This document shows, piece after piece, positions 1 through 31,319 of a stretch of 31,319 bases of DNA. Position numbers and translations under genes: made by a program. The notes under the pieces were generated by a model. That model had not been told where the DNA came from and made no database searches. It was given only the letters and a program-made list of their open reading frames with translations. The stretch spans positions 1 through 31,319 of the IMG/VR virus record IMGVR_UViG_3300034092_003133, one strand, 5' to 3'. This DNA is from a virus. Positions within the stretch are counted from its first letter, which is position 1; each line of letters opens with the position of its first letter.

Positions 1-2430
1 ACTATTATCACGACTAACTATAGTACCAGAAACATTTGCTGGCGTGGCATTACTAATAATAGTAAATGAAGCCGCCTCTGTTATAACCCCTCCAAGACTT
101 AAGCCACTACCAGAAACAGCAACAGATTCGACATAATTACCATCAGTATCAGTTCCTAAAGAAACAGATCCTGGAGCTATACTAGCTATTCCATCAGAAT
201 TAATAGTTATATCGCCTGATACTCCACCAAGCACATAATCACGAACATTATCTGCTGTGGCTTTTCTATGTGCTGCTACAGAAGCATCATAGAAAGCAAA
301 TGTATCAGCATCTGCTAGTGCAGATTCACCTGTTAAACCATTAATATCAAGACTTAAACTAATAGCTGTTCCTTCACTTGCAGTAGCACCACCAGTAATA
401 CCATTAGAAGTGGAAATTGATGCAACATAATTACCAGTAGTATCTGTTCCAAGAGCAACACTATTAGGTTGAATGGTTGTATTAATCCCAACAGATAAAT
501 TACCGCTTAAGTTTGTCCATGTATAAGTTCCTGTGCCAGCAACATCTCCACTAACTGTTACAGTAACTAGAGGATCTGGAATGTTACTAAAATTATTCCA
601 ATCTAAATAATATGAACCATGATTATCATCTAATAAATCACTATTAAGATTACTAACTAAAGTAGGAGAAACTATTGATAGCGGAGATGTACCGCTTGGT
701 ACGGTTGATTCAAGAGTTCTTCCTTTAATTAAACCAGTAGATTCCACCAAGCCAGCTTTAAATGATCCGTACGTTCCTGCTGTATATGTATTACCACTAT
801 CAGCAGTAACACCAGAACTTAATACTATAAACTCACTAGCGCTACTATCCCAGCCCATAAAAGCTGTTGTAGTAGAATTTCTTACTAAAGCTAAACCTCT
901 ATCATGATTACTATCTGTTACAATATTTCCACTAGCTAATCCTAAAACAATAATAGGATCTTCTAATTCCATAGTAGAAACGTTGGCAGTAACAGTTGTT
1001 CCATTAACAGTTAAATTTCCTCCAACAATAAGATTACCACTAAAATTGCCACTACCACTAACATCTAGCGTATGACCAGGAGTTGAGGTACCAACGCCTA
1101 TTCTGTCTGCACTAGCATCAACAAATAATAGATTAGTAACATTATCGCCTTCTACTCTAAAATCAATATTATTTCCTGAATTATTAATAGCTATTTCATT
1201 AGCGGTGAAATCAATGTTGGCAACATTATTATAATAAATAATATCATTATCAATTTTAATAGCATCAACATTGACTTGAGTAAATGTACCAGCCGCAGCA
1301 GATGCTGCACCTATAGTAGTACCGTCAATGGCACCACTATTAATATCAACTTTAGAAATATTAACTGCTCCAGTACCAGCTGGAGTTATATCAATATTAC
1401 CATTAGAGTTTGTGCTACTAATTGTATTTCCATCAAGCTGTAAATTATCAATGGTTAAACTAGTTAATCCGCTAACAGCACTAACTAAAGCAATGGTGGG
1501 ATTACCAGCCAAACCATCCCCATTTGTAACTTGAATGTTACTGCCATTAGCAATGCTTCGCGTAACATAAGTTTCTGTTCCACTACGAGCAATAAATCCT
1601 GTAGTAGATAAAAGATGTTGAGCTAATGACTCGCCACTAAGTGCTACTCTAAGGGTATTTGTTCCAGAATTAAAAACCAGCTGTATTCCACTGCTTGCTG
1701 TAAGTGCTGTATCAACACAACTAGCAACACCGCTACAAAAATTAGTAATATCAGAGTACGTATGAGAATGTCCACTTAAACTAACAGGAATACTACTTCC
1801 GCTAGGACCAACTGTTGGAGTATTAACAAATCTTACATTTCCATCAAAAATGGTAGGATTACCAGAATAAGTAATAGGACCTTGTGCAAGAATTGAGGCT
1901 GCAACTGTTATGTCTATACCACCACCAATATAAAGTGTTCCGCTAACAGACAAATCATCAACATTAACTATTCCACTACCAGCATTAATATTAATACCAC
2001 TTGCTGAAGATATACTAAAGTTATTAACTCCACTAATACTATTAATACCAGTCATGCTAGTATTAACACTTATAACAGGATTACCTAGTATTCCACTAGG
2101 ATTAGTAATGCCGATATTGGTACCAGCATTTAACCCACCAGTTGTAAATGTATTATTTCCGGTCTTAATTAAAATACCACTATTATTTGCTCCAAAAACC
2201 TCATTAAGATTTTGACCAACTTGTACCCATTGTCTGTTAGTATCAAGTAAATATGCCTTATTTTCTTCCAAATCAGCAACAATCATACCAGTATATGCTA
2301 TTCCACTAGTAGCAGAGTCTGTTAAGTATGAGTTTCTTGCAGATGTTGTAGCAAATACAAAGTCCCTATCCAAAGGAACGGGGAAATTTCTTATAAACTG
2401 ATTGCCGACTGGAACAGGTGTATAGGGCAT
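1..2430 (-). CDS. Tail fibre / adhesin-like structural protein (C-terminus beyond window)
   Basis: An open minus-strand frame runs without a stop from ATG at 2430 to base 1, giving 810 codons; the C-terminus lies outside the window. The protein is Ser/Gly/Asn/Ile/Thr-rich and built of short beta-rich repeats of the SGI/SGN type. Around residues 440-560 it has the sequence family GVGTSTPGHTLDVSG, then NLTVNGTTV, then ELEDPIIVLG and a DRGLAL/GWDSS segment. This arrangement is common in phage fibre and baseplate-appended proteins. Such proteins form trimeric, extracellular receptor-binding or decoration fibres. It follows the 2445-3797 gene by 14 bp, so they are probably co-transcribed. The exact virion role is inferred from composition and context. 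Confidence 0.8.
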   Translation of the reverse strand, partial: MPYTPVPVGNQFIRNFPVPLDRDFVFATTSARNSYLTDSATSGIAYTGMIVADLEENKAYLLDTNRQWVQVGQNLNEVFGANNSGILIKTGNNTFTTGGLNAGTNIGITNPSGILGNPVISVNTSMTGINSISGVNNFSISSASGININAGSGIVNVDDLSVSGTLYIGGGIDITVAASILAQGPITYSGNPTIFDGNVRFVNTPTVGPSGSSIPVSLSGHSHTYSDITNFCSGVASCVDTALTASSGIQLVFNSGTNTLRVALSGESLAQHLLSTTGFIARSGTETYVTRSIANGSNIQVTNGDGLAGNPTIALVSAVSGLTSLTIDNLQLDGNTISSTNSNGNIDITPAGTGAVNISKVDINSGAIDGTTIGAASAAAGTFTQVNVDAIKIDNDIIYYNNVANIDFTANEIAINNSGNNIDFRVEGDNVTNLLFVDASADRIGVGTSTPGHTLDVSGSGNFSGNLIVGGNLTVNGTTVTANVSTMELEDPIIVLGLASGNIVTDSNHDRGLALVRNSTTTAFMGWDSSASEFIVLSSGVTADSGNTYTAGTYGSFKAGLVESTGLIKGRTLESTVPSGTSPLSIVSPTLVSNLNSDLLDDNHGSYYLDWNNFSNIPDPLVTVTVSGDVAGTGTYTWTNLSGNLSVGINTTIQPNSVALGTDTTGNYVASISTSNGITGGATASEGTAISLSLDINGLTGESALADADTFAFYDASVAAHRKATADNVRDYVLGGVSGDITINSDGIASIAPGSVSLGTDTDGNYVESVAVSGSGLSLGGVITEAASFTIISNATPANVSGTIVSRDNS

Positions 2431-2444
2431 AATTTAACTCCTAG

Positions 2445-3797
2445 TCATTGAACAGAAATAGCGTGGGTGGTATTGCTTCCGAGAGGAGCAGCAGGAATAT
2501 AAGTATGAATAAAATATGGAATACTAGCAAAATTATTTGCACCAGAAACGTTTACAGATGTTGTGGTATATGTCTCTGGATTATTAGAAGCATTAGTAAC
2601 AGCAATAGAATTACCAAAATTATTATATCCGGACGGAACGGCAACAACGATTCTGGTTGTACCAGAAGGTAAAGTGAGAGTAAAATTATATGGTCTGGTT
2701 GAAGGATTAACCATAGTACCAGAATTTGATGATGTATTTGCAACTAAGTTTCTAACTTGCAAACTAGTGGTTGGCGCAGTATTTTGATCTTTGCTCCATC
2801 CATAAAATAATCCTCTAAAACCAGTAAAGGAAGCAGAGTTAGTCAAACTGCCAGATGGAGCTTGTAATAGTGTTGTAGAATTTTGACCCAAACTATTTTT
2901 AGGAACAATACCAGTACCATAATCAACTGTAGCAGAGAACGAGTTACTGCCTTGAGTAACAGTATGAGTGCCTTTATTATATGAGGTATTTAAATTTGTA
3001 TCAACACCATCTATAGTATAATTAGTTGCTGCTCCGTATCTGACTCCTTGATTTGCAGATGAGTTCCAATTTACTCCTATTCCTGTTCCTAAAATTGTCC
3101 CTTGATTAAAACTGGTACTAATTGTAAAATTATTAATTTGAGTTCCAACTTCTTGCGCAGAACTGCTGTTCAAACTCACTCCTAAACCGCCGTTATTTCC
3201 TACTGTTGGATTAAATACTTTTTCTAAAATTTGTGTTAAAATAGTAGAAATAGAAGTACCAGAATTAAATATTGTCCCTGCTGGTATAGCACCTATCGCT
3301 TCTGTAACAGTAATTGTATTTGTTATATTTCGAAGATTGATTCCGCTCGAAATAATTACTCCGGTTGACGCTATGTTACCACTAACAGCTATATTTTGAG
3401 CTAATTTAATATCATAATATGTTCCTGTTGCTCCAGGAACCAAACCACTTATGTTGTTAAGTGTTAATTGTAAATTGTTATCTGCATTAGTTAAATAACT
3501 AGATATAGTATCATCACCACTAGCATTAACTAATATACCAATTCCACTCCCTGGAATTAGTCCACCTCCTCCTCCACCACCACCATAATCAAGATTTTCC
3601 CAAGTAATGAGGGTACCACCACTATTTCTGCGACCAATTTTAAATTTGCCAGTATCAATTTCATATCCAACTTCACCCTCGGCTAATTGTATTCCTCCTG
3701 TCCATGTGTTCCCAGATACTGGAGTATCTCCAATTTGAGCTCCACTATATCCCATTGAATATCCACGACGAAATTGAATAACATTACGAGCTGGCAT
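2445..3797 (-). CDS. Tail fibre protein with Mtd-like N-terminal module
   Basis: 450 aa. The N-terminus reads PARNVIQFRRG, then LAEGEVGYEIDTGKFKIG and W..LDYG. This is the short module seen at the N-terminus of many phage fibres and of major-tropism-determinant-type proteins, where it helps trimerise and attach. A run of eight glycines follows (about residues 73-80), probably a flexible hinge. The rest is Ser/Thr/Asn/Gly-rich and beta-like, with no catalytic motif seen. The start is supported by AAGGA eight bases upstream. The neighbouring fibre gene downstream and the small structural genes upstream place it in the tail or host-adsorption apparatus. Confidence 0.8.
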   Translation of the reverse strand: MPARNVIQFRRGYSMGYSGAQIGDTPVSGNTWTGGIQLAEGEVGYEIDTGKFKIGRRNSGGTLITWENLDYGGGGGGGGLIPGSGIGILVNASGDDTISSYLTNADNNLQLTLNNISGLVPGATGTYYDIKLAQNIAVSGNIASTGVIISSGINLRNITNTITVTEAIGAIPAGTIFNSGTSISTILTQILEKVFNPTVGNNGGLGVSLNSSSAQEVGTQINNFTISTSFNQGTILGTGIGVNWNSSANQGVRYGAATNYTIDGVDTNLNTSYNKGTHTVTQGSNSFSATVDYGTGIVPKNSLGQNSTTLLQAPSGSLTNSASFTGFRGLFYGWSKDQNTAPTTSLQVRNLVANTSSNSGTMVNPSTRPYNFTLTLPSGTTRIVVAVPSGYNNFGNSIAVTNASNNPETYTTTSVNVSGANNFASIPYFIHTYIPAAPLGSNTTHAISVQ

Positions 3798-3823
3798 AGT
3801 TTATATCCTTTTTTATTTGCGTA

Positions 3824-4171
3824 TTATGGAGAACCACCATCGAATTCATAATAATCTAAATAACCATCCAAATCAAACCCGTCTCCAAAAAATTGAGAAA
3901 TACCATTCTGAACAAAAGTTAATTTAAGATATGTTCCACTCTGACCAATATCTAAATGTTCGATTAAATAATCATTTAAACCAATAATTTGATCAGCATT
4001 TATGTCTGGAATATCACCAGGAACTATAATATCAGTATTTACAACTTCTAAATTATAAGTATCATAGCGCTCAATCTCTATATTATTAATATTACACGAA
4101 ACACTAGTCTCTATAACTATTGTTGAGATCTCAGGATTCAGAATATCTACGTAACAGCCTTCTGTTCCCAT
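3824..4171 (-). CDS. Small acidic virion-region protein, unknown
   Basis: 115 aa, acidic, rich in Ile, Asp and Tyr, with no signal peptide or membrane segment. I do not recognise the family. The ATG lies one base after the stop codon of the upstream gene (TAA-A-ATG), so translation is probably coupled. Sitting between fibre and capsid genes suggests a tail, neck or fibre-attachment protein; this is inference from synteny only. Confidence 0.7.
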   Translation of the reverse strand: MGTEGCYVDILNPEISTIVIETSVSCNINNIEIERYDTYNLEVVNTDIIVPGDIPDINADQIIGLNDYLIEHLDIGQSGTYLKLTFVQNGISQFFGDGFDLDGYLDYYEFDGGSP

Positions 4172-4172
4172 T

Positions 4173-4571
4173 TTAACAGCTCATTCCTGTTATTGATTGT
4201 GTATATCGTTGAATTATTTTAATATCTCCATATAATATACGAGTAATATACTCTCCAGTACCTGCGGATATGGGACTGGGAGATAACAATTCTAGATCAT
4301 ATTTAGCATTATTAAATAAATATTGATTAGTAGTATCTGCTGGAATAATTAGATCAATTTTGCCATTAGGACCATCTATAGTAAATTTATAACTACTATA
4401 ATCAGTATTGGTAGTAAGAAATTGATAAGTATTTCCTTTATTATTTTTCCATGTTAATCTAGCACACCAGTTTGTTAAGTCTACTATATTTTTACTACTA
4501 TCTTTATAGATTAAACTCAGCCTAAATGTAGAACCTTGTTCTATAGCAAAATCATATCTGCTTGCTGCCAT
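4173..4571 (-). CDS. Putative tail/baseplate structural protein (BppU N-terminal-like)
   Basis: 132 aa. The opening YDFAIEQGSTFRLSLIY...VDLTNWCARL resembles the beta-sandwich start of many small phage proteins that begin with 'IEQGATF' and continue with 'DLTG..A...IR', including the N-terminal domain of baseplate upper proteins. No catalytic residues are seen. AAGGC precedes the ATG. It is the first gene after the terminator that follows the capsid gene, so it may begin a separate late transcript with the fibre genes. Confidence 0.7.
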   Translation of the reverse strand: MAASRYDFAIEQGSTFRLSLIYKDSSKNIVDLTNWCARLTWKNNKGNTYQFLTTNTDYSSYKFTIDGPNGKIDLIIPADTTNQYLFNNAKYDLELLSPSPISAGTGEYITRILYGDIKIIQRYTQSITGMSC

Positions 4572-4603
4572 AGTATTTGCCTTATTTTAAAATATGGTAT
4601 TTT

Positions 4604-4619
4604 GTATATAATTATATAC
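4604..4619. promoter_or_regulatory. Perfect 16-bp AT palindrome, candidate late promoter/operator
   Basis: GTATATAATTATATAC is its own reverse complement and lies between the capsid terminator and the start of the next late gene (ATG at 4571). On the minus strand it reads GTGTATATAATTA; a similar GTGTATAATTA lies in the portal-terminase gap (about 9865-9877). This could be a -10-like late promoter for the phage sigma-like protein or an operator. Function is inferred. Confidence 0.35.
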
Positions 4620-4623
4620 ACCT

Positions 4624-4654
4624 AAAAAAAAAGGCCGGCACAAGGCCAGCCTTT
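4624..4654 (-). terminator. Intrinsic terminator after major capsid gene
   Basis: Read leftward, the AAAGGC/GCCTTT outer stem plus a GGC/GCC inner stem closes a 5-nt loop and is followed by a run of nine T. It lies 27 bp past the capsid stop codon, as expected for a highly expressed capsid gene. Confidence 0.85.
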
Positions 4655-4680
4655 CTTTTCAAGATTAGATAATCTTACGA

Positions 4681-5685
4681 TCAGAGAGCACCGAGAATAA
4701 CTCTGCGGTTATCTAGAACTGCAAAACCTTGTTCTGCCCAGCCGTAGAATCCAGCTCTCTTCTGACGATGTAAAGTATCGTCTTCAAAGATTTGAACTTC
4801 TTGGCGAACTGGCATTATAAAGCTATCTCTCTTACGAAGATCAAGACCAACAACTAGTTCAGCCTTACTTCCTGGTAGAGCACCACCAAGAACATTGCTA
4901 TAGAATAGTTGATATTGCTGACCTTCACCAAGCTCATCACGATCATGTAGATTAATACTGAAAACACGATTGATAGCACCATCAGCAGCAGTATAGATCT
5001 CACGACGAGTTACTTCGTCAATTTGATCTAGACCCCAGTTACGGATATCTTCCATAGCTTCTGGACTAACATAAAGATCAGTTAGCATACCACGGTTATT
5101 ACTGGTAGAGTTACCACCACCATTTCTACGCATAACTGTCTTCATAAGAGAAACTAATCTCTTACTGAAAAGACCAGCACTAGCATCGCTATCATAAACT
5201 ACAATGTTACGATCATAACCAGCAGCGAGTAGTGTATGCCAGCCATCATCGTTCATTTTCTTAACAAATTGAGACTCTAGAACTTCCATAGCGCGACCAA
5301 CAACATCCCAACGAGCATCACGAGCATACTTTAGTAAATAGTCGATACTTGCTCCGACGTCATAGGTTGGAACCATGACATAATCACCTTCAACGTGCTT
5401 TTGTGGAATATAACCATGATTTGGGATGGTATAAGCCACGAAATCTTTCTCTGTGCCAGGAGCTAAGAAATCTAGTGGAAATTCTGGAGTAGCACTTTGG
5501 GCCAATTGAATTGGCTCGAAAATGTTGTCTAGAATATTGCCACTAAGAACGCCCTGACGAAGAGGAAGTTCAAGAGCCTTGGCAAATTCGTGATTTGCAG
5601 CAAGGGCCTCTTCTTTGTGTACTGATCCAGACTTAACTAAGAGATCTGTTAGTTCTGGGGTTGCTTCAAATTTTCTATTGGCCAT
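4681..5685 (-). CDS. Major capsid protein (HK97-fold type)
   Basis: 334 aa from ATG 5685. A longer in-frame ATG at 5703 exists, but AAGGGAG sits just upstream of 5685, and the upstream start would overlap the preceding gene's stop. The sequence MANRKFEATPEL..., the central segment with DLYVSPEAMEDIRNWG, and the C-terminus with RAGFYGWAEQGFAVLDNRRV match the pattern of HK97-like major capsid proteins (an SPEAMEDI-type helix and an E-loop/P-domain tail). Position between decoration protein/protease and a strong terminator supports this. It would form the icosahedral shell after cleavage or scaffold removal by the upstream protease-scaffold. Confidence 0.88.
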   Translation of the reverse strand: MANRKFEATPELTDLLVKSGSVHKEEALAANHEFAKALELPLRQGVLSGNILDNIFEPIQLAQSATPEFPLDFLAPGTEKDFVAYTIPNHGYIPQKHVEGDYVMVPTYDVGASIDYLLKYARDARWDVVGRAMEVLESQFVKKMNDDGWHTLLAAGYDRNIVVYDSDASAGLFSKRLVSLMKTVMRRNGGGNSTSNNRGMLTDLYVSPEAMEDIRNWGLDQIDEVTRREIYTAADGAINRVFSINLHDRDELGEGQQYQLFYSNVLGGALPGSKAELVVGLDLRKRDSFIMPVRQEVQIFEDDTLHRQKRAGFYGWAEQGFAVLDNRRVILGAL

Positions 5686-5699
5686 GTTTTTCTCCCTTA

Positions 5700-6158
5700 T
5701 CATGTTAAATTGATGTCAACTTTTGCATAACCGTCAGCGTCTTTGGAGCTAAGGAAGGTACCTACCTTAACACTATTTGTAGAAACAGTAGTTAGGTAAC
5801 CATTAGCACCAACATAAGCAGCTGAACCAACACCAGGACTAACGCCACTAACAATAAGATTTGTTGTGACTTGGCCCTGACGTAACAATGTTACTTTACT
5901 ACCAGTTTGTACTTCGTCTTTGTGCCAATTAATGTGCTGTCTTGTTAGATCAAGACTAACAACATCATTTAGTAAAAGACCAGCTGGTACCTTACCAGAC
6001 TGACTAGCAGCATATGTTACTACAGCACTGGAATCATCCATAGCAACGCCAGAACCAACGGTATTAAATACCATAATTCCGCCGCGCTCTGCTATAGTAT
6101 CATTGCAGAAGAATGAAATATCTGTGTAAGCTTCAATACGATCTGATTTTAAAGCCAT
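5700..6158 (-). CDS. Capsid decoration/stabilisation-like protein
   Basis: 152 aa, small and beta-rich, with the pattern 'GGIMVFNTVGSGVAMDD...VPAGLLLNDVVSLD' and a C-terminal 'GTFLSSKDADGYAKVDI'. This resembles small head-associated proteins encoded directly upstream of capsid genes that trimerise on the shell surface. AAGGGAGAG precedes the ATG. It overlaps the untranslated leader of the capsid gene. Assignment is by size and synteny. Confidence 0.6.
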   Translation of the reverse strand: MALKSDRIEAYTDISFFCNDTIAERGGIMVFNTVGSGVAMDDSSAVVTYAASQSGKVPAGLLLNDVVSLDLTRQHINWHKDEVQTGSKVTLLRQGQVTTNLIVSGVSPGVGSAAYVGANGYLTTVSTNSVKVGTFLSSKDADGYAKVDINLT

Positions 6159-6160
6159 TT

Positions 6161-6769
6161 TTACTCTCCCTTATTAAGTTTTTTACCGAGTCTAATACAA
6201 ACAAAATCAACTAAAGCAGCTCTTGTGTTCTGAATCTGTGAATCGTTATCGCTGGAAATGCTTAGATTAACAGTATCTTCGACCTCAGCTGTTTCTAAAA
6301 CAGAAGCGTCTGCTTCGACAGAAGCCATCTTCTTTTCTTCAACCTTTTCGGTTTTTTCTTCTTTCATGCTCTTTTTAGCAGCAACAATCTGTGTTACTGT
6401 TGCAAAAGTCTCGTCGTCTAAACTGTCAAATTTCTCAACAGTAGCTTCTGCTGTTTCGTTATCAAGGCCACTTTCAATTAAAGAAGCCATTCTTTTTGCC
6501 TTTTTATCTTTTTTCATCATTTCGGCTTCTTTTGCACGATAGCCTGCAAGAGCTTCATTAGCAGCACTAAGTTCTGATTCCATGGTTTCTAAAGCTGCTT
6601 TCATTTTTTTCATTTCTTCTTCTTTCTTTTTCATTTCTTCGTTCATCTTCTTAGCAGCTTCTTCGTGCTCGATCTGAGAAATATTAGTATTTTCTACAGG
6701 TGCCTCGACAACTGTGGTTTCTGTTACTTCTACTTCTTCTGATTTAGCAACATCTGGTTCAACACTCAT
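6161..6769 (-). CDS. Internal in-frame start: stand-alone scaffold protein
   Basis: Met284 of the protease-scaffold is preceded by AAAGGAG with a 6-nt spacer to ATG, a better ribosome-binding site than most in this cluster. Initiation here would give a 202-aa protein of coiled-coil scaffold without the protease domain. This is the arrangement known for phage lambda C/Nu3, where the scaffold is made in excess from a nested start. Coiled-coil heptads occupy its first half; the last 50 residues are mixed acidic. The start is seen in the sequence; its use is inferred. Confidence 0.7.
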   Translation of the reverse strand: MSVEPDVAKSEEVEVTETTVVEAPVENTNISQIEHEEAAKKMNEEMKKKEEEMKKMKAALETMESELSAANEALAGYRAKEAEMMKKDKKAKRMASLIESGLDNETAEATVEKFDSLDDETFATVTQIVAAKKSMKEEKTEKVEEKKMASVEADASVLETAEVEDTVNLSISSDNDSQIQNTRAALVDFVCIRLGKKLNKGE

Positions 6770-7618
6770 ATTGGTCTCCTTTAAATTTGCTTGATTTGGA
6801 AATACACCTTCATTTGTAGAATCGTCATTTTTTTCGACACAATTTTTTATGGACGCTAAATTTTTATCAAAGCCTACGCTCTCTTTAGTAAAAATAATGC
6901 TTTCTGGATTAGCTGGTTTATCCACAAAACCTTTACCAGAAAATGTTATTTGTCTTAATACTCTACCAATTTTATAGTTTTGATGTTCGCCTTGTCCGCC
7001 ATATGCTCTTAAATGTTTTGTTAAAAAAGCTGTTTCTTCATTTCTAGGCAAAACATTAAAATTACCATTTGCTTTATCAATTAAACCATAATCAAATCCC
7101 TTGAAAAAACATTCCATACTAACATATTTATTTCCGGATTCTATTTCTTCTATAAGAGTATTTGACCTGGCCCTTAATTCAGGATCTGTATATCCTTTGT
7201 AGATAACAGAACCAGTTAAAATATGGTATTTTTTAGGAAGTTGTGCAAGATCGATGTTTTGGTCTATGATCGACCCATCGTCATCTATGGGCCAATTAGA
7301 AGTAATGTGGCCAACTATAGCATTTTCATTATGCTCAAGATTTGTTGGTTTGTCTTCTGGGGTGTTTTTAGCTGCCCAAACTTCTTCTGGATCAAAAATA
7401 TCATCATTTTTATTCCATGAAGTTGTAACAAGAATTGACTGGGTATAATATAAATCAGTATCGTCTATACCGGCTAATGCCTGATTATTGTTTATTTTTT
7501 GTTTAGCTTCAGAAGATTGATCTCTACATTTTTCTGCCAATGAAGCATAAACTATAGAAGATTTAGCAGATAATAGTTCAGTTAATCCTGCTTCTTTTTC
7601 TGCTGAATAAATTATCAT
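6161..7618 (-). CDS. Prohead protease-scaffold fusion
   Basis: 485 aa. Residues 1-260 look like a phage prohead serine protease: LEHNEN with His96, GHITSN with His104, a KYVSMECFF segment with candidate nucleophile Ser167, and a GKGFVDKPANPES segment at about 228-240, which matches the 'VDxPANP' signature of these enzymes. Residues about 284-430 are Glu/Lys/Met-rich coiled coil typical of capsid scaffold. The stop of the portal gene overlaps the ATG (ATGA). GAGGGTGAAAA precedes the start. The role is to nucleate and then mature the prohead. The catalytic triad is inferred from motifs, not alignment. Confidence 0.82.
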   Translation of the reverse strand: MIIYSAEKEAGLTELLSAKSSIVYASLAEKCRDQSSEAKQKINNNQALAGIDDTDLYYTQSILVTTSWNKNDDIFDPEEVWAAKNTPEDKPTNLEHNENAIVGHITSNWPIDDDGSIIDQNIDLAQLPKKYHILTGSVIYKGYTDPELRARSNTLIEEIESGNKYVSMECFFKGFDYGLIDKANGNFNVLPRNEETAFLTKHLRAYGGQGEHQNYKIGRVLRQITFSGKGFVDKPANPESIIFTKESVGFDKNLASIKNCVEKNDDSTNEGVFPNQANLKETNMSVEPDVAKSEEVEVTETTVVEAPVENTNISQIEHEEAAKKMNEEMKKKEEEMKKMKAALETMESELSAANEALAGYRAKEAEMMKKDKKAKRMASLIESGLDNETAEATVEKFDSLDDETFATVTQIVAAKKSMKEEKTEKVEEKKMASVEADASVLETAEVEDTVNLSISSDNDSQIQNTRAALVDFVCIRLGKKLNKGE

Positions 7619-9828
7619 TTTTCACCCTCTGTGTTTATTTCATCAGGGAAATACACCATTTGATAAAAATAGGCTTTACTATACTTAGTTTCATCACTAG
7701 TTAATGATCTATTAATTTCATTCGCTAAAAGTTTTTCTAATGTAAAATATTTATTAAGAAGCATATTACTATCAATACTATTAATAGTATTGAGTTTTGC
7801 TAAAACAGTTTCTTCTGTAATTTTACTAAAAGGATCTAAAGATAATAAGATTTTTGTTTTAGTATTTTCTGCTTCAATATATTCAGAATTAGATAAACTG
7901 CGCATATTCTTTTTTTGATAAAACTCTAATAAATATGGGTTCAATATATCTGATATTTCATCTTGTGCCTTCATAGACCAAATCTGTATAGACGCGCCTG
8001 TTTGAGGAGCAAATTGTTTAGTTTTTCTTTGCTGGGTATCTTTGCTAGTCTTAGGTCTACCTTGTTGTGGCTGACCAGGAGTTTTAGAAGAAGGTGGATT
8101 TCCACCACCGACAGGAGAAGATGGTACTTTAAGTTCCATAGCATTTTTTTGACCAGATTTTTTCTTAGATAATTCTAGCCCTACTTCACTAGGAGTAACA
8201 ATACCTGTTTGTAATGCAATCTTTTTAAGATTATCTTCTAATTGTGGATTATAATATGGTCCTGCTTTATGAACCATTCTTTCATTGTCTCTTTCTCTAG
8301 TTTCTCTATTAAGTCTGATCTTTTCCATATCTGGATCATATCCAAAAGCTCTTTGTACCAATTCATCGCTTACAATATTACGATCAGCTAATTGAATTAG
8401 TAAAGCTTTTTCAGCATCTTCATTACTTAAATCCATTCTGTCAAATTCTATCTTGGCTGGAAAACGAAAACCCATAGCTTTTTGTACTAGTTCAATTTCA
8501 CTCTTCCAAAAACTCATTAAGACCTTGCGGCCGTATTGAAGTCTTTGAGTCAATGTTTTTAAACTAATAAAATTATTAGTAGTACCAGCAGCACCATATG
8601 TTCCTGTAAGTGTCGGAGGAATACCCAAGCCAGCATAAATAGCATTTAAATGGGGTGTATATTTACCTTCGCCAAGAAATTGATGAACACTTGTTTTACT
8701 TTCTATCAATTCAATGTCTGGACCCCATACCAGATCCATAGTGCCACCACCAATATTGGCCTGAAGGATATTACTAAGTTTACTGGCCGCAGCTTGTGTA
8801 GGAGCAATTTTATGCTCAAGACTACCAAGTTTAAATATTCTTATATTACTGATGGCCCCATCTAGAGCTGCTAAATCTGCAAGCTTTAATTTTTCTACTA
8901 TACTAATATCATCCATGATACTGTATATCATTGGATATGCCCAAGTTTTCCAATCGTCTTTCTTATAGTGAAATACTAATGTTTTATTTGGATCTAGTGG
9001 ATAGGGTTTTTTATCCTTAGATGCTTCAATGATTGCTGATGGAAGCTGCTGAATTATGAATCTTTCTGCATCATTTTTAGGAGCATTAATTAATTTTCTT
9101 AAGCTGGCTGGAATAGTAATGGTATATGTCTTATTACTAACAAAAGATGCTAATGAAGCTCCAGAAATATCTACTATGCGAGGATCGATAAAAGTGTATC
9201 TCCACGGAATTTCTCTTTTTTCAACTTGCTGATCTTCACTATTTATAATCAAATCTGGTGAAGCTTTTGCTTTATACATTTCATCTGCAATTTTTAAACT
9301 GATTTTTGCTGTTTGTTTATTGATAATAACATTACCTGTACGATATAAATGATTTAAGAATCTTTCACTTCTTTCTTCACCTTTGACTTTATCAAACCAA
9401 TTACGATAAAATCTTTGAATTCTTTTATTTGGATGAACTAGACGAATACCCTGACTAGCAAAATCACCCATAAGATCTATAACATTTTTTACTAAACCAA
9501 CTCGATTATAAATTTGGTCTGCCATAGCAAATATGGCTTTGATTTCTGTTGGGACAGCTTCGTCTGGGCGAAAATAATCATAGTCAGTTTTTGTTAAACC
9601 AGGACGACTAGAAATCGGCCCGTCTAAATTCATAAAATTTCTAAAACGACTAGTGGCAGCGGTAACTTTGTTCTGATAGATGCCGTATTCGTCTAGGCTT
9701 TTAGAAGATTCGTTTAAGGCTTGCTTCTTACTTTCAAGATCGTCTCCCCAAGTAACATATGCATTTTCTGGCATAATATTTGAAGCAATTTCTAAACCTT
9801 GTGTTTTATTGGTCTTTTTTCTTGACAT
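7615..9828 (-). CDS. Portal protein
   Basis: 737 aa, between terminase and protease as usual for portals. The N-terminal half has 'VIDLMGDFASQGIRLVHP' and 'FLNHLYRTGNVII', a WRYTFIDPRIV segment, and later 'GLGIPPTLTG', 'LQYGRKVLMSFWKSEIELVQKAMG', patterns typical of portal clip/stem regions. The C-terminal third is longer than in minimal portals, with a Pro/Gln/Lys-rich linker (about 575-625) and a helical tail. It would form the dodecameric ring for DNA entry and exit. No strong SD precedes ATG 9828; AT-rich sequence separates it from terminase. Confidence 0.85.
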   Translation of the reverse strand: MSRKKTNKTQGLEIASNIMPENAYVTWGDDLESKKQALNESSKSLDEYGIYQNKVTAATSRFRNFMNLDGPISSRPGLTKTDYDYFRPDEAVPTEIKAIFAMADQIYNRVGLVKNVIDLMGDFASQGIRLVHPNKRIQRFYRNWFDKVKGEERSERFLNHLYRTGNVIINKQTAKISLKIADEMYKAKASPDLIINSEDQQVEKREIPWRYTFIDPRIVDISGASLASFVSNKTYTITIPASLRKLINAPKNDAERFIIQQLPSAIIEASKDKKPYPLDPNKTLVFHYKKDDWKTWAYPMIYSIMDDISIVEKLKLADLAALDGAISNIRIFKLGSLEHKIAPTQAAASKLSNILQANIGGGTMDLVWGPDIELIESKTSVHQFLGEGKYTPHLNAIYAGLGIPPTLTGTYGAAGTTNNFISLKTLTQRLQYGRKVLMSFWKSEIELVQKAMGFRFPAKIEFDRMDLSNEDAEKALLIQLADRNIVSDELVQRAFGYDPDMEKIRLNRETRERDNERMVHKAGPYYNPQLEDNLKKIALQTGIVTPSEVGLELSKKKSGQKNAMELKVPSSPVGGGNPPSSKTPGQPQQGRPKTSKDTQQRKTKQFAPQTGASIQIWSMKAQDEISDILNPYLLEFYQKKNMRSLSNSEYIEAENTKTKILLSLDPFSKITEETVLAKLNTINSIDSNMLLNKYFTLEKLLANEINRSLTSDETKYSKAYFYQMVYFPDEINTEGEK

Positions 9829-9877
9829 AATAGTATTGTTAATGGTATTATAATAGAATTAACTTAATTATACACAA

Positions 9878-11905
9878 TTATCTGTAAACTCCGCCATATA
9901 TATTAGCGTTAGCATTTTCTGTAAACCATGATGGTCCTTTATACATTTGACCGTCTTTTTTTTCTGTTTTAGATAAATCATTACCAATAACTTCAAAAGA
10001 AACAGGTTCTAATGTTCTAGTAATTTGTCTTGCTAGCATATTAGCTATTATTAAAGCGCTATATCGGTCTTTTCTTAACTTGCCCTTTTTACCATTTGGT
10101 AACTTAATTTCAGGAGTATCCCATCGATCTCTAGCGTTAGGTCCGGTGCTTGTTTGTGTCATGACAATAGTGGTTAATTCATTCTTTAGTTCTTCAATTT
10201 CTAAAATACAATCGCTTTCATTATCATATAAGTTATCAAAATCAGCAGTGCTAATATCTTTACCTTCTTTATCTAATGCTAAGGCTAAACTAACTTGATC
10301 AAATCGTGGAAATAATAATACTTTATCTTCTAGATCTTTTCTTAGTCCATGGTTAGCTTGTGCGGTCCAATCTGCTCTTGCGAACTGTACAAGTTCTAAT
10401 ATGTGTAATCCTTGTTGATCATCCGTATCCTTGGATTTATTAGGATCTATAACTGGCCAAATAACAATTTCTCCATCCTCTAATTTACCAGGGTCATGTA
10501 ATGCTTCTTCTATCGCCACTCCTCCACCCTGAGCATCCATACCTATTCTAGTACAAGGAAAAATTTTCATTAAATTACGAATTTTTCTAGCACAAAATCC
10601 ATAGAAATCATGCTCATTAACTAATCCTGTTTTTTGTCTATCTTTAAAATTATTTCTATTTGTTGTCCAAGCATATACTATTCTACTATGATCTTTATGC
10701 AATTCTAAAATAACAATACTAAAATTATCTTTTTCACTAGCAGGATCTATTCCATAAACATATTGAAGATCAGGATTTCCTCTGGTAGATACATCAAATA
10801 AAATAGTATTATTACCAATAATAATAGGTTTATTTTCACTTACTACACAGCTTTCAATTAAACTTCGTCTAAAAAAACCATCACTATCTTCTGTAAAACA
10901 AGCAGCATATTCCATATTATATATACCGGTATGTATAGTAGCTTTGGCTCTACTAACTTGTTTATCATCCATGAATCCTTTGGGTATGATTTCATAAGGA
11001 ATACGAATAATACTATAATCTTTCCAATTAAAACTATCAGGAATTTCCCCTTTAAATATTTCTTCTAGTTTTTGTTTATCTCCACGACTATTAATAATAG
11101 CTTTGTATCTTTTCCAATATGATGCAAAATGTTTGAAACTATAATCTGCTGTTCCAGCTATAATAGCCTGATTGCTTTTCTTTATTTGCAAAGATTCTAA
11201 TTCATCATTCCATAATCCTGCTTCGCGCATAGCTTTTCTTTTTGCTTCTTCTTTTACGTTTTGTATTGGACTAGCACTTACGGCGGCGAAGCCTGAAACT
11301 ACAGTCTCATAAATATCTGGTGATATTGATGCGAATTCGTCTGCGATGATAATATGTGCTCTTAAACCTCTGATCTTACTACCATCACCCATAGGAACAG
11401 CAATCGTCCAACTTTCGCCCAATCTCATAGTGCATCTGTCAACATCTCGACGCGGACCATCATCGTTACCACTAAAGATACTTCGTAATATAGGACTATT
11501 GCGCCATAATGTTTCCATATATTCGAAAATAATTTTACTTTGTCTAAAAGCTGCGCCAACCACAACAATTTTGGTTCCTGGAACAAGAACACAGCGTAAT
11601 GTACAATATAGTGCCATTAAAAAGCTTTTGCCAAAACCACGACTAGCAACATACATTGGAAATGGACGTATCCAGAACTCTTGAAGTATGGCTATTTGAA
11701 TAGGATGAAGTTCAATATCAAATAATAATTTAGCAGTAGTGCCAAAATACTTTGGGTCTCGTAAAAGTCTTAATAAATGAAGGTCCGGATTTTCTATATC
11801 TTCCTTGGTTCGACCAAATAATGGATTGTGGTCTATGGTTATTTTGCTTATGTCTCCTAGTCCGAGCCAAGCATCATCGAAATTAGTTATTATTTTGTTT
11901 GCCAT
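9878..11905 (-). CDS. terL: Terminase large subunit
   Basis: 675 aa. The ATPase domain has Walker A SRGFGKS at about 88-94 and Walker B HIIIADE at about 184-190. The C-terminal RNase H-like nuclease shows GIDPA (Asp387) and GMDAQGGG (Asp457). Length is normal to slightly long for the family. It cuts and pumps concatemeric DNA into the prohead through the portal. Its ATG overlaps the end of the ERCC4-like nuclease gene by 23 bp, so the packaging genes form a tightly overlapping operon. Confidence 0.95.
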   Translation of the reverse strand: MANKIITNFDDAWLGLGDISKITIDHNPLFGRTKEDIENPDLHLLRLLRDPKYFGTTAKLLFDIELHPIQIAILQEFWIRPFPMYVASRGFGKSFLMALYCTLRCVLVPGTKIVVVGAAFRQSKIIFEYMETLWRNSPILRSIFSGNDDGPRRDVDRCTMRLGESWTIAVPMGDGSKIRGLRAHIIIADEFASISPDIYETVVSGFAAVSASPIQNVKEEAKRKAMREAGLWNDELESLQIKKSNQAIIAGTADYSFKHFASYWKRYKAIINSRGDKQKLEEIFKGEIPDSFNWKDYSIIRIPYEIIPKGFMDDKQVSRAKATIHTGIYNMEYAACFTEDSDGFFRRSLIESCVVSENKPIIIGNNTILFDVSTRGNPDLQYVYGIDPASEKDNFSIVILELHKDHSRIVYAWTTNRNNFKDRQKTGLVNEHDFYGFCARKIRNLMKIFPCTRIGMDAQGGGVAIEEALHDPGKLEDGEIVIWPVIDPNKSKDTDDQQGLHILELVQFARADWTAQANHGLRKDLEDKVLLFPRFDQVSLALALDKEGKDISTADFDNLYDNESDCILEIEELKNELTTIVMTQTSTGPNARDRWDTPEIKLPNGKKGKLRKDRYSALIIANMLARQITRTLEPVSFEVIGNDLSKTEKKDGQMYKGPSWFTENANANIYGGVYR

Positions 11906-12359
11906 ATTTTTCGTATATTCTTTTCATAAGGCTTACTGCTGTTCTTTCAGCATTTGTGGCGTCTCCACAAAATAGTATATGAATATTGTGATTTAATTGA
12001 GCTTCTAAAAGAACCCTCATTATGTAGTGTCCTTTTATTCTAAGTTTATCCCACAATTTTTTAGGAATGTCGCTACCAACAGGAAAAGTATAGATATCTT
12101 CTATATCAAATTCCATTATCATATAGGCGTGGGGAATTTTACTTAATCTGTTTAAAACATCCTTAAAACGATTTTCAGTAATATTATTAGCAATTTCGCT
12201 AACACTCATTTTTCGTTCTATTGTAAAAATACTTTCCATTCCTTCTATACTATAATCACCAGTATCTAATTTTCTTTTACTAGTAGTATGATAGCCAAAT
12301 TCCCACGGCATTTGTTCTCTAGTATCAACTACTATTGTAAATTCGTCTTGTTTATGCAT
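11883..12359 (-). CDS. ERCC4/XPF-type nuclease
   Basis: 158 aa. The family signature is present: VDTREQMPW at 11-19, LDTGDYS at 31-37 and TIERK at 46-50, which supply the acidic and lysine residues of the ERCC4 nuclease core (GDX(n)ERKX3D). No helicase or HhH domain is attached, so it is a stand-alone nuclease of the kind often seen in phages. Such proteins may resolve branched DNA before packaging or act in recombination. It overlaps both the terminase gene and the HNH gene, implying translational coupling with packaging. Confidence 0.85.
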   Translation of the reverse strand: MHKQDEFTIVVDTREQMPWEFGYHTTSKRKLDTGDYSIEGMESIFTIERKMSVSEIANNITENRFKDVLNRLSKIPHAYMIMEFDIEDIYTFPVGSDIPKKLWDKLRIKGHYIMRVLLEAQLNHNIHILFCGDATNAERTAVSLMKRIYEKYGKQNNN

Positions 12360-12613
12360 TGTTGCACCAGCTTTAAAAAGAAAGGAGCGTAACTGTCTTC
12401 ATCATTTTTTATAAGATCATGATGATATTTACAAAGAGTAATACCATTATGAATATTATATCTTAAGCCAGGAAAGTCTGCCCAACGATGAATATGGTGG
12501 GCATGTAACTTTTTTTTGTTAACACAATTAGGCCACTGACATTTATGATTATCTCGTGTTCTAACTTCTTTTCTCCATTTTTTATATTGTGGATCATTAT
12601 AATTACGAGTCAT
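12332..12613 (-). CDS. HNH endonuclease
   Basis: 93 aa. It has a Cys25/Cys30 and Cys61/His64-65 zinc-binding frame around HAHHIHRW (37-44), Asn56 and the final CKYHH, the classical HNH beta-beta-alpha-metal layout. It overlaps the ERCC4-like gene by 28 bp and the putative small terminase by 11 bp. HNH proteins beside terminase are known partners in cos-type or pac-type DNA cleavage. It could also be a free-standing homing-type nuclease, but the tight operon overlap argues for a packaging role. Confidence 0.88.
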   Translation of the reverse strand: MTRNYNDPQYKKWRKEVRTRDNHKCQWPNCVNKKKLHAHHIHRWADFPGLRYNIHNGITLCKYHHDLIKNDEDSYAPFFLKLVQQCINKTNLQ

Positions 12614-13421
12614 TGTGCAGCTCTAAACTTTCTGGGTTTAGTATGGGCGAATCTATCTGGCGATCAGCATATTCGTGATATTCGTACAAAAGATTTTTCT
12701 TGGCATTACTTGTGGCCATGGCCAAAATCTCCATCTCTTTGCCTTCTTTTTCTCTTACTGCTTCATCTTCTAACATGCGTATTAAACCCACCCAAGAGCT
12801 TTTACCATCTTCTATTCTTTTAATTCGTTGTTCACGAGTGGCCTTAAGATCTTTGCTAATTTTTTGCTGTTCAGATAATAATTTAGTATATTCGTTTGTG
12901 TAACTGGCTATGCTATTACGGGCAAAACCTAGTTGAGTTTCTAAATTTGCTAGACGAGGAATATCTCTTTGATCTTCTGGTTTATCATATTCTTTATCAA
13001 CTAATTTTTGTAATTTTTCTGTTTCACTAATATGACGCTTTCGTTCCTTCATGCTTCTATTAATCAAAATATCAATAGTGATAAATTGTTTAATTTGTAA
13101 TTCTTCAGCAGGAAGAACGTCCTCTCGGAATTGTTTAATAAGTCCAACCCACGTATCTTCAAAGTATTCTAATTCGCCGCTTTCACTATCAAACTGTCTT
13201 AGTATTTCGTTCCAAAATGTTTTGCTGTGGAGTTTTCGTTTAAGGGTTTCGTTTTCTCCTTTTTCGCTTAGAGAATATAATTGATTTTCATCAATATAAC
13301 GATTTATAGGATCAACATTTCTATTTAATGCTTCTGCTATTTGTTCAACACTAATAATATTAATATTATCTCGTATGAATTTTTCTTCGTCTAGTGCTAG
13401 TTGTCCGCGTTTTTTAGCCAT
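12603..13421 (-). CDS. Putative small terminase / DNA-recognition protein
   Basis: 272 aa. Residues about 10-45 form a helix-turn-helix-like segment (FIRDNINIISVEQIAEALNR...), followed by a long charged helical and coiled-coil body (100-235). Small terminase subunits combine an N-terminal HTH with a helical oligomerisation region, and this gene precedes the nucleases and large terminase in the operon. It is longer than most small terminases. The family is not certain from sequence reading alone. Confidence 0.55.
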   Translation of the reverse strand: MAKKRGQLALDEEKFIRDNINIISVEQIAEALNRNVDPINRYIDENQLYSLSEKGENETLKRKLHSKTFWNEILRQFDSESGELEYFEDTWVGLIKQFREDVLPAEELQIKQFITIDILINRSMKERKRHISETEKLQKLVDKEYDKPEDQRDIPRLANLETQLGFARNSIASYTNEYTKLLSEQQKISKDLKATREQRIKRIEDGKSSWVGLIRMLEDEAVREKEGKEMEILAMATSNAKKNLLYEYHEYADRQIDSPILNPESLELHNDS

Positions 13422-14022
13422 GATCTTTTAGTATTTGTTGAATAGTTTGTGTGAGTTTAGCAAGGTCGTTCTTACTAACTTTGGTGCCACTCTTCATTTT
13501 TAAATATGTAATTCGGTCATTCCCCGTTAGATGTTCTTCTGCTATTCTTATAAGTTCATTATTAACAATATTGTCTTCTGTGTTAAAAACATTAGCATAA
13601 TCTTTAACCTCATCAATAGTTGTTAGATACATTAGATTTTTTTTAACATTATTTCTGTTTGACCAATTATAGTATAACTCACAATCATTTTTATTACTAT
13701 ATTTTGTGCAGGAAGAATTCTTATATAAGGGGCATGTTAAGCACGGTTTGTCGGGCCTTTGATAGTTATCTCTTTTATAGTTGAAAAGGCGATTTCTAAC
13801 GTGGGTCCAAAGAAAGTTTTCAAGGGGTCTTTTATGATCATAATTTTTAAGACCTTCTAGGGCAAAGATACTTATCTGTTGCTTCATATCTTCATAATCA
13901 TGATATCCAAACTTAAATTTGTATGCTAATTTTTTAGTTATAATTTCAATAATATTTAAAAATTCATTTTCATCCACTGATAGCGGGGATTTCTTCTGTG
14001 TTTTGGTCTTTTTCTTTTTCAT
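13414..14022 (-). CDS. Sigma-like late transcription factor
   Basis: 202 aa. Residues about 38-86 resemble sigma region 2: YHDYEDMKQQISIFALEGLKNYD followed by PLENFLWTHVRNRLFNYKRD, the usual DNA-melting/-10-binding stretch. A Cys cluster follows (Cys94, 97, 105, 114; PCLTCPLY...C...C) and probably binds zinc. The C-terminus (about 165-202) could be a reduced region 4. Phage-encoded minimal sigma factors such as T4 gp55 direct late transcription, and this gene heads the late cluster. AAGAAAAAG-rich sequence surrounds the start; it overlaps the preceding small gene by 53 bp. Confidence 0.7.
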   Translation of the reverse strand: MKKKKTKTQKKSPLSVDENEFLNIIEIITKKLAYKFKFGYHDYEDMKQQISIFALEGLKNYDHKRPLENFLWTHVRNRLFNYKRDNYQRPDKPCLTCPLYKNSSCTKYSNKNDCELYYNWSNRNNVKKNLMYLTTIDEVKDYANVFNTEDNIVNNELIRIAEEHLTGNDRITYLKMKSGTKVSKNDLAKLTQTIQQILKDHG

Positions 14023-14146
14023 TAGTATTTTCTTCTATAAGAGAGGCTATGCTCTTGGTGTCTTGACAATTAAGGTCATTAAGAATGTCAAGGTCTTTTG
14101 TGGGGATTACGGTCAATATTGATGGCGTTATGTGATCATTATTCAT
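13970..14146 (-). CDS. 58-aa acidic leader protein of the late operon, unknown
   Basis: The ATG at 14146 gives a 58-aa acidic protein (MNNDHITPSILTVIPTKDL...). The same frame extends upstream to 14302, but the promoter at 14187-14214 lies inside that extension, so the shorter form is favoured. AAGGT lies upstream of this ATG. It overlaps the sigma-like gene by 53 bp in another frame. It is the first gene behind the leftward promoter. No family is recognised. Confidence 0.55.
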   Translation of the reverse strand: MNNDHITPSILTVIPTKDLDILNDLNCQDTKSIASLIEENTNEKEKDQNTEEIPAISG

Positions 14147-14186
14147 AAAAATTTGACCTTGCGTTAAAGTGAACAAAGTATAGTAT

Positions 14187-14214
14187 ATTATAGGTATTGT
14201 ACACATTTTGTCAA
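14187..14214 (-). promoter_or_regulatory. Strong leftward promoter of the late/sigma operon
   Basis: The minus strand reads TTGACA, 16 bp, TATAAT, a consensus match to housekeeping-type promoters. It fires toward the 58-aa gene, the sigma-like factor and the packaging genes, and lies in the divergent gap before the first rightward gene. Host polymerase could thus make the late sigma early. Confidence 0.8.
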
Positions 14215-14227
14215 AAAGGATCAATTT

Positions 14228-14455
14228 ATGGCTAGTTATAAAAAGTGGACTGATGCTGAATTGCAGTATATTAATAGCAATTTGAGTATTTTTAGTGATC
14301 AAGAATTGGCCGCTAAACTTTGTGAAATGACAGGCGAAAATATCACATATGGTATGGTTCGTCGTCAGCGAAGAAAGCTGGGTGTAGTTAAGGCACGAGG
14401 TCGCAGAAAGAAGAATGTGGTTAAATTAAACCCGGAGAATAATAGTAATGTATAA
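14228..14455 (+). CDS. Small Myb/HTH-like DNA-binding protein
   Basis: 75 aa. KKWTDAELQYINSNLS...SDQELAAKL...ITYGMVRRQRRKLGV looks like a SANT/Myb or HTH domain with a basic recognition helix, then a basic tail (KARGRRKK). It is the first gene rightward from the divergent control region, a common spot for a phage regulator. AAGGA lies upstream of the ATG. It could bind the nearby leftward promoter or the TGCCA/CGATA elements of this block; that is speculation. Its stop overlaps the next gene's start by 8 bp. Confidence 0.75.
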   Translation: MASYKKWTDAELQYINSNLSIFSDQELAAKLCEMTGENITYGMVRRQRRKLGVVKARGRRKKNVVKLNPENNSNV

Positions 14456-14705
14456 AATCTTAATAGCAATTTTATTTTTTTTAGGATTTTGCTATAGCGA
14501 ATCTCAGGCTTGTGAGTGGTGGAACAGAAAACAAACTGTTGTTGTGGTTCAACCTCAGCAGGTAGTTCAAGTTCAGTATCCTGTGATAGTTTATCAACCA
14601 GTAGTGGTGCAGGAGGTGCGGCTTCAACCTGTTGTGGAAAATAGGGTTATATACCAGCCGGTGGTTGTTCCTGTAACTTATCCTTGGATCAGATACAACT
14701 ACTAG
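14448..14705 (+). CDS. Small secreted Val/Gln/Tyr-rich protein
   Basis: 85 aa. MYKILIAILFFLGFCYS is a clear signal peptide with likely cleavage near SQA-CEWW. The mature part is a low-complexity string of VVVVQP, VQVQYP, VIVYQPVVV and similar units ending in YPWIRYNY. No catalytic motif is present. Such VYQPVV-rich exported proteins are, in my experience, typical of Planctomycetes genomes, so this may be a host-derived envelope protein or superinfection factor. It overlaps the HTH gene and is followed by a terminator. Confidence 0.72.
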   Translation: MYKILIAILFFLGFCYSESQACEWWNRKQTVVVVQPQQVVQVQYPVIVYQPVVVQEVRLQPVVENRVIYQPVVVPVTYPWIRYNY

Positions 14706-14729
14706 TAAAACGATTTTTGAAACTAAAGA

Positions 14730-14764
14730 GGCAAGCATCATGATTGTGGTGCTTGTCTTTTTTT
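14730..14764 (+). terminator. Intrinsic terminator after the secreted-protein gene
   Basis: GGCAAGCA pairs with TGCTTGTC (one G-T) around an inner CA/TG step, followed by TTTTTTT. It ends the first rightward unit. Confidence 0.85.
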
Positions 14765-14932
14765 ATAGATCGGGGAATATGGCTATTAAACTGGTCAATT
14801 TATTATGGTGGTGCTTACTATTTTTGGACCACCGGGCATTTTTTGCAAAATCTCGGGGATCCTGTTAAAAAACGAAAAAACCCCTGCAACTATCATGCCA
14901 AACAAAAATCTTTTTTCTCTCATTTTTTTCTC

Positions 14933-14960
14933 TTGACTTGCCGATAATCTACTGTAGAAT
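14933..14960 (+). promoter_or_regulatory. Rightward promoter (CCGATA spacer type)
   Basis: TTGACT, 16 bp containing CCGATA, then TAGAAT. It is preceded by the AT-rich block GCCAAACAAAAATCTTTTTT, which is repeated near 15419 and may act as an UP element. Confidence 0.8.
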
Positions 14961-14995
14961 ACTTGAAACGGAACGATAGAAAAAGGAATAAACAA

Positions 14996-15277
14996 ATGAT
15001 TACTGCCGGTGGATACGATATCGTTGGTTTGCCGATGGTTTGCGAGTATCAGGGTAGCAAGGATCCGGCCCCGGTTTCTATCTCTGGTAAGGTGGTATCC
15101 TATCGTACCATCACTGGTAAGGGTACGCTTATCGTGGTGCATACTGCGAATGGATATCGTAGCATCTACATGGAAAAGGCTATCGGGCTACTGTTTACGC
15201 TTCCGCGATTCAAGAGTAGCGACGATGGATACGACGCCGCAAAGGATCGTAGGCTGGAGCGATACGGTATGCGATAA
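14996..15277 (+). CDS. Small protein of the 'GYRSIY' family, unknown
   Basis: 93 aa from ATG 14996, chosen because AAGGA lies upstream; a TTG 33 bp earlier lies too close to the -10 to be used. Central sequence VVSYRTITGKGTLIVV...GYRSIYMEKAI looks like a small beta-barrel (SH3-like). The motif GYRSIY recurs in the protein at 15710, so the two are paralogues. No enzyme motif is seen. The gene has its own promoter 36 bp upstream. Confidence 0.7.
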   Translation: MITAGGYDIVGLPMVCEYQGSKDPAPVSISGKVVSYRTITGKGTLIVVHTANGYRSIYMEKAIGLLFTLPRFKSSDDGYDAAKDRRLERYGMR

Positions 15278-15321
15278 CCGTATCTGCCATACTGACACAC
15301 TATACTAAACAATAGGAGATC

Positions 15322-15404
15322 TGCCAATATGGCAGAAATCGCCCGCGCCTGCCATAATGGCAGCGTACTGCAAATACTGTGCCAAACATCCTGCCTTTTT
15401 GGCA
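15322..15404. repeat. TGCCA-N3-TGGCA pair plus a third TGCC-T5-GGCA palindrome
   Basis: TGCCAATATGGCA at 15322-15334 and TGCCATAATGGCA at 15350-15362 have starts 28 bp apart around a GC-rich core. TGCCTTTTTGGCA follows at 15392-15404. The block lies between a gene end and the next promoter. Confidence 0.85.
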
Positions 15405-15455
15405 ATAGCAAATATCGTGCCAAACAAAAATCTTTTTTATTCTCATTTTTTTTTC

Positions 15456-15483
15456 TTGCGTTGACGATAACATACTGTATAAT
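15456..15483 (+). promoter_or_regulatory. Rightward promoter (CGATA spacer type)
   Basis: TTGCGT, 16 bp with GACGATAA, then TATAAT, aligned exactly with the promoter at 14933. The same AT-rich GCCAAACAAAAATCTTTTTT block precedes it. Confidence 0.75.
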
Positions 15484-15506
15484 CAGGGAAACGAAAGGGA
15501 AAGAAA

Positions 15507-15653
15507 ATGGAAAATCTCGTGTTGATCGTCGTGAAGGGTAAGTTTAAGGTTTATCGGGAGCGGAAGTTTCCTAACGGTTATTCCCGTCAACTTGTCGCAA
15601 CCTTCAAGACTTCCTACGCTGCGGAAGTGTTCATGAATAACTATGTCATGTGA
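15507..15653 (+). CDS. 48-aa basic protein, unknown
   Basis: ATG 15507 with AAAGGGA upstream and a promoter 24 bp before it. It encodes MENLVLIVVKGKFKVYRERK..., a small basic protein with beta-type start and a helical end (AAEVFMNNYVM). I recognise no family. The next promoter begins 5 bp past its stop. Confidence 0.65.
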   Translation: MENLVLIVVKGKFKVYRERKFPNGYSRQLVATFKTSYAAEVFMNNYVM

Positions 15654-15657
15654 GGGG

Positions 15658-15685
15658 TTGATAGTCTGATACGGTACGATACACT
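15658..15685 (+). promoter_or_regulatory. Rightward promoter
   Basis: TTGATA, 16 bp, TACACT; weaker than its neighbours and without CGATA at the usual spacer position. Confidence 0.5.
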
Positions 15686-15709
15686 AGCAGTCAACACGAA
15701 AGGGATAGT

Positions 15710-15889
15710 ATGAAAATCGGTGATTTTGTTTTCGCGGAATATGATAACGGCGAGATTGTCAACGGTGAAGTTGTAAAGGTCAGGATGTTCGGTGATCGTA
15801 CCTTGTTGACTGTCAAGTGTGAGCAAGGGTATCGGTCGATCTATACCGATAAGTGTGTGTCGCTCGAAGTGATGGAAACCGCTAACTAA
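15710..15889 (+). CDS. 59-aa protein of the 'GYRSIY' family
   Basis: MKIGDFVFAEYDNGEIVNGEVVKVR... then VKCEQGYRSIYTDKCVSLEV. This looks like an SH3-like small beta-barrel (the 'GDFV.AEY.NGEIV.G.V' start is typical). GYRSIY is shared with the 14996 protein, so a duplication is likely. AAAGGGA sits upstream of the ATG. Function unknown; SH3-like folds of this sort often bind nucleic acid or protein tails. Confidence 0.7.
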   Translation: MKIGDFVFAEYDNGEIVNGEVVKVRMFGDRTLLTVKCEQGYRSIYTDKCVSLEVMETAN

Positions 15890-15900
15890 AAAGGCAAAAA

Positions 15901-16116
15901 ATGTTTGGCACCGCATACGCTAATCGCAAAAATAGTCTAAATGCTATCTTTGCATCCATGACCGCTGGTAAGTATACTAGTGTGATCGACCCGAAGGGTA
16001 GGGTATACGCTGGCCTTATCAATGGTATCATGCGAGAAGATGGTAGCGGAAAAAACTGGATCGTGACCGTTACAAATAAGACCATTAGTGAAAAAGTATT
16101 CATTCACGCTAACTGA
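15901..16116 (+). CDS. 71-aa protein, possible member of the same small beta-barrel group
   Basis: MFGTAYANRKNSLNAIFASMTAGKYTSV... then RVYAGLINGIMREDGSGKNWIVTVTN. The C-terminal half has the 'G.I.GI...DGSG..W.V.V.N' rhythm of a small beta-barrel like the preceding two proteins. AAGG precedes the ATG. It lies 11 bp after the previous gene, so the two share a transcript. Function unknown. Confidence 0.65.
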   Translation: MFGTAYANRKNSLNAIFASMTAGKYTSVIDPKGRVYAGLINGIMREDGSGKNWIVTVTNKTISEKVFIHAN

Positions 16117-16128
16117 AAGGTTTATATT

Positions 16129-16332
16129 ATGATGGTTTTCGATCATCGTCTGCTAGTCGCGGTTCCTGCTAATAAGTGGATCGGTGAGTGGATCCAGCGT
16201 GATCCATCCCCCATCTATAGGGGTACGCTCGCTGCCCAACTTCGACTAATCCGCAAGAGGCACGGAACCCCCCATGCGAGGGAGTATCGTGACCATATGG
16301 TATGGCTGGGCAGTTACCCCCCTAAGTGGTGA
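16129..16332 (+). CDS. 67-aa basic protein, unknown
   Basis: MMVFDHRLLVAVPANKWIGEWIQRDPSPIYRGTLAAQLRLIRKRHG..., Trp/Arg-rich. AAAGG lies 8 nt before the first of two adjacent ATGs. The stop codon TGA runs directly into a TGCCA repeat at 16333. No family recognised. Confidence 0.65.
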   Translation: MMVFDHRLLVAVPANKWIGEWIQRDPSPIYRGTLAAQLRLIRKRHGTPHAREYRDHMVWLGSYPPKW

Positions 16333-16453
16333 TGCCAAAAGGGCAGGGGCTGCCAAAACGGCAGTCCTCTGTCCTAGCCGATCCTATCGGCTGACAATAA
16401 TGACAGTCAGCCAGCCAAAATGGCAGAGGCGGGCAAAATCTGCCAAAATGGCA
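16333..16453. repeat. Four TGCCA-type palindromes in a 260-bp intergenic region
   Basis: TGCCAAAAGGGCA (16333-16345) and TGCCAAAACGGCA (16351-16363) lie 18 bp apart by start. GCCAAAATGGCA (from 16414) and TGCCAAAATGGCA (16441-16453) follow at the usual near-28-bp spacing. The hairpin pair at 16376-16412 sits between the two sets. Confidence 0.85.
16376..16412 (+). promoter_or_regulatory. Two mutually exclusive hairpins
   Basis: AGCCGAT-CCT-ATCGGCT is a perfect 7-bp stem. Its 3' arm overlaps GGCTGAC, which can instead pair with GTCAGCC at 16406-16412. The two stems cannot form together. A related AGCCGA/TCGGCT hairpin occurs at 18317-18333. Confidence 0.5.
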
Positions 16454-16533
16454 GACAATGCAAATAGCGTACCAAATCGTGCAGAGCAAATCTTGTGCCA
16501 AAAGAAAAATATTTCTCTACGATTTTCTTTTTT

Positions 16534-16561
16534 TGACTTTCAAGTTTCATACTGTAAAATA
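16534..16561 (+). promoter_or_regulatory. Rightward promoter (downstream-CGATA type)
   Basis: TTGACT, 16 bp, TAAAAT. The spacer lacks CGATA, but ACCGATATAAG follows the -10 directly. Confidence 0.75.
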
Positions 16562-16593
16562 CCGATATAAGAGTAAAGAAAGAGAGTAAAAAG

Positions 16594-16725
16594 ATGAATG
16601 ACATCCTTATCGTTTCCGATTGTTGTGGTGCTGAAATGACTCCGGTTCACGCGGAGCATGGGCTTTGTCCCTCTTGCGGTGAACATTGTGAAGCCGATGT
16701 TCAGATTTGGCCGATCCCCCAGTAA
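16594..16725 (+). CDS. 43-aa zinc-ribbon microprotein
   Basis: MNDILIVSDCCGAEMTP...GLCPSCGEHCEADVQIWP. The two Cys knuckles (CC near residues 10-11 and CPSCGEHC near 28-35) suggest a small zinc ribbon. It has its own promoter 33 bp upstream. A CCCCC-AGTAA-GGGGG hairpin (16716-16730) overlaps the stop codon and may stabilise or end the transcript. Role unknown; such ribbons often bind nucleic acid or polymerase. Confidence 0.7.
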   Translation: MNDILIVSDCCGAEMTPVHAEHGLCPSCGEHCEADVQIWPIPQ

Positions 16726-16730
16726 GGGGG

Positions 16731-16759
16731 TTGAATCGGCGGGAAAAAGTTTCTACAAT
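16731..16759 (+). promoter_or_regulatory. Rightward promoter
   Basis: TTGAAT, 17 bp, TACAAT, immediately after the C5/G5 hairpin at the end of the previous gene. Confidence 0.55.
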
Positions 16760-16785
16760 CCATCCATCACCAAGAGGAAAAGAAA

Positions 16786-17115
16786 ATGGCTACCAAGTTT
16801 GCAATCATCGAAGATGCCAAGCGTCAGGCTCGCATGATCTTTCTCGGAATCGCAATCCCTCACCAGCCGTCACTTGCCGATGGTGTCTACGGCCCTATCA
16901 AGTCAGAAAAGATTCTCAAGTTCAATCGCAAGGCGTTGCGTCGTGCTGGTAGTGTCAAGGTCGAAAAGACCGATCCCCGCTATAAGGGGGGTGATGATCT
17001 TATGATTATGAAGATGGGCAAGCCCGGTAGTCGGGAGCGTGTCGAGGCTTTGCGGAGCCAGTATGAAGCCGTCGCCGCTTGCGGTGAGGAAGTATCCCCC
17101 TTCGCGGAGGGGTGA
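16786..17115 (+). CDS. 109-aa basic protein, unknown
   Basis: MATKFAIIEDAKRQARMIFLG... with a Lys/Arg-rich middle (SEKILKFNRKALRRAGSVKVEK). No membrane segment or recognised domain. GAGGAAAAG precedes the ATG. A CCCCT/AGGGG hairpin overlaps the 3' end, followed by a second CCTACC/GGTAGG hairpin (17123-17142). Nucleic-acid binding is possible from charge alone. Confidence 0.65.
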   Translation: MATKFAIIEDAKRQARMIFLGIAIPHQPSLADGVYGPIKSEKILKFNRKALRRAGSVKVEKTDPRYKGGDDLMIMKMGKPGSRERVEALRSQYEAVAACGEEVSPFAEG

Positions 17116-17147
17116 GCATCGGCCTACCCCCACTACGGTAGGGGAGC

Positions 17148-17188
17148 TGCCAAAATGGCAGAGGCCGCGCCCGCCTGCCATAATGGCA
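17148..17188. repeat. TGCCA-N3-TGGCA pair
   Basis: TGCCAAAATGGCA (17148) and TGCCATAATGGCA (17176), starts 28 bp apart with a GC-rich core. TATATTTTTTTT follows the second copy, so it may also act as an intrinsic terminator. Confidence 0.88.
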
Positions 17189-17202
17189 TATATTTTTTTT
17201 GT

Positions 17203-17230
17203 TTGACTTCTAAAGTTTAGATGATAGAAT
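17203..17230 (+). promoter_or_regulatory. Rightward promoter (downstream-CGATA type)
   Basis: TTGACT, 16 bp, TAGAAT, then GTCGATATAAG. No CGATA in the spacer. Confidence 0.8.
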
Positions 17231-17253
17231 GTCGATATAAGAAAGGGTATAAA

Positions 17254-17466
17254 GTGAGCAACCATAACGATTGTGCAACACATTCTCATCTTATGAAGAC
17301 CATAGATTCCATGTGGAGTCTGCGTCGGCGTATAGATGAACTTGAGCAGGAAAATGATAGGCTCAAGAACACCATAGAAATGATTCTTGAGAACATATCT
17401 CGCATAGAGCATGAACTGAATATAAAAATCTTCAGAAAATGTCTCGCGGACGGGATTGACAACTAA
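17254..17466 (+). CDS. 70-aa coiled-coil protein, GTG start
   Basis: The start is GTG 17254, preceded by AAAGGG with 6-nt spacing; an upstream ATG at 17221 is excluded because it lies within the promoter. The C-terminal half (SLRRRIDELEQENDRLKNTIE...) has leucine-zipper-like heptads, so a dimer or trimer is likely. The N-terminus has His/Cys residues (NHNDCATHSH) that could bind metal. It may be a small regulator or adaptor. The next promoter overlaps its stop codon. Confidence 0.65.
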   Translation: MSNHNDCATHSHLMKTIDSMWSLRRRIDELEQENDRLKNTIEMILENISRIEHELNIKIFRKCLADGIDN

Positions 17467-17483
17467 AGTCTAGACTGTAGAAT
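17456..17483 (+). promoter_or_regulatory. Rightward promoter (downstream-CGATA type)
   Basis: TTGACA, 16 bp, TAGAAT, then GTCGATATAAAGG, where AAAGG doubles as a ribosome-binding site. Confidence 0.8.
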
Positions 17484-17508
17484 GTCGATATAAAGGAAAA
17501 GGAAAAAA

Positions 17509-17727
17509 ATGAACGAATACCAGAAAATCTATAAGTTTGATAACGGTTACGGTGCTAGCGTTGTTTCTCACCTTGCCTCATACGGTGGGAAAGATGGCTT
17601 GTTTGAAGTTGCCGTTTTGAAGAATGGCGAAATCTGCTACACTACCAATATCACCAATGATGTGATCGGCTGGTGCGATTTCGACAAGGTGGCCGAGATT
17701 CTGGAAAGAGTTAAGAATCTGTCTTGA
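17509..17727 (+). CDS. 72-aa conserved phage protein, unknown
   Basis: MNEYQKIYKFDNGYGASVVSHLASYGGKDGLFEVAVL...ICYTTNITNDVIGWCDFDKV. I recognise the general pattern (NGYGASVV.H...YGG..GL.E.AVL..G..CY.T.IT.DVIG) from many phage genomes as a small conserved hypothetical; no function is known to me. AAAGG and AAGG precede the ATG. Its stop lies within the next promoter. Confidence 0.78.
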   Translation: MNEYQKIYKFDNGYGASVVSHLASYGGKDGLFEVAVLKNGEICYTTNITNDVIGWCDFDKVAEILERVKNLS

Positions 17728-17751
17728 CAGTGCCGATAAATACTGTACAAT
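17724..17751 (+). promoter_or_regulatory. Rightward promoter (CCGATA spacer type)
   Basis: TTGACA, GTGCCGATAAATACTG (16 bp), TACAAT; overlaps the stop codon of the preceding gene. Confidence 0.82.
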
Positions 17752-17779
17752 AGAAGAATCACCACTAAGGAAAAAGAAA

Positions 17780-18088
17780 ATGAATCACGCCGAAGCGGTT
17801 AAGATGGTTCGTGGCAAGCGTAATAAGACTAGCCGCAAGATTGGTAATAATACCTATGCGGAAATCCTGAACGATAATACTGTGGGTATTAAGTTGCACA
17901 GTACCTACGTTGTAAAGATTCGGGATGATGGTACTTATACCCTTAATAGTGGCGGCTGGCAGACCCTTACCACTAAGGATAGGATTAATCAGTATAGCCC
18001 GGTGAGGGTTTACCAGCGAAAGTTTGAATGGTTTGTTACTATTAATGGTAAAGAGTATCCGTTCATTGATGGTATGGTGGTTTCCTAA
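17780..18088 (+). CDS. 102-aa conserved phage protein (GGW-TLTTKDR type)
   Basis: KIGNNTYAEIL...VGIKLHSTYVVKI...YTLNSGGWQTLTTKDRINQYSP...WFV...YPFIDGM. The ordered motifs 'GNNTYA', 'LH.T.VV', 'GGW.T.TTKDRIN' and the final 'F.DGM' form a conserved hypothetical family I recognise from diverse phages and planktonic viral contigs; its biochemical role is unknown. AAGG precedes the ATG. It is followed by two micro-genes on the same transcript. Confidence 0.78.
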   Translation: MNHAEAVKMVRGKRNKTSRKIGNNTYAEILNDNTVGIKLHSTYVVKIRDDGTYTLNSGGWQTLTTKDRINQYSPVRVYQRKFEWFVTINGKEYPFIDGMVVS

Positions 18089-18102
18089 AGAAAGGGCCAA
18101 GG

Positions 18103-18204
18103 ATGGTCGATATTAACTGGGTACAAATCGGTGTGGGATTTATTGCTGGCATTGTTAGTAGTTATCTTGTTTGTGATCTTGTTTTTCCAATAAGGAAAGA
18201 ATAA
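18103..18204 (+). CDS. 33-aa membrane microprotein
   Basis: MVDINWVQIGVGFIAGIVSSYLVCDLVFPIRKE: one hydrophobic helix (about residues 6-29) and a basic tail. AAAGGG lies 6 nt before the ATG. Its stop overlaps the next ATG (TAATG). Too short for family assignment. Confidence 0.55.
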   Translation: MVDINWVQIGVGFIAGIVSSYLVCDLVFPIRKE

Positions 18205-18281
18205 TGAAAACTTTTGATAAGATCATGTTGACAGCAAGTTTTATTATCGGCTGTGTGGCCGCTTGGGTGGTAAATAGTTAA
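18204..18281 (+). CDS. 25-aa membrane microprotein overlapping the previous one
   Basis: MKTFDKIMLTASFIIGCVAAWVVNS: a single hydrophobic segment. AAGGAAAG precedes the ATG, which overlaps the previous stop. The stop TAA is followed after one base by a TGCCA repeat. The coupled pair may be a membrane complex; function unknown. Confidence 0.5.
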   Translation: MKTFDKIMLTASFIIGCVAAWVVNS

Positions 18282-18282
18282 C

Positions 18283-18394
18283 TGCCAAAATGACATGCGG
18301 GTATCATCTTTGTTTCAGCCGATCTTGTCGGCTTGGGCAAGATGGTATAGCCAGCCAAAATGGCAGGCGCCGCGGCCCCGCTGCCAAAATGGCA
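18283..18394. repeat. TGCCA-type palindromes: one degenerate copy plus a standard pair
   Basis: TGCCAAAATGACA (18283), then an AGCCGA/TCGGCT hairpin (18317-18333), then GCCAAAATGGCA (from 18354) and TGCCAAAATGGCA (18382), a pair at 29-bp start spacing around a GC-rich core. Confidence 0.85.
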
Positions 18395-18447
18395 GCCTAA
18401 GCAAATCCTGTGCCACAAAAAATCTTTTTTTCGCTCAGTTTTTTTAG

Positions 18448-18475
18448 TTGACAAGCCGATATCTTACTGTAGAAT
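18448..18475 (+). promoter_or_regulatory. Rightward promoter (CCGATA spacer type)
   Basis: TTGACA, 16 bp with GCCGATA, TAGAAT; a T-rich tract lies upstream. Confidence 0.82.
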
Positions 18476-18500
18476 CAGCGTATCACCCGGAGAGAAAAAG

Positions 18501-18686
18501 ATGCTCAACTCTTTTGACGATGTGAATACGATTCTTGCACAACTGGCCGAGCAGGGTACGTTGGAGCCGATGATCGAGCCTATTGACGATCCTAACTGTG
18601 AAGTCAACTTTTGGGATTGGGCCGATGTAGTCGGCATTGTTGATGAGTTGGTTCCAGACGAGCCGTTTTGGGCCAACGCTTTCTAG
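18501..18686 (+). CDS. 61-aa acidic protein, unknown
   Basis: Starts at ATG 18501 behind GGAGAG; the frame is open further upstream but the promoter lies there. MLNSFDDVNTILAQLAEQG... then FWDWADVVGIVDELVPDEPFW: strongly acidic, helical, Trp-containing. No family recognised. It is one of several acidic small proteins in this block. Confidence 0.65.
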   Translation: MLNSFDDVNTILAQLAEQGTLEPMIEPIDDPNCEVNFWDWADVVGIVDELVPDEPFWANAF

Positions 18687-18688
18687 GA

Positions 18689-18716
18689 TTGACAAGCCCG
18701 ATTTGTGTGGTAGGAT
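18689..18716 (+). promoter_or_regulatory. Rightward promoter
   Basis: TTGACA, 16 bp beginning AGCCCGAT, TAGGAT. Confidence 0.7.
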
Positions 18717-18734
18717 TAGTGAAAAGGAAACAGT

Positions 18735-18947
18735 ATGAAAACCAAACTACTTGTAGTCAATCTACAAGATCCATCTAAAACAAAATATTGGAATGCAAAA
18801 AATATTGGCGTGTTTATGTTGGGACGTAGATTATCTAACTATAAACTATTTGTAGTAGATCAAACTGGAAATATGAAACCAGTAGTCATTACTAATGCAG
18901 ACATACTATTGATTCAGCAACAAGTTTTAGATATGATGAAAGGATAG
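18735..18947 (+). CDS. 70-aa protein, unknown
   Basis: MKTKLLVVNLQDPSKTKYWNAKNIGVFMLGRRLSNYKLFVVDQ..., a small alpha/beta protein with no catalytic motif. AAAAGGAAA precedes the ATG. Base composition is more AT-rich than its neighbours, closer to the late genes. It is followed at 4 bp by the acidic protein gene. Confidence 0.65.
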   Translation: MKTKLLVVNLQDPSKTKYWNAKNIGVFMLGRRLSNYKLFVVDQTGNMKPVVITNADILLIQQQVLDMMKG

Positions 18948-18951
18948 AACG

Positions 18952-19212
18952 ATGAGTCACCCTGACCCCCTGTTCGATGCCGATAACTCTCATGAGGATG
19001 ATGATATGATTATTGAGCATGATCCTAGTGATATTCTTTTTGCCGAGTATCTGTACGATAACAAAGAGGATATGTATATGGATGATGATACTAACTATGA
19101 TGATTACAATGATTTCTATGATGATAGTATGGATGGTGACCACGATTCCGCGATGGAGTCTGCTGGTTGGGGAACGGATGAAGATTACGGTTACTATGGG
19201 GAGGATTATTGA
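18952..19212 (+). CDS. 86-aa extremely acidic Asp/Tyr-rich protein
   Basis: Nearly half of the residues are Asp, Glu or Tyr, for example DNKEDMYMDDDTNYDDYNDF, and very few are basic. AAAGGA precedes the ATG. Small acidic phage proteins include DNA mimics (Ocr, ArdA, DMP types) and some anti-CRISPRs, so interference with a host DNA-binding enzyme is possible, but there is no homology evidence. A similar acidic protein is encoded at 28290. Its stop overlaps the next start (TGATG). Confidence 0.7.
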   Translation: MSHPDPLFDADNSHEDDDMIIEHDPSDILFAEYLYDNKEDMYMDDDTNYDDYNDFYDDSMDGDHDSAMESAGWGTDEDYGYYGEDY

Positions 19213-19451
19213 TGAGACAGTCTAAGTGTGTTGTAACGGTTACGGATACTTTTGGTGGTGAGCCTAACTATGGTTGGGTTAAGCGTTATGAGTTTGCTCC
19301 GCGTAATGCAGAGTCTCAGCGTAGCGTAGTGCGTCAGGCTAAGTCTCTGGCAAACATGACCGCAGTAAGGGCCGACACTTATGATTATGGGGATAGTTAT
19401 ACTATCAAGCCTCGAGGCTACAACCAAATCATTTTTGTGGATTTTGAGTAA
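19212..19451 (+). CDS. 79-aa protein, unknown
   Basis: MRQSKCVVTVTDTFGGEPNYGWVKRYEF... with the pattern 'V.VTDTFGGE.NY.WV.RYE....S.R..VR.AK...' which I associate with small conserved phage proteins of unknown role. It starts by TGATG overlap with the acidic gene, so the two are translationally coupled and may act together. Confidence 0.7.
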   Translation: MRQSKCVVTVTDTFGGEPNYGWVKRYEFAPRNAESQRSVVRQAKSLANMTAVRADTYDYGDSYTIKPRGYNQIIFVDFE

Positions 19452-19459
19452 AGACGGGC

Positions 19460-19487
19460 TTGACAACGGTCGATAGTAAGGTATACT
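19460..19487 (+). promoter_or_regulatory. Rightward promoter (CGATA spacer type)
   Basis: TTGACA, 16 bp with GTCGATAG, TATACT. Confidence 0.8.
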
Positions 19488-19521
19488 CTAGGAAGATTTC
19501 ACACTACTAAGAAAGGTTTTT

Positions 19522-19929
19522 ATGAACGAGGTTTTCATGTATGGTTTCTTTGGCTTTGCTGCTGTTTCTGCCGTTCTTGGCTTTGCTCTGTTTCACCTGT
19601 ATAGCGGTCTTCACTCTAGTCTGACTTGTGCGTCGGTTGGTGATGTTTATCACTTTGAATATCTTCAGCCTGTTACTGGTACTTATGAACGATTCATGGC
19701 GAAGGTGATTGGTGTTCAGGAGTTTGATGATAACTATCTTGCTCGACTGAATGCGAAGAGTCGTTATCGTCGATATGATAATAACTTTCAGCGTACTAAT
19801 CATCTTGTGACGGCTCAGACGCCGGATGGTAAGATTCGCAACTTCTACGCAGAGCGTACCCGCAATGTGCGTCGGCCCCTCCTTGGTGGGGTTGCATTCA
19901 AGACCGGCTTGGCCAGCCTCCTCTTCTGA
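19522..19929 (+). CDS. 135-aa membrane-anchored protein, unknown
   Basis: An N-terminal hydrophobic helix (about residues 5-27) anchors a soluble part starting SVGDVYHFEYLQPVTGTYERFMAKVIGVQ, a beta-type domain followed by a basic C-terminus (RYDNNFQRTNHLVTAQTPDGKIR...). The VGDVYHF..L.P.TG.Y.R..AKV pattern occurs in small phage membrane proteins of unknown role. AAAGG precedes the ATG. C/G-rich hairpins overlap the 3' end. Confidence 0.7.
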   Translation: MNEVFMYGFFGFAAVSAVLGFALFHLYSGLHSSLTCASVGDVYHFEYLQPVTGTYERFMAKVIGVQEFDDNYLARLNAKSRYRRYDNNFQRTNHLVTAQTPDGKIRNFYAERTRNVRRPLLGGVAFKTGLASLLF

Positions 19930-19948
19930 GGGGGTTGAGTCAAGGCTC

Positions 19949-19990
19949 TGCCAAAATGGCAGGCCGGCCGCGAAATCTGCCATAATAACA
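19949..19990. repeat. TGCCA-N3-TGGCA pair
   Basis: TGCCAAAATGGCA (19949) and TGCCATAATAACA (19978), 29 bp apart. The second copy is degenerate and abuts the next promoter. Confidence 0.85.
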
Positions 19991-19994
19991 CCTA

Positions 19995-20022
19995 TTGACA
20001 ACTGAATAAAACTCGCTACAAT
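19995..20022 (+). promoter_or_regulatory. Rightward promoter of a leaderless gene (downstream-CGATA type)
   Basis: TTGACA, 16 bp, TACAAT, then GTCGAT and the ATG. Confidence 0.8.
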
Positions 20023-20028
20023 GTCGAT

Positions 20029-20184
20029 ATGAATACTATCTACTGCTATGCTGCATTTTCGTGGCGTGTTTTCCAGAATAATCGTTTTGTTGGCTATGTT
20101 GTTGCATTTAGCCAATATGATGCCTATAATAAGGCTCGTGATAAGTATGGCGATAATATTAGATTAGAGAAAATAATCGGTTAG
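20029..20184 (+). CDS. 51-aa protein, predicted leaderless
   Basis: MNTIYCYAAFSWRVFQNNRFVGYVVAF... ends RLEKIIG. The ATG lies 6 nt after the -10 hexamer, so the mRNA should begin at or within a base or two of the start codon. No ribosome-binding site is possible. Aromatic-rich, no known family. The tRNA-Glu gene starts 2 bp past the stop and may be processed from the same transcript. Confidence 0.62.
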   Translation: MNTIYCYAAFSWRVFQNNRFVGYVVAFSQYDAYNKARDKYGDNIRLEKIIG

Positions 20185-20186
20185 TT

Positions 20187-20259
20187 GGCCCCATCGTCTA
20201 GTGGCCTAGGACAACGGATTTTCGTTCCGTTTACCGGGGTTCGAATCCCCGTGGGGTCA
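20187..20259 (+). tRNA. tRNA-Glu (TTC)
   Basis: Acceptor GGCCCCA/TGGGGTC, anticodon loop TTTTCGT, T-arm CCGGGGTTCGAATCCCCG; CCA is not encoded. Confidence 0.93.
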
Positions 20260-20260
20260 T

Positions 20261-20320
20261 TTGTTTCTGCTAATCCTTCGGATTTGAGCGGCGTGGGCGT
20301 AGTCAGCCAAAGTTTGTCCT
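20261..20320 (+). repeat. AATCC-N3-GGATT / AGTCAGC RNA element, copy 1
   Basis: TTTCTGCTAATCC-TTC-GGATT hairpin at 20272-20284, then AGTCAGC at 20301-20307. It follows tRNA-Glu and ends just before the next promoter. Three other copies exist in the window. Confidence 0.7.
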
Positions 20321-20321
20321 A

Positions 20322-20349
20322 TTGACAGTTGATGTTAGTTTGATAGGAT
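20322..20349 (+). promoter_or_regulatory. Rightward promoter of a leaderless gene
   Basis: TTGACA, 16 bp, TAGGAT, then ACGAAC and ATG 20356. Confidence 0.75.
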
Positions 20350-20355
20350 ACGAAC

Positions 20356-20874
20356 ATGTTCACTATTGCCGATTTTGAACGCGCTAGGGCAAGTAGAAAG
20401 ATAGATAGCATTATGGATGCTATTCTATTTACTATTCAAAAGAATGAGTTTGCTTATGCTATGAATCTTTGTGATAGCCATGATAGGGGAGTTTATGCAG
20501 AAAGATTGGTTGGTAATAAGTTGGCCGATCATGGTATGGTTGTAGAGTTTTGTGGGGCCGATAAAGATTATGATCTGTTGATCAATGGGTCTATTCGGAC
20601 AGAAGTTAAACTTGGTACTATTCAGCCTAATGGTAAGAATAATACTAAGTATATTTTTCATAAAATTAAGCCTGAACTTTTTGATGTGATCTTTATGGTC
20701 TTTCTGCATCCTAACGGAGTTGAGATTAAGTGGACAACAGGCGAAATGTTTAATGAATGGAGTGTAGATTATAAGCGTGGTAAAAATGGTTATTCTATTA
20801 CTTTTAATGGTGATATGATTGCTAAAAAGTTAATCTATAATGAGACAATAGATAGTTTTATTAGACTATATTAA
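20356..20874 (+). CDS. PD-(D/E)XK nuclease-like protein, predicted leaderless
   Basis: 172 aa. AERLVGNKL (Glu49), DYDLLING (Asp71/Asp73) and RTEVKLG (Glu83, Lys85) give the spacing and residues of a PD-(D/E)XK core as in restriction endonucleases and repair nucleases; YIFHK and FMVFLHPNGVEIKW fit the next core strands. No methyltransferase gene is adjacent. It could be an endonuclease attacking host or rival DNA, or a repair enzyme. The ATG lies 6 nt after the -10. The stop is followed one base later by a TGCCA repeat. Confidence 0.72.
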   Translation: MFTIADFERARASRKIDSIMDAILFTIQKNEFAYAMNLCDSHDRGVYAERLVGNKLADHGMVVEFCGADKDYDLLINGSIRTEVKLGTIQPNGKNNTKYIFHKIKPELFDVIFMVFLHPNGVEIKWTTGEMFNEWSVDYKRGKNGYSITFNGDMIAKKLIYNETIDSFIRLY

Positions 20875-20875
20875 C

Positions 20876-20917
20876 TGCCAAAGTGGCATATGGGCCGCCC
20901 GGCCTGCCACAATGGCA
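20876..20917. repeat. TGCCA-N3-TGGCA pair
   Basis: TGCCAAAGTGGCA (20876) and TGCCACAATGGCA (20905), 29 bp apart; TACTATTTTTTC follows the second copy. Confidence 0.88.
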
Positions 20918-20942
20918 TACTATTTTTTCTCATTTTTTTCTC

Positions 20943-20971
20943 TTGACAGACCGATAATAGGGGTGTAGAAT
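20943..20971 (+). promoter_or_regulatory. Rightward promoter (CCGATA spacer type)
   Basis: TTGACA, 17 bp with GACCGATA, TAGAAT; drives the tRNA-like gene at 20987. Confidence 0.8.
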
Positions 20972-20986
20972 ACGAGAGTAAGACAT

Positions 20987-21091
20987 GGCGAATGTAGTGT
21001 AATGGTAGCACGGGGAAGTGTCCGAGACACTGACCACAGTGGAGTAGGCTTGCAAAATGCCCATGAGATGGTTCGATTCCATCCTTCGCCC
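20987..21091 (+). tRNA. Aberrant tRNA-like gene, possible tRNA-Cys(GCA) with insertion
   Basis: The ends are tRNA-like: acceptor GGCGAA/TTCGCC (seventh pair T-C mismatched), D-arm GTG-TAATGGTAG-CAC, and perfect T-arm GATGG-TTCGATT-CCATC. The middle is about 30 nt too long. It contains the hairpin AGTGTC-CGA-GACACT, then CCAC/GTGG, then AGGC-TTGCAAA-ATGCCC, whose loop would expose GCA (Cys). It may be a tRNA with an insert before the anticodon arm, a long-variable-arm tRNA reading through CGA, or a tRNA mimic. Confidence 0.45.
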
Positions 21092-21092
21092 C

Positions 21093-21120
21093 TTGACAAA
21101 TAGAAAACAAAATGTATAAT
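21093..21120 (+). promoter_or_regulatory. Rightward promoter of the large non-coding RNA
   Basis: TTGACA, 16 bp, TATAAT, starting 2 bp past the tRNA-like gene. Confidence 0.8.
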
Positions 21121-21126
21121 GAGAGT

Positions 21127-21658
21127 CGCCAGTTCGCTACTGGCTGATCTGTGGGAATGCTGTTAGCCACAGTAAGTAATAACAAAAATCGGCACCATAC
21201 AAGTCTCGTAAGAGACACAAACTTCCGTGGGTCCATGCGACGGGACTAGATTAGGATAAGCCATTACGATAAACCTACGGCTGTTACGCAGCGTGGGGTT
21301 GACAGCGGGCTTATACGCTGTATAGTAGTGCTAATCTATGGGGGATGGCATCCTCACCATGAGTAATACAACCAGTAACCGTTACCAAGAGCCAGACCAG
21401 AGCGGGTCTTATGTGCTAGCAATGCCCGCTTTGCAGGGAGGATTTCCGTGGACGGTTTACACCATGTCCGTAACAGGGTAGCACGGTGAGGCAGAATCGG
21501 GGCGTAAAAGATTCGCTGGTTAAAATACAATCAATCAAAGTGAATAGGAAAGCCGAAGCGTAATGTTGGGAAGCCGGTAGCGGTACATAAGCCGTCCCTG
21601 ACCTATTCATTGACTAGACCATAGATTATTGTGTGCGATCTAGTTTGATTGATTTTTT
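21127..21658 (+). ncRNA. Large highly structured non-coding RNA (about 530 nt)
   Basis: No credible coding frame exists here, but nested stems do. Hairpins: GCCAG/CTGGC (21128/21140), CTGTGG/CCACAG (21149/21167), GTCTC-GTAA-GAGAC (21203), CCTACG/CGTGGG (21274/21292), AGCGGG/CCCGCT (21401/21425), CCGTG/CACGG (21446/21482), GAATC/GATTC (21494/21510). Long-range stems: TAGATTAG/CTAATCTA (21247/21331) enclosing ATAAGCC/GGCTTAT (21256/21308). The 3' domain is closed by AATCAATCAAA/TTTGATTGATT (21529/21644) and holds TGAATAGG/CCTATTCA and ACTAGA/TCTAGT, followed by T6. Promoter at one end and terminator-like T run at the other define the unit. Size and place beside tRNAs resemble GOLLD and ROOL RNAs; homology is not shown. 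Confidence 0.72.
21299..21326 (+). promoter_or_regulatory. Promoter-like sequence inside the large RNA
   Basis: TTGACA, 16 bp, TATAGT. It overlaps the 3' arm of the ATAAGCC/GGCTTAT stem, so it may be an internal promoter for the 3' half or a chance match. Confidence 0.4.
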
Positions 21659-21662
21659 CTTA

Positions 21663-21690
21663 TTGACAAGTCGATAAAAGATAGTATAAT
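21663..21690 (+). promoter_or_regulatory. Rightward promoter (CGATA spacer type)
   Basis: TTGACA, 16 bp with GTCGATAA, TATAAT, directly after the T run that ends the large RNA. Confidence 0.82.
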
Positions 21691-21696
21691 ATACAA

Positions 21697-21848
21697 ACCA
21701 TGGCGGCGAGCCAGCGTCGGACCGGGGGCAGGAAAACCACAAAGCGACCCCGGAACTGGCAATATAAATCTGCTGATAGTTTCCTTACAAAAGGTTGAAC
21801 GGATTAGTACCGAGAGGCTGTTCGTAAAACTATCAGTGGTCGGTACGC
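21697..21848 (+). ncRNA. Structured RNA with pseudoknot (about 150 nt)
   Basis: Stems: GCCAG/CTGGC (21710/21756) enclosing CCGGGG/CCCCGG (21722/21748); CTGATAGTTT/AAACTATCAG (21773/21827), 10 perfect pairs, enclosing GAACGG/CTGTTC (21797/21818). GTACCGA in the inner loop (21807-21813) is complementary to TCGGTAC (21840-21846) beyond the outer stem, which makes a pseudoknot. A 32-codon frame (ATG 21700) is present and very basic, but it runs through the stems, so RNA function is preferred. The RNA ends where the next promoter begins. Confidence 0.65.
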
Positions 21849-21876
21849 TTGACTTTCCTATAACTAATGGTATAAT
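21849..21876 (+). promoter_or_regulatory. Rightward promoter of a leaderless gene
   Basis: TTGACT, 16 bp, TATAAT, then ACGAGT and ATG 21883. Confidence 0.8.
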
Positions 21877-21882
21877 ACGAGT

Positions 21883-22089
21883 ATGAAAGTTACCGCTAAA
21901 CAAAACGCTCGCAAGTGGACTAAAGAACGCTTGAAACGCCATCCCGGTTGTTGGGAAGTTGAGCAGGAAACGAAGTTTGTGCCGTGTTGGCCGGGAGAAG
22001 CGGCCATTATGATTAAGAACACAACCGATGGGTGGAGTGGCTGGTTTCCGATTAAGGACATTGACATTACAAATAACGAGTGTCATTAA
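21883..22089 (+). CDS. 68-aa protein, predicted leaderless, unknown
   Basis: MKVTAKQNARKWTKERLKRHPGCWEVEQETKFVPCWPGEAAIMIKNTTDGWSGWFPIKDID: basic start, Trp-rich, with WPGE and GWSGWFP turns that suggest a small beta domain. The ATG is 6 nt after the -10, so no SD can exist. It is first in a run of ten tightly packed small genes up to 23622. Confidence 0.65.
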   Translation: MKVTAKQNARKWTKERLKRHPGCWEVEQETKFVPCWPGEAAIMIKNTTDGWSGWFPIKDIDITNNECH

Positions 22090-22091
22090 AT

Positions 22092-22340
22092 ATGAACGCA
22101 ATCATTAAACTTGACCAAGACTTCCACCTTTTTAACACTAAGGAAGAGTGGAACTCTTACAAGGATCGTCTTAATCACAGATATGTACACGTTTTGAGCG
22201 ATCCAGAAAAGTTTCCTTGTCTTTCTATTAAAACTCATTATGAGTTTAACAATGCGGGCAGTAGAGATTATCAACACCACTACTTTTTTTATGACTTTAT
22301 CTTAGAGAACGAAGAAGGAAGGGTTAACAATGTACGGTGA
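22092..22340 (+). CDS. 82-aa protein, unknown
   Basis: MNAIIKLDQDFHLFNTKEEWNSYKDRLNHRYVHVLSDPEKFPCLSI... then YQHHYFFYDFIL. An in-frame GTG at 22080 overlaps the previous gene; ATG 22092 is preferred. Tyr/His-rich, with no recognised motif. It overlaps the next gene by 11 bp. Confidence 0.62.
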   Translation: MNAIIKLDQDFHLFNTKEEWNSYKDRLNHRYVHVLSDPEKFPCLSIKTHYEFNNAGSRDYQHHYFFYDFILENEEGRVNNVR

Positions 22341-22509
22341 TCCTAGTTTGTATAAGGCGGCATACGAGAAAAGTCTGATTAAGAGTCGGCTAAAGGCTAT
22401 TAAAGAATCACAAGAAGAACATACTTTGACTCCAGAAGAGGTTAATGCTCTGGACGAAAATAGTATAAAACCATTACCACAAGTAAAATCTCAAAAACTT
22501 CCTACATGA
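22330..22509 (+). CDS. 59-aa helical protein, unknown
   Basis: MYGDPSLYKAAYEKSLIKSRLKAIKESQEEHTLTPEEVNALDENS...: mostly charged helix. GGAAGGG precedes the ATG within the upstream gene. Its stop overlaps the next start (ATGA). Function unknown. Confidence 0.62.
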   Translation: MYGDPSLYKAAYEKSLIKSRLKAIKESQEEHTLTPEEVNALDENSIKPLPQVKSQKLPT

Positions 22510-22700
22510 ACACAATAAAAAAACTTGCAGAATCTAAACTTACTCAAAATCCTAAAGGATGGTGGTCACTGTGGGTTCGTCCTATTGGTACAGAAGAATG
22601 GATTCTGAGTTCTTCTTCTATGAATCATGAAGATATGCAAATAGCGGCCGATTGGTGGAATGGACGAGCAATCGAATGGGAAGTTGAAAAAATAGATTGA
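22506..22700 (+). CDS. 64-aa Trp-rich protein, unknown
   Basis: MNTIKKLAESKLTQNPKGWWSLWVRPIGTEEWIL... then AADWWNGRAIEWEVE. Trp makes up a strikingly large share. Start and preceding stop overlap (ATGA). The next promoter overlaps its stop. Confidence 0.62.
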   Translation: MNTIKKLAESKLTQNPKGWWSLWVRPIGTEEWILSSSSMNHEDMQIAADWWNGRAIEWEVEKID

Positions 22701-22724
22701 CTTGACGATAAAGAATGGTATAAT
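22697..22724 (+). promoter_or_regulatory. Rightward promoter (CGATA spacer type)
   Basis: TTGACT, 16 bp with GACGATAA, TATAAT, overlapping the preceding stop codon. Confidence 0.78.
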
Positions 22725-22743
22725 GGTGGAAAAGGAGAGAATG

Positions 22744-22887
22744 ATGAAATGGCGAAGCGGACAACCTGTTGATATGGTAGAACGATCTATCTACAACTTT
22801 ATAGATAGTCGCTGGTTTCCATACTTCTGTTGGTTACTATGCGGAATAACTGTTGTTGGTTCTTTGATTCATCTTTGGATTAAATAA
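22744..22887 (+). CDS. 47-aa membrane protein
   Basis: Two adjacent ATGs (22741, 22744); the second has the better 6-nt spacing from GGAG. The upstream part of the frame lies in the promoter. MKWRSGQPVDMVERSIYNFIDSRWF is followed by one membrane helix (FCWLLCGITVVGSLIHLWI). Function unknown. Confidence 0.6.
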   Translation: MKWRSGQPVDMVERSIYNFIDSRWFPYFCWLLCGITVVGSLIHLWIK

Positions 22888-22888
22888 T

Positions 22889-23143
22889 ATGGAATGGATT
22901 AGTTTCTTCGGGCCTCGTCGCCCTATCAACGGCCAAAAGGTTTATTACTTTGGCGAGTATATTGGGGTTTGGCAGGGAAGGTATGAGATTCATCGTGATG
23001 ATCCAGTAAGTGAACATATCTTGATTTGTGAAGAAACTCCCGGTATAGTAGATCGTATGGATGCCCCGTGGTGGATGCCATATGAGGGACAACCAAAACC
23101 AAACCGACCAGAAAGTGATTACCCAAAGGATTATCCGTCGTGA
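22889..23143 (+). CDS. 84-aa conserved small phage protein
   Basis: WISFFGPRRPINGQKVYYFGEYIGVWQGRYEI... then DRMDAPWWMPYEGQPKPNRP. The arrangement 'W......P..GQ.V.YY....GVW.G.Y' ending in 'D..D.P.WMP' resembles DUF551-type small phage proteins. Function is unknown. The start follows the preceding stop by one base; its stop overlaps the next GTG start. Confidence 0.65.
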   Translation: MEWISFFGPRRPINGQKVYYFGEYIGVWQGRYEIHRDDPVSEHILICEETPGIVDRMDAPWWMPYEGQPKPNRPESDYPKDYPS

Positions 23144-23298
23144 CAACAGAAGAACAAACAAAGATTATTAGATTATTCACAGAGCCTCATCCAGAATATG
23201 GTATACTAGGTGCTATTACATATACTGGTGGTGAGCGTTATGGTTTCTTTGAAAAAGATAATGTTGTTACAATGATACCCTTATGGATGGTAGAATAA
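23140..23298 (+). CDS. 52-aa protein, GTG start, unknown
   Basis: GTG 23140 overlaps the preceding stop (GTGA), with AAAGGA upstream. MTTEEQTKIIRLFTEPHPEYGILGAITYTGGERYGFFEKDN...: small alpha/beta. Its stop overlaps the next ATG (TAATG). Confidence 0.6.
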   Translation: MTTEEQTKIIRLFTEPHPEYGILGAITYTGGERYGFFEKDNVVTMIPLWMVE

Positions 23299-23510
23299 TG
23301 GCTAAAAACTTTAAAGATTTGATTAGTGCTGACCCTAAGACTATGACTAGGGAACAGGCTATGATTTATGTTATCAACTTTTTTAACTCTCGTATGATGA
23401 CAACGAGCCAAAAACATGTAGATAAGGCCAAAGAGTTAATTGGACTACATGAGATTGGTACCAGCGAACTGGTTAACAAGTATGTGGAGTTAGTTTATGA
23501 AAACTCTTAG
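23298..23510 (+). CDS. 70-aa helical protein, unknown
   Basis: MAKNFKDLISADPKTMTREQAMIYVINFFNSRMMTTSQKHVDKAKELIGLHEIG...: all-helical. Start by TAATG coupling; a longer frame from 23283 overlaps the previous gene. It overlaps the zinc-ribbon gene downstream by 14 bp. Confidence 0.62.
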   Translation: MAKNFKDLISADPKTMTREQAMIYVINFFNSRMMTTSQKHVDKAKELIGLHEIGTSELVNKYVELVYENS

Positions 23511-23622
23511 TGATATTTGCCCTTGTGGGGCATGTGATGTGTTGGTGTGGAAATATGATGATTATGGAATAATCTGGAACTTCTGCCAGCAATGCCATTG
23601 GTGGTATATCGATAACGATTAA
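23497..23622 (+). CDS. 41-aa zinc-ribbon microprotein
   Basis: MKTLSDICPCGACDVLVWKYDDYGIIWNFCQQCHWWYIDND. CPCGAC and CQQC are two Cys knuckles of a zinc ribbon. GGAG lies upstream of the ATG. The stop TAA is followed after one base by a TGCCA repeat. It is the second such microprotein in the window (see 16594). Confidence 0.65.
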   Translation: MKTLSDICPCGACDVLVWKYDDYGIIWNFCQQCHWWYIDND

Positions 23623-23623
23623 C

Positions 23624-23665
23624 TGCCAATACGACAGGCTGGCGGCGAAATCTGCCAAAGTGGCA
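23624..23665. repeat. TGCCA-N3-TGGCA pair
   Basis: Degenerate TGCCAATACGACA (23624) and perfect TGCCAAAGTGGCA (23653), 29 bp apart; TATATTTTTTC follows. Confidence 0.85.
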
Positions 23666-23688
23666 TATATTTTTTCTATAGATTGGTA

Positions 23689-23716
23689 TTGACAGTGCCG
23701 ATACTTATGATATACT
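23689..23716 (+). promoter_or_regulatory. Rightward promoter (CCGATA spacer type)
   Basis: TTGACA, GTGCCGATACTTATGA (16 bp), TATACT; drives the RNA at 23723. Confidence 0.82.
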
Positions 23717-23722
23717 TAGGGA

Positions 23723-23912
23723 GACAATGGACGGGGATAGCCATAATGATATCAAAGAAGGCTATCTGAAATGACAGTCGAGTATGGCAAAAGCCGACAT
23801 TGTTTTTCCTAATCCTACGGATTTGGTGGTCTTGGCGATAGTCAGCGAGAATACCCTATAAGCGGTGGAAGTCAAAAACGCTACTGGACGTTAGACCAGT
23901 ATGGGTATTTTT
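23723..23912 (+). ncRNA. Structured non-coding RNA (about 190 nt) containing repeat element copy 2
   Basis: GATAGCC/GGCTATC (23736/23760) is a perfect 7-bp stem. The AATCC-TAC-GGATT hairpin lies at 23811-23823 with AGTCAGC at 23840-23846. The 3' end is a three-way junction: ATACCC/GGGTAT (23851/23903) enclosing AGCG/CGCT (23861/23879) and CTGG/CCAG (23884/23896), then TTTTT. Promoter and terminator-like end bracket it. Only a 15-codon frame exists, so it is probably not coding. Confidence 0.65.
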
Positions 23913-23918
23913 AAAGTA

Positions 23919-23947
23919 TTGACAACAGGATGCCGATAAGGTATACT
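23919..23947 (+). promoter_or_regulatory. Rightward promoter of a leaderless gene (CCGATA near -10)
   Basis: TTGACA, 17 bp with GCCGATAAGG, TATACT, then 7 nt to ATG 23955. Confidence 0.78.
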
Positions 23948-23954
23948 ATACAGT

Positions 23955-24380
23955 ATGAAACAGAATAAACTACATGGAGAAGTTCGATTTCATTTGAGCA
24001 AAGGGGCTCATTATATGCACTGGCAAATAAAAGTTAAACAGGGTGGAGAAACAGTTGATGTATACTATGTTGACCCCAAAAAATATCAGTTAGAAATGCG
24101 GGGCTGTATATTGTGGAACAGGCCGAATAAGGCTAAACAAGTATTTGAGAATGGTGTGCATGATGTTAGTGGGTGGGTGCGATGTGAAGAAGTTATGCTG
24201 AGGAAGGATTTTTATCCATCTCTACCTATTGACAATCTCGAAAAGTTGTTTTATAATCCTATTCGTGATCCACACTGGCGACGAGAAAGCGACAGTAACG
24301 AGTTCATTTGGGATGGTAGCGAGTATGCTGCTTTACTGACTAACGGAAAACAAGTCTATATTTTGGAAGAAAGGGTTTGA
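23955..24380 (+). CDS. 141-aa conserved phage-type protein, predicted leaderless
   Basis: MKQNKLHGEVRFHLSKGAHYMHWQIKV..., then DVYYVDPKKYQLEMRGC, VRCEEVMLR and YNPIRDPHWRRESD...FIWDG. The pattern 'YNPI..PHW' with an 'F.W.G..Y..L.T.G..VYI' end occurs in a small phage family of unknown role. The ATG lies 7 nt after the -10. The L7/L12-like gene follows at 2 bp. Confidence 0.7.
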   Translation: MKQNKLHGEVRFHLSKGAHYMHWQIKVKQGGETVDVYYVDPKKYQLEMRGCILWNRPNKAKQVFENGVHDVSGWVRCEEVMLRKDFYPSLPIDNLEKLFYNPIRDPHWRRESDSNEFIWDGSEYAALLTNGKQVYILEERV

Positions 24381-24382
24381 AT

Positions 24383-24760
24383 ATGATCAATCTGCAACTG
24401 ACTGTTCGTGAGGCTCTGACGCTTGCTACGGATAGCAGCCTGAGTGGTGATATGTACAATAAGATTGTGAATGCTTTCGAGATTGCATTGGGTGTGAACC
24501 AGAACCGCACCGTGACCATCACTGGTGGCATGACTCTGGATAATCGTATCTACTGTATCAAGGCTATCCGACTTCATAGCGGTTGGGGCCTCAAGGAAGC
24601 CAAGGATTGGAGCGACATTCTGGTTGGTGGCTGGAAGTACGACAAGTTCGTTCCTGCCGCTGCTAATGTTAGGAACAGCATCACTCTCAAAACGCCGGAA
24701 GCGGCTGAGAATCTGCTGCGTGATCTGACCGCTTTGGGTTGTGAGGGACATCTCTCATGA
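24383..24760 (+). CDS. Ribosomal protein L7/L12 C-terminal-like domain protein
   Basis: 125 aa from ATG 24383, preceded by AAAGGG. Residues 56-125 carry the bL12 C-terminal signature: IYCIKAIRLHSGWGLKEAKDWSD (compare the family's 'K..VIK.VR..TGLGLKEAKDLVE') and, after an insert, a final helix-strand TPEAAENLLRDLTALGCEGHLS (family 'A...K..LE..GA.V.L'). In ribosomes this domain recruits translation factors. The N-terminal 50 residues are helical and unlike the L12 dimerisation domain. It may recruit translation GTPases or bind another partner. Phage-encoded bL12-like proteins are known from metagenomes. The TGA stop is followed one base later by a repeat. Confidence 0.75.
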   Translation: MINLQLTVREALTLATDSSLSGDMYNKIVNAFEIALGVNQNRTVTITGGMTLDNRIYCIKAIRLHSGWGLKEAKDWSDILVGGWKYDKFVPAAANVRNSITLKTPEAAENLLRDLTALGCEGHLS

Positions 24761-24761
24761 C

Positions 24762-24803
24762 TGCCAAAGCGGCAGCTTGCGGGGCCGACCTGCCAAAATG
24801 GCA
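24762..24803. repeat. TGCCA-N3-TGGCA pair
   Basis: TGCCAAAGCGGCA (24762) and TGCCAAAATGGCA (24791), 29 bp apart, GC-rich core. Confidence 0.88.
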
Positions 24804-24827
24804 CTAAAAAATATTGACGAAGGGGGT

Positions 24828-24855
24828 TTGACAGTGCCGATAACTAGGGTATACT
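24828..24855 (+). promoter_or_regulatory. Rightward promoter (CCGATA spacer type)
   Basis: TTGACA, GTGCCGATAACTAGGG (16 bp), TATACT. Confidence 0.82.
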
Positions 24856-24861
24856 GATAGC

Positions 24862-24911
24862 ATCACACGACATGACGCTGACCGATTCCAAAACGTAAAA
24901 GTTCGGATCAG
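24862..24911 (+). other. Short transcribed leader with hairpin between two promoters
   Basis: CTGACCGA (24878) pairs with TCGG-A-TCAG (24903) with one bulged A, closing a 17-nt A-rich loop. It lies between promoters at 24828 and 24915, so it is either a 5' leader element or a very small RNA. Confidence 0.4.
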
Positions 24912-24914
24912 CAC

Positions 24915-24943
24915 TTGACACTGTGATACTCGTTTGGTATGAT
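24915..24943 (+). promoter_or_regulatory. Rightward promoter
   Basis: TTGACA, 17 bp, TATGAT; no CGATA. Confidence 0.65.
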
Positions 24944-24983
24944 TGTTTTAGTTGGTTCACTTTACTACTTTGGAGGTTTTATC

Positions 24984-25235
24984 ATGCAGAAGTTTGCTTT
25001 CAGTGTCGATGTTGTTGCTACGGAACTTGATCGTGATTCGGTCGCTGAGTCCATTCGTGAGTGTCTTGAGGGTTGTCTGCCGAGCGACGTTCATGCGTCG
25101 GTCAAGGCTGGCGAAGTCAAGAGTTTTTCGGAGCAGGGTTATAAGGTGTGGCGAGCCAGGGTTACTGGCGTGACTGCCGAGGCTGCGGGTGACGCGGCCA
25201 ACCCTAAGACCAAGAAGGAAACGGTCGAAGTCTGA
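24984..25235 (+). CDS. 83-aa protein, unknown
   Basis: ATG 24984 is preceded by GGAGG, the best SD in the block; the upstream in-frame ATG at 24939 overlaps the -10 and cannot be used. MQKFAFSVDVVATELDRDSVAESIRECLEGCLP... then VWRARVTGVTAEAAGDAAN: a small alpha/beta protein with two close Cys. No family recognised. The next promoter follows at 3 bp. Confidence 0.68.
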   Translation: MQKFAFSVDVVATELDRDSVAESIRECLEGCLPSDVHASVKAGEVKSFSEQGYKVWRARVTGVTAEAAGDAANPKTKKETVEV

Positions 25236-25237
25236 CC

Positions 25238-25265
25238 TTGACAATAGCCGTCAGGCCCGTAGAAT
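25238..25265 (+). promoter_or_regulatory. Rightward promoter of tRNA-Arg
   Basis: TTGACA, 16 bp with TAGCCGT, TAGAAT; the tRNA starts 29 bp downstream. Confidence 0.78.
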
Positions 25266-25293
25266 AATCTGCGGGTCTGGCGGTTTTTCTTTT

Positions 25294-25365
25294 GGCCCCA
25301 TAGTTCAATGGATAGAACAGTTGCCTTCTAAGCATCTAATAGAGGTTCGATTCCTCTTGGGGCTA
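25294..25365 (+). tRNA. tRNA-Arg (TCT)
   Basis: Acceptor GGCCCCA/TGGGGCT (first pair G-T), anticodon loop CTTCTAA, T-arm AGAGG-TTCGATT-CCTCT; one U-U mismatch in the anticodon stem; CCA not encoded. It reads AGA, common in the late genes. Confidence 0.9.
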
Positions 25366-25371
25366 TTATCC

Positions 25372-25413
25372 TGCCAATATGGCGGGAACCGCGGCCGCCC
25401 TGCCAAGATGGCA
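25372..25413. repeat. TGCCA-N3-TGGCA pair
   Basis: TGCCAATATGGCG (25372) and TGCCAAGATGGCA (25401), 29 bp apart around ACCGCGGCCGCC. Confidence 0.87.
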
Positions 25414-25438
25414 GACAAGATTTTCTGGATTTTTTCTC

Positions 25439-25466
25439 TTGACAGTGACGATACCTAATGTAGAAT
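25439..25466 (+). promoter_or_regulatory. Rightward promoter (CGATA spacer type)
   Basis: TTGACA, GTGACGATACCTAATG (16 bp), TAGAAT. Confidence 0.82.
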
Positions 25467-25487
25467 CACTAGCACAGGAGACATAAA

Positions 25488-26192
25488 ATGAAAGTCGCAG
25501 ACGGTAACGATAAACTTGGCAAGGGTTGTTTGGTTGTTTCGCGTCCCGTTGGGGATACTTGCCCGCCTAGTTGTGCATTTCTTGGTGACGGTTGCTATGC
25601 CGAGCAAACCGAGAAGATGTATCCTAATGTTCGCCCTGCTGGTATGCAGAATCTTATCACGGAAAAGAATCGTATTCGTGCGATGATTCTGGAAGCCATT
25701 CGCAAGGGTAAGTCTATTCGCTGGCATGAGCGTGGCGATTGGTTTCTCAACGGTGAGTTGGATACTAACTATGTTGAGAATGTAATGTGGGCTTGTGAGA
25801 GTATCGTGTCGGAAGGTACGGCATTGCCCGATATGTGGTTTTATACGCATATCTACGATAGTCGCCTTGTGGCATTTGAGAAGTATATGAATGTATATGC
25901 TAGCGTCCACAATGATTCCGACATGAATGAGGCAAAGGCTCAAGGGTTCAAACTGTTCGCGTGGTGCGATAGCGACCAGAAGATTGCCCCGAAGCGTCCG
26001 CGTAGCAAGGCTAAGGCCGAGGCTTGGCGTAAGACTCTGCCGAAACTTGTAGTATTGAACGGAGCAAAGTTTGTCACTTGCCCCGAAATCCGTCGTGGTC
26101 GTGGCGTTGTTACTTGCACACCGACTAAAGGCAGTGTATCATGTGAACTGTGCGTCAAGGGTTTGGCTAACGTGTTGTTTCCCTCACACTAG
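25488..26192 (+). CDS. Gp88-like cysteine-rich phage protein
   Basis: 234 aa. KLGKGCLVVSRPVGDTCPPSC...GCYAEQ gives Cys14, 25, 29 and 36. Then RWHERGDWFLNGELD and MWFYTHI follow, and a C-terminal Cys cluster (TCTPTKGSVSCELCVKG). This order matches the Gp88 family of phage proteins ('SRP.G.TCP..C.F...CYA', 'R.HE.GDF'), which are probably metal-binding and of unknown function. An AGGAGA SD and own promoter support it. The C-terminal Cys set suggests a second zinc or iron-sulfur site. Confidence 0.75.
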   Translation: MKVADGNDKLGKGCLVVSRPVGDTCPPSCAFLGDGCYAEQTEKMYPNVRPAGMQNLITEKNRIRAMILEAIRKGKSIRWHERGDWFLNGELDTNYVENVMWACESIVSEGTALPDMWFYTHIYDSRLVAFEKYMNVYASVHNDSDMNEAKAQGFKLFAWCDSDQKIAPKRPRSKAKAEAWRKTLPKLVVLNGAKFVTCPEIRRGRGVVTCTPTKGSVSCELCVKGLANVLFPSH

Positions 26193-26205
26193 TGGAGTTT
26201 GACGA

Positions 26206-26427
26206 ATGAAAACTTTCAGTATTGTATGTATGACACTTGTAGATTTTTGCGACCATGTTGGGTGGGACTACTTTGATACATTAGACTGTCTAAATCATAG
26301 TGATATTAGTTTTGGTACTAATGATGATACATTAGTTCTTCCAGAAACATTGGCTGATATTTGTGAGAGGGGAGACTTGCCTACTCATATTCTGCCAGAA
26401 AAACTTTACATTAGCATAGGGAGTTGA
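26206..26427 (+). CDS. 73-aa acidic protein, unknown
   Basis: MKTFSIVCMTLVDFCDHVGWDYFDTLDCLNHSDISFGTNDDTLVLPETLADICERGD...: Asp- and Cys-rich. GGAG lies upstream of the ATG. More AT-rich than the preceding gene. No family recognised. Shares the transcript with 25488. Confidence 0.63.
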   Translation: MKTFSIVCMTLVDFCDHVGWDYFDTLDCLNHSDISFGTNDDTLVLPETLADICERGDLPTHILPEKLYISIGS

Positions 26428-26429
26428 TA

Positions 26430-26672
26430 ATGGCTAAGTATTATGTAAAGAGTGGCACACTAGAAGTTATTGTTTCTAAGAAAAATGCTTTTGAGGCTGC
26501 TATTAGTGGTTTGTTACTGACAAATAAGTTTGATACTATCGACGAACACTTTTATGTTGATGAAAGAGGGTATCGAGACTATGTTAGTGCAGACCCGAAA
26601 ACTAATGTAATCGCTACTAAAAGTATTGTACGGGGTGCGGGATGGGAACTTTCTAAGGGGGACGATGAGTAG
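26430..26672 (+). CDS. 80-aa conserved small phage protein (YYVKSG type)
   Basis: ATG 26430 behind GGGAG. MAKYYVKSGTLEVIVSKKNAFEAAISGLLL... YVDERGYRDY... matches a small conserved phage family with 'YYVKSG.LEV', a helical 'A..AA..AL' middle and a 'V.ERGFR' strand. Function unknown. The stop TAG is followed after one base by a TGCCA repeat. Confidence 0.72.
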   Translation: MAKYYVKSGTLEVIVSKKNAFEAAISGLLLTNKFDTIDEHFYVDERGYRDYVSADPKTNVIATKSIVRGAGWELSKGDDE

Positions 26673-26673
26673 C

Positions 26674-26715
26674 TGCCAAAACGGCAGCCTCGCCCCGAAA
26701 TCTGCCAAAGTGACA
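26674..26715. repeat. TGCCA-N3-TGGCA pair
   Basis: TGCCAAAACGGCA (26674) and TGCCAAAGTGACA (26703), 29 bp apart; spacer ends CGAAATC as at 19949 and 23624. Confidence 0.87.
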
Positions 26716-26752
26716 GTTAAAGTTTTGGTCGTGGCATGACGATAAATAGTTT

Positions 26753-27028
26753 ATGGATGAGAAGCGGGTATTGACACGGAGCGGAAATATGCTACAATGG
26801 GTTGGTGTGATTATTGCACTGTTGGGATTGGCCTATAATGGTGTAAAGGATTATCAAAGTGGGAATATAAAAATCCCAGAGTTGGCTCAACAAAAAGAGT
26901 TGACAAAGGTAGTTTATCCGGTACAATACTGTTTAATGGCTTACGATCCTAACGTAGACAAGGTTTTTTATCAACACGAAGATGGAAAGTGGTATGAATA
27001 TGCTCCCCAGCAACGAAAATACAAATGA
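26753..27028 (+). CDS. Small membrane protein, start uncertain
   Basis: The frame from ATG 26753 gives 91 aa with one membrane helix (VGVIIALLGLAYNGV) and a soluble tail (PVQYCLMAYDPNVDKVFYQHEDGKWYEYAP). A consensus promoter (26771-26798) lies within its first codons, so the product may instead begin at GTG 26807, 8 nt after the -10 and just before the helix. A weak promoter-like TTGGTC...TAGTTT precedes 26753. Function unknown. Confidence 0.58.
   Translation: MDEKRVLTRSGNMLQWVGVIIALLGLAYNGVKDYQSGNIKIPELAQQKELTKVVYPVQYCLMAYDPNVDKVFYQHEDGKWYEYAPQQRKYK
26771..26798 (+). promoter_or_regulatory. Rightward promoter inside the 5' end of a frame
   Basis: TTGACA, 16 bp, TACAAT. It argues for a downstream start of the 26753 gene. 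Confidence 0.65.
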
Positions 27029-27383
27029 GATGTCCGCTGGTTCTCACGGGGACGCGGTTCGCGCCGCAGCCCTTGCGCTCTACGAGGCCGGGCGCTGGGT
27101 GTCGGTCGATGTTCCGAGAGAGAAGGCCGACGCCATGTGGGCCACGCTCCGCGATACCCTGGGGTTGCGGCCCGGCCATGCGACGGCTCGCGGAGTGGAT
27201 GGCGGCGGCACAACGCCCACGCTCACCGACGAGGAGAAAAAGGCTTTGACGGATGCTATTGAAGAGTTTGTAGAAATACGCGATAAGGTTTCTAAAAATA
27301 GTGCGGAAAGATACAAGATGCTTGCTGCATATTATGAGTCTGTAATCTCACGACTTAACGGACTTCTGGATAGGCTGAAGTGA
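26994..27383 (+). CDS. Small chimeric-composition protein, unknown
   Basis: ATG 26994 (129 aa) is one of four in-frame starts (26982, 26994, 27000, 27030). Residues with DAVRAAALALYEAGRWVSVDVP and LRDTLGLRPGHATARGV resemble a short phage-type domain (GRW..VDV...E..MW..LRD.LGL.PG.AT). This part is strikingly GC-rich. The C-terminal third (EEFVEIRDKVSKNSAERYKML...) returns to AT-rich codons and forms a coiled coil. A domain acquired from a GC-rich relative is likely. It overlaps the preceding gene. Confidence 0.62.
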   Translation: MNMLPSNENTNEMSAGSHGDAVRAAALALYEAGRWVSVDVPREKADAMWATLRDTLGLRPGHATARGVDGGGTTPTLTDEEKKALTDAIEEFVEIRDKVSKNSAERYKMLAAYYESVISRLNGLLDRLK

Positions 27384-27389
27384 GAACCC

Positions 27390-27417
27390 TTGACAAACCA
27401 GATTTCAGAGTTACAAT
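27390..27417 (+). promoter_or_regulatory. Rightward promoter of a leaderless gene
   Basis: TTGACA, 16 bp, TACAAT, then ACAGCC and ATG 27424. Confidence 0.8.
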
Positions 27418-27423
27418 ACAGCC

Positions 27424-27609
27424 ATGATCCACCTTAACGAAGAAGATTATCGTCCCCGCCGTAACGTGGTTAAGACCAAAAGGGTTATGCTGTGGGAAAT
27501 GCGGCAGGGACACCAAGAACATCGTGATACGGTGTTCGATAACCGTCCCAAGCGTCAGCGTACCCGTTCCGCTCAAAAGCGTAGGGCTTGCGAGGATTAT
27601 GACTATTGA
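27424..27609 (+). CDS. 61-aa basic protein, predicted leaderless
   Basis: MIHLNEEDYRPRRNVVKTKRVMLWEMRQG... then RPKRQRTRSAQKRR: very Arg/Lys-rich, likely nucleic-acid binding and partly unstructured. The ATG is 6 nt after the -10. It precedes the tRNA array. Function unknown. Confidence 0.62.
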   Translation: MIHLNEEDYRPRRNVVKTKRVMLWEMRQGHQEHRDTVFDNRPKRQRTRSAQKRRACEDYDY

Positions 27610-27616
27610 ATATAAT
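27588..27616 (+). promoter_or_regulatory. Possible promoter of the tRNA array
   Basis: TTGCGA, 17 bp, TATAAT within the end of the 27424 gene, 10 bp before tRNA-Thr. Confidence 0.45.
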
Positions 27617-27625
27617 AGTGGTATT

Positions 27626-27697
27626 GCCGACATAACTCAGGGGTAGAGTAGTTGTTTTGTAAACAACCTGTCGGGGGTTCAAATCCCTCTGTCGGCT
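27626..27697 (+). tRNA. tRNA-Thr (TGT)
   Basis: Acceptor GCCGACA/TGTCGGC, anticodon stem GTTGT/ACAAC with loop TTTGTAA, T-loop TTCAAAT. CCA not encoded. Confidence 0.92.
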
Positions 27698-27702
27698 TTT
27701 AT

Positions 27703-27773
27703 TCCGGGGTAGTGTAACGGTAGCACCAGAGATTTTGGTTCTCTTTGTCTGGGTTCGAATCCTAGCCCCGGAA
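27703..27773 (+). tRNA. tRNA-Gln (TTG)
   Basis: Acceptor TCCGGGG/CCCCGGA, anticodon stem AGAGA/TCTCT with loop TTTTGGT, T-loop TTCGAAT. Confidence 0.92.
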
Positions 27774-27778
27774 CTTAT

Positions 27779-27849
27779 GCAACCGTAGTTTAATGGTAAA
27801 ACCTCTGATTTCCAATCAGACCTTGAGAGTTCGATTCTCTCCGGTTGCT
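27779..27849 (+). tRNA. tRNA-Gly (TCC)
   Basis: Acceptor GCAACCG/CGGTTGC, anticodon stem TCTGA/TCAGA with loop TTTCCAA, T-arm GAGAG/CTCTC. Confidence 0.92.
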
Positions 27850-27853
27850 TTAT

Positions 27854-27926
27854 TGCCCGATAGCACAATGGTAGATGCAAGCGGCTGTTAACCGCTGGGT
27901 TCTAGGTTCGAGTCCTAGTCGGGCAG
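27854..27926 (+). tRNA. tRNA-Asn (GTT)
   Basis: Acceptor TGCCCGA/TCGGGCA, anticodon stem AGCGG/CCGCT with loop CTGTTAA, T-arm CTAGG/CCTAG. Confidence 0.92.
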
Positions 27927-27929
27927 TTT

Positions 27930-28014
27930 GGAATCTTGGCAGAGTGGTCTAATGCAGCGGTTTACTAAACCGCCGAAGAGAAATCTTCCGGGGGTTCGAA
28001 TCCCTCAGATTCCG
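27930..28014 (+). tRNA. tRNA-Ser with rare anticodon ACT
   Basis: Type II tRNA: acceptor GGAATCT/AGATTCC, discriminator G, variable arm GAAGA-GAAA-TCTTC. Anticodon stem GCGGT/ACCGC closes loop TTACTAA (27962-27968), so the anticodon is ACT (reads AGU). Bacterial tRNAs for AGY normally carry GCT; here position 34 is A. Confidence 0.9.
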
Positions 28015-28041
28015 TCGGAGGCTGACGCAGAGTTGCGGAAC

Positions 28042-28112
28042 ATTGGCGTAGTTTAATGGTAAAATAACGGTCTCCAAAACCGTGGATGGTGGTTCGATTC
28101 CACCCGCCTTTG
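28042..28112 (+). tRNA. tRNA-Trp (CCA), imperfect acceptor stem
   Basis: Anticodon stem ACGGT/ACCGT with loop CTCCAAA, T-arm GGTGG/CCACC, discriminator G as in bacterial tRNA-Trp. The acceptor ATTGGCG/CGCCTTT has two adjacent U-U mismatches. Confidence 0.82.
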
Positions 28113-28126
28113 CTTAAAGATTCTGG

Positions 28127-28154
28127 TTGACAACACCGATAAGTATGGTATACT
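28127..28154 (+). promoter_or_regulatory. Rightward promoter of tRNA-Lys (CCGATA spacer type)
   Basis: TTGACA, ACACCGATAAGTATGG (16 bp), TATACT; the tRNA starts 12 bp downstream. Confidence 0.82.
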
Positions 28155-28165
28155 GAACGCACAAC

Positions 28166-28239
28166 GGATCCCTAGCTCAACTGGTTAGAGCATGTGACTT
28201 TTAATCATAGGGTTCTGGGTTCGAGTCCCAGGGGATCCA
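28166..28239 (+). tRNA. tRNA-Lys (TTT)
   Basis: Acceptor GGATCCC/GGGATCC, anticodon loop CTTTTAA, T-arm CTGGG/CCCAG. Confidence 0.93.
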
Positions 28240-28268
28240 TTGACAGTTTGACCGGTTTGGTGTAGAAT
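28240..28268 (+). promoter_or_regulatory. Rightward promoter
   Basis: TTGACA, 17 bp with GACCGG, TAGAAT; abuts the 3' end of tRNA-Lys. Confidence 0.75.
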
Positions 28269-28289
28269 AGGTTCAAAGGAGAAGAGATT

Positions 28290-28454
28290 ATGCCATATTA
28301 TGATGATCGTGATTATTTCTACGATGCTGATAGTATTGATGAACTTTATGATGATGAATATGTATTTGACGAAGATGATTATGAGGAAGATAATCTTTGC
28401 AATACTTGGGAATATGATTATCATAATCTGGCCGATGAACTTTCGGACGAATAG
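28290..28454 (+). CDS. 54-aa extremely acidic Asp/Tyr-rich protein
   Basis: MPYYDDRDYFYDADSIDELYDD..., about half Asp, Glu and Tyr, with only one basic residue near the start. AAAGGAGA precedes the ATG and a promoter lies 22 bp earlier. It resembles the acidic protein at 18952 in composition. A DNA-mimic or inhibitor role is possible but unproven. Confidence 0.7.
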   Translation: MPYYDDRDYFYDADSIDELYDDEYVFDEDDYEEDNLCNTWEYDYHNLADELSDE

Positions 28455-28463
28455 CCCATCCTA

Positions 28464-28549
28464 ACGGACGCTACTTGGTGGGACAAGTATCTATTATAAG
28501 GATTATCCTTTCTTTCTCTTCTTAGTGTGTTCGAATCACACCGTCCGTT
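28464..28549 (+). tRNA. Atypical tRNA-like gene, possible tRNA-Ile (TAT)
   Basis: Acceptor ACGGACG/CGTCCGT (7 perfect pairs), D-arm ACTT-GGTGGGAC-AAGT and T-arm GTGTG-TTCGAAT-CACAC are clear. The anticodon stem is only 4 bp (ATCT/GGAT) around loop ATTATAA, giving TAT. The variable region is a 21-nt pyrimidine-rich stretch with no clear stem. TAT would read AUA, frequent in late genes. Confidence 0.55.
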
Positions 28550-28555
28550 TTCACT

Positions 28556-29044
28556 ATGAACATTATGAACAATCCTATTGAAGAAGTTAGACATACCGAA
28601 TCTGGTATTATTCAAGGATCTAGCCACACTTGCCATGTTCTAAACCATAAGGTTAGAAATAAGATTATTATCAAGGCTGTGTGCGATCTGCGAAAAATGT
28701 CTGATCAGTTCGATAGCATTGCTTGTTGTGGTACTAGTGGCCTTATGGTTGTTCCACAAATCGCGGAACTACTGAATAAGAATATCGTCCTAGTTAGGAA
28801 GAAAAACGAAAAATGCTATTCAGACTTTGCCATAGAGGGTGTTAAGCCTTTTAGGTACATTATCCTTGACGATCTTATTTGTAGTGGCAATACTGTGCGG
28901 CATATCAAACGGAGTATCTCAAATGAACACTCACTAACAACGTGTGTAGGTTTATATTGTTATATGCCAGAAGAATGTGCTTATTCCAAAGATACAGTAA
29001 AGTTATTTGAGCGTGATTATCGCATGAAACTTCTAAACATCTAA
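28556..29044 (+). CDS. Phosphoribosyltransferase family protein
   Basis: 162 aa. YIILDDLICSGNTV at about 101-114 is the PRPP-binding loop of type I phosphoribosyltransferases (family 'VVDD...TG.T'). CCGTSGLMVVPQIAELL...LVRK is the usual preceding strand-helix-strand that contacts pyrophosphate. It is slightly short for adenine or orotate PRTases. Substrate cannot be told; phage PRTases are thought to salvage bases or modify nucleotides. No SD is seen; ATG 28556 or 28565 could start. Confidence 0.8.
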   Translation: MNIMNNPIEEVRHTESGIIQGSSHTCHVLNHKVRNKIIIKAVCDLRKMSDQFDSIACCGTSGLMVVPQIAELLNKNIVLVRKKNEKCYSDFAIEGVKPFRYIILDDLICSGNTVRHIKRSISNEHSLTTCVGLYCYMPEECAYSKDTVKLFERDYRMKLLNI

Positions 29045-29061
29045 ATGGAGGCCCGAAGCTC

Positions 29062-29103
29062 TGCCAAAGTGGCAGCGGGCGCGGCCGCCCTGCCAAAATG
29101 ACA
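29062..29103. repeat. TGCCA-N3-TGGCA pair
   Basis: TGCCAAAGTGGCA (29062) and TGCCAAAATGACA (29091), 29 bp apart; core GGGCGCGGCCGCCC is itself self-complementary. Confidence 0.88.
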
Positions 29104-29128
29104 GAAAGATTTTTCTAAACTCCAATGC

Positions 29129-29156
29129 TTGACAACGCCGATACCTAGTGTAGAAT
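29129..29156 (+). promoter_or_regulatory. Rightward promoter (CCGATA spacer type)
   Basis: TTGACA, ACGCCGATACCTAGTG (16 bp), TAGAAT; drives the DUF932 gene. Confidence 0.83.
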
Positions 29157-29197
29157 CAGCGTATCAAAGTTAGAAACCTACCACTAAGGAGATTACG

Positions 29198-30145
29198 ATG
29201 CCTGCTGCTGTTGAAAATATGATGTTTGTTGGTGCTACCCCTTGGCACGGTCTTGGCAAGCAAGTCGAAGCCGATATCGGCATTGAAGATGCTATTACCA
29301 GTGCTGGTCTGGATTGGGAAGTTGGCTTGAAGGATTTGCAGACCGTTGACGGTGTTCCAGTGTCGCATCGTGCTACATATCGTAAGAGCGACGGTAGCGT
29401 CCTTGGCGTAGTCGGGCCGCGTTATACGCCGCTCCAGAATCGTGAGGCTTTCGACTGGTTCCAGCCGTTCCTCGACGCTGGAGAGTGCAATCTGCATACC
29501 GCCGGTTCGCTCCATAGCGGTCAGAAGGTTTGGGTGCTTGCTCAACTGAACCGCGACAATAGCGAGATCGTCAAGGGCGATGAAGTTTGCAAGTTCATTC
29601 TGCTGTCGAATAGTCATGACGGCACAACCGCTATTCGCGTGGGCTATACCCCTATTCGAGTGGTGTGCGTGAATACGCTTGCGTGGGCTCATTCGGATAA
29701 GAATAGCCAACTTATTCGTATTCGTCATACTCGTTCCAGCAAGACGAATCTGGATAATATCAGAGATATCATGGATAATATCAACGTGAAGTTTGAGGCT
29801 ACTGCGGATCAGTTCCGATTCCTTGCTAGTCGTGACTTCAACCAGAATGATGTTCGTCGTTATGTCAAGGCGATGATCGGTATCGAAGGTACTGTCGATG
29901 CTGATATCAAGACTCGCACCCGTAACATTATGGACGATATTCTGGCTCGTATTGAAGGCCCGAAGCAATCGGCCACTGGTGTTCGTGGAACTTGGTGGGC
30001 TGCTTATAACGGCTTCAATGAATATCTGAACTATGCCAAGGGCCGCACCGAGGATAATCGCCTCGATTCGCTCTGGTTTGGTACTAATGGTAACGATAAT
30101 ATCAAGGCGTTGAATAAGGCTATGGAGTTTGCCAACGCTATCTAA
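29198..30145 (+). CDS. DUF932 / phage-plasmid-like protein (TIGR03299 type)
   Basis: 315 aa. The order PWHGLGKQV, LDWEV, VLGVVGPRYTPLQNREAFDWF, AGSLHSGQKVWVLAQL, FILLSNSHDGTTAI and TPIRVVCVNTLAWA is diagnostic of the DUF932 family. These proteins are common in phages and plasmids; their role is unsettled, and a link to recombination or DNA protection has been proposed. Length is normal. AAGGAG precedes the ATG. It is the largest rightward gene and ends the block's coding part. A strong 14-bp hairpin follows. Confidence 0.9.
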   Translation: MPAAVENMMFVGATPWHGLGKQVEADIGIEDAITSAGLDWEVGLKDLQTVDGVPVSHRATYRKSDGSVLGVVGPRYTPLQNREAFDWFQPFLDAGECNLHTAGSLHSGQKVWVLAQLNRDNSEIVKGDEVCKFILLSNSHDGTTAIRVGYTPIRVVCVNTLAWAHSDKNSQLIRIRHTRSSKTNLDNIRDIMDNINVKFEATADQFRFLASRDFNQNDVRRYVKAMIGIEGTVDADIKTRTRNIMDDILARIEGPKQSATGVRGTWWAAYNGFNEYLNYAKGRTEDNRLDSLWFGTNGNDNIKALNKAMEFANAI

Positions 30146-30171
30146 TATACCTTCGTGGTGGTGGGTGAGGC

Positions 30172-30203
30172 GGAGCCGCCGTAGGGAAACCTGCGGCGGT
30201 TCC
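30172..30203 (+). terminator. 14-bp GAAA-capped hairpin after DUF932 gene
   Basis: GGAGCCGCCGTAGG pairs fully (two G-U) with CCTGCGGCGGTTCC around GAAA. No T run follows, so it may block exonucleases or act in RNA processing rather than intrinsic termination. Confidence 0.55.
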
Positions 30204-30211
30204 AGCCTAGC

Positions 30212-30253
30212 CGCCAAAATGGCAGACGGGCCGCGGATCCTGCCAAAATGACA
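30212..30253. repeat. TGCCA-N3-TGGCA pair
   Basis: CGCCAAAATGGCA (30212) and TGCCAAAATGACA (30241), 29 bp apart. The 30.2-30.65 kb region has no gene: it holds this pair, two copies of the AATCC element and a promoter. Confidence 0.86.
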
Positions 30254-30380
30254 GACGGTAAACCTTTCCAAAGATTCCATTTTACCATAGTGTACGCTAT
30301 CACCAGTAGACGATACAATAGTAGACGTAAGTGCAGTAGTGGTAAGGGTTTAGGGAAAGTTTTAAAAAGTGATTATACAT

Positions 30381-30477
30381 TTGTTTCTGCTAATCCACCG
30401 GATTTGCCGGTCATGCTGATAGTCAGCGAGAATAGTAACAGTCGTTTCTGATCGTAACCCTATGAAACACAACGACT
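30381..30477 (+). repeat. AATCC-N3-GGATT / AGTCAGC RNA element, copy 3
   Basis: TTTCTGCTAATCC-ACC-GGATT hairpin at 30392-30404; GCTGA-TAG-TCAGC hairpin around 30415-30427; AGTCGTT/AACGACT stem at 30440/30471. AGGGTT (30345) can pair with AACCCT (30456), enclosing the element in a larger fold. Confidence 0.65.
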
Positions 30478-30505
30478 TGTGACGACTGCTTGCGTATGGT
30501 ATACT
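30477..30505 (+). promoter_or_regulatory. Rightward promoter-like sequence
   Basis: TTGTGA, 17 bp, TATACT, between element copies 3 and 4. Confidence 0.5.
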
Positions 30506-30588
30506 ATGGATAGTAACAAAGAAAGTAATAGATATAATATCAAATAGAATAATCTATAACTATTGTGGTTACGGAATAATATTTTATA

Positions 30589-30640
30589 GTCCCACCCAAT
30601 CCTATGGATTTGGTCAAAGTGGTCGTAGTCAGCGAAAATT
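30589..30640 (+). repeat. AATCC-N3-GGATT / AGTCAGC RNA element, copy 4
   Basis: AATCC-TAT-GGATT hairpin at 30598-30610 and AGTCAGC at 30627-30633, flanks as in other copies (TTTGG... CGTAGTCAGCGA). Confidence 0.65.
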
Positions 30641-30658
30641 TACAGTCTATTAGATATG

Positions 30659-30671
30659 GTGCAGAATGCAC
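30659..30671 (+). terminator. Possible terminator at the convergent end
   Basis: GTGCA-GAA-TGCAC hairpin followed by a T-rich tract; it separates the rightward block from the convergent minus-strand gene. Confidence 0.35.
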
Positions 30672-30830
30672 TTACACTTTTGTTTTCTTAAGATCATTAG
30701 CCTGGGTTTGTGCAACAGCTAATTGTTTTTCTAGATCTGATATCTTAAGTTTTAGTCCTTCTGAGAAATTAGATAATGTATAAATTTCTACGTATAATTT
30801 TCCTATTAGGGCCAGCACTTCTTTGTCCAT
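30672..30830 (-). CDS. 52-aa coiled-coil protein
   Basis: Minus-strand ATG at 30830 with GGAGA upstream. MDKEVLALIGKLYVEIYTLSNF... then LKLKISDLEKQLAVAQTQANDLKK: a helical N-terminus and a coiled-coil C-terminus. It has its own leftward promoter. AT-rich like the late genes. Family unknown; small coiled coils near virion genes can be chaperones or tail-assembly helpers. Confidence 0.68.
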   Translation of the reverse strand: MDKEVLALIGKLYVEIYTLSNFSEGLKLKISDLEKQLAVAQTQANDLKKTKV

Positions 30831-30852
30831 AATGTTCTCCGTTGTTTCTTTT

Positions 30853-30880
30853 ATCTTAACCCGAAATTCACGTTTGTCAA
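30853..30880 (-). promoter_or_regulatory. Leftward promoter of the 52-aa gene
   Basis: On the minus strand TTGACA, 16 bp, TAAGAT, ending 22 bp before the ATG. Confidence 0.7.
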
Positions 30881-30959
30881 CAGGTGCCTATTGCTAGTAA
30901 TTTTGATCATTAGTGTGATTATTGGTTTTATTAGTTCTTATAGTAACTAGATTCATTAG

Positions 30960-31150
30960 TATTCTTAGTGACTATCTATAGATTATAACCATGTTGTCTG
31001 CATAACATATAGAGTTAAAAACCACCATGGTCAAGGCAGAAAATTTCTTATTCATAACCGTTAATGGAAAAATGATAGTCTGTGGCCGATGAGATCATGC
31101 TAGATCACTGTCAGACTCAATGGAATGATCTAGGTTGGTCTTTTTTTAAG
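30960..31150 (+). other. Non-coding region with possible pseudoknot
   Basis: No gene is seen between 30881 and 31192. ATGTT/AACAT (30991/31004) forms a hairpin. AGTCTG (31077) pairs with CAGACT (31112), and CTAGATCA (31100), inside that loop, pairs with TGATCTAG (31126) outside it, which would make a pseudoknot. TTTTTTT follows at 31141-31147 on the plus strand, favouring a rightward RNA or a terminator. No clear promoter found. Confidence 0.4.
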
Positions 31151-31192
31151 TATTGGTCTGGTTGTACATGTAACTTAAACGGACGCATCTGA

Positions 31193-31319
31193 TTAATCAA
31201 CAGACACAGATACTCCACTAAATGCTAAATTAAAACTAAAGTTATATGTTTTTCTTAACACAGTATTAGATTGTGCGGCCCATGTTCTACTAACTGTCAT
31301 GTTAGAAGATTGTCCAGAA
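31193..31319 (-). CDS. C-terminal part of a minus-strand protein, probably structural
   Basis: The frame enters from the right edge and stops at TAA 31193-31195; 41 full codons are visible. The end, TVLRKTYNFSFNLAFSGVSVSVD, is beta-rich and resembles the C-termini of phage structural proteins. Orientation and AT-rich composition match the late genes. Confidence 0.6.
   Translation of the reverse strand, partial: SGQSSNMTVSRTWAAQSNTVLRKTYNFSFNLAFSGVSVSVD

Follow-up and report, generated by a model that had tools for sequence, protein, structure and literature searches.

A structured non-coding RNA of apparently exchangeable domains encoded beside tRNA-like elements in a phage genome

GOLLD and ROOL are phage RNAs encoded near tRNA islands (PMC12286853). 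GOLLD RNAs, many of which exceed 800 nt, have conserved and variable regions, and a variable linker inside the cage sometimes carries phage tRNAs; ROOL is likewise phage-borne and has a complex structure with pseudoknots (PMC12286853). Phage T4 encodes two further RNAs of unknown function, rnaC and rnaD (PMC9697503). These correspond to the stable RNA species 1 and 2, and rnaC (species 1) is a 139-nt RNA within the tRNA operon. To our knowledge, none of these large RNAs that phages encode close to tRNA genes (GOLLD, ROOL, and T4 rnaC/rnaD) has yet been assigned a function, and we know of no spacer and no modular exchange in rnaC/rnaD. Tandem pseudoknotted RNA units are also a feature of ToxI, the RNA of type III toxin-antitoxin systems.

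The window, meaning the whole stretch of DNA analyzed here, is a 31,319-base IMG/VR virus record whose terminase is only ~25% identical to the terminases of isolated phages. An initial annotation had marked in it an RNA of ~530 nt lying between a promoter and a T run, with no coding frame of note, and our analysis confirms a structured non-coding transcription unit at 21127–21658. It is bounded by a sigma-70 promoter, from whose position the start was placed near 21127, and by the 11-bp stem that had been described as closing the 3ʹ domain before T6. The feature is larger than first given, with a tRNA-like unit upstream (20943–21092) and a further RNA unit downstream (21663–21848), and the module order in the window is T / promoter / P-A-B-Q / promoter / R-O / promoter (Table 1). 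A coding explanation was rejected: across 51 homologous regions running from A to B, sense stop-free stretches covered 0.48 of the region, against 0.49 in shuffled sequence, and antisense ones 0.60 against 0.54, and gap lengths in the alignment of module A were mostly no multiple of three. Folding energy alone (MFE −168.4 for 21127–21658 against a shuffled mean of −157.4, z −1.76, with 6 of 100 shuffles equal or better) was rejected as proof of structure. The annotation's claim of far more order than chance thus fails by folding energy and is instead borne out by covariation in module A.

Table 1. Positions of modules, helices, spacers, and promoters in the window.
Feature	Position	Strand	Evidence or remark
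Promoter of tRNA-like unit T, TTGACA-17-TAGAAT	20943..20971	+	11/12
Module T, tRNA body with replaced anticodon arm	20987..21092	+	Rfam tRNA, homologues, arm swaps
Promoter of main RNA, TTGACA-16-TATAAT	21093..21120	+	12/12 sigma-70 match
5ʹ hairpin GCCAG/CTGGC	21128..21144	+	MFE
Module P, H-type pseudoknot then hairpin 21203-21216	21145..21216	+	homologue in L089
Module A, cloverleaf	21226..21361	+	covariation; model R1 156.9 bits
A acceptor, 5 bp	21226-21230/21357-21361	+	
A D hairpin	21231-21234/21243-21246	+	
A distal arm	21249-21254/21331-21336	+	anticodon position
A pseudoknot, through hairpin 21302-21307/21316-21321	21256-21262:21308-21314	+	
A T hairpin	21341-21345/21351-21355	+	
Spacer TAATACAA between A and B	21364..21371	+	slot with 0-3 extra modules in relatives
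Module B, junction domain	21371..21520	+	alignment of homologues; two exchangeable arms
B P1 ACCAG/CTGGT	21371-21375/21516-21520	+	
B P2	21377-21382/21452-21457	+	
B P5, loop GGGGCGUAAAA	21494-21498/21510-21514	+	
Spacer AATACAA after B	21524..21530	+	
Module Q, 3ʹ domain closed by 11-bp stem, then T6 (likely transcript end)	21529..21658	+	MFE
11-bp closing stem AATCAATCAAA/TTTGATTGATT	21529-21539/21644-21654	+	leads into T6 at 21653-21658
Promoter of next RNA unit	21663..21690	+	12/12
Module R, GCCAG..CTGGC-closed	21699..21767	+	seen in window only
Module O	21770..21846	+	directly 3ʹ of B in L088, L099, L100, L104, L219, and others

Homologous loci, here called arrays, were first retrieved through neighboring proteins, and more were found via conserved-word scans of IMG/VR, which yielded 59 distinct arrays after duplicate removal and a 60th in L223, on contigs of up to 260 kb. 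The best segments of diverged copies matched the window at 95% over 191 nt (L081), 92% (L028), 90% (L002), 82% (L021), and 73% (L003). A covariance model of module A matched the window, L002, L003, L021, L028/L031, L048, L081, and the edge of L039, with no further convincing match in the 1.23 Mb searched. Using blastn with three arrays against INPHARED phages, we obtained no match except one 23-nt hit (E 0.2); exact-pattern scans of GTDB genomes returned none, and no homologue of module Q was found by exact 19-mer search. A pattern for the body of T yielded nine new loci, among which A and B are present in L223 only. L225, L226, L228, L230, and L231 carry apparently ordinary tRNAs, L227 and L229 repeat L225 and L228, respectively, and L224 contains a tRNA-like element with a long insert and neither A nor B. 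Many matches to the pattern ACAAACWTCCGTGGGTC (the “TGAAGCCAGAGTAATCC...” loci) were set aside as apparently unrelated sequence.

Among Rfam covariance models, only tRNA (20988–21090) matched window positions 20870–21900, even at E ≤ 10, with GOLLD and ROOL unmatched; in 12 array loci searched at E ≤ 5, GOLLD, ROOL, and other families were likewise unmatched, tRNA being the exception. We therefore rejected every Rfam family save tRNA as the identity of the RNA. Such arrays are also undescribed in the open-access literature searched. The RNA family is probably a new class, as the annotation had allowed. GOLLD and ROOL, put forward at that stage as the nearest analogues, do appear to be among the closest, together with T4 rnaC/rnaD, though the likeness to GOLLD and ROOL lies in setting and layout and would not extend to kinship. 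Like GOLLD, the arrays are large structured phage RNAs near tRNA genes that combine constant domains with a variable part; unlike GOLLD, they give no covariance-model match, their constant portion comprises two junction domains of roughly 140 nt each, and their variable parts are discrete, recurrent, and exchangeable modules with a standard spacer. With ROOL they share a phage-borne location near tRNAs and the presence of pseudoknots, but not a match to its Rfam model. The T4 RNAs are comparable as small stable RNAs of a phage tRNA operon, but have no sequence match to any array module: nhmmer with module seeds found no match in rnaC/rnaD, and the module A model (R1), run on the T4 locus, gave no meaningful match there (4.8 bits). 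ToxI offers an analogy only, in its tandem pseudoknotted units, whereas array units are longer and different from each other. As a separate observation, rnaC (L232:1409–1547) has at its end a perfect tRNA T-arm, CCGGG-UUCGAAU-CCCGG, and large stems elsewhere, so it may also be tRNA-like with replaced arms.

Comparison of the arrays indicates, almost certainly, a non-coding RNA composed of exchangeable closed domains, with cloverleaf cores, an invariant A...B order, and AATACAA joints, that is carried by a group of large uncultured phages. The large structured RNA of the annotation is accordingly structured, non-coding, and placed beside tRNA-like genes, but it is a member of a modular family rather than a single monolithic RNA. 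Each RNA is a string of separately closed domains, and most joints between them are short and contain AATACAA or a variant. A TACAA-like word is present in 110 of 135 short joints, and the density of AATACAA is 4.67 per kb in arrays compared with 0.18 per kb per strand overall, a 26-fold enrichment. Modules A and B are both present in all but a few arrays, and wherever both occur A comes before B, never the reverse. Between, before, and after them are placed zero to four domains from ~26 other families, a number that depends on manual delimitation, resulting in ~40 different module orders among the 59 distinct arrays. The slot 5ʹ of A contains L, H, T, P, W, Y, U, X, I, and others; that between A and B contains C, D, E, F, G, J, K, N, S, V, a second A, or the tRNA-like insert of L134; and that 3ʹ of B contains O, Z, or, in the window, Q. 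The two ends of a variable module pair with each other at a mean of −9.1 kcal/mol, better than the −5.5 kcal/mol obtained when ends of different modules are combined (permutation p < 5e-5). A promoter lies 5ʹ of 51 of 57 arrays, and B is followed by a T-run and new promoter, by a ribosome binding site and one of several ORFs, or by module O. Some modules are found both as separate transcription units and within one array (window, L028, L099, and L104), which fits independent function.

Covariation was examined in 40 non-redundant sequences of module A. In these, 91.5% of cells were paired, and 21 of 37 pairs showed two-sided change. Compensatory two-sided cells numbered 118, against 37.7 in shuffles that ignore relatedness and for a structure that was hand-defined and partly chosen from the same sequences; none of 500 shuffles reached 118. 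Two safeguards apply here, namely a slide control, in which moving the partner by 1–3 columns left at most 33 compensatory cells, and the coupling of D and T loops across exchanged arms. RNAalifold recovered the cloverleaf without guidance from a separate MAFFT L-INS-i alignment of A, and in the automatic run on the MAFFT alignment A1, gaps caused the distal arm to be missed. In the pseudoknot, alignment columns 46–52 pair with columns 141–147, the loop of helix 135–140/149–154, and both helices covary, with columns 50/143 being C-G in 23 sequences and G-C in 17.

The loops of A fall into matched types: AUGC or AAGC in the D loop occurs with UNGCR in the T loop (39 sequences), UAGC with UGCGA (11), UUGC or CUGC with UUGGA (3), and UGAU with UUUGA (1), and in every A for which both were typed, the type of the T loop follows from that of the D loop. 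Distal arms a1, a2, and a3, on the other hand, each occur on both UNGCR and UGCGA bodies. Recombination has thus split arm from body in these sequences but not D loop from T loop, which implies a putative tRNA-like elbow in A, deduced from loop coupling rather than from a three-dimensional structure. As the Rfam tRNA model leaves A unmatched in window positions 20870–21900 and in the 12 array loci, the tRNA likeness of A rests on its shape and on this coupling. The L216 copy of A is roughly tRNA-sized, its distal arm being a short hairpin. Module B gave weaker covariation support than A, since P1 and P5 are nearly invariant across relatives, P2 changes mostly via G-U, and its two arms are swapped as blocks that differ in sequence, the majority still forming hairpins. 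The CTGG at the end of B leads into a T-run in many arrays and, in others, into AATACAA and a ribosome binding site.

The tRNA-like neighbor reported upstream is real. Module T in the window scores 29.5 bits against the Rfam tRNA model (gathering threshold 29), the anticodon arm carrying an insert of 44 nt, and its homologues score 30–32 bits and module Z 37.8 bits. T has an acceptor, a D-arm with AATGGTA, and a T-loop with TTCGATT, with other stems in the place of the anticodon arm, and recurs 5ʹ of A in relatives. Its distal arms are of at least three unrelated types (window/L099, L028, and L088). ARAGORN did not call T in the window, where the arm is replaced and no decoding anticodon loop was found; the L088 version was called as tRNA-Glu. 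By inspection, module F and the L134 insert also have acceptor pairing and a T-arm, and an ordinary-looking tRNA lies between T and A in L202 and directly after B in L215. The likeness to tRNA consists in T and Z scoring as tRNA and in the cloverleaf of A, with its coupling of D and T loops. The differences are long arms or pseudoknots in place of the anticodon arm, no match of A to the tRNA model, and, for the window element, no encoded CCA. Module Y (e.g., L112:13410–13557) appears tRNA-like by eye, with a long T-loop insertion (GATGGTCAAG ... CGAATCCATC flanked by GGGAC/GTCCC). The pseudoknot of module P joins 21149–21154/21167–21172 with 21158–21162/21190–21194, reading UGCUG:CGGCA in the window and GCGAG:CUCGC in L089, its only homologue.

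We then considered the function of the arrays in their genomic context. The array site is conserved, with one upstream gene family in 38 of 59 loci and one downstream family in 42 of 59. The products of neighboring genes are uncharacterized, and the genes directly after B differ among phages. No toxin gene was recognized among the neighbors listed, few of which were compared with families. As neighboring genes differ and modules occur as separate units, the array RNA would act in trans rather than on one downstream gene. Our best explanation as a whole, a structured modular RNA with a trans-acting, tRNA-mimic role, we regard as evenly poised between right and wrong; the tRNA-mimic or decoy mechanism itself is offered tentatively, with the balance leaning against it. 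By this mechanism, tRNA-like bodies would provide a stable, host-recognizable chassis for swappable distal arms and domains, each of which would serve as a ligand or decoy that binds or misleads a host or competitor factor. Domain exchange would be driven by a host-phage arms race, and the A/U-rich joints might be cut, releasing domains. Ordinary phage recombination would, however, also give module exchange, and a leader role also fits the one-third or so of arrays that run into an ORF. Should the mimic reading be true, phages would develop RNA-based countermeasures against host factors through the swapping of whole folded domains, as they do with genes. It is also conceivable, though we consider it somewhat unlikely, that the arrays are a recombining phage library of RNA domains, with more than 25 domain families and the AATACAA spacer, in which tRNA bodies act as a “tRNA scaffold” presenting different structured arms. 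Such a library, if true, would be the RNA counterpart of exchangeable anti-defence gene islands. The naturally shuffled domains amount to a built-in genetic experiment, informative on domain partners, arms swapped on one body, and invariant bases, and probing and cryo-EM could start directly from the covarying cloverleaf, the pseudoknot, and the two constant domains.

An RNA-only assembly that packages or organizes cargo in the manner of GOLLD and ROOL is unlikely, but it fits several aspects of the layout. A and B would assemble, and the variable slot would be a cargo linker that includes tRNAs or tRNA-like RNAs; as in GOLLD, constant parts flank a variable slot, here with tRNA-like inserts (F and the L134 insert), and the ordinary-looking tRNA of L202 sits just 5ʹ of A. 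A and B are, however, only ~140–150 nt each, compared with the >800 nt of many GOLLD RNAs (PMC12286853), the exchange of arms within them would disturb intermolecular contacts, and the Rfam models are unmatched. Distinctly unlikely, too, is a precursor cut at the AATACAA joints into small stable RNAs such as T4 rnaC/rnaD, where the array would merely co-express separate RNAs. Closed modules with A/U-rich joints, the occurrence of these modules as separate units elsewhere, and the precedent of rnaC, a 139-nt RNA of a tRNA operon with a perfect T-arm end and unknown function (PMC9697503), all agree with this, but the fixed order of A before B in every array with both argues for joint action. We consider it improbable that the RNA is a cis-acting leader, riboswitch-like or mRNA-stabilizing. 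In about one-third of arrays (L002, L003, L021, L092, L096, and others), B is indeed followed by AATACAA, a Shine-Dalgarno sequence, and ATG, but the downstream gene varies from phage to phage, many arrays finish with a T-run ahead of a new promoter (in the window, after module Q), and neither a conserved expression platform nor a constant downstream gene is present. That the structure arose by chance, or that the RNA is really coding sequence, has next to no likelihood: folding energy alone is non-significant, but the compensatory changes (controlled by shuffling and sliding), the non-coding indels, and the 60 arrays all speak against it.

Finally, we note other elements in and around the arrays. 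Module U (AGATGAGGGCCGCTGGCAGAATGATATCAAAG..) is a conserved RNA element of ~80 nt (L088, L089, L096, L098, L099, L126, L206, L223, and others), which as a rule occurs by itself, often with a promoter of its own and mostly 1–5 kb from the array in ~30 loci, and is an array module in L098 and L223. The window gene at 20356–20874, which precedes the array in 15 of 59 loci, has a weak match to phrog_6927, no Pfam match, and a D..E.K-like pattern (DYDLLINGSIRTEVKLG), and is possibly a PD-(D/E)XK nuclease. The ORF upstream of the array in L096 ends in ..PEPSSVVMLCLGLAAFFIIKKFFKK, which by eye resembles a PEP-CTERM sorting signal and could hint at an exosortase host. A hairpin, TGCCA-NNN-TGGCA with up to one mismatch, occurs at 27 sites in window positions 15285–30253, with 0.73 expected. 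These hairpins (e.g., 20876–20888 and 20905–20917) often come in pairs spaced ~29 nt, the middle being GGCCGGCC-like, and are apparently intergenic, possibly representing a terminator or regulatory repeat.

Follow-up and report, generated by a model that had tools for sequence, protein, structure and literature searches.

A putative stand-alone gene for a noncoding RNA with a pseudoknotted module of a mosaic RNA family in a large phage

The analyzed window, i.e., the whole stretch of DNA under study, is 31,319 bases long and coincides with a single virus record. It contains a gene for the terminase large subunit (phrog_2; 9878-11905, minus strand) and several tRNAs. The terminase shares no more than about 26% identity with proteins of named phages among the matches listed, and blastn revealed no DNA match between named phages and either the region 20850-22200 of the window or the related contig L117. 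A 737-aa protein encoded at 7615-9828 (minus strand) has at least hundreds of relatives in viral contigs, among the matches listed, of which 80 were kept. Contigs carrying the RNAs described here come from records of up to 244 kb, which assigns them to a family of large phages. A literature search limited to open-licence papers found no description of this RNA. The features of the locus are as follows:

20988..21090, plus strand: tRNA-like element with an enlarged anticodon-arm region (Rfam tRNA model 29.5 bits, gathering threshold 29; relatives in 23 loci)
21093..21120, plus strand: promoter of the larger upstream mosaic RNA, TTGACA-16-TATAAT, 12/12 consensus match
21225..21361, plus strand: module M1 (blastn matches in 85 loci; RNAalifold 30 pairs, 14 of them compensatory, in 25 sequences)
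21372..21519, plus strand: module M2, the usual 5' neighbor of M3a in relatives (blastn matches in 83 loci; RNAalifold 17 pairs, 5 of them compensatory, in 30 sequences)
21521..21660, plus strand: module M5, AATCAATCAA..TTGATTGATT followed by a T-run, which terminates the larger RNA in the window
21663..21690, plus strand: promoter of the M6-M3a RNA unit, CGATA-type and sigma-70-like, TTGACA-16-TATAAT, 12/12 consensus match
21697..21768, plus strand: 5' domain M6, two helices followed by the linker AATATAA
21769..21846, plus strand: module M3a, a three-way junction with a loop-tail pseudoknot (covariance model R1; 11 distinct sequences; pair counts)
21773-21782 with 21827-21836, plus strand: stem P1 of M3a, 10 bp, CTGATAGTTT paired with AAACTATCAG
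21783-21786 with 21791-21794 (21783..21794), plus strand: hairpin P2, CCTT/AAGG
21797-21802 with 21818-21823, plus strand: hairpin P3, GAACGG/CTGTTC, 6 bp including one G-U
21807-21813 with 21840-21846, plus strand: pseudoknot GTACCGA/TCGGTAC, 7 bp between the P3 loop and the tail
21849..21876, plus strand: promoter of the next unit, TTGACT-16-TATAAT, 11/12 match, beginning 3 bases past the pseudoknot
21883..22089, plus strand: 68-aa open reading frame (ORF) of the KQNARKW type, downstream of the RNA and outside it (no Pfam match)

Each structural element of the original prediction could be located at this site. The 10-bp stem, the inner hairpin, and the loop-tail pseudoknot lie at the positions given above, and P2 turns the arrangement into a three-way junction. 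The additional two-stem domain predicted 5' of them is formed by GCCAG (21710-21714) with CTGGC (21756-21760) and by CCGGGG (21722-21727) with CCCCGG (21748-21753). The proposed promoter of its own is a perfect one. Promoters of the TTGAC-N15-17-TANAAT class are abundant in the window (18 versus 0.53 expected), 17 of them being on the plus strand, and the form with the CGATA spacer occurs five times, with 0.00 expected. The latter class, TTGACNNNNCGATA-N-TANAAT, begins at positions 14933, 18448, 20943, 21663, and 22697. A phage-modified polymerase might recognize these promoters, as might the sigma-factor-like protein encoded at 13414-14022 (minus strand; weak match). No obvious terminator was observed for M3a in the window.

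With respect to folding energy, the z-scores are modest overall (-1.1 to -2.4): -1.29 for the whole stretch of the RNA (23/200 shuffles as good), -1.74 for M3 alone (8/200), and -1.14 for the 5' domain (27/200). Single-sequence folding energy is therefore indecisive, and the structure was accepted because its pairing is conserved with paired changes in relatives.

A blastn search with 21690-21880 against 48 records encoding relatives of the 737-aa protein yielded matches in 11 records at E <= 1, and the hairpin was matched at E < 1e-4 in four of these 11 (G017, G009, G035, and G011); in G042 the match was confined to the promoter and the downstream gene. The M3a module was confirmed in G017, G009, and G035, whereas on inspection it was absent from G011 (L095); this contig matches CTGATAGTTTCC in part, lacks the partner elements, and was dropped as a carrier. 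An exact 16-base search gave nine matches, the similarity being only local. Thirteen M3a contigs were found by a gapped pattern, four more (L152, L172, L174, and L179) by a covariance model, and another four (L211, L221, L223, and L225) in later searches. Thus, besides the window, M3a is present in 21 uncultivated phage contigs, some of them near duplicates, with 11 distinct module sequences. The covariance model R1, which was built from M3a only and without the pseudoknot, matched 13 of 50 whole records with a single copy in each, which excludes a dispersed repeat. A pattern restricted to the P1 palindrome had 15 matches in bacterial and archaeal genomes, none of them with the inner elements. 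Several further candidates were rejected as M3a since the inner elements are missing (L120-L122, L216-L220, L222, and L226-L230), and all of these except L120-L122 appear to represent one coding sequence.

The M3a fold is retained in these relatives. In the first set of 11 matches (nine distinct), 97.1% of the alignment cells are paired, and two-sided changes are seen in 6 of the 27 pairs (0/500 shuffles). In the enlarged set of 12 distinct rows, which adds L221, L223, L225, and a second-subtype (M3b) sequence from L224, the respective values are 96.3% and 7/27 (again 0/500 shuffles), even though the L224 row contributes, in its final columns, nucleotides other than those of its actual pseudoknot strand, and these count against the structure. 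No slid register comes near the M3a structure in the 12-row set. The numbers of further pair types are not clearly above those in shuffles (338/500 for the nine distinct sequences and 20/500 for the 12 rows). Since R1 contains no pseudoknot, the pseudoknot pair counts are not fitted; M3a relatives display two-sided changes in three of its seven pairs, the variants being GUACCGA/UCGGUAC in the window, GUACCAC/GUGGUAC in L108, and GCCGA/UCGGC in L107. By the loop-tail shuffle test, the L107-type pair (two sequences) is at chance, its pseudoknot not being the longest complementarity, and the seven others give 108-415 of 5000 shuffles.

Stem P1 demonstrates one two-sided change (A-U to G-C in L152) and U-G wobbles, and is otherwise almost invariant. 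The inner hairpins are more variable: P2 is replaced by a longer alternative hairpin in L108, L117, L172, L221, and L223, and P3 by GAATAA/TTATTC in L107, by the bulged GAACTAACA/TGTTATTC in L117, and by GAAGA../TCTTC in L108. The hairpins seem to have been exchanged as entire cassettes, and the number of independent events behind the paired changes is therefore small. The length of the module varies (78, 82, 91, 92, or 93 nt) and its stop codons fall in shifting frames, hence it has no conserved reading frame. Stem, hairpin, and pseudoknot are thus kept in homologs with paired changes, as the original prediction would have it, and by this comparison the module is a genuine, conserved piece of noncoding phage RNA that contains a pseudoknot.

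A second subtype of the module, M3b, was found in 21 contigs (20 by pattern, with L224 adding one). It shares with M3a the GAUAG/CUAUC core of P1, P2, P3, the ACCG loop, and the GUAAAACUAUC strand. On the 3' side of P1, M3b contains a tRNA-like fold, then CGAUCC, which pairs with GGGUCG located 5' of P1, and finally CCGGUAU, whose partner in the pseudoknot is AUACCGG in the P3 loop. The pseudoknot thus differs between M3a (GUACCGA/UCGGUAC) and M3b (AUACCGG/CCGGUAU) on both strands, although its 3' strand is displaced behind the insert in M3b. Among 17 aligned sequences (17 of the 21 contigs), 98.2% of the cells are paired, and two-sided changes affect 15 of the 40 pairs (0/500 shuffles), P1 and the pseudoknot being constant within this set. 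Because P1 hardly varies and the pseudoknot is constant among the M3b sequences, the evidence for both helices comes mainly from the comparison of the two subtypes. The M3a-only model R1 detects the M3b copy of L224 (21.9 bits, E 0.0012) and, at E 0.01, none in the M3b source records searched.

The insert itself is recognized by the tRNA model in L150 (45.7 bits), L157 (45.7 bits), and L138 (37.8 bits) against a gathering threshold of 29. It lacks a normal seven-base anticodon loop; ARAGORN reports tRNA-??? in L150, L157, and L138, and nothing in L173. The inserts (L150:8634-8709, L157:6649-6724, and L138:6895-6967) separate the stem from the strand that closes the pseudoknot, their acceptor and T stems covary, and a reduced form is present in L173 and L203.

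M3a and M3b are interchangeable modules of a mosaic RNA and usually form its 3'-most block; in L211 they stand in tandem. The mosaic consists of closed-stem modules connected by A-rich linkers such as AATACAA. M1 is present in two tandem copies in L138 and L148, and M2 ends, in different phages, in a T-run, M3a, M3b, a linker and an ORF, or a promoter. In L155, L175, L182, and other contigs the internal hairpins of M2 are swapped in their entirety with the closing stems kept, as if recombination had exchanged folded RNA blocks. The 5' neighbor of M3a in 19 compared rows is M2 (11 rows), M4 (6 rows), M3b (1 row), or, in the window, a unique domain (1 row). In the window the larger RNA stops at M5 and its T-run, M5 having no homolog among the related loci compared, and M3a comes later, downstream of the second promoter and preceded by a separate 5' domain. 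The tRNA-like element at 20988-21090 possesses acceptor, D, and T arms and received no ARAGORN call; its relatives in L091, L152, and L172 carry different replacements of the anticodon arm. A dispersed terminator-like repeat, consisting of TGCCA..TGGCA hairpins with a T-run, occurs at 20874-20925 and 23623-23676 and at many sites in relatives.

The sole homolog of M6 among the related loci compared by blastn is in L221, where both helices are unchanged. The combination of promoter, again of the CGATA type, M6, and M3a recurs there with 86% identity over a 203-column alignment, and M2 has no match in this record, a 28-kb fragment. Recurrence of the unit in a record free of M2 points to a stand-alone RNA gene, which was one of the options originally put forward.

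Comparison of sequences thus demonstrates a conserved fold, its pseudoknot, a noncoding nature, modular exchange, and placement behind promoters. We consider it probable, on balance, that 21697-21846 constitutes a stand-alone gene for a noncoding RNA of a large phage, with M3a as a knotted mosaic block and with a stable, trans-acting RNA as its product. Of the functions considered, the most likely is that of a trans-acting stable RNA that the knot would cap and protect. Pairing of the P3 loop with the RNA immediately 3' of P1 would fold the transcript end back against the junction, and the RNA would then act in trans as a stable folded molecule. The knot could shield the 3' end from nucleases and could display the near-invariant P1 and the junction to a host or phage factor, while the freely swapped hairpins would serve as spacers or variable contact sites. 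A decoy role of the RNA is possible. A more tentative extension, to which we give a minor share of our confidence, is a combinatorial RNA arsenal: a strong transcript of swapped knotted modules, including anticodon-less tRNA mimics, each of which would titrate, block, or survive another RNA-binding or RNA-cutting factor of the host, M3 being a nuclease-resistant end cap and a phage counterpart of viral exonuclease-resistant RNAs (xrRNAs).

A cis function was likewise proposed originally, and M3 as a regulatory or mRNA-stabilizing 5'-leader element, comparable to the T4 gene 32 pseudoknot or a riboswitch and controlling the downstream small ORF, now seems unlikely. A site resembling a ribosome-binding site (AGGA) and an ATG are often found within about 20 bases downstream of M3b, and an ORF of the KQNARKW family follows M3a in the window, L116, L152, L221, and L223, with the flank of L225 being like that of L223. 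Yet among the 19 rows M3a precedes at least eight different ORFs, and in 17 of these rows a promoter lies within 170 bases on its 3' side, separating the module from the ORF (of the remaining two, one reaches the end of its contig and the other has a degenerate site); hence M3a is not the leader of one gene. M3a thus has no constant downstream gene, and a homolog of the 68-aa ORF of the window occurs in L093 with no M3 ahead of it. The recurrent KQNARKW ORF and the ORFs directly following M3b make a cis role possible in some phages.

Slightly less plausible, and drawn by analogy, is the suggestion that M3 would be a knot like the flaviviral xrRNA, one that halts a 5'-3' exonuclease, for example RNase J, and shelters the RNA downstream. 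The bacterial RNase J1 is stopped by a flaviviral xrRNA (PMC5760640), and M3b is frequently located just 5' of an ORF; M3a, however, is mostly the last module, with little downstream to protect. A palindromic insertion or recombination site acting at the DNA level is improbable. The inverted repeat is long and near-invariant, and the flanking modules have clearly been exchanged by recombination, as such a site might entail, but the pseudoknot changed on both sides, the G-U wobbles in P3 and particularly in P1 fit RNA rather than DNA pairing, and the module occurs once per record within promoter-driven units, in the orientation of the promoter. The basic 32-codon peptide suggested as a gene under control of the RNA can be dismissed with near certainty, for, although its frame is open from ATG 21700 to a stop at 21798, no ribosome-binding site is evident directly after the promoter, L221 has ATA in place of the ATG and a 1-nt loop insertion that shifts the frame, and the frame is absent from the other relatives compared.

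The family offers a series made by nature in which modules have been swapped, duplicated, or detached, including a clean pseudoknot and a tRNA-like insert. This series allows one to ask what job each module performs and whether phage RNAs evolve in a protein-like manner, by exchange of folded blocks. It is valuable because large phage RNAs of the GOLLD and ROOL type have no known function. At about 150 nt, the M3 unit is also of a size suited to probing, nuclease assays, and structural studies.

Searches of Rfam did not identify the RNA with a known family, there being no match over cut-off other than tRNA. In the region 20850-21900, Rfam 15 at E <= 5 reported the tRNA at 20988-21090 and MIR160, far below cut-off, with nothing on M3, and the modules in ten relatives matched no family apart from their tRNA-like parts. 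By this measure the mosaic RNA family is nameless in Rfam. GOLLD (RF02032) was over cut-off in none of nine records (best score 14.5 bits versus 150), and ROOL (RF03087) had no match at all at E <= 1 in any of nine; the control genomes were also unmatched by both models, so that the ROOL search had no positive control. Pistol ribozymes were identified in the relatives L108 (3945-4007), L138 (3618-3680), and L172 (5102-5164), which indicates that ribozyme detection works, and none reached the cut-off in the window.

Among known systems, the stable RNAs C and D (species 1 and 2) of phage T4, which come from its tRNA cluster, are small noncoding RNAs of unknown function. The M3 unit resembles them as a small phage noncoding RNA, the likeness being one of description only. 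GOLLD and ROOL are phage-encoded, are often located near tRNA islands, and are, like the mosaic RNA, long pseudoknotted noncoding RNAs of unknown function (PMC12286853); in contrast to them, the phage RNA described here is a mosaic of swappable closed modules, and M3 can form an independent unit of about 150 nt. The pseudoknot in the leader of T4 gene 32 is, like that of M3, part of a phage RNA, but it lies within the leader of one gene and is bound by the product of that gene (PMC3014915), whereas M3a is followed by many different genes, from which a promoter almost always separates it. The topology of M3 resembles that of the flaviviral xrRNA, a three-way junction whose apical loop is pseudoknotted with a downstream strand (PMC5760640), and the pair counts reveal the same combination in M3. 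M3 is a phage RNA without an Rfam match and is usually located on the 3' side of its RNA; it shares with xrRNA a topology rather than membership in the same family.
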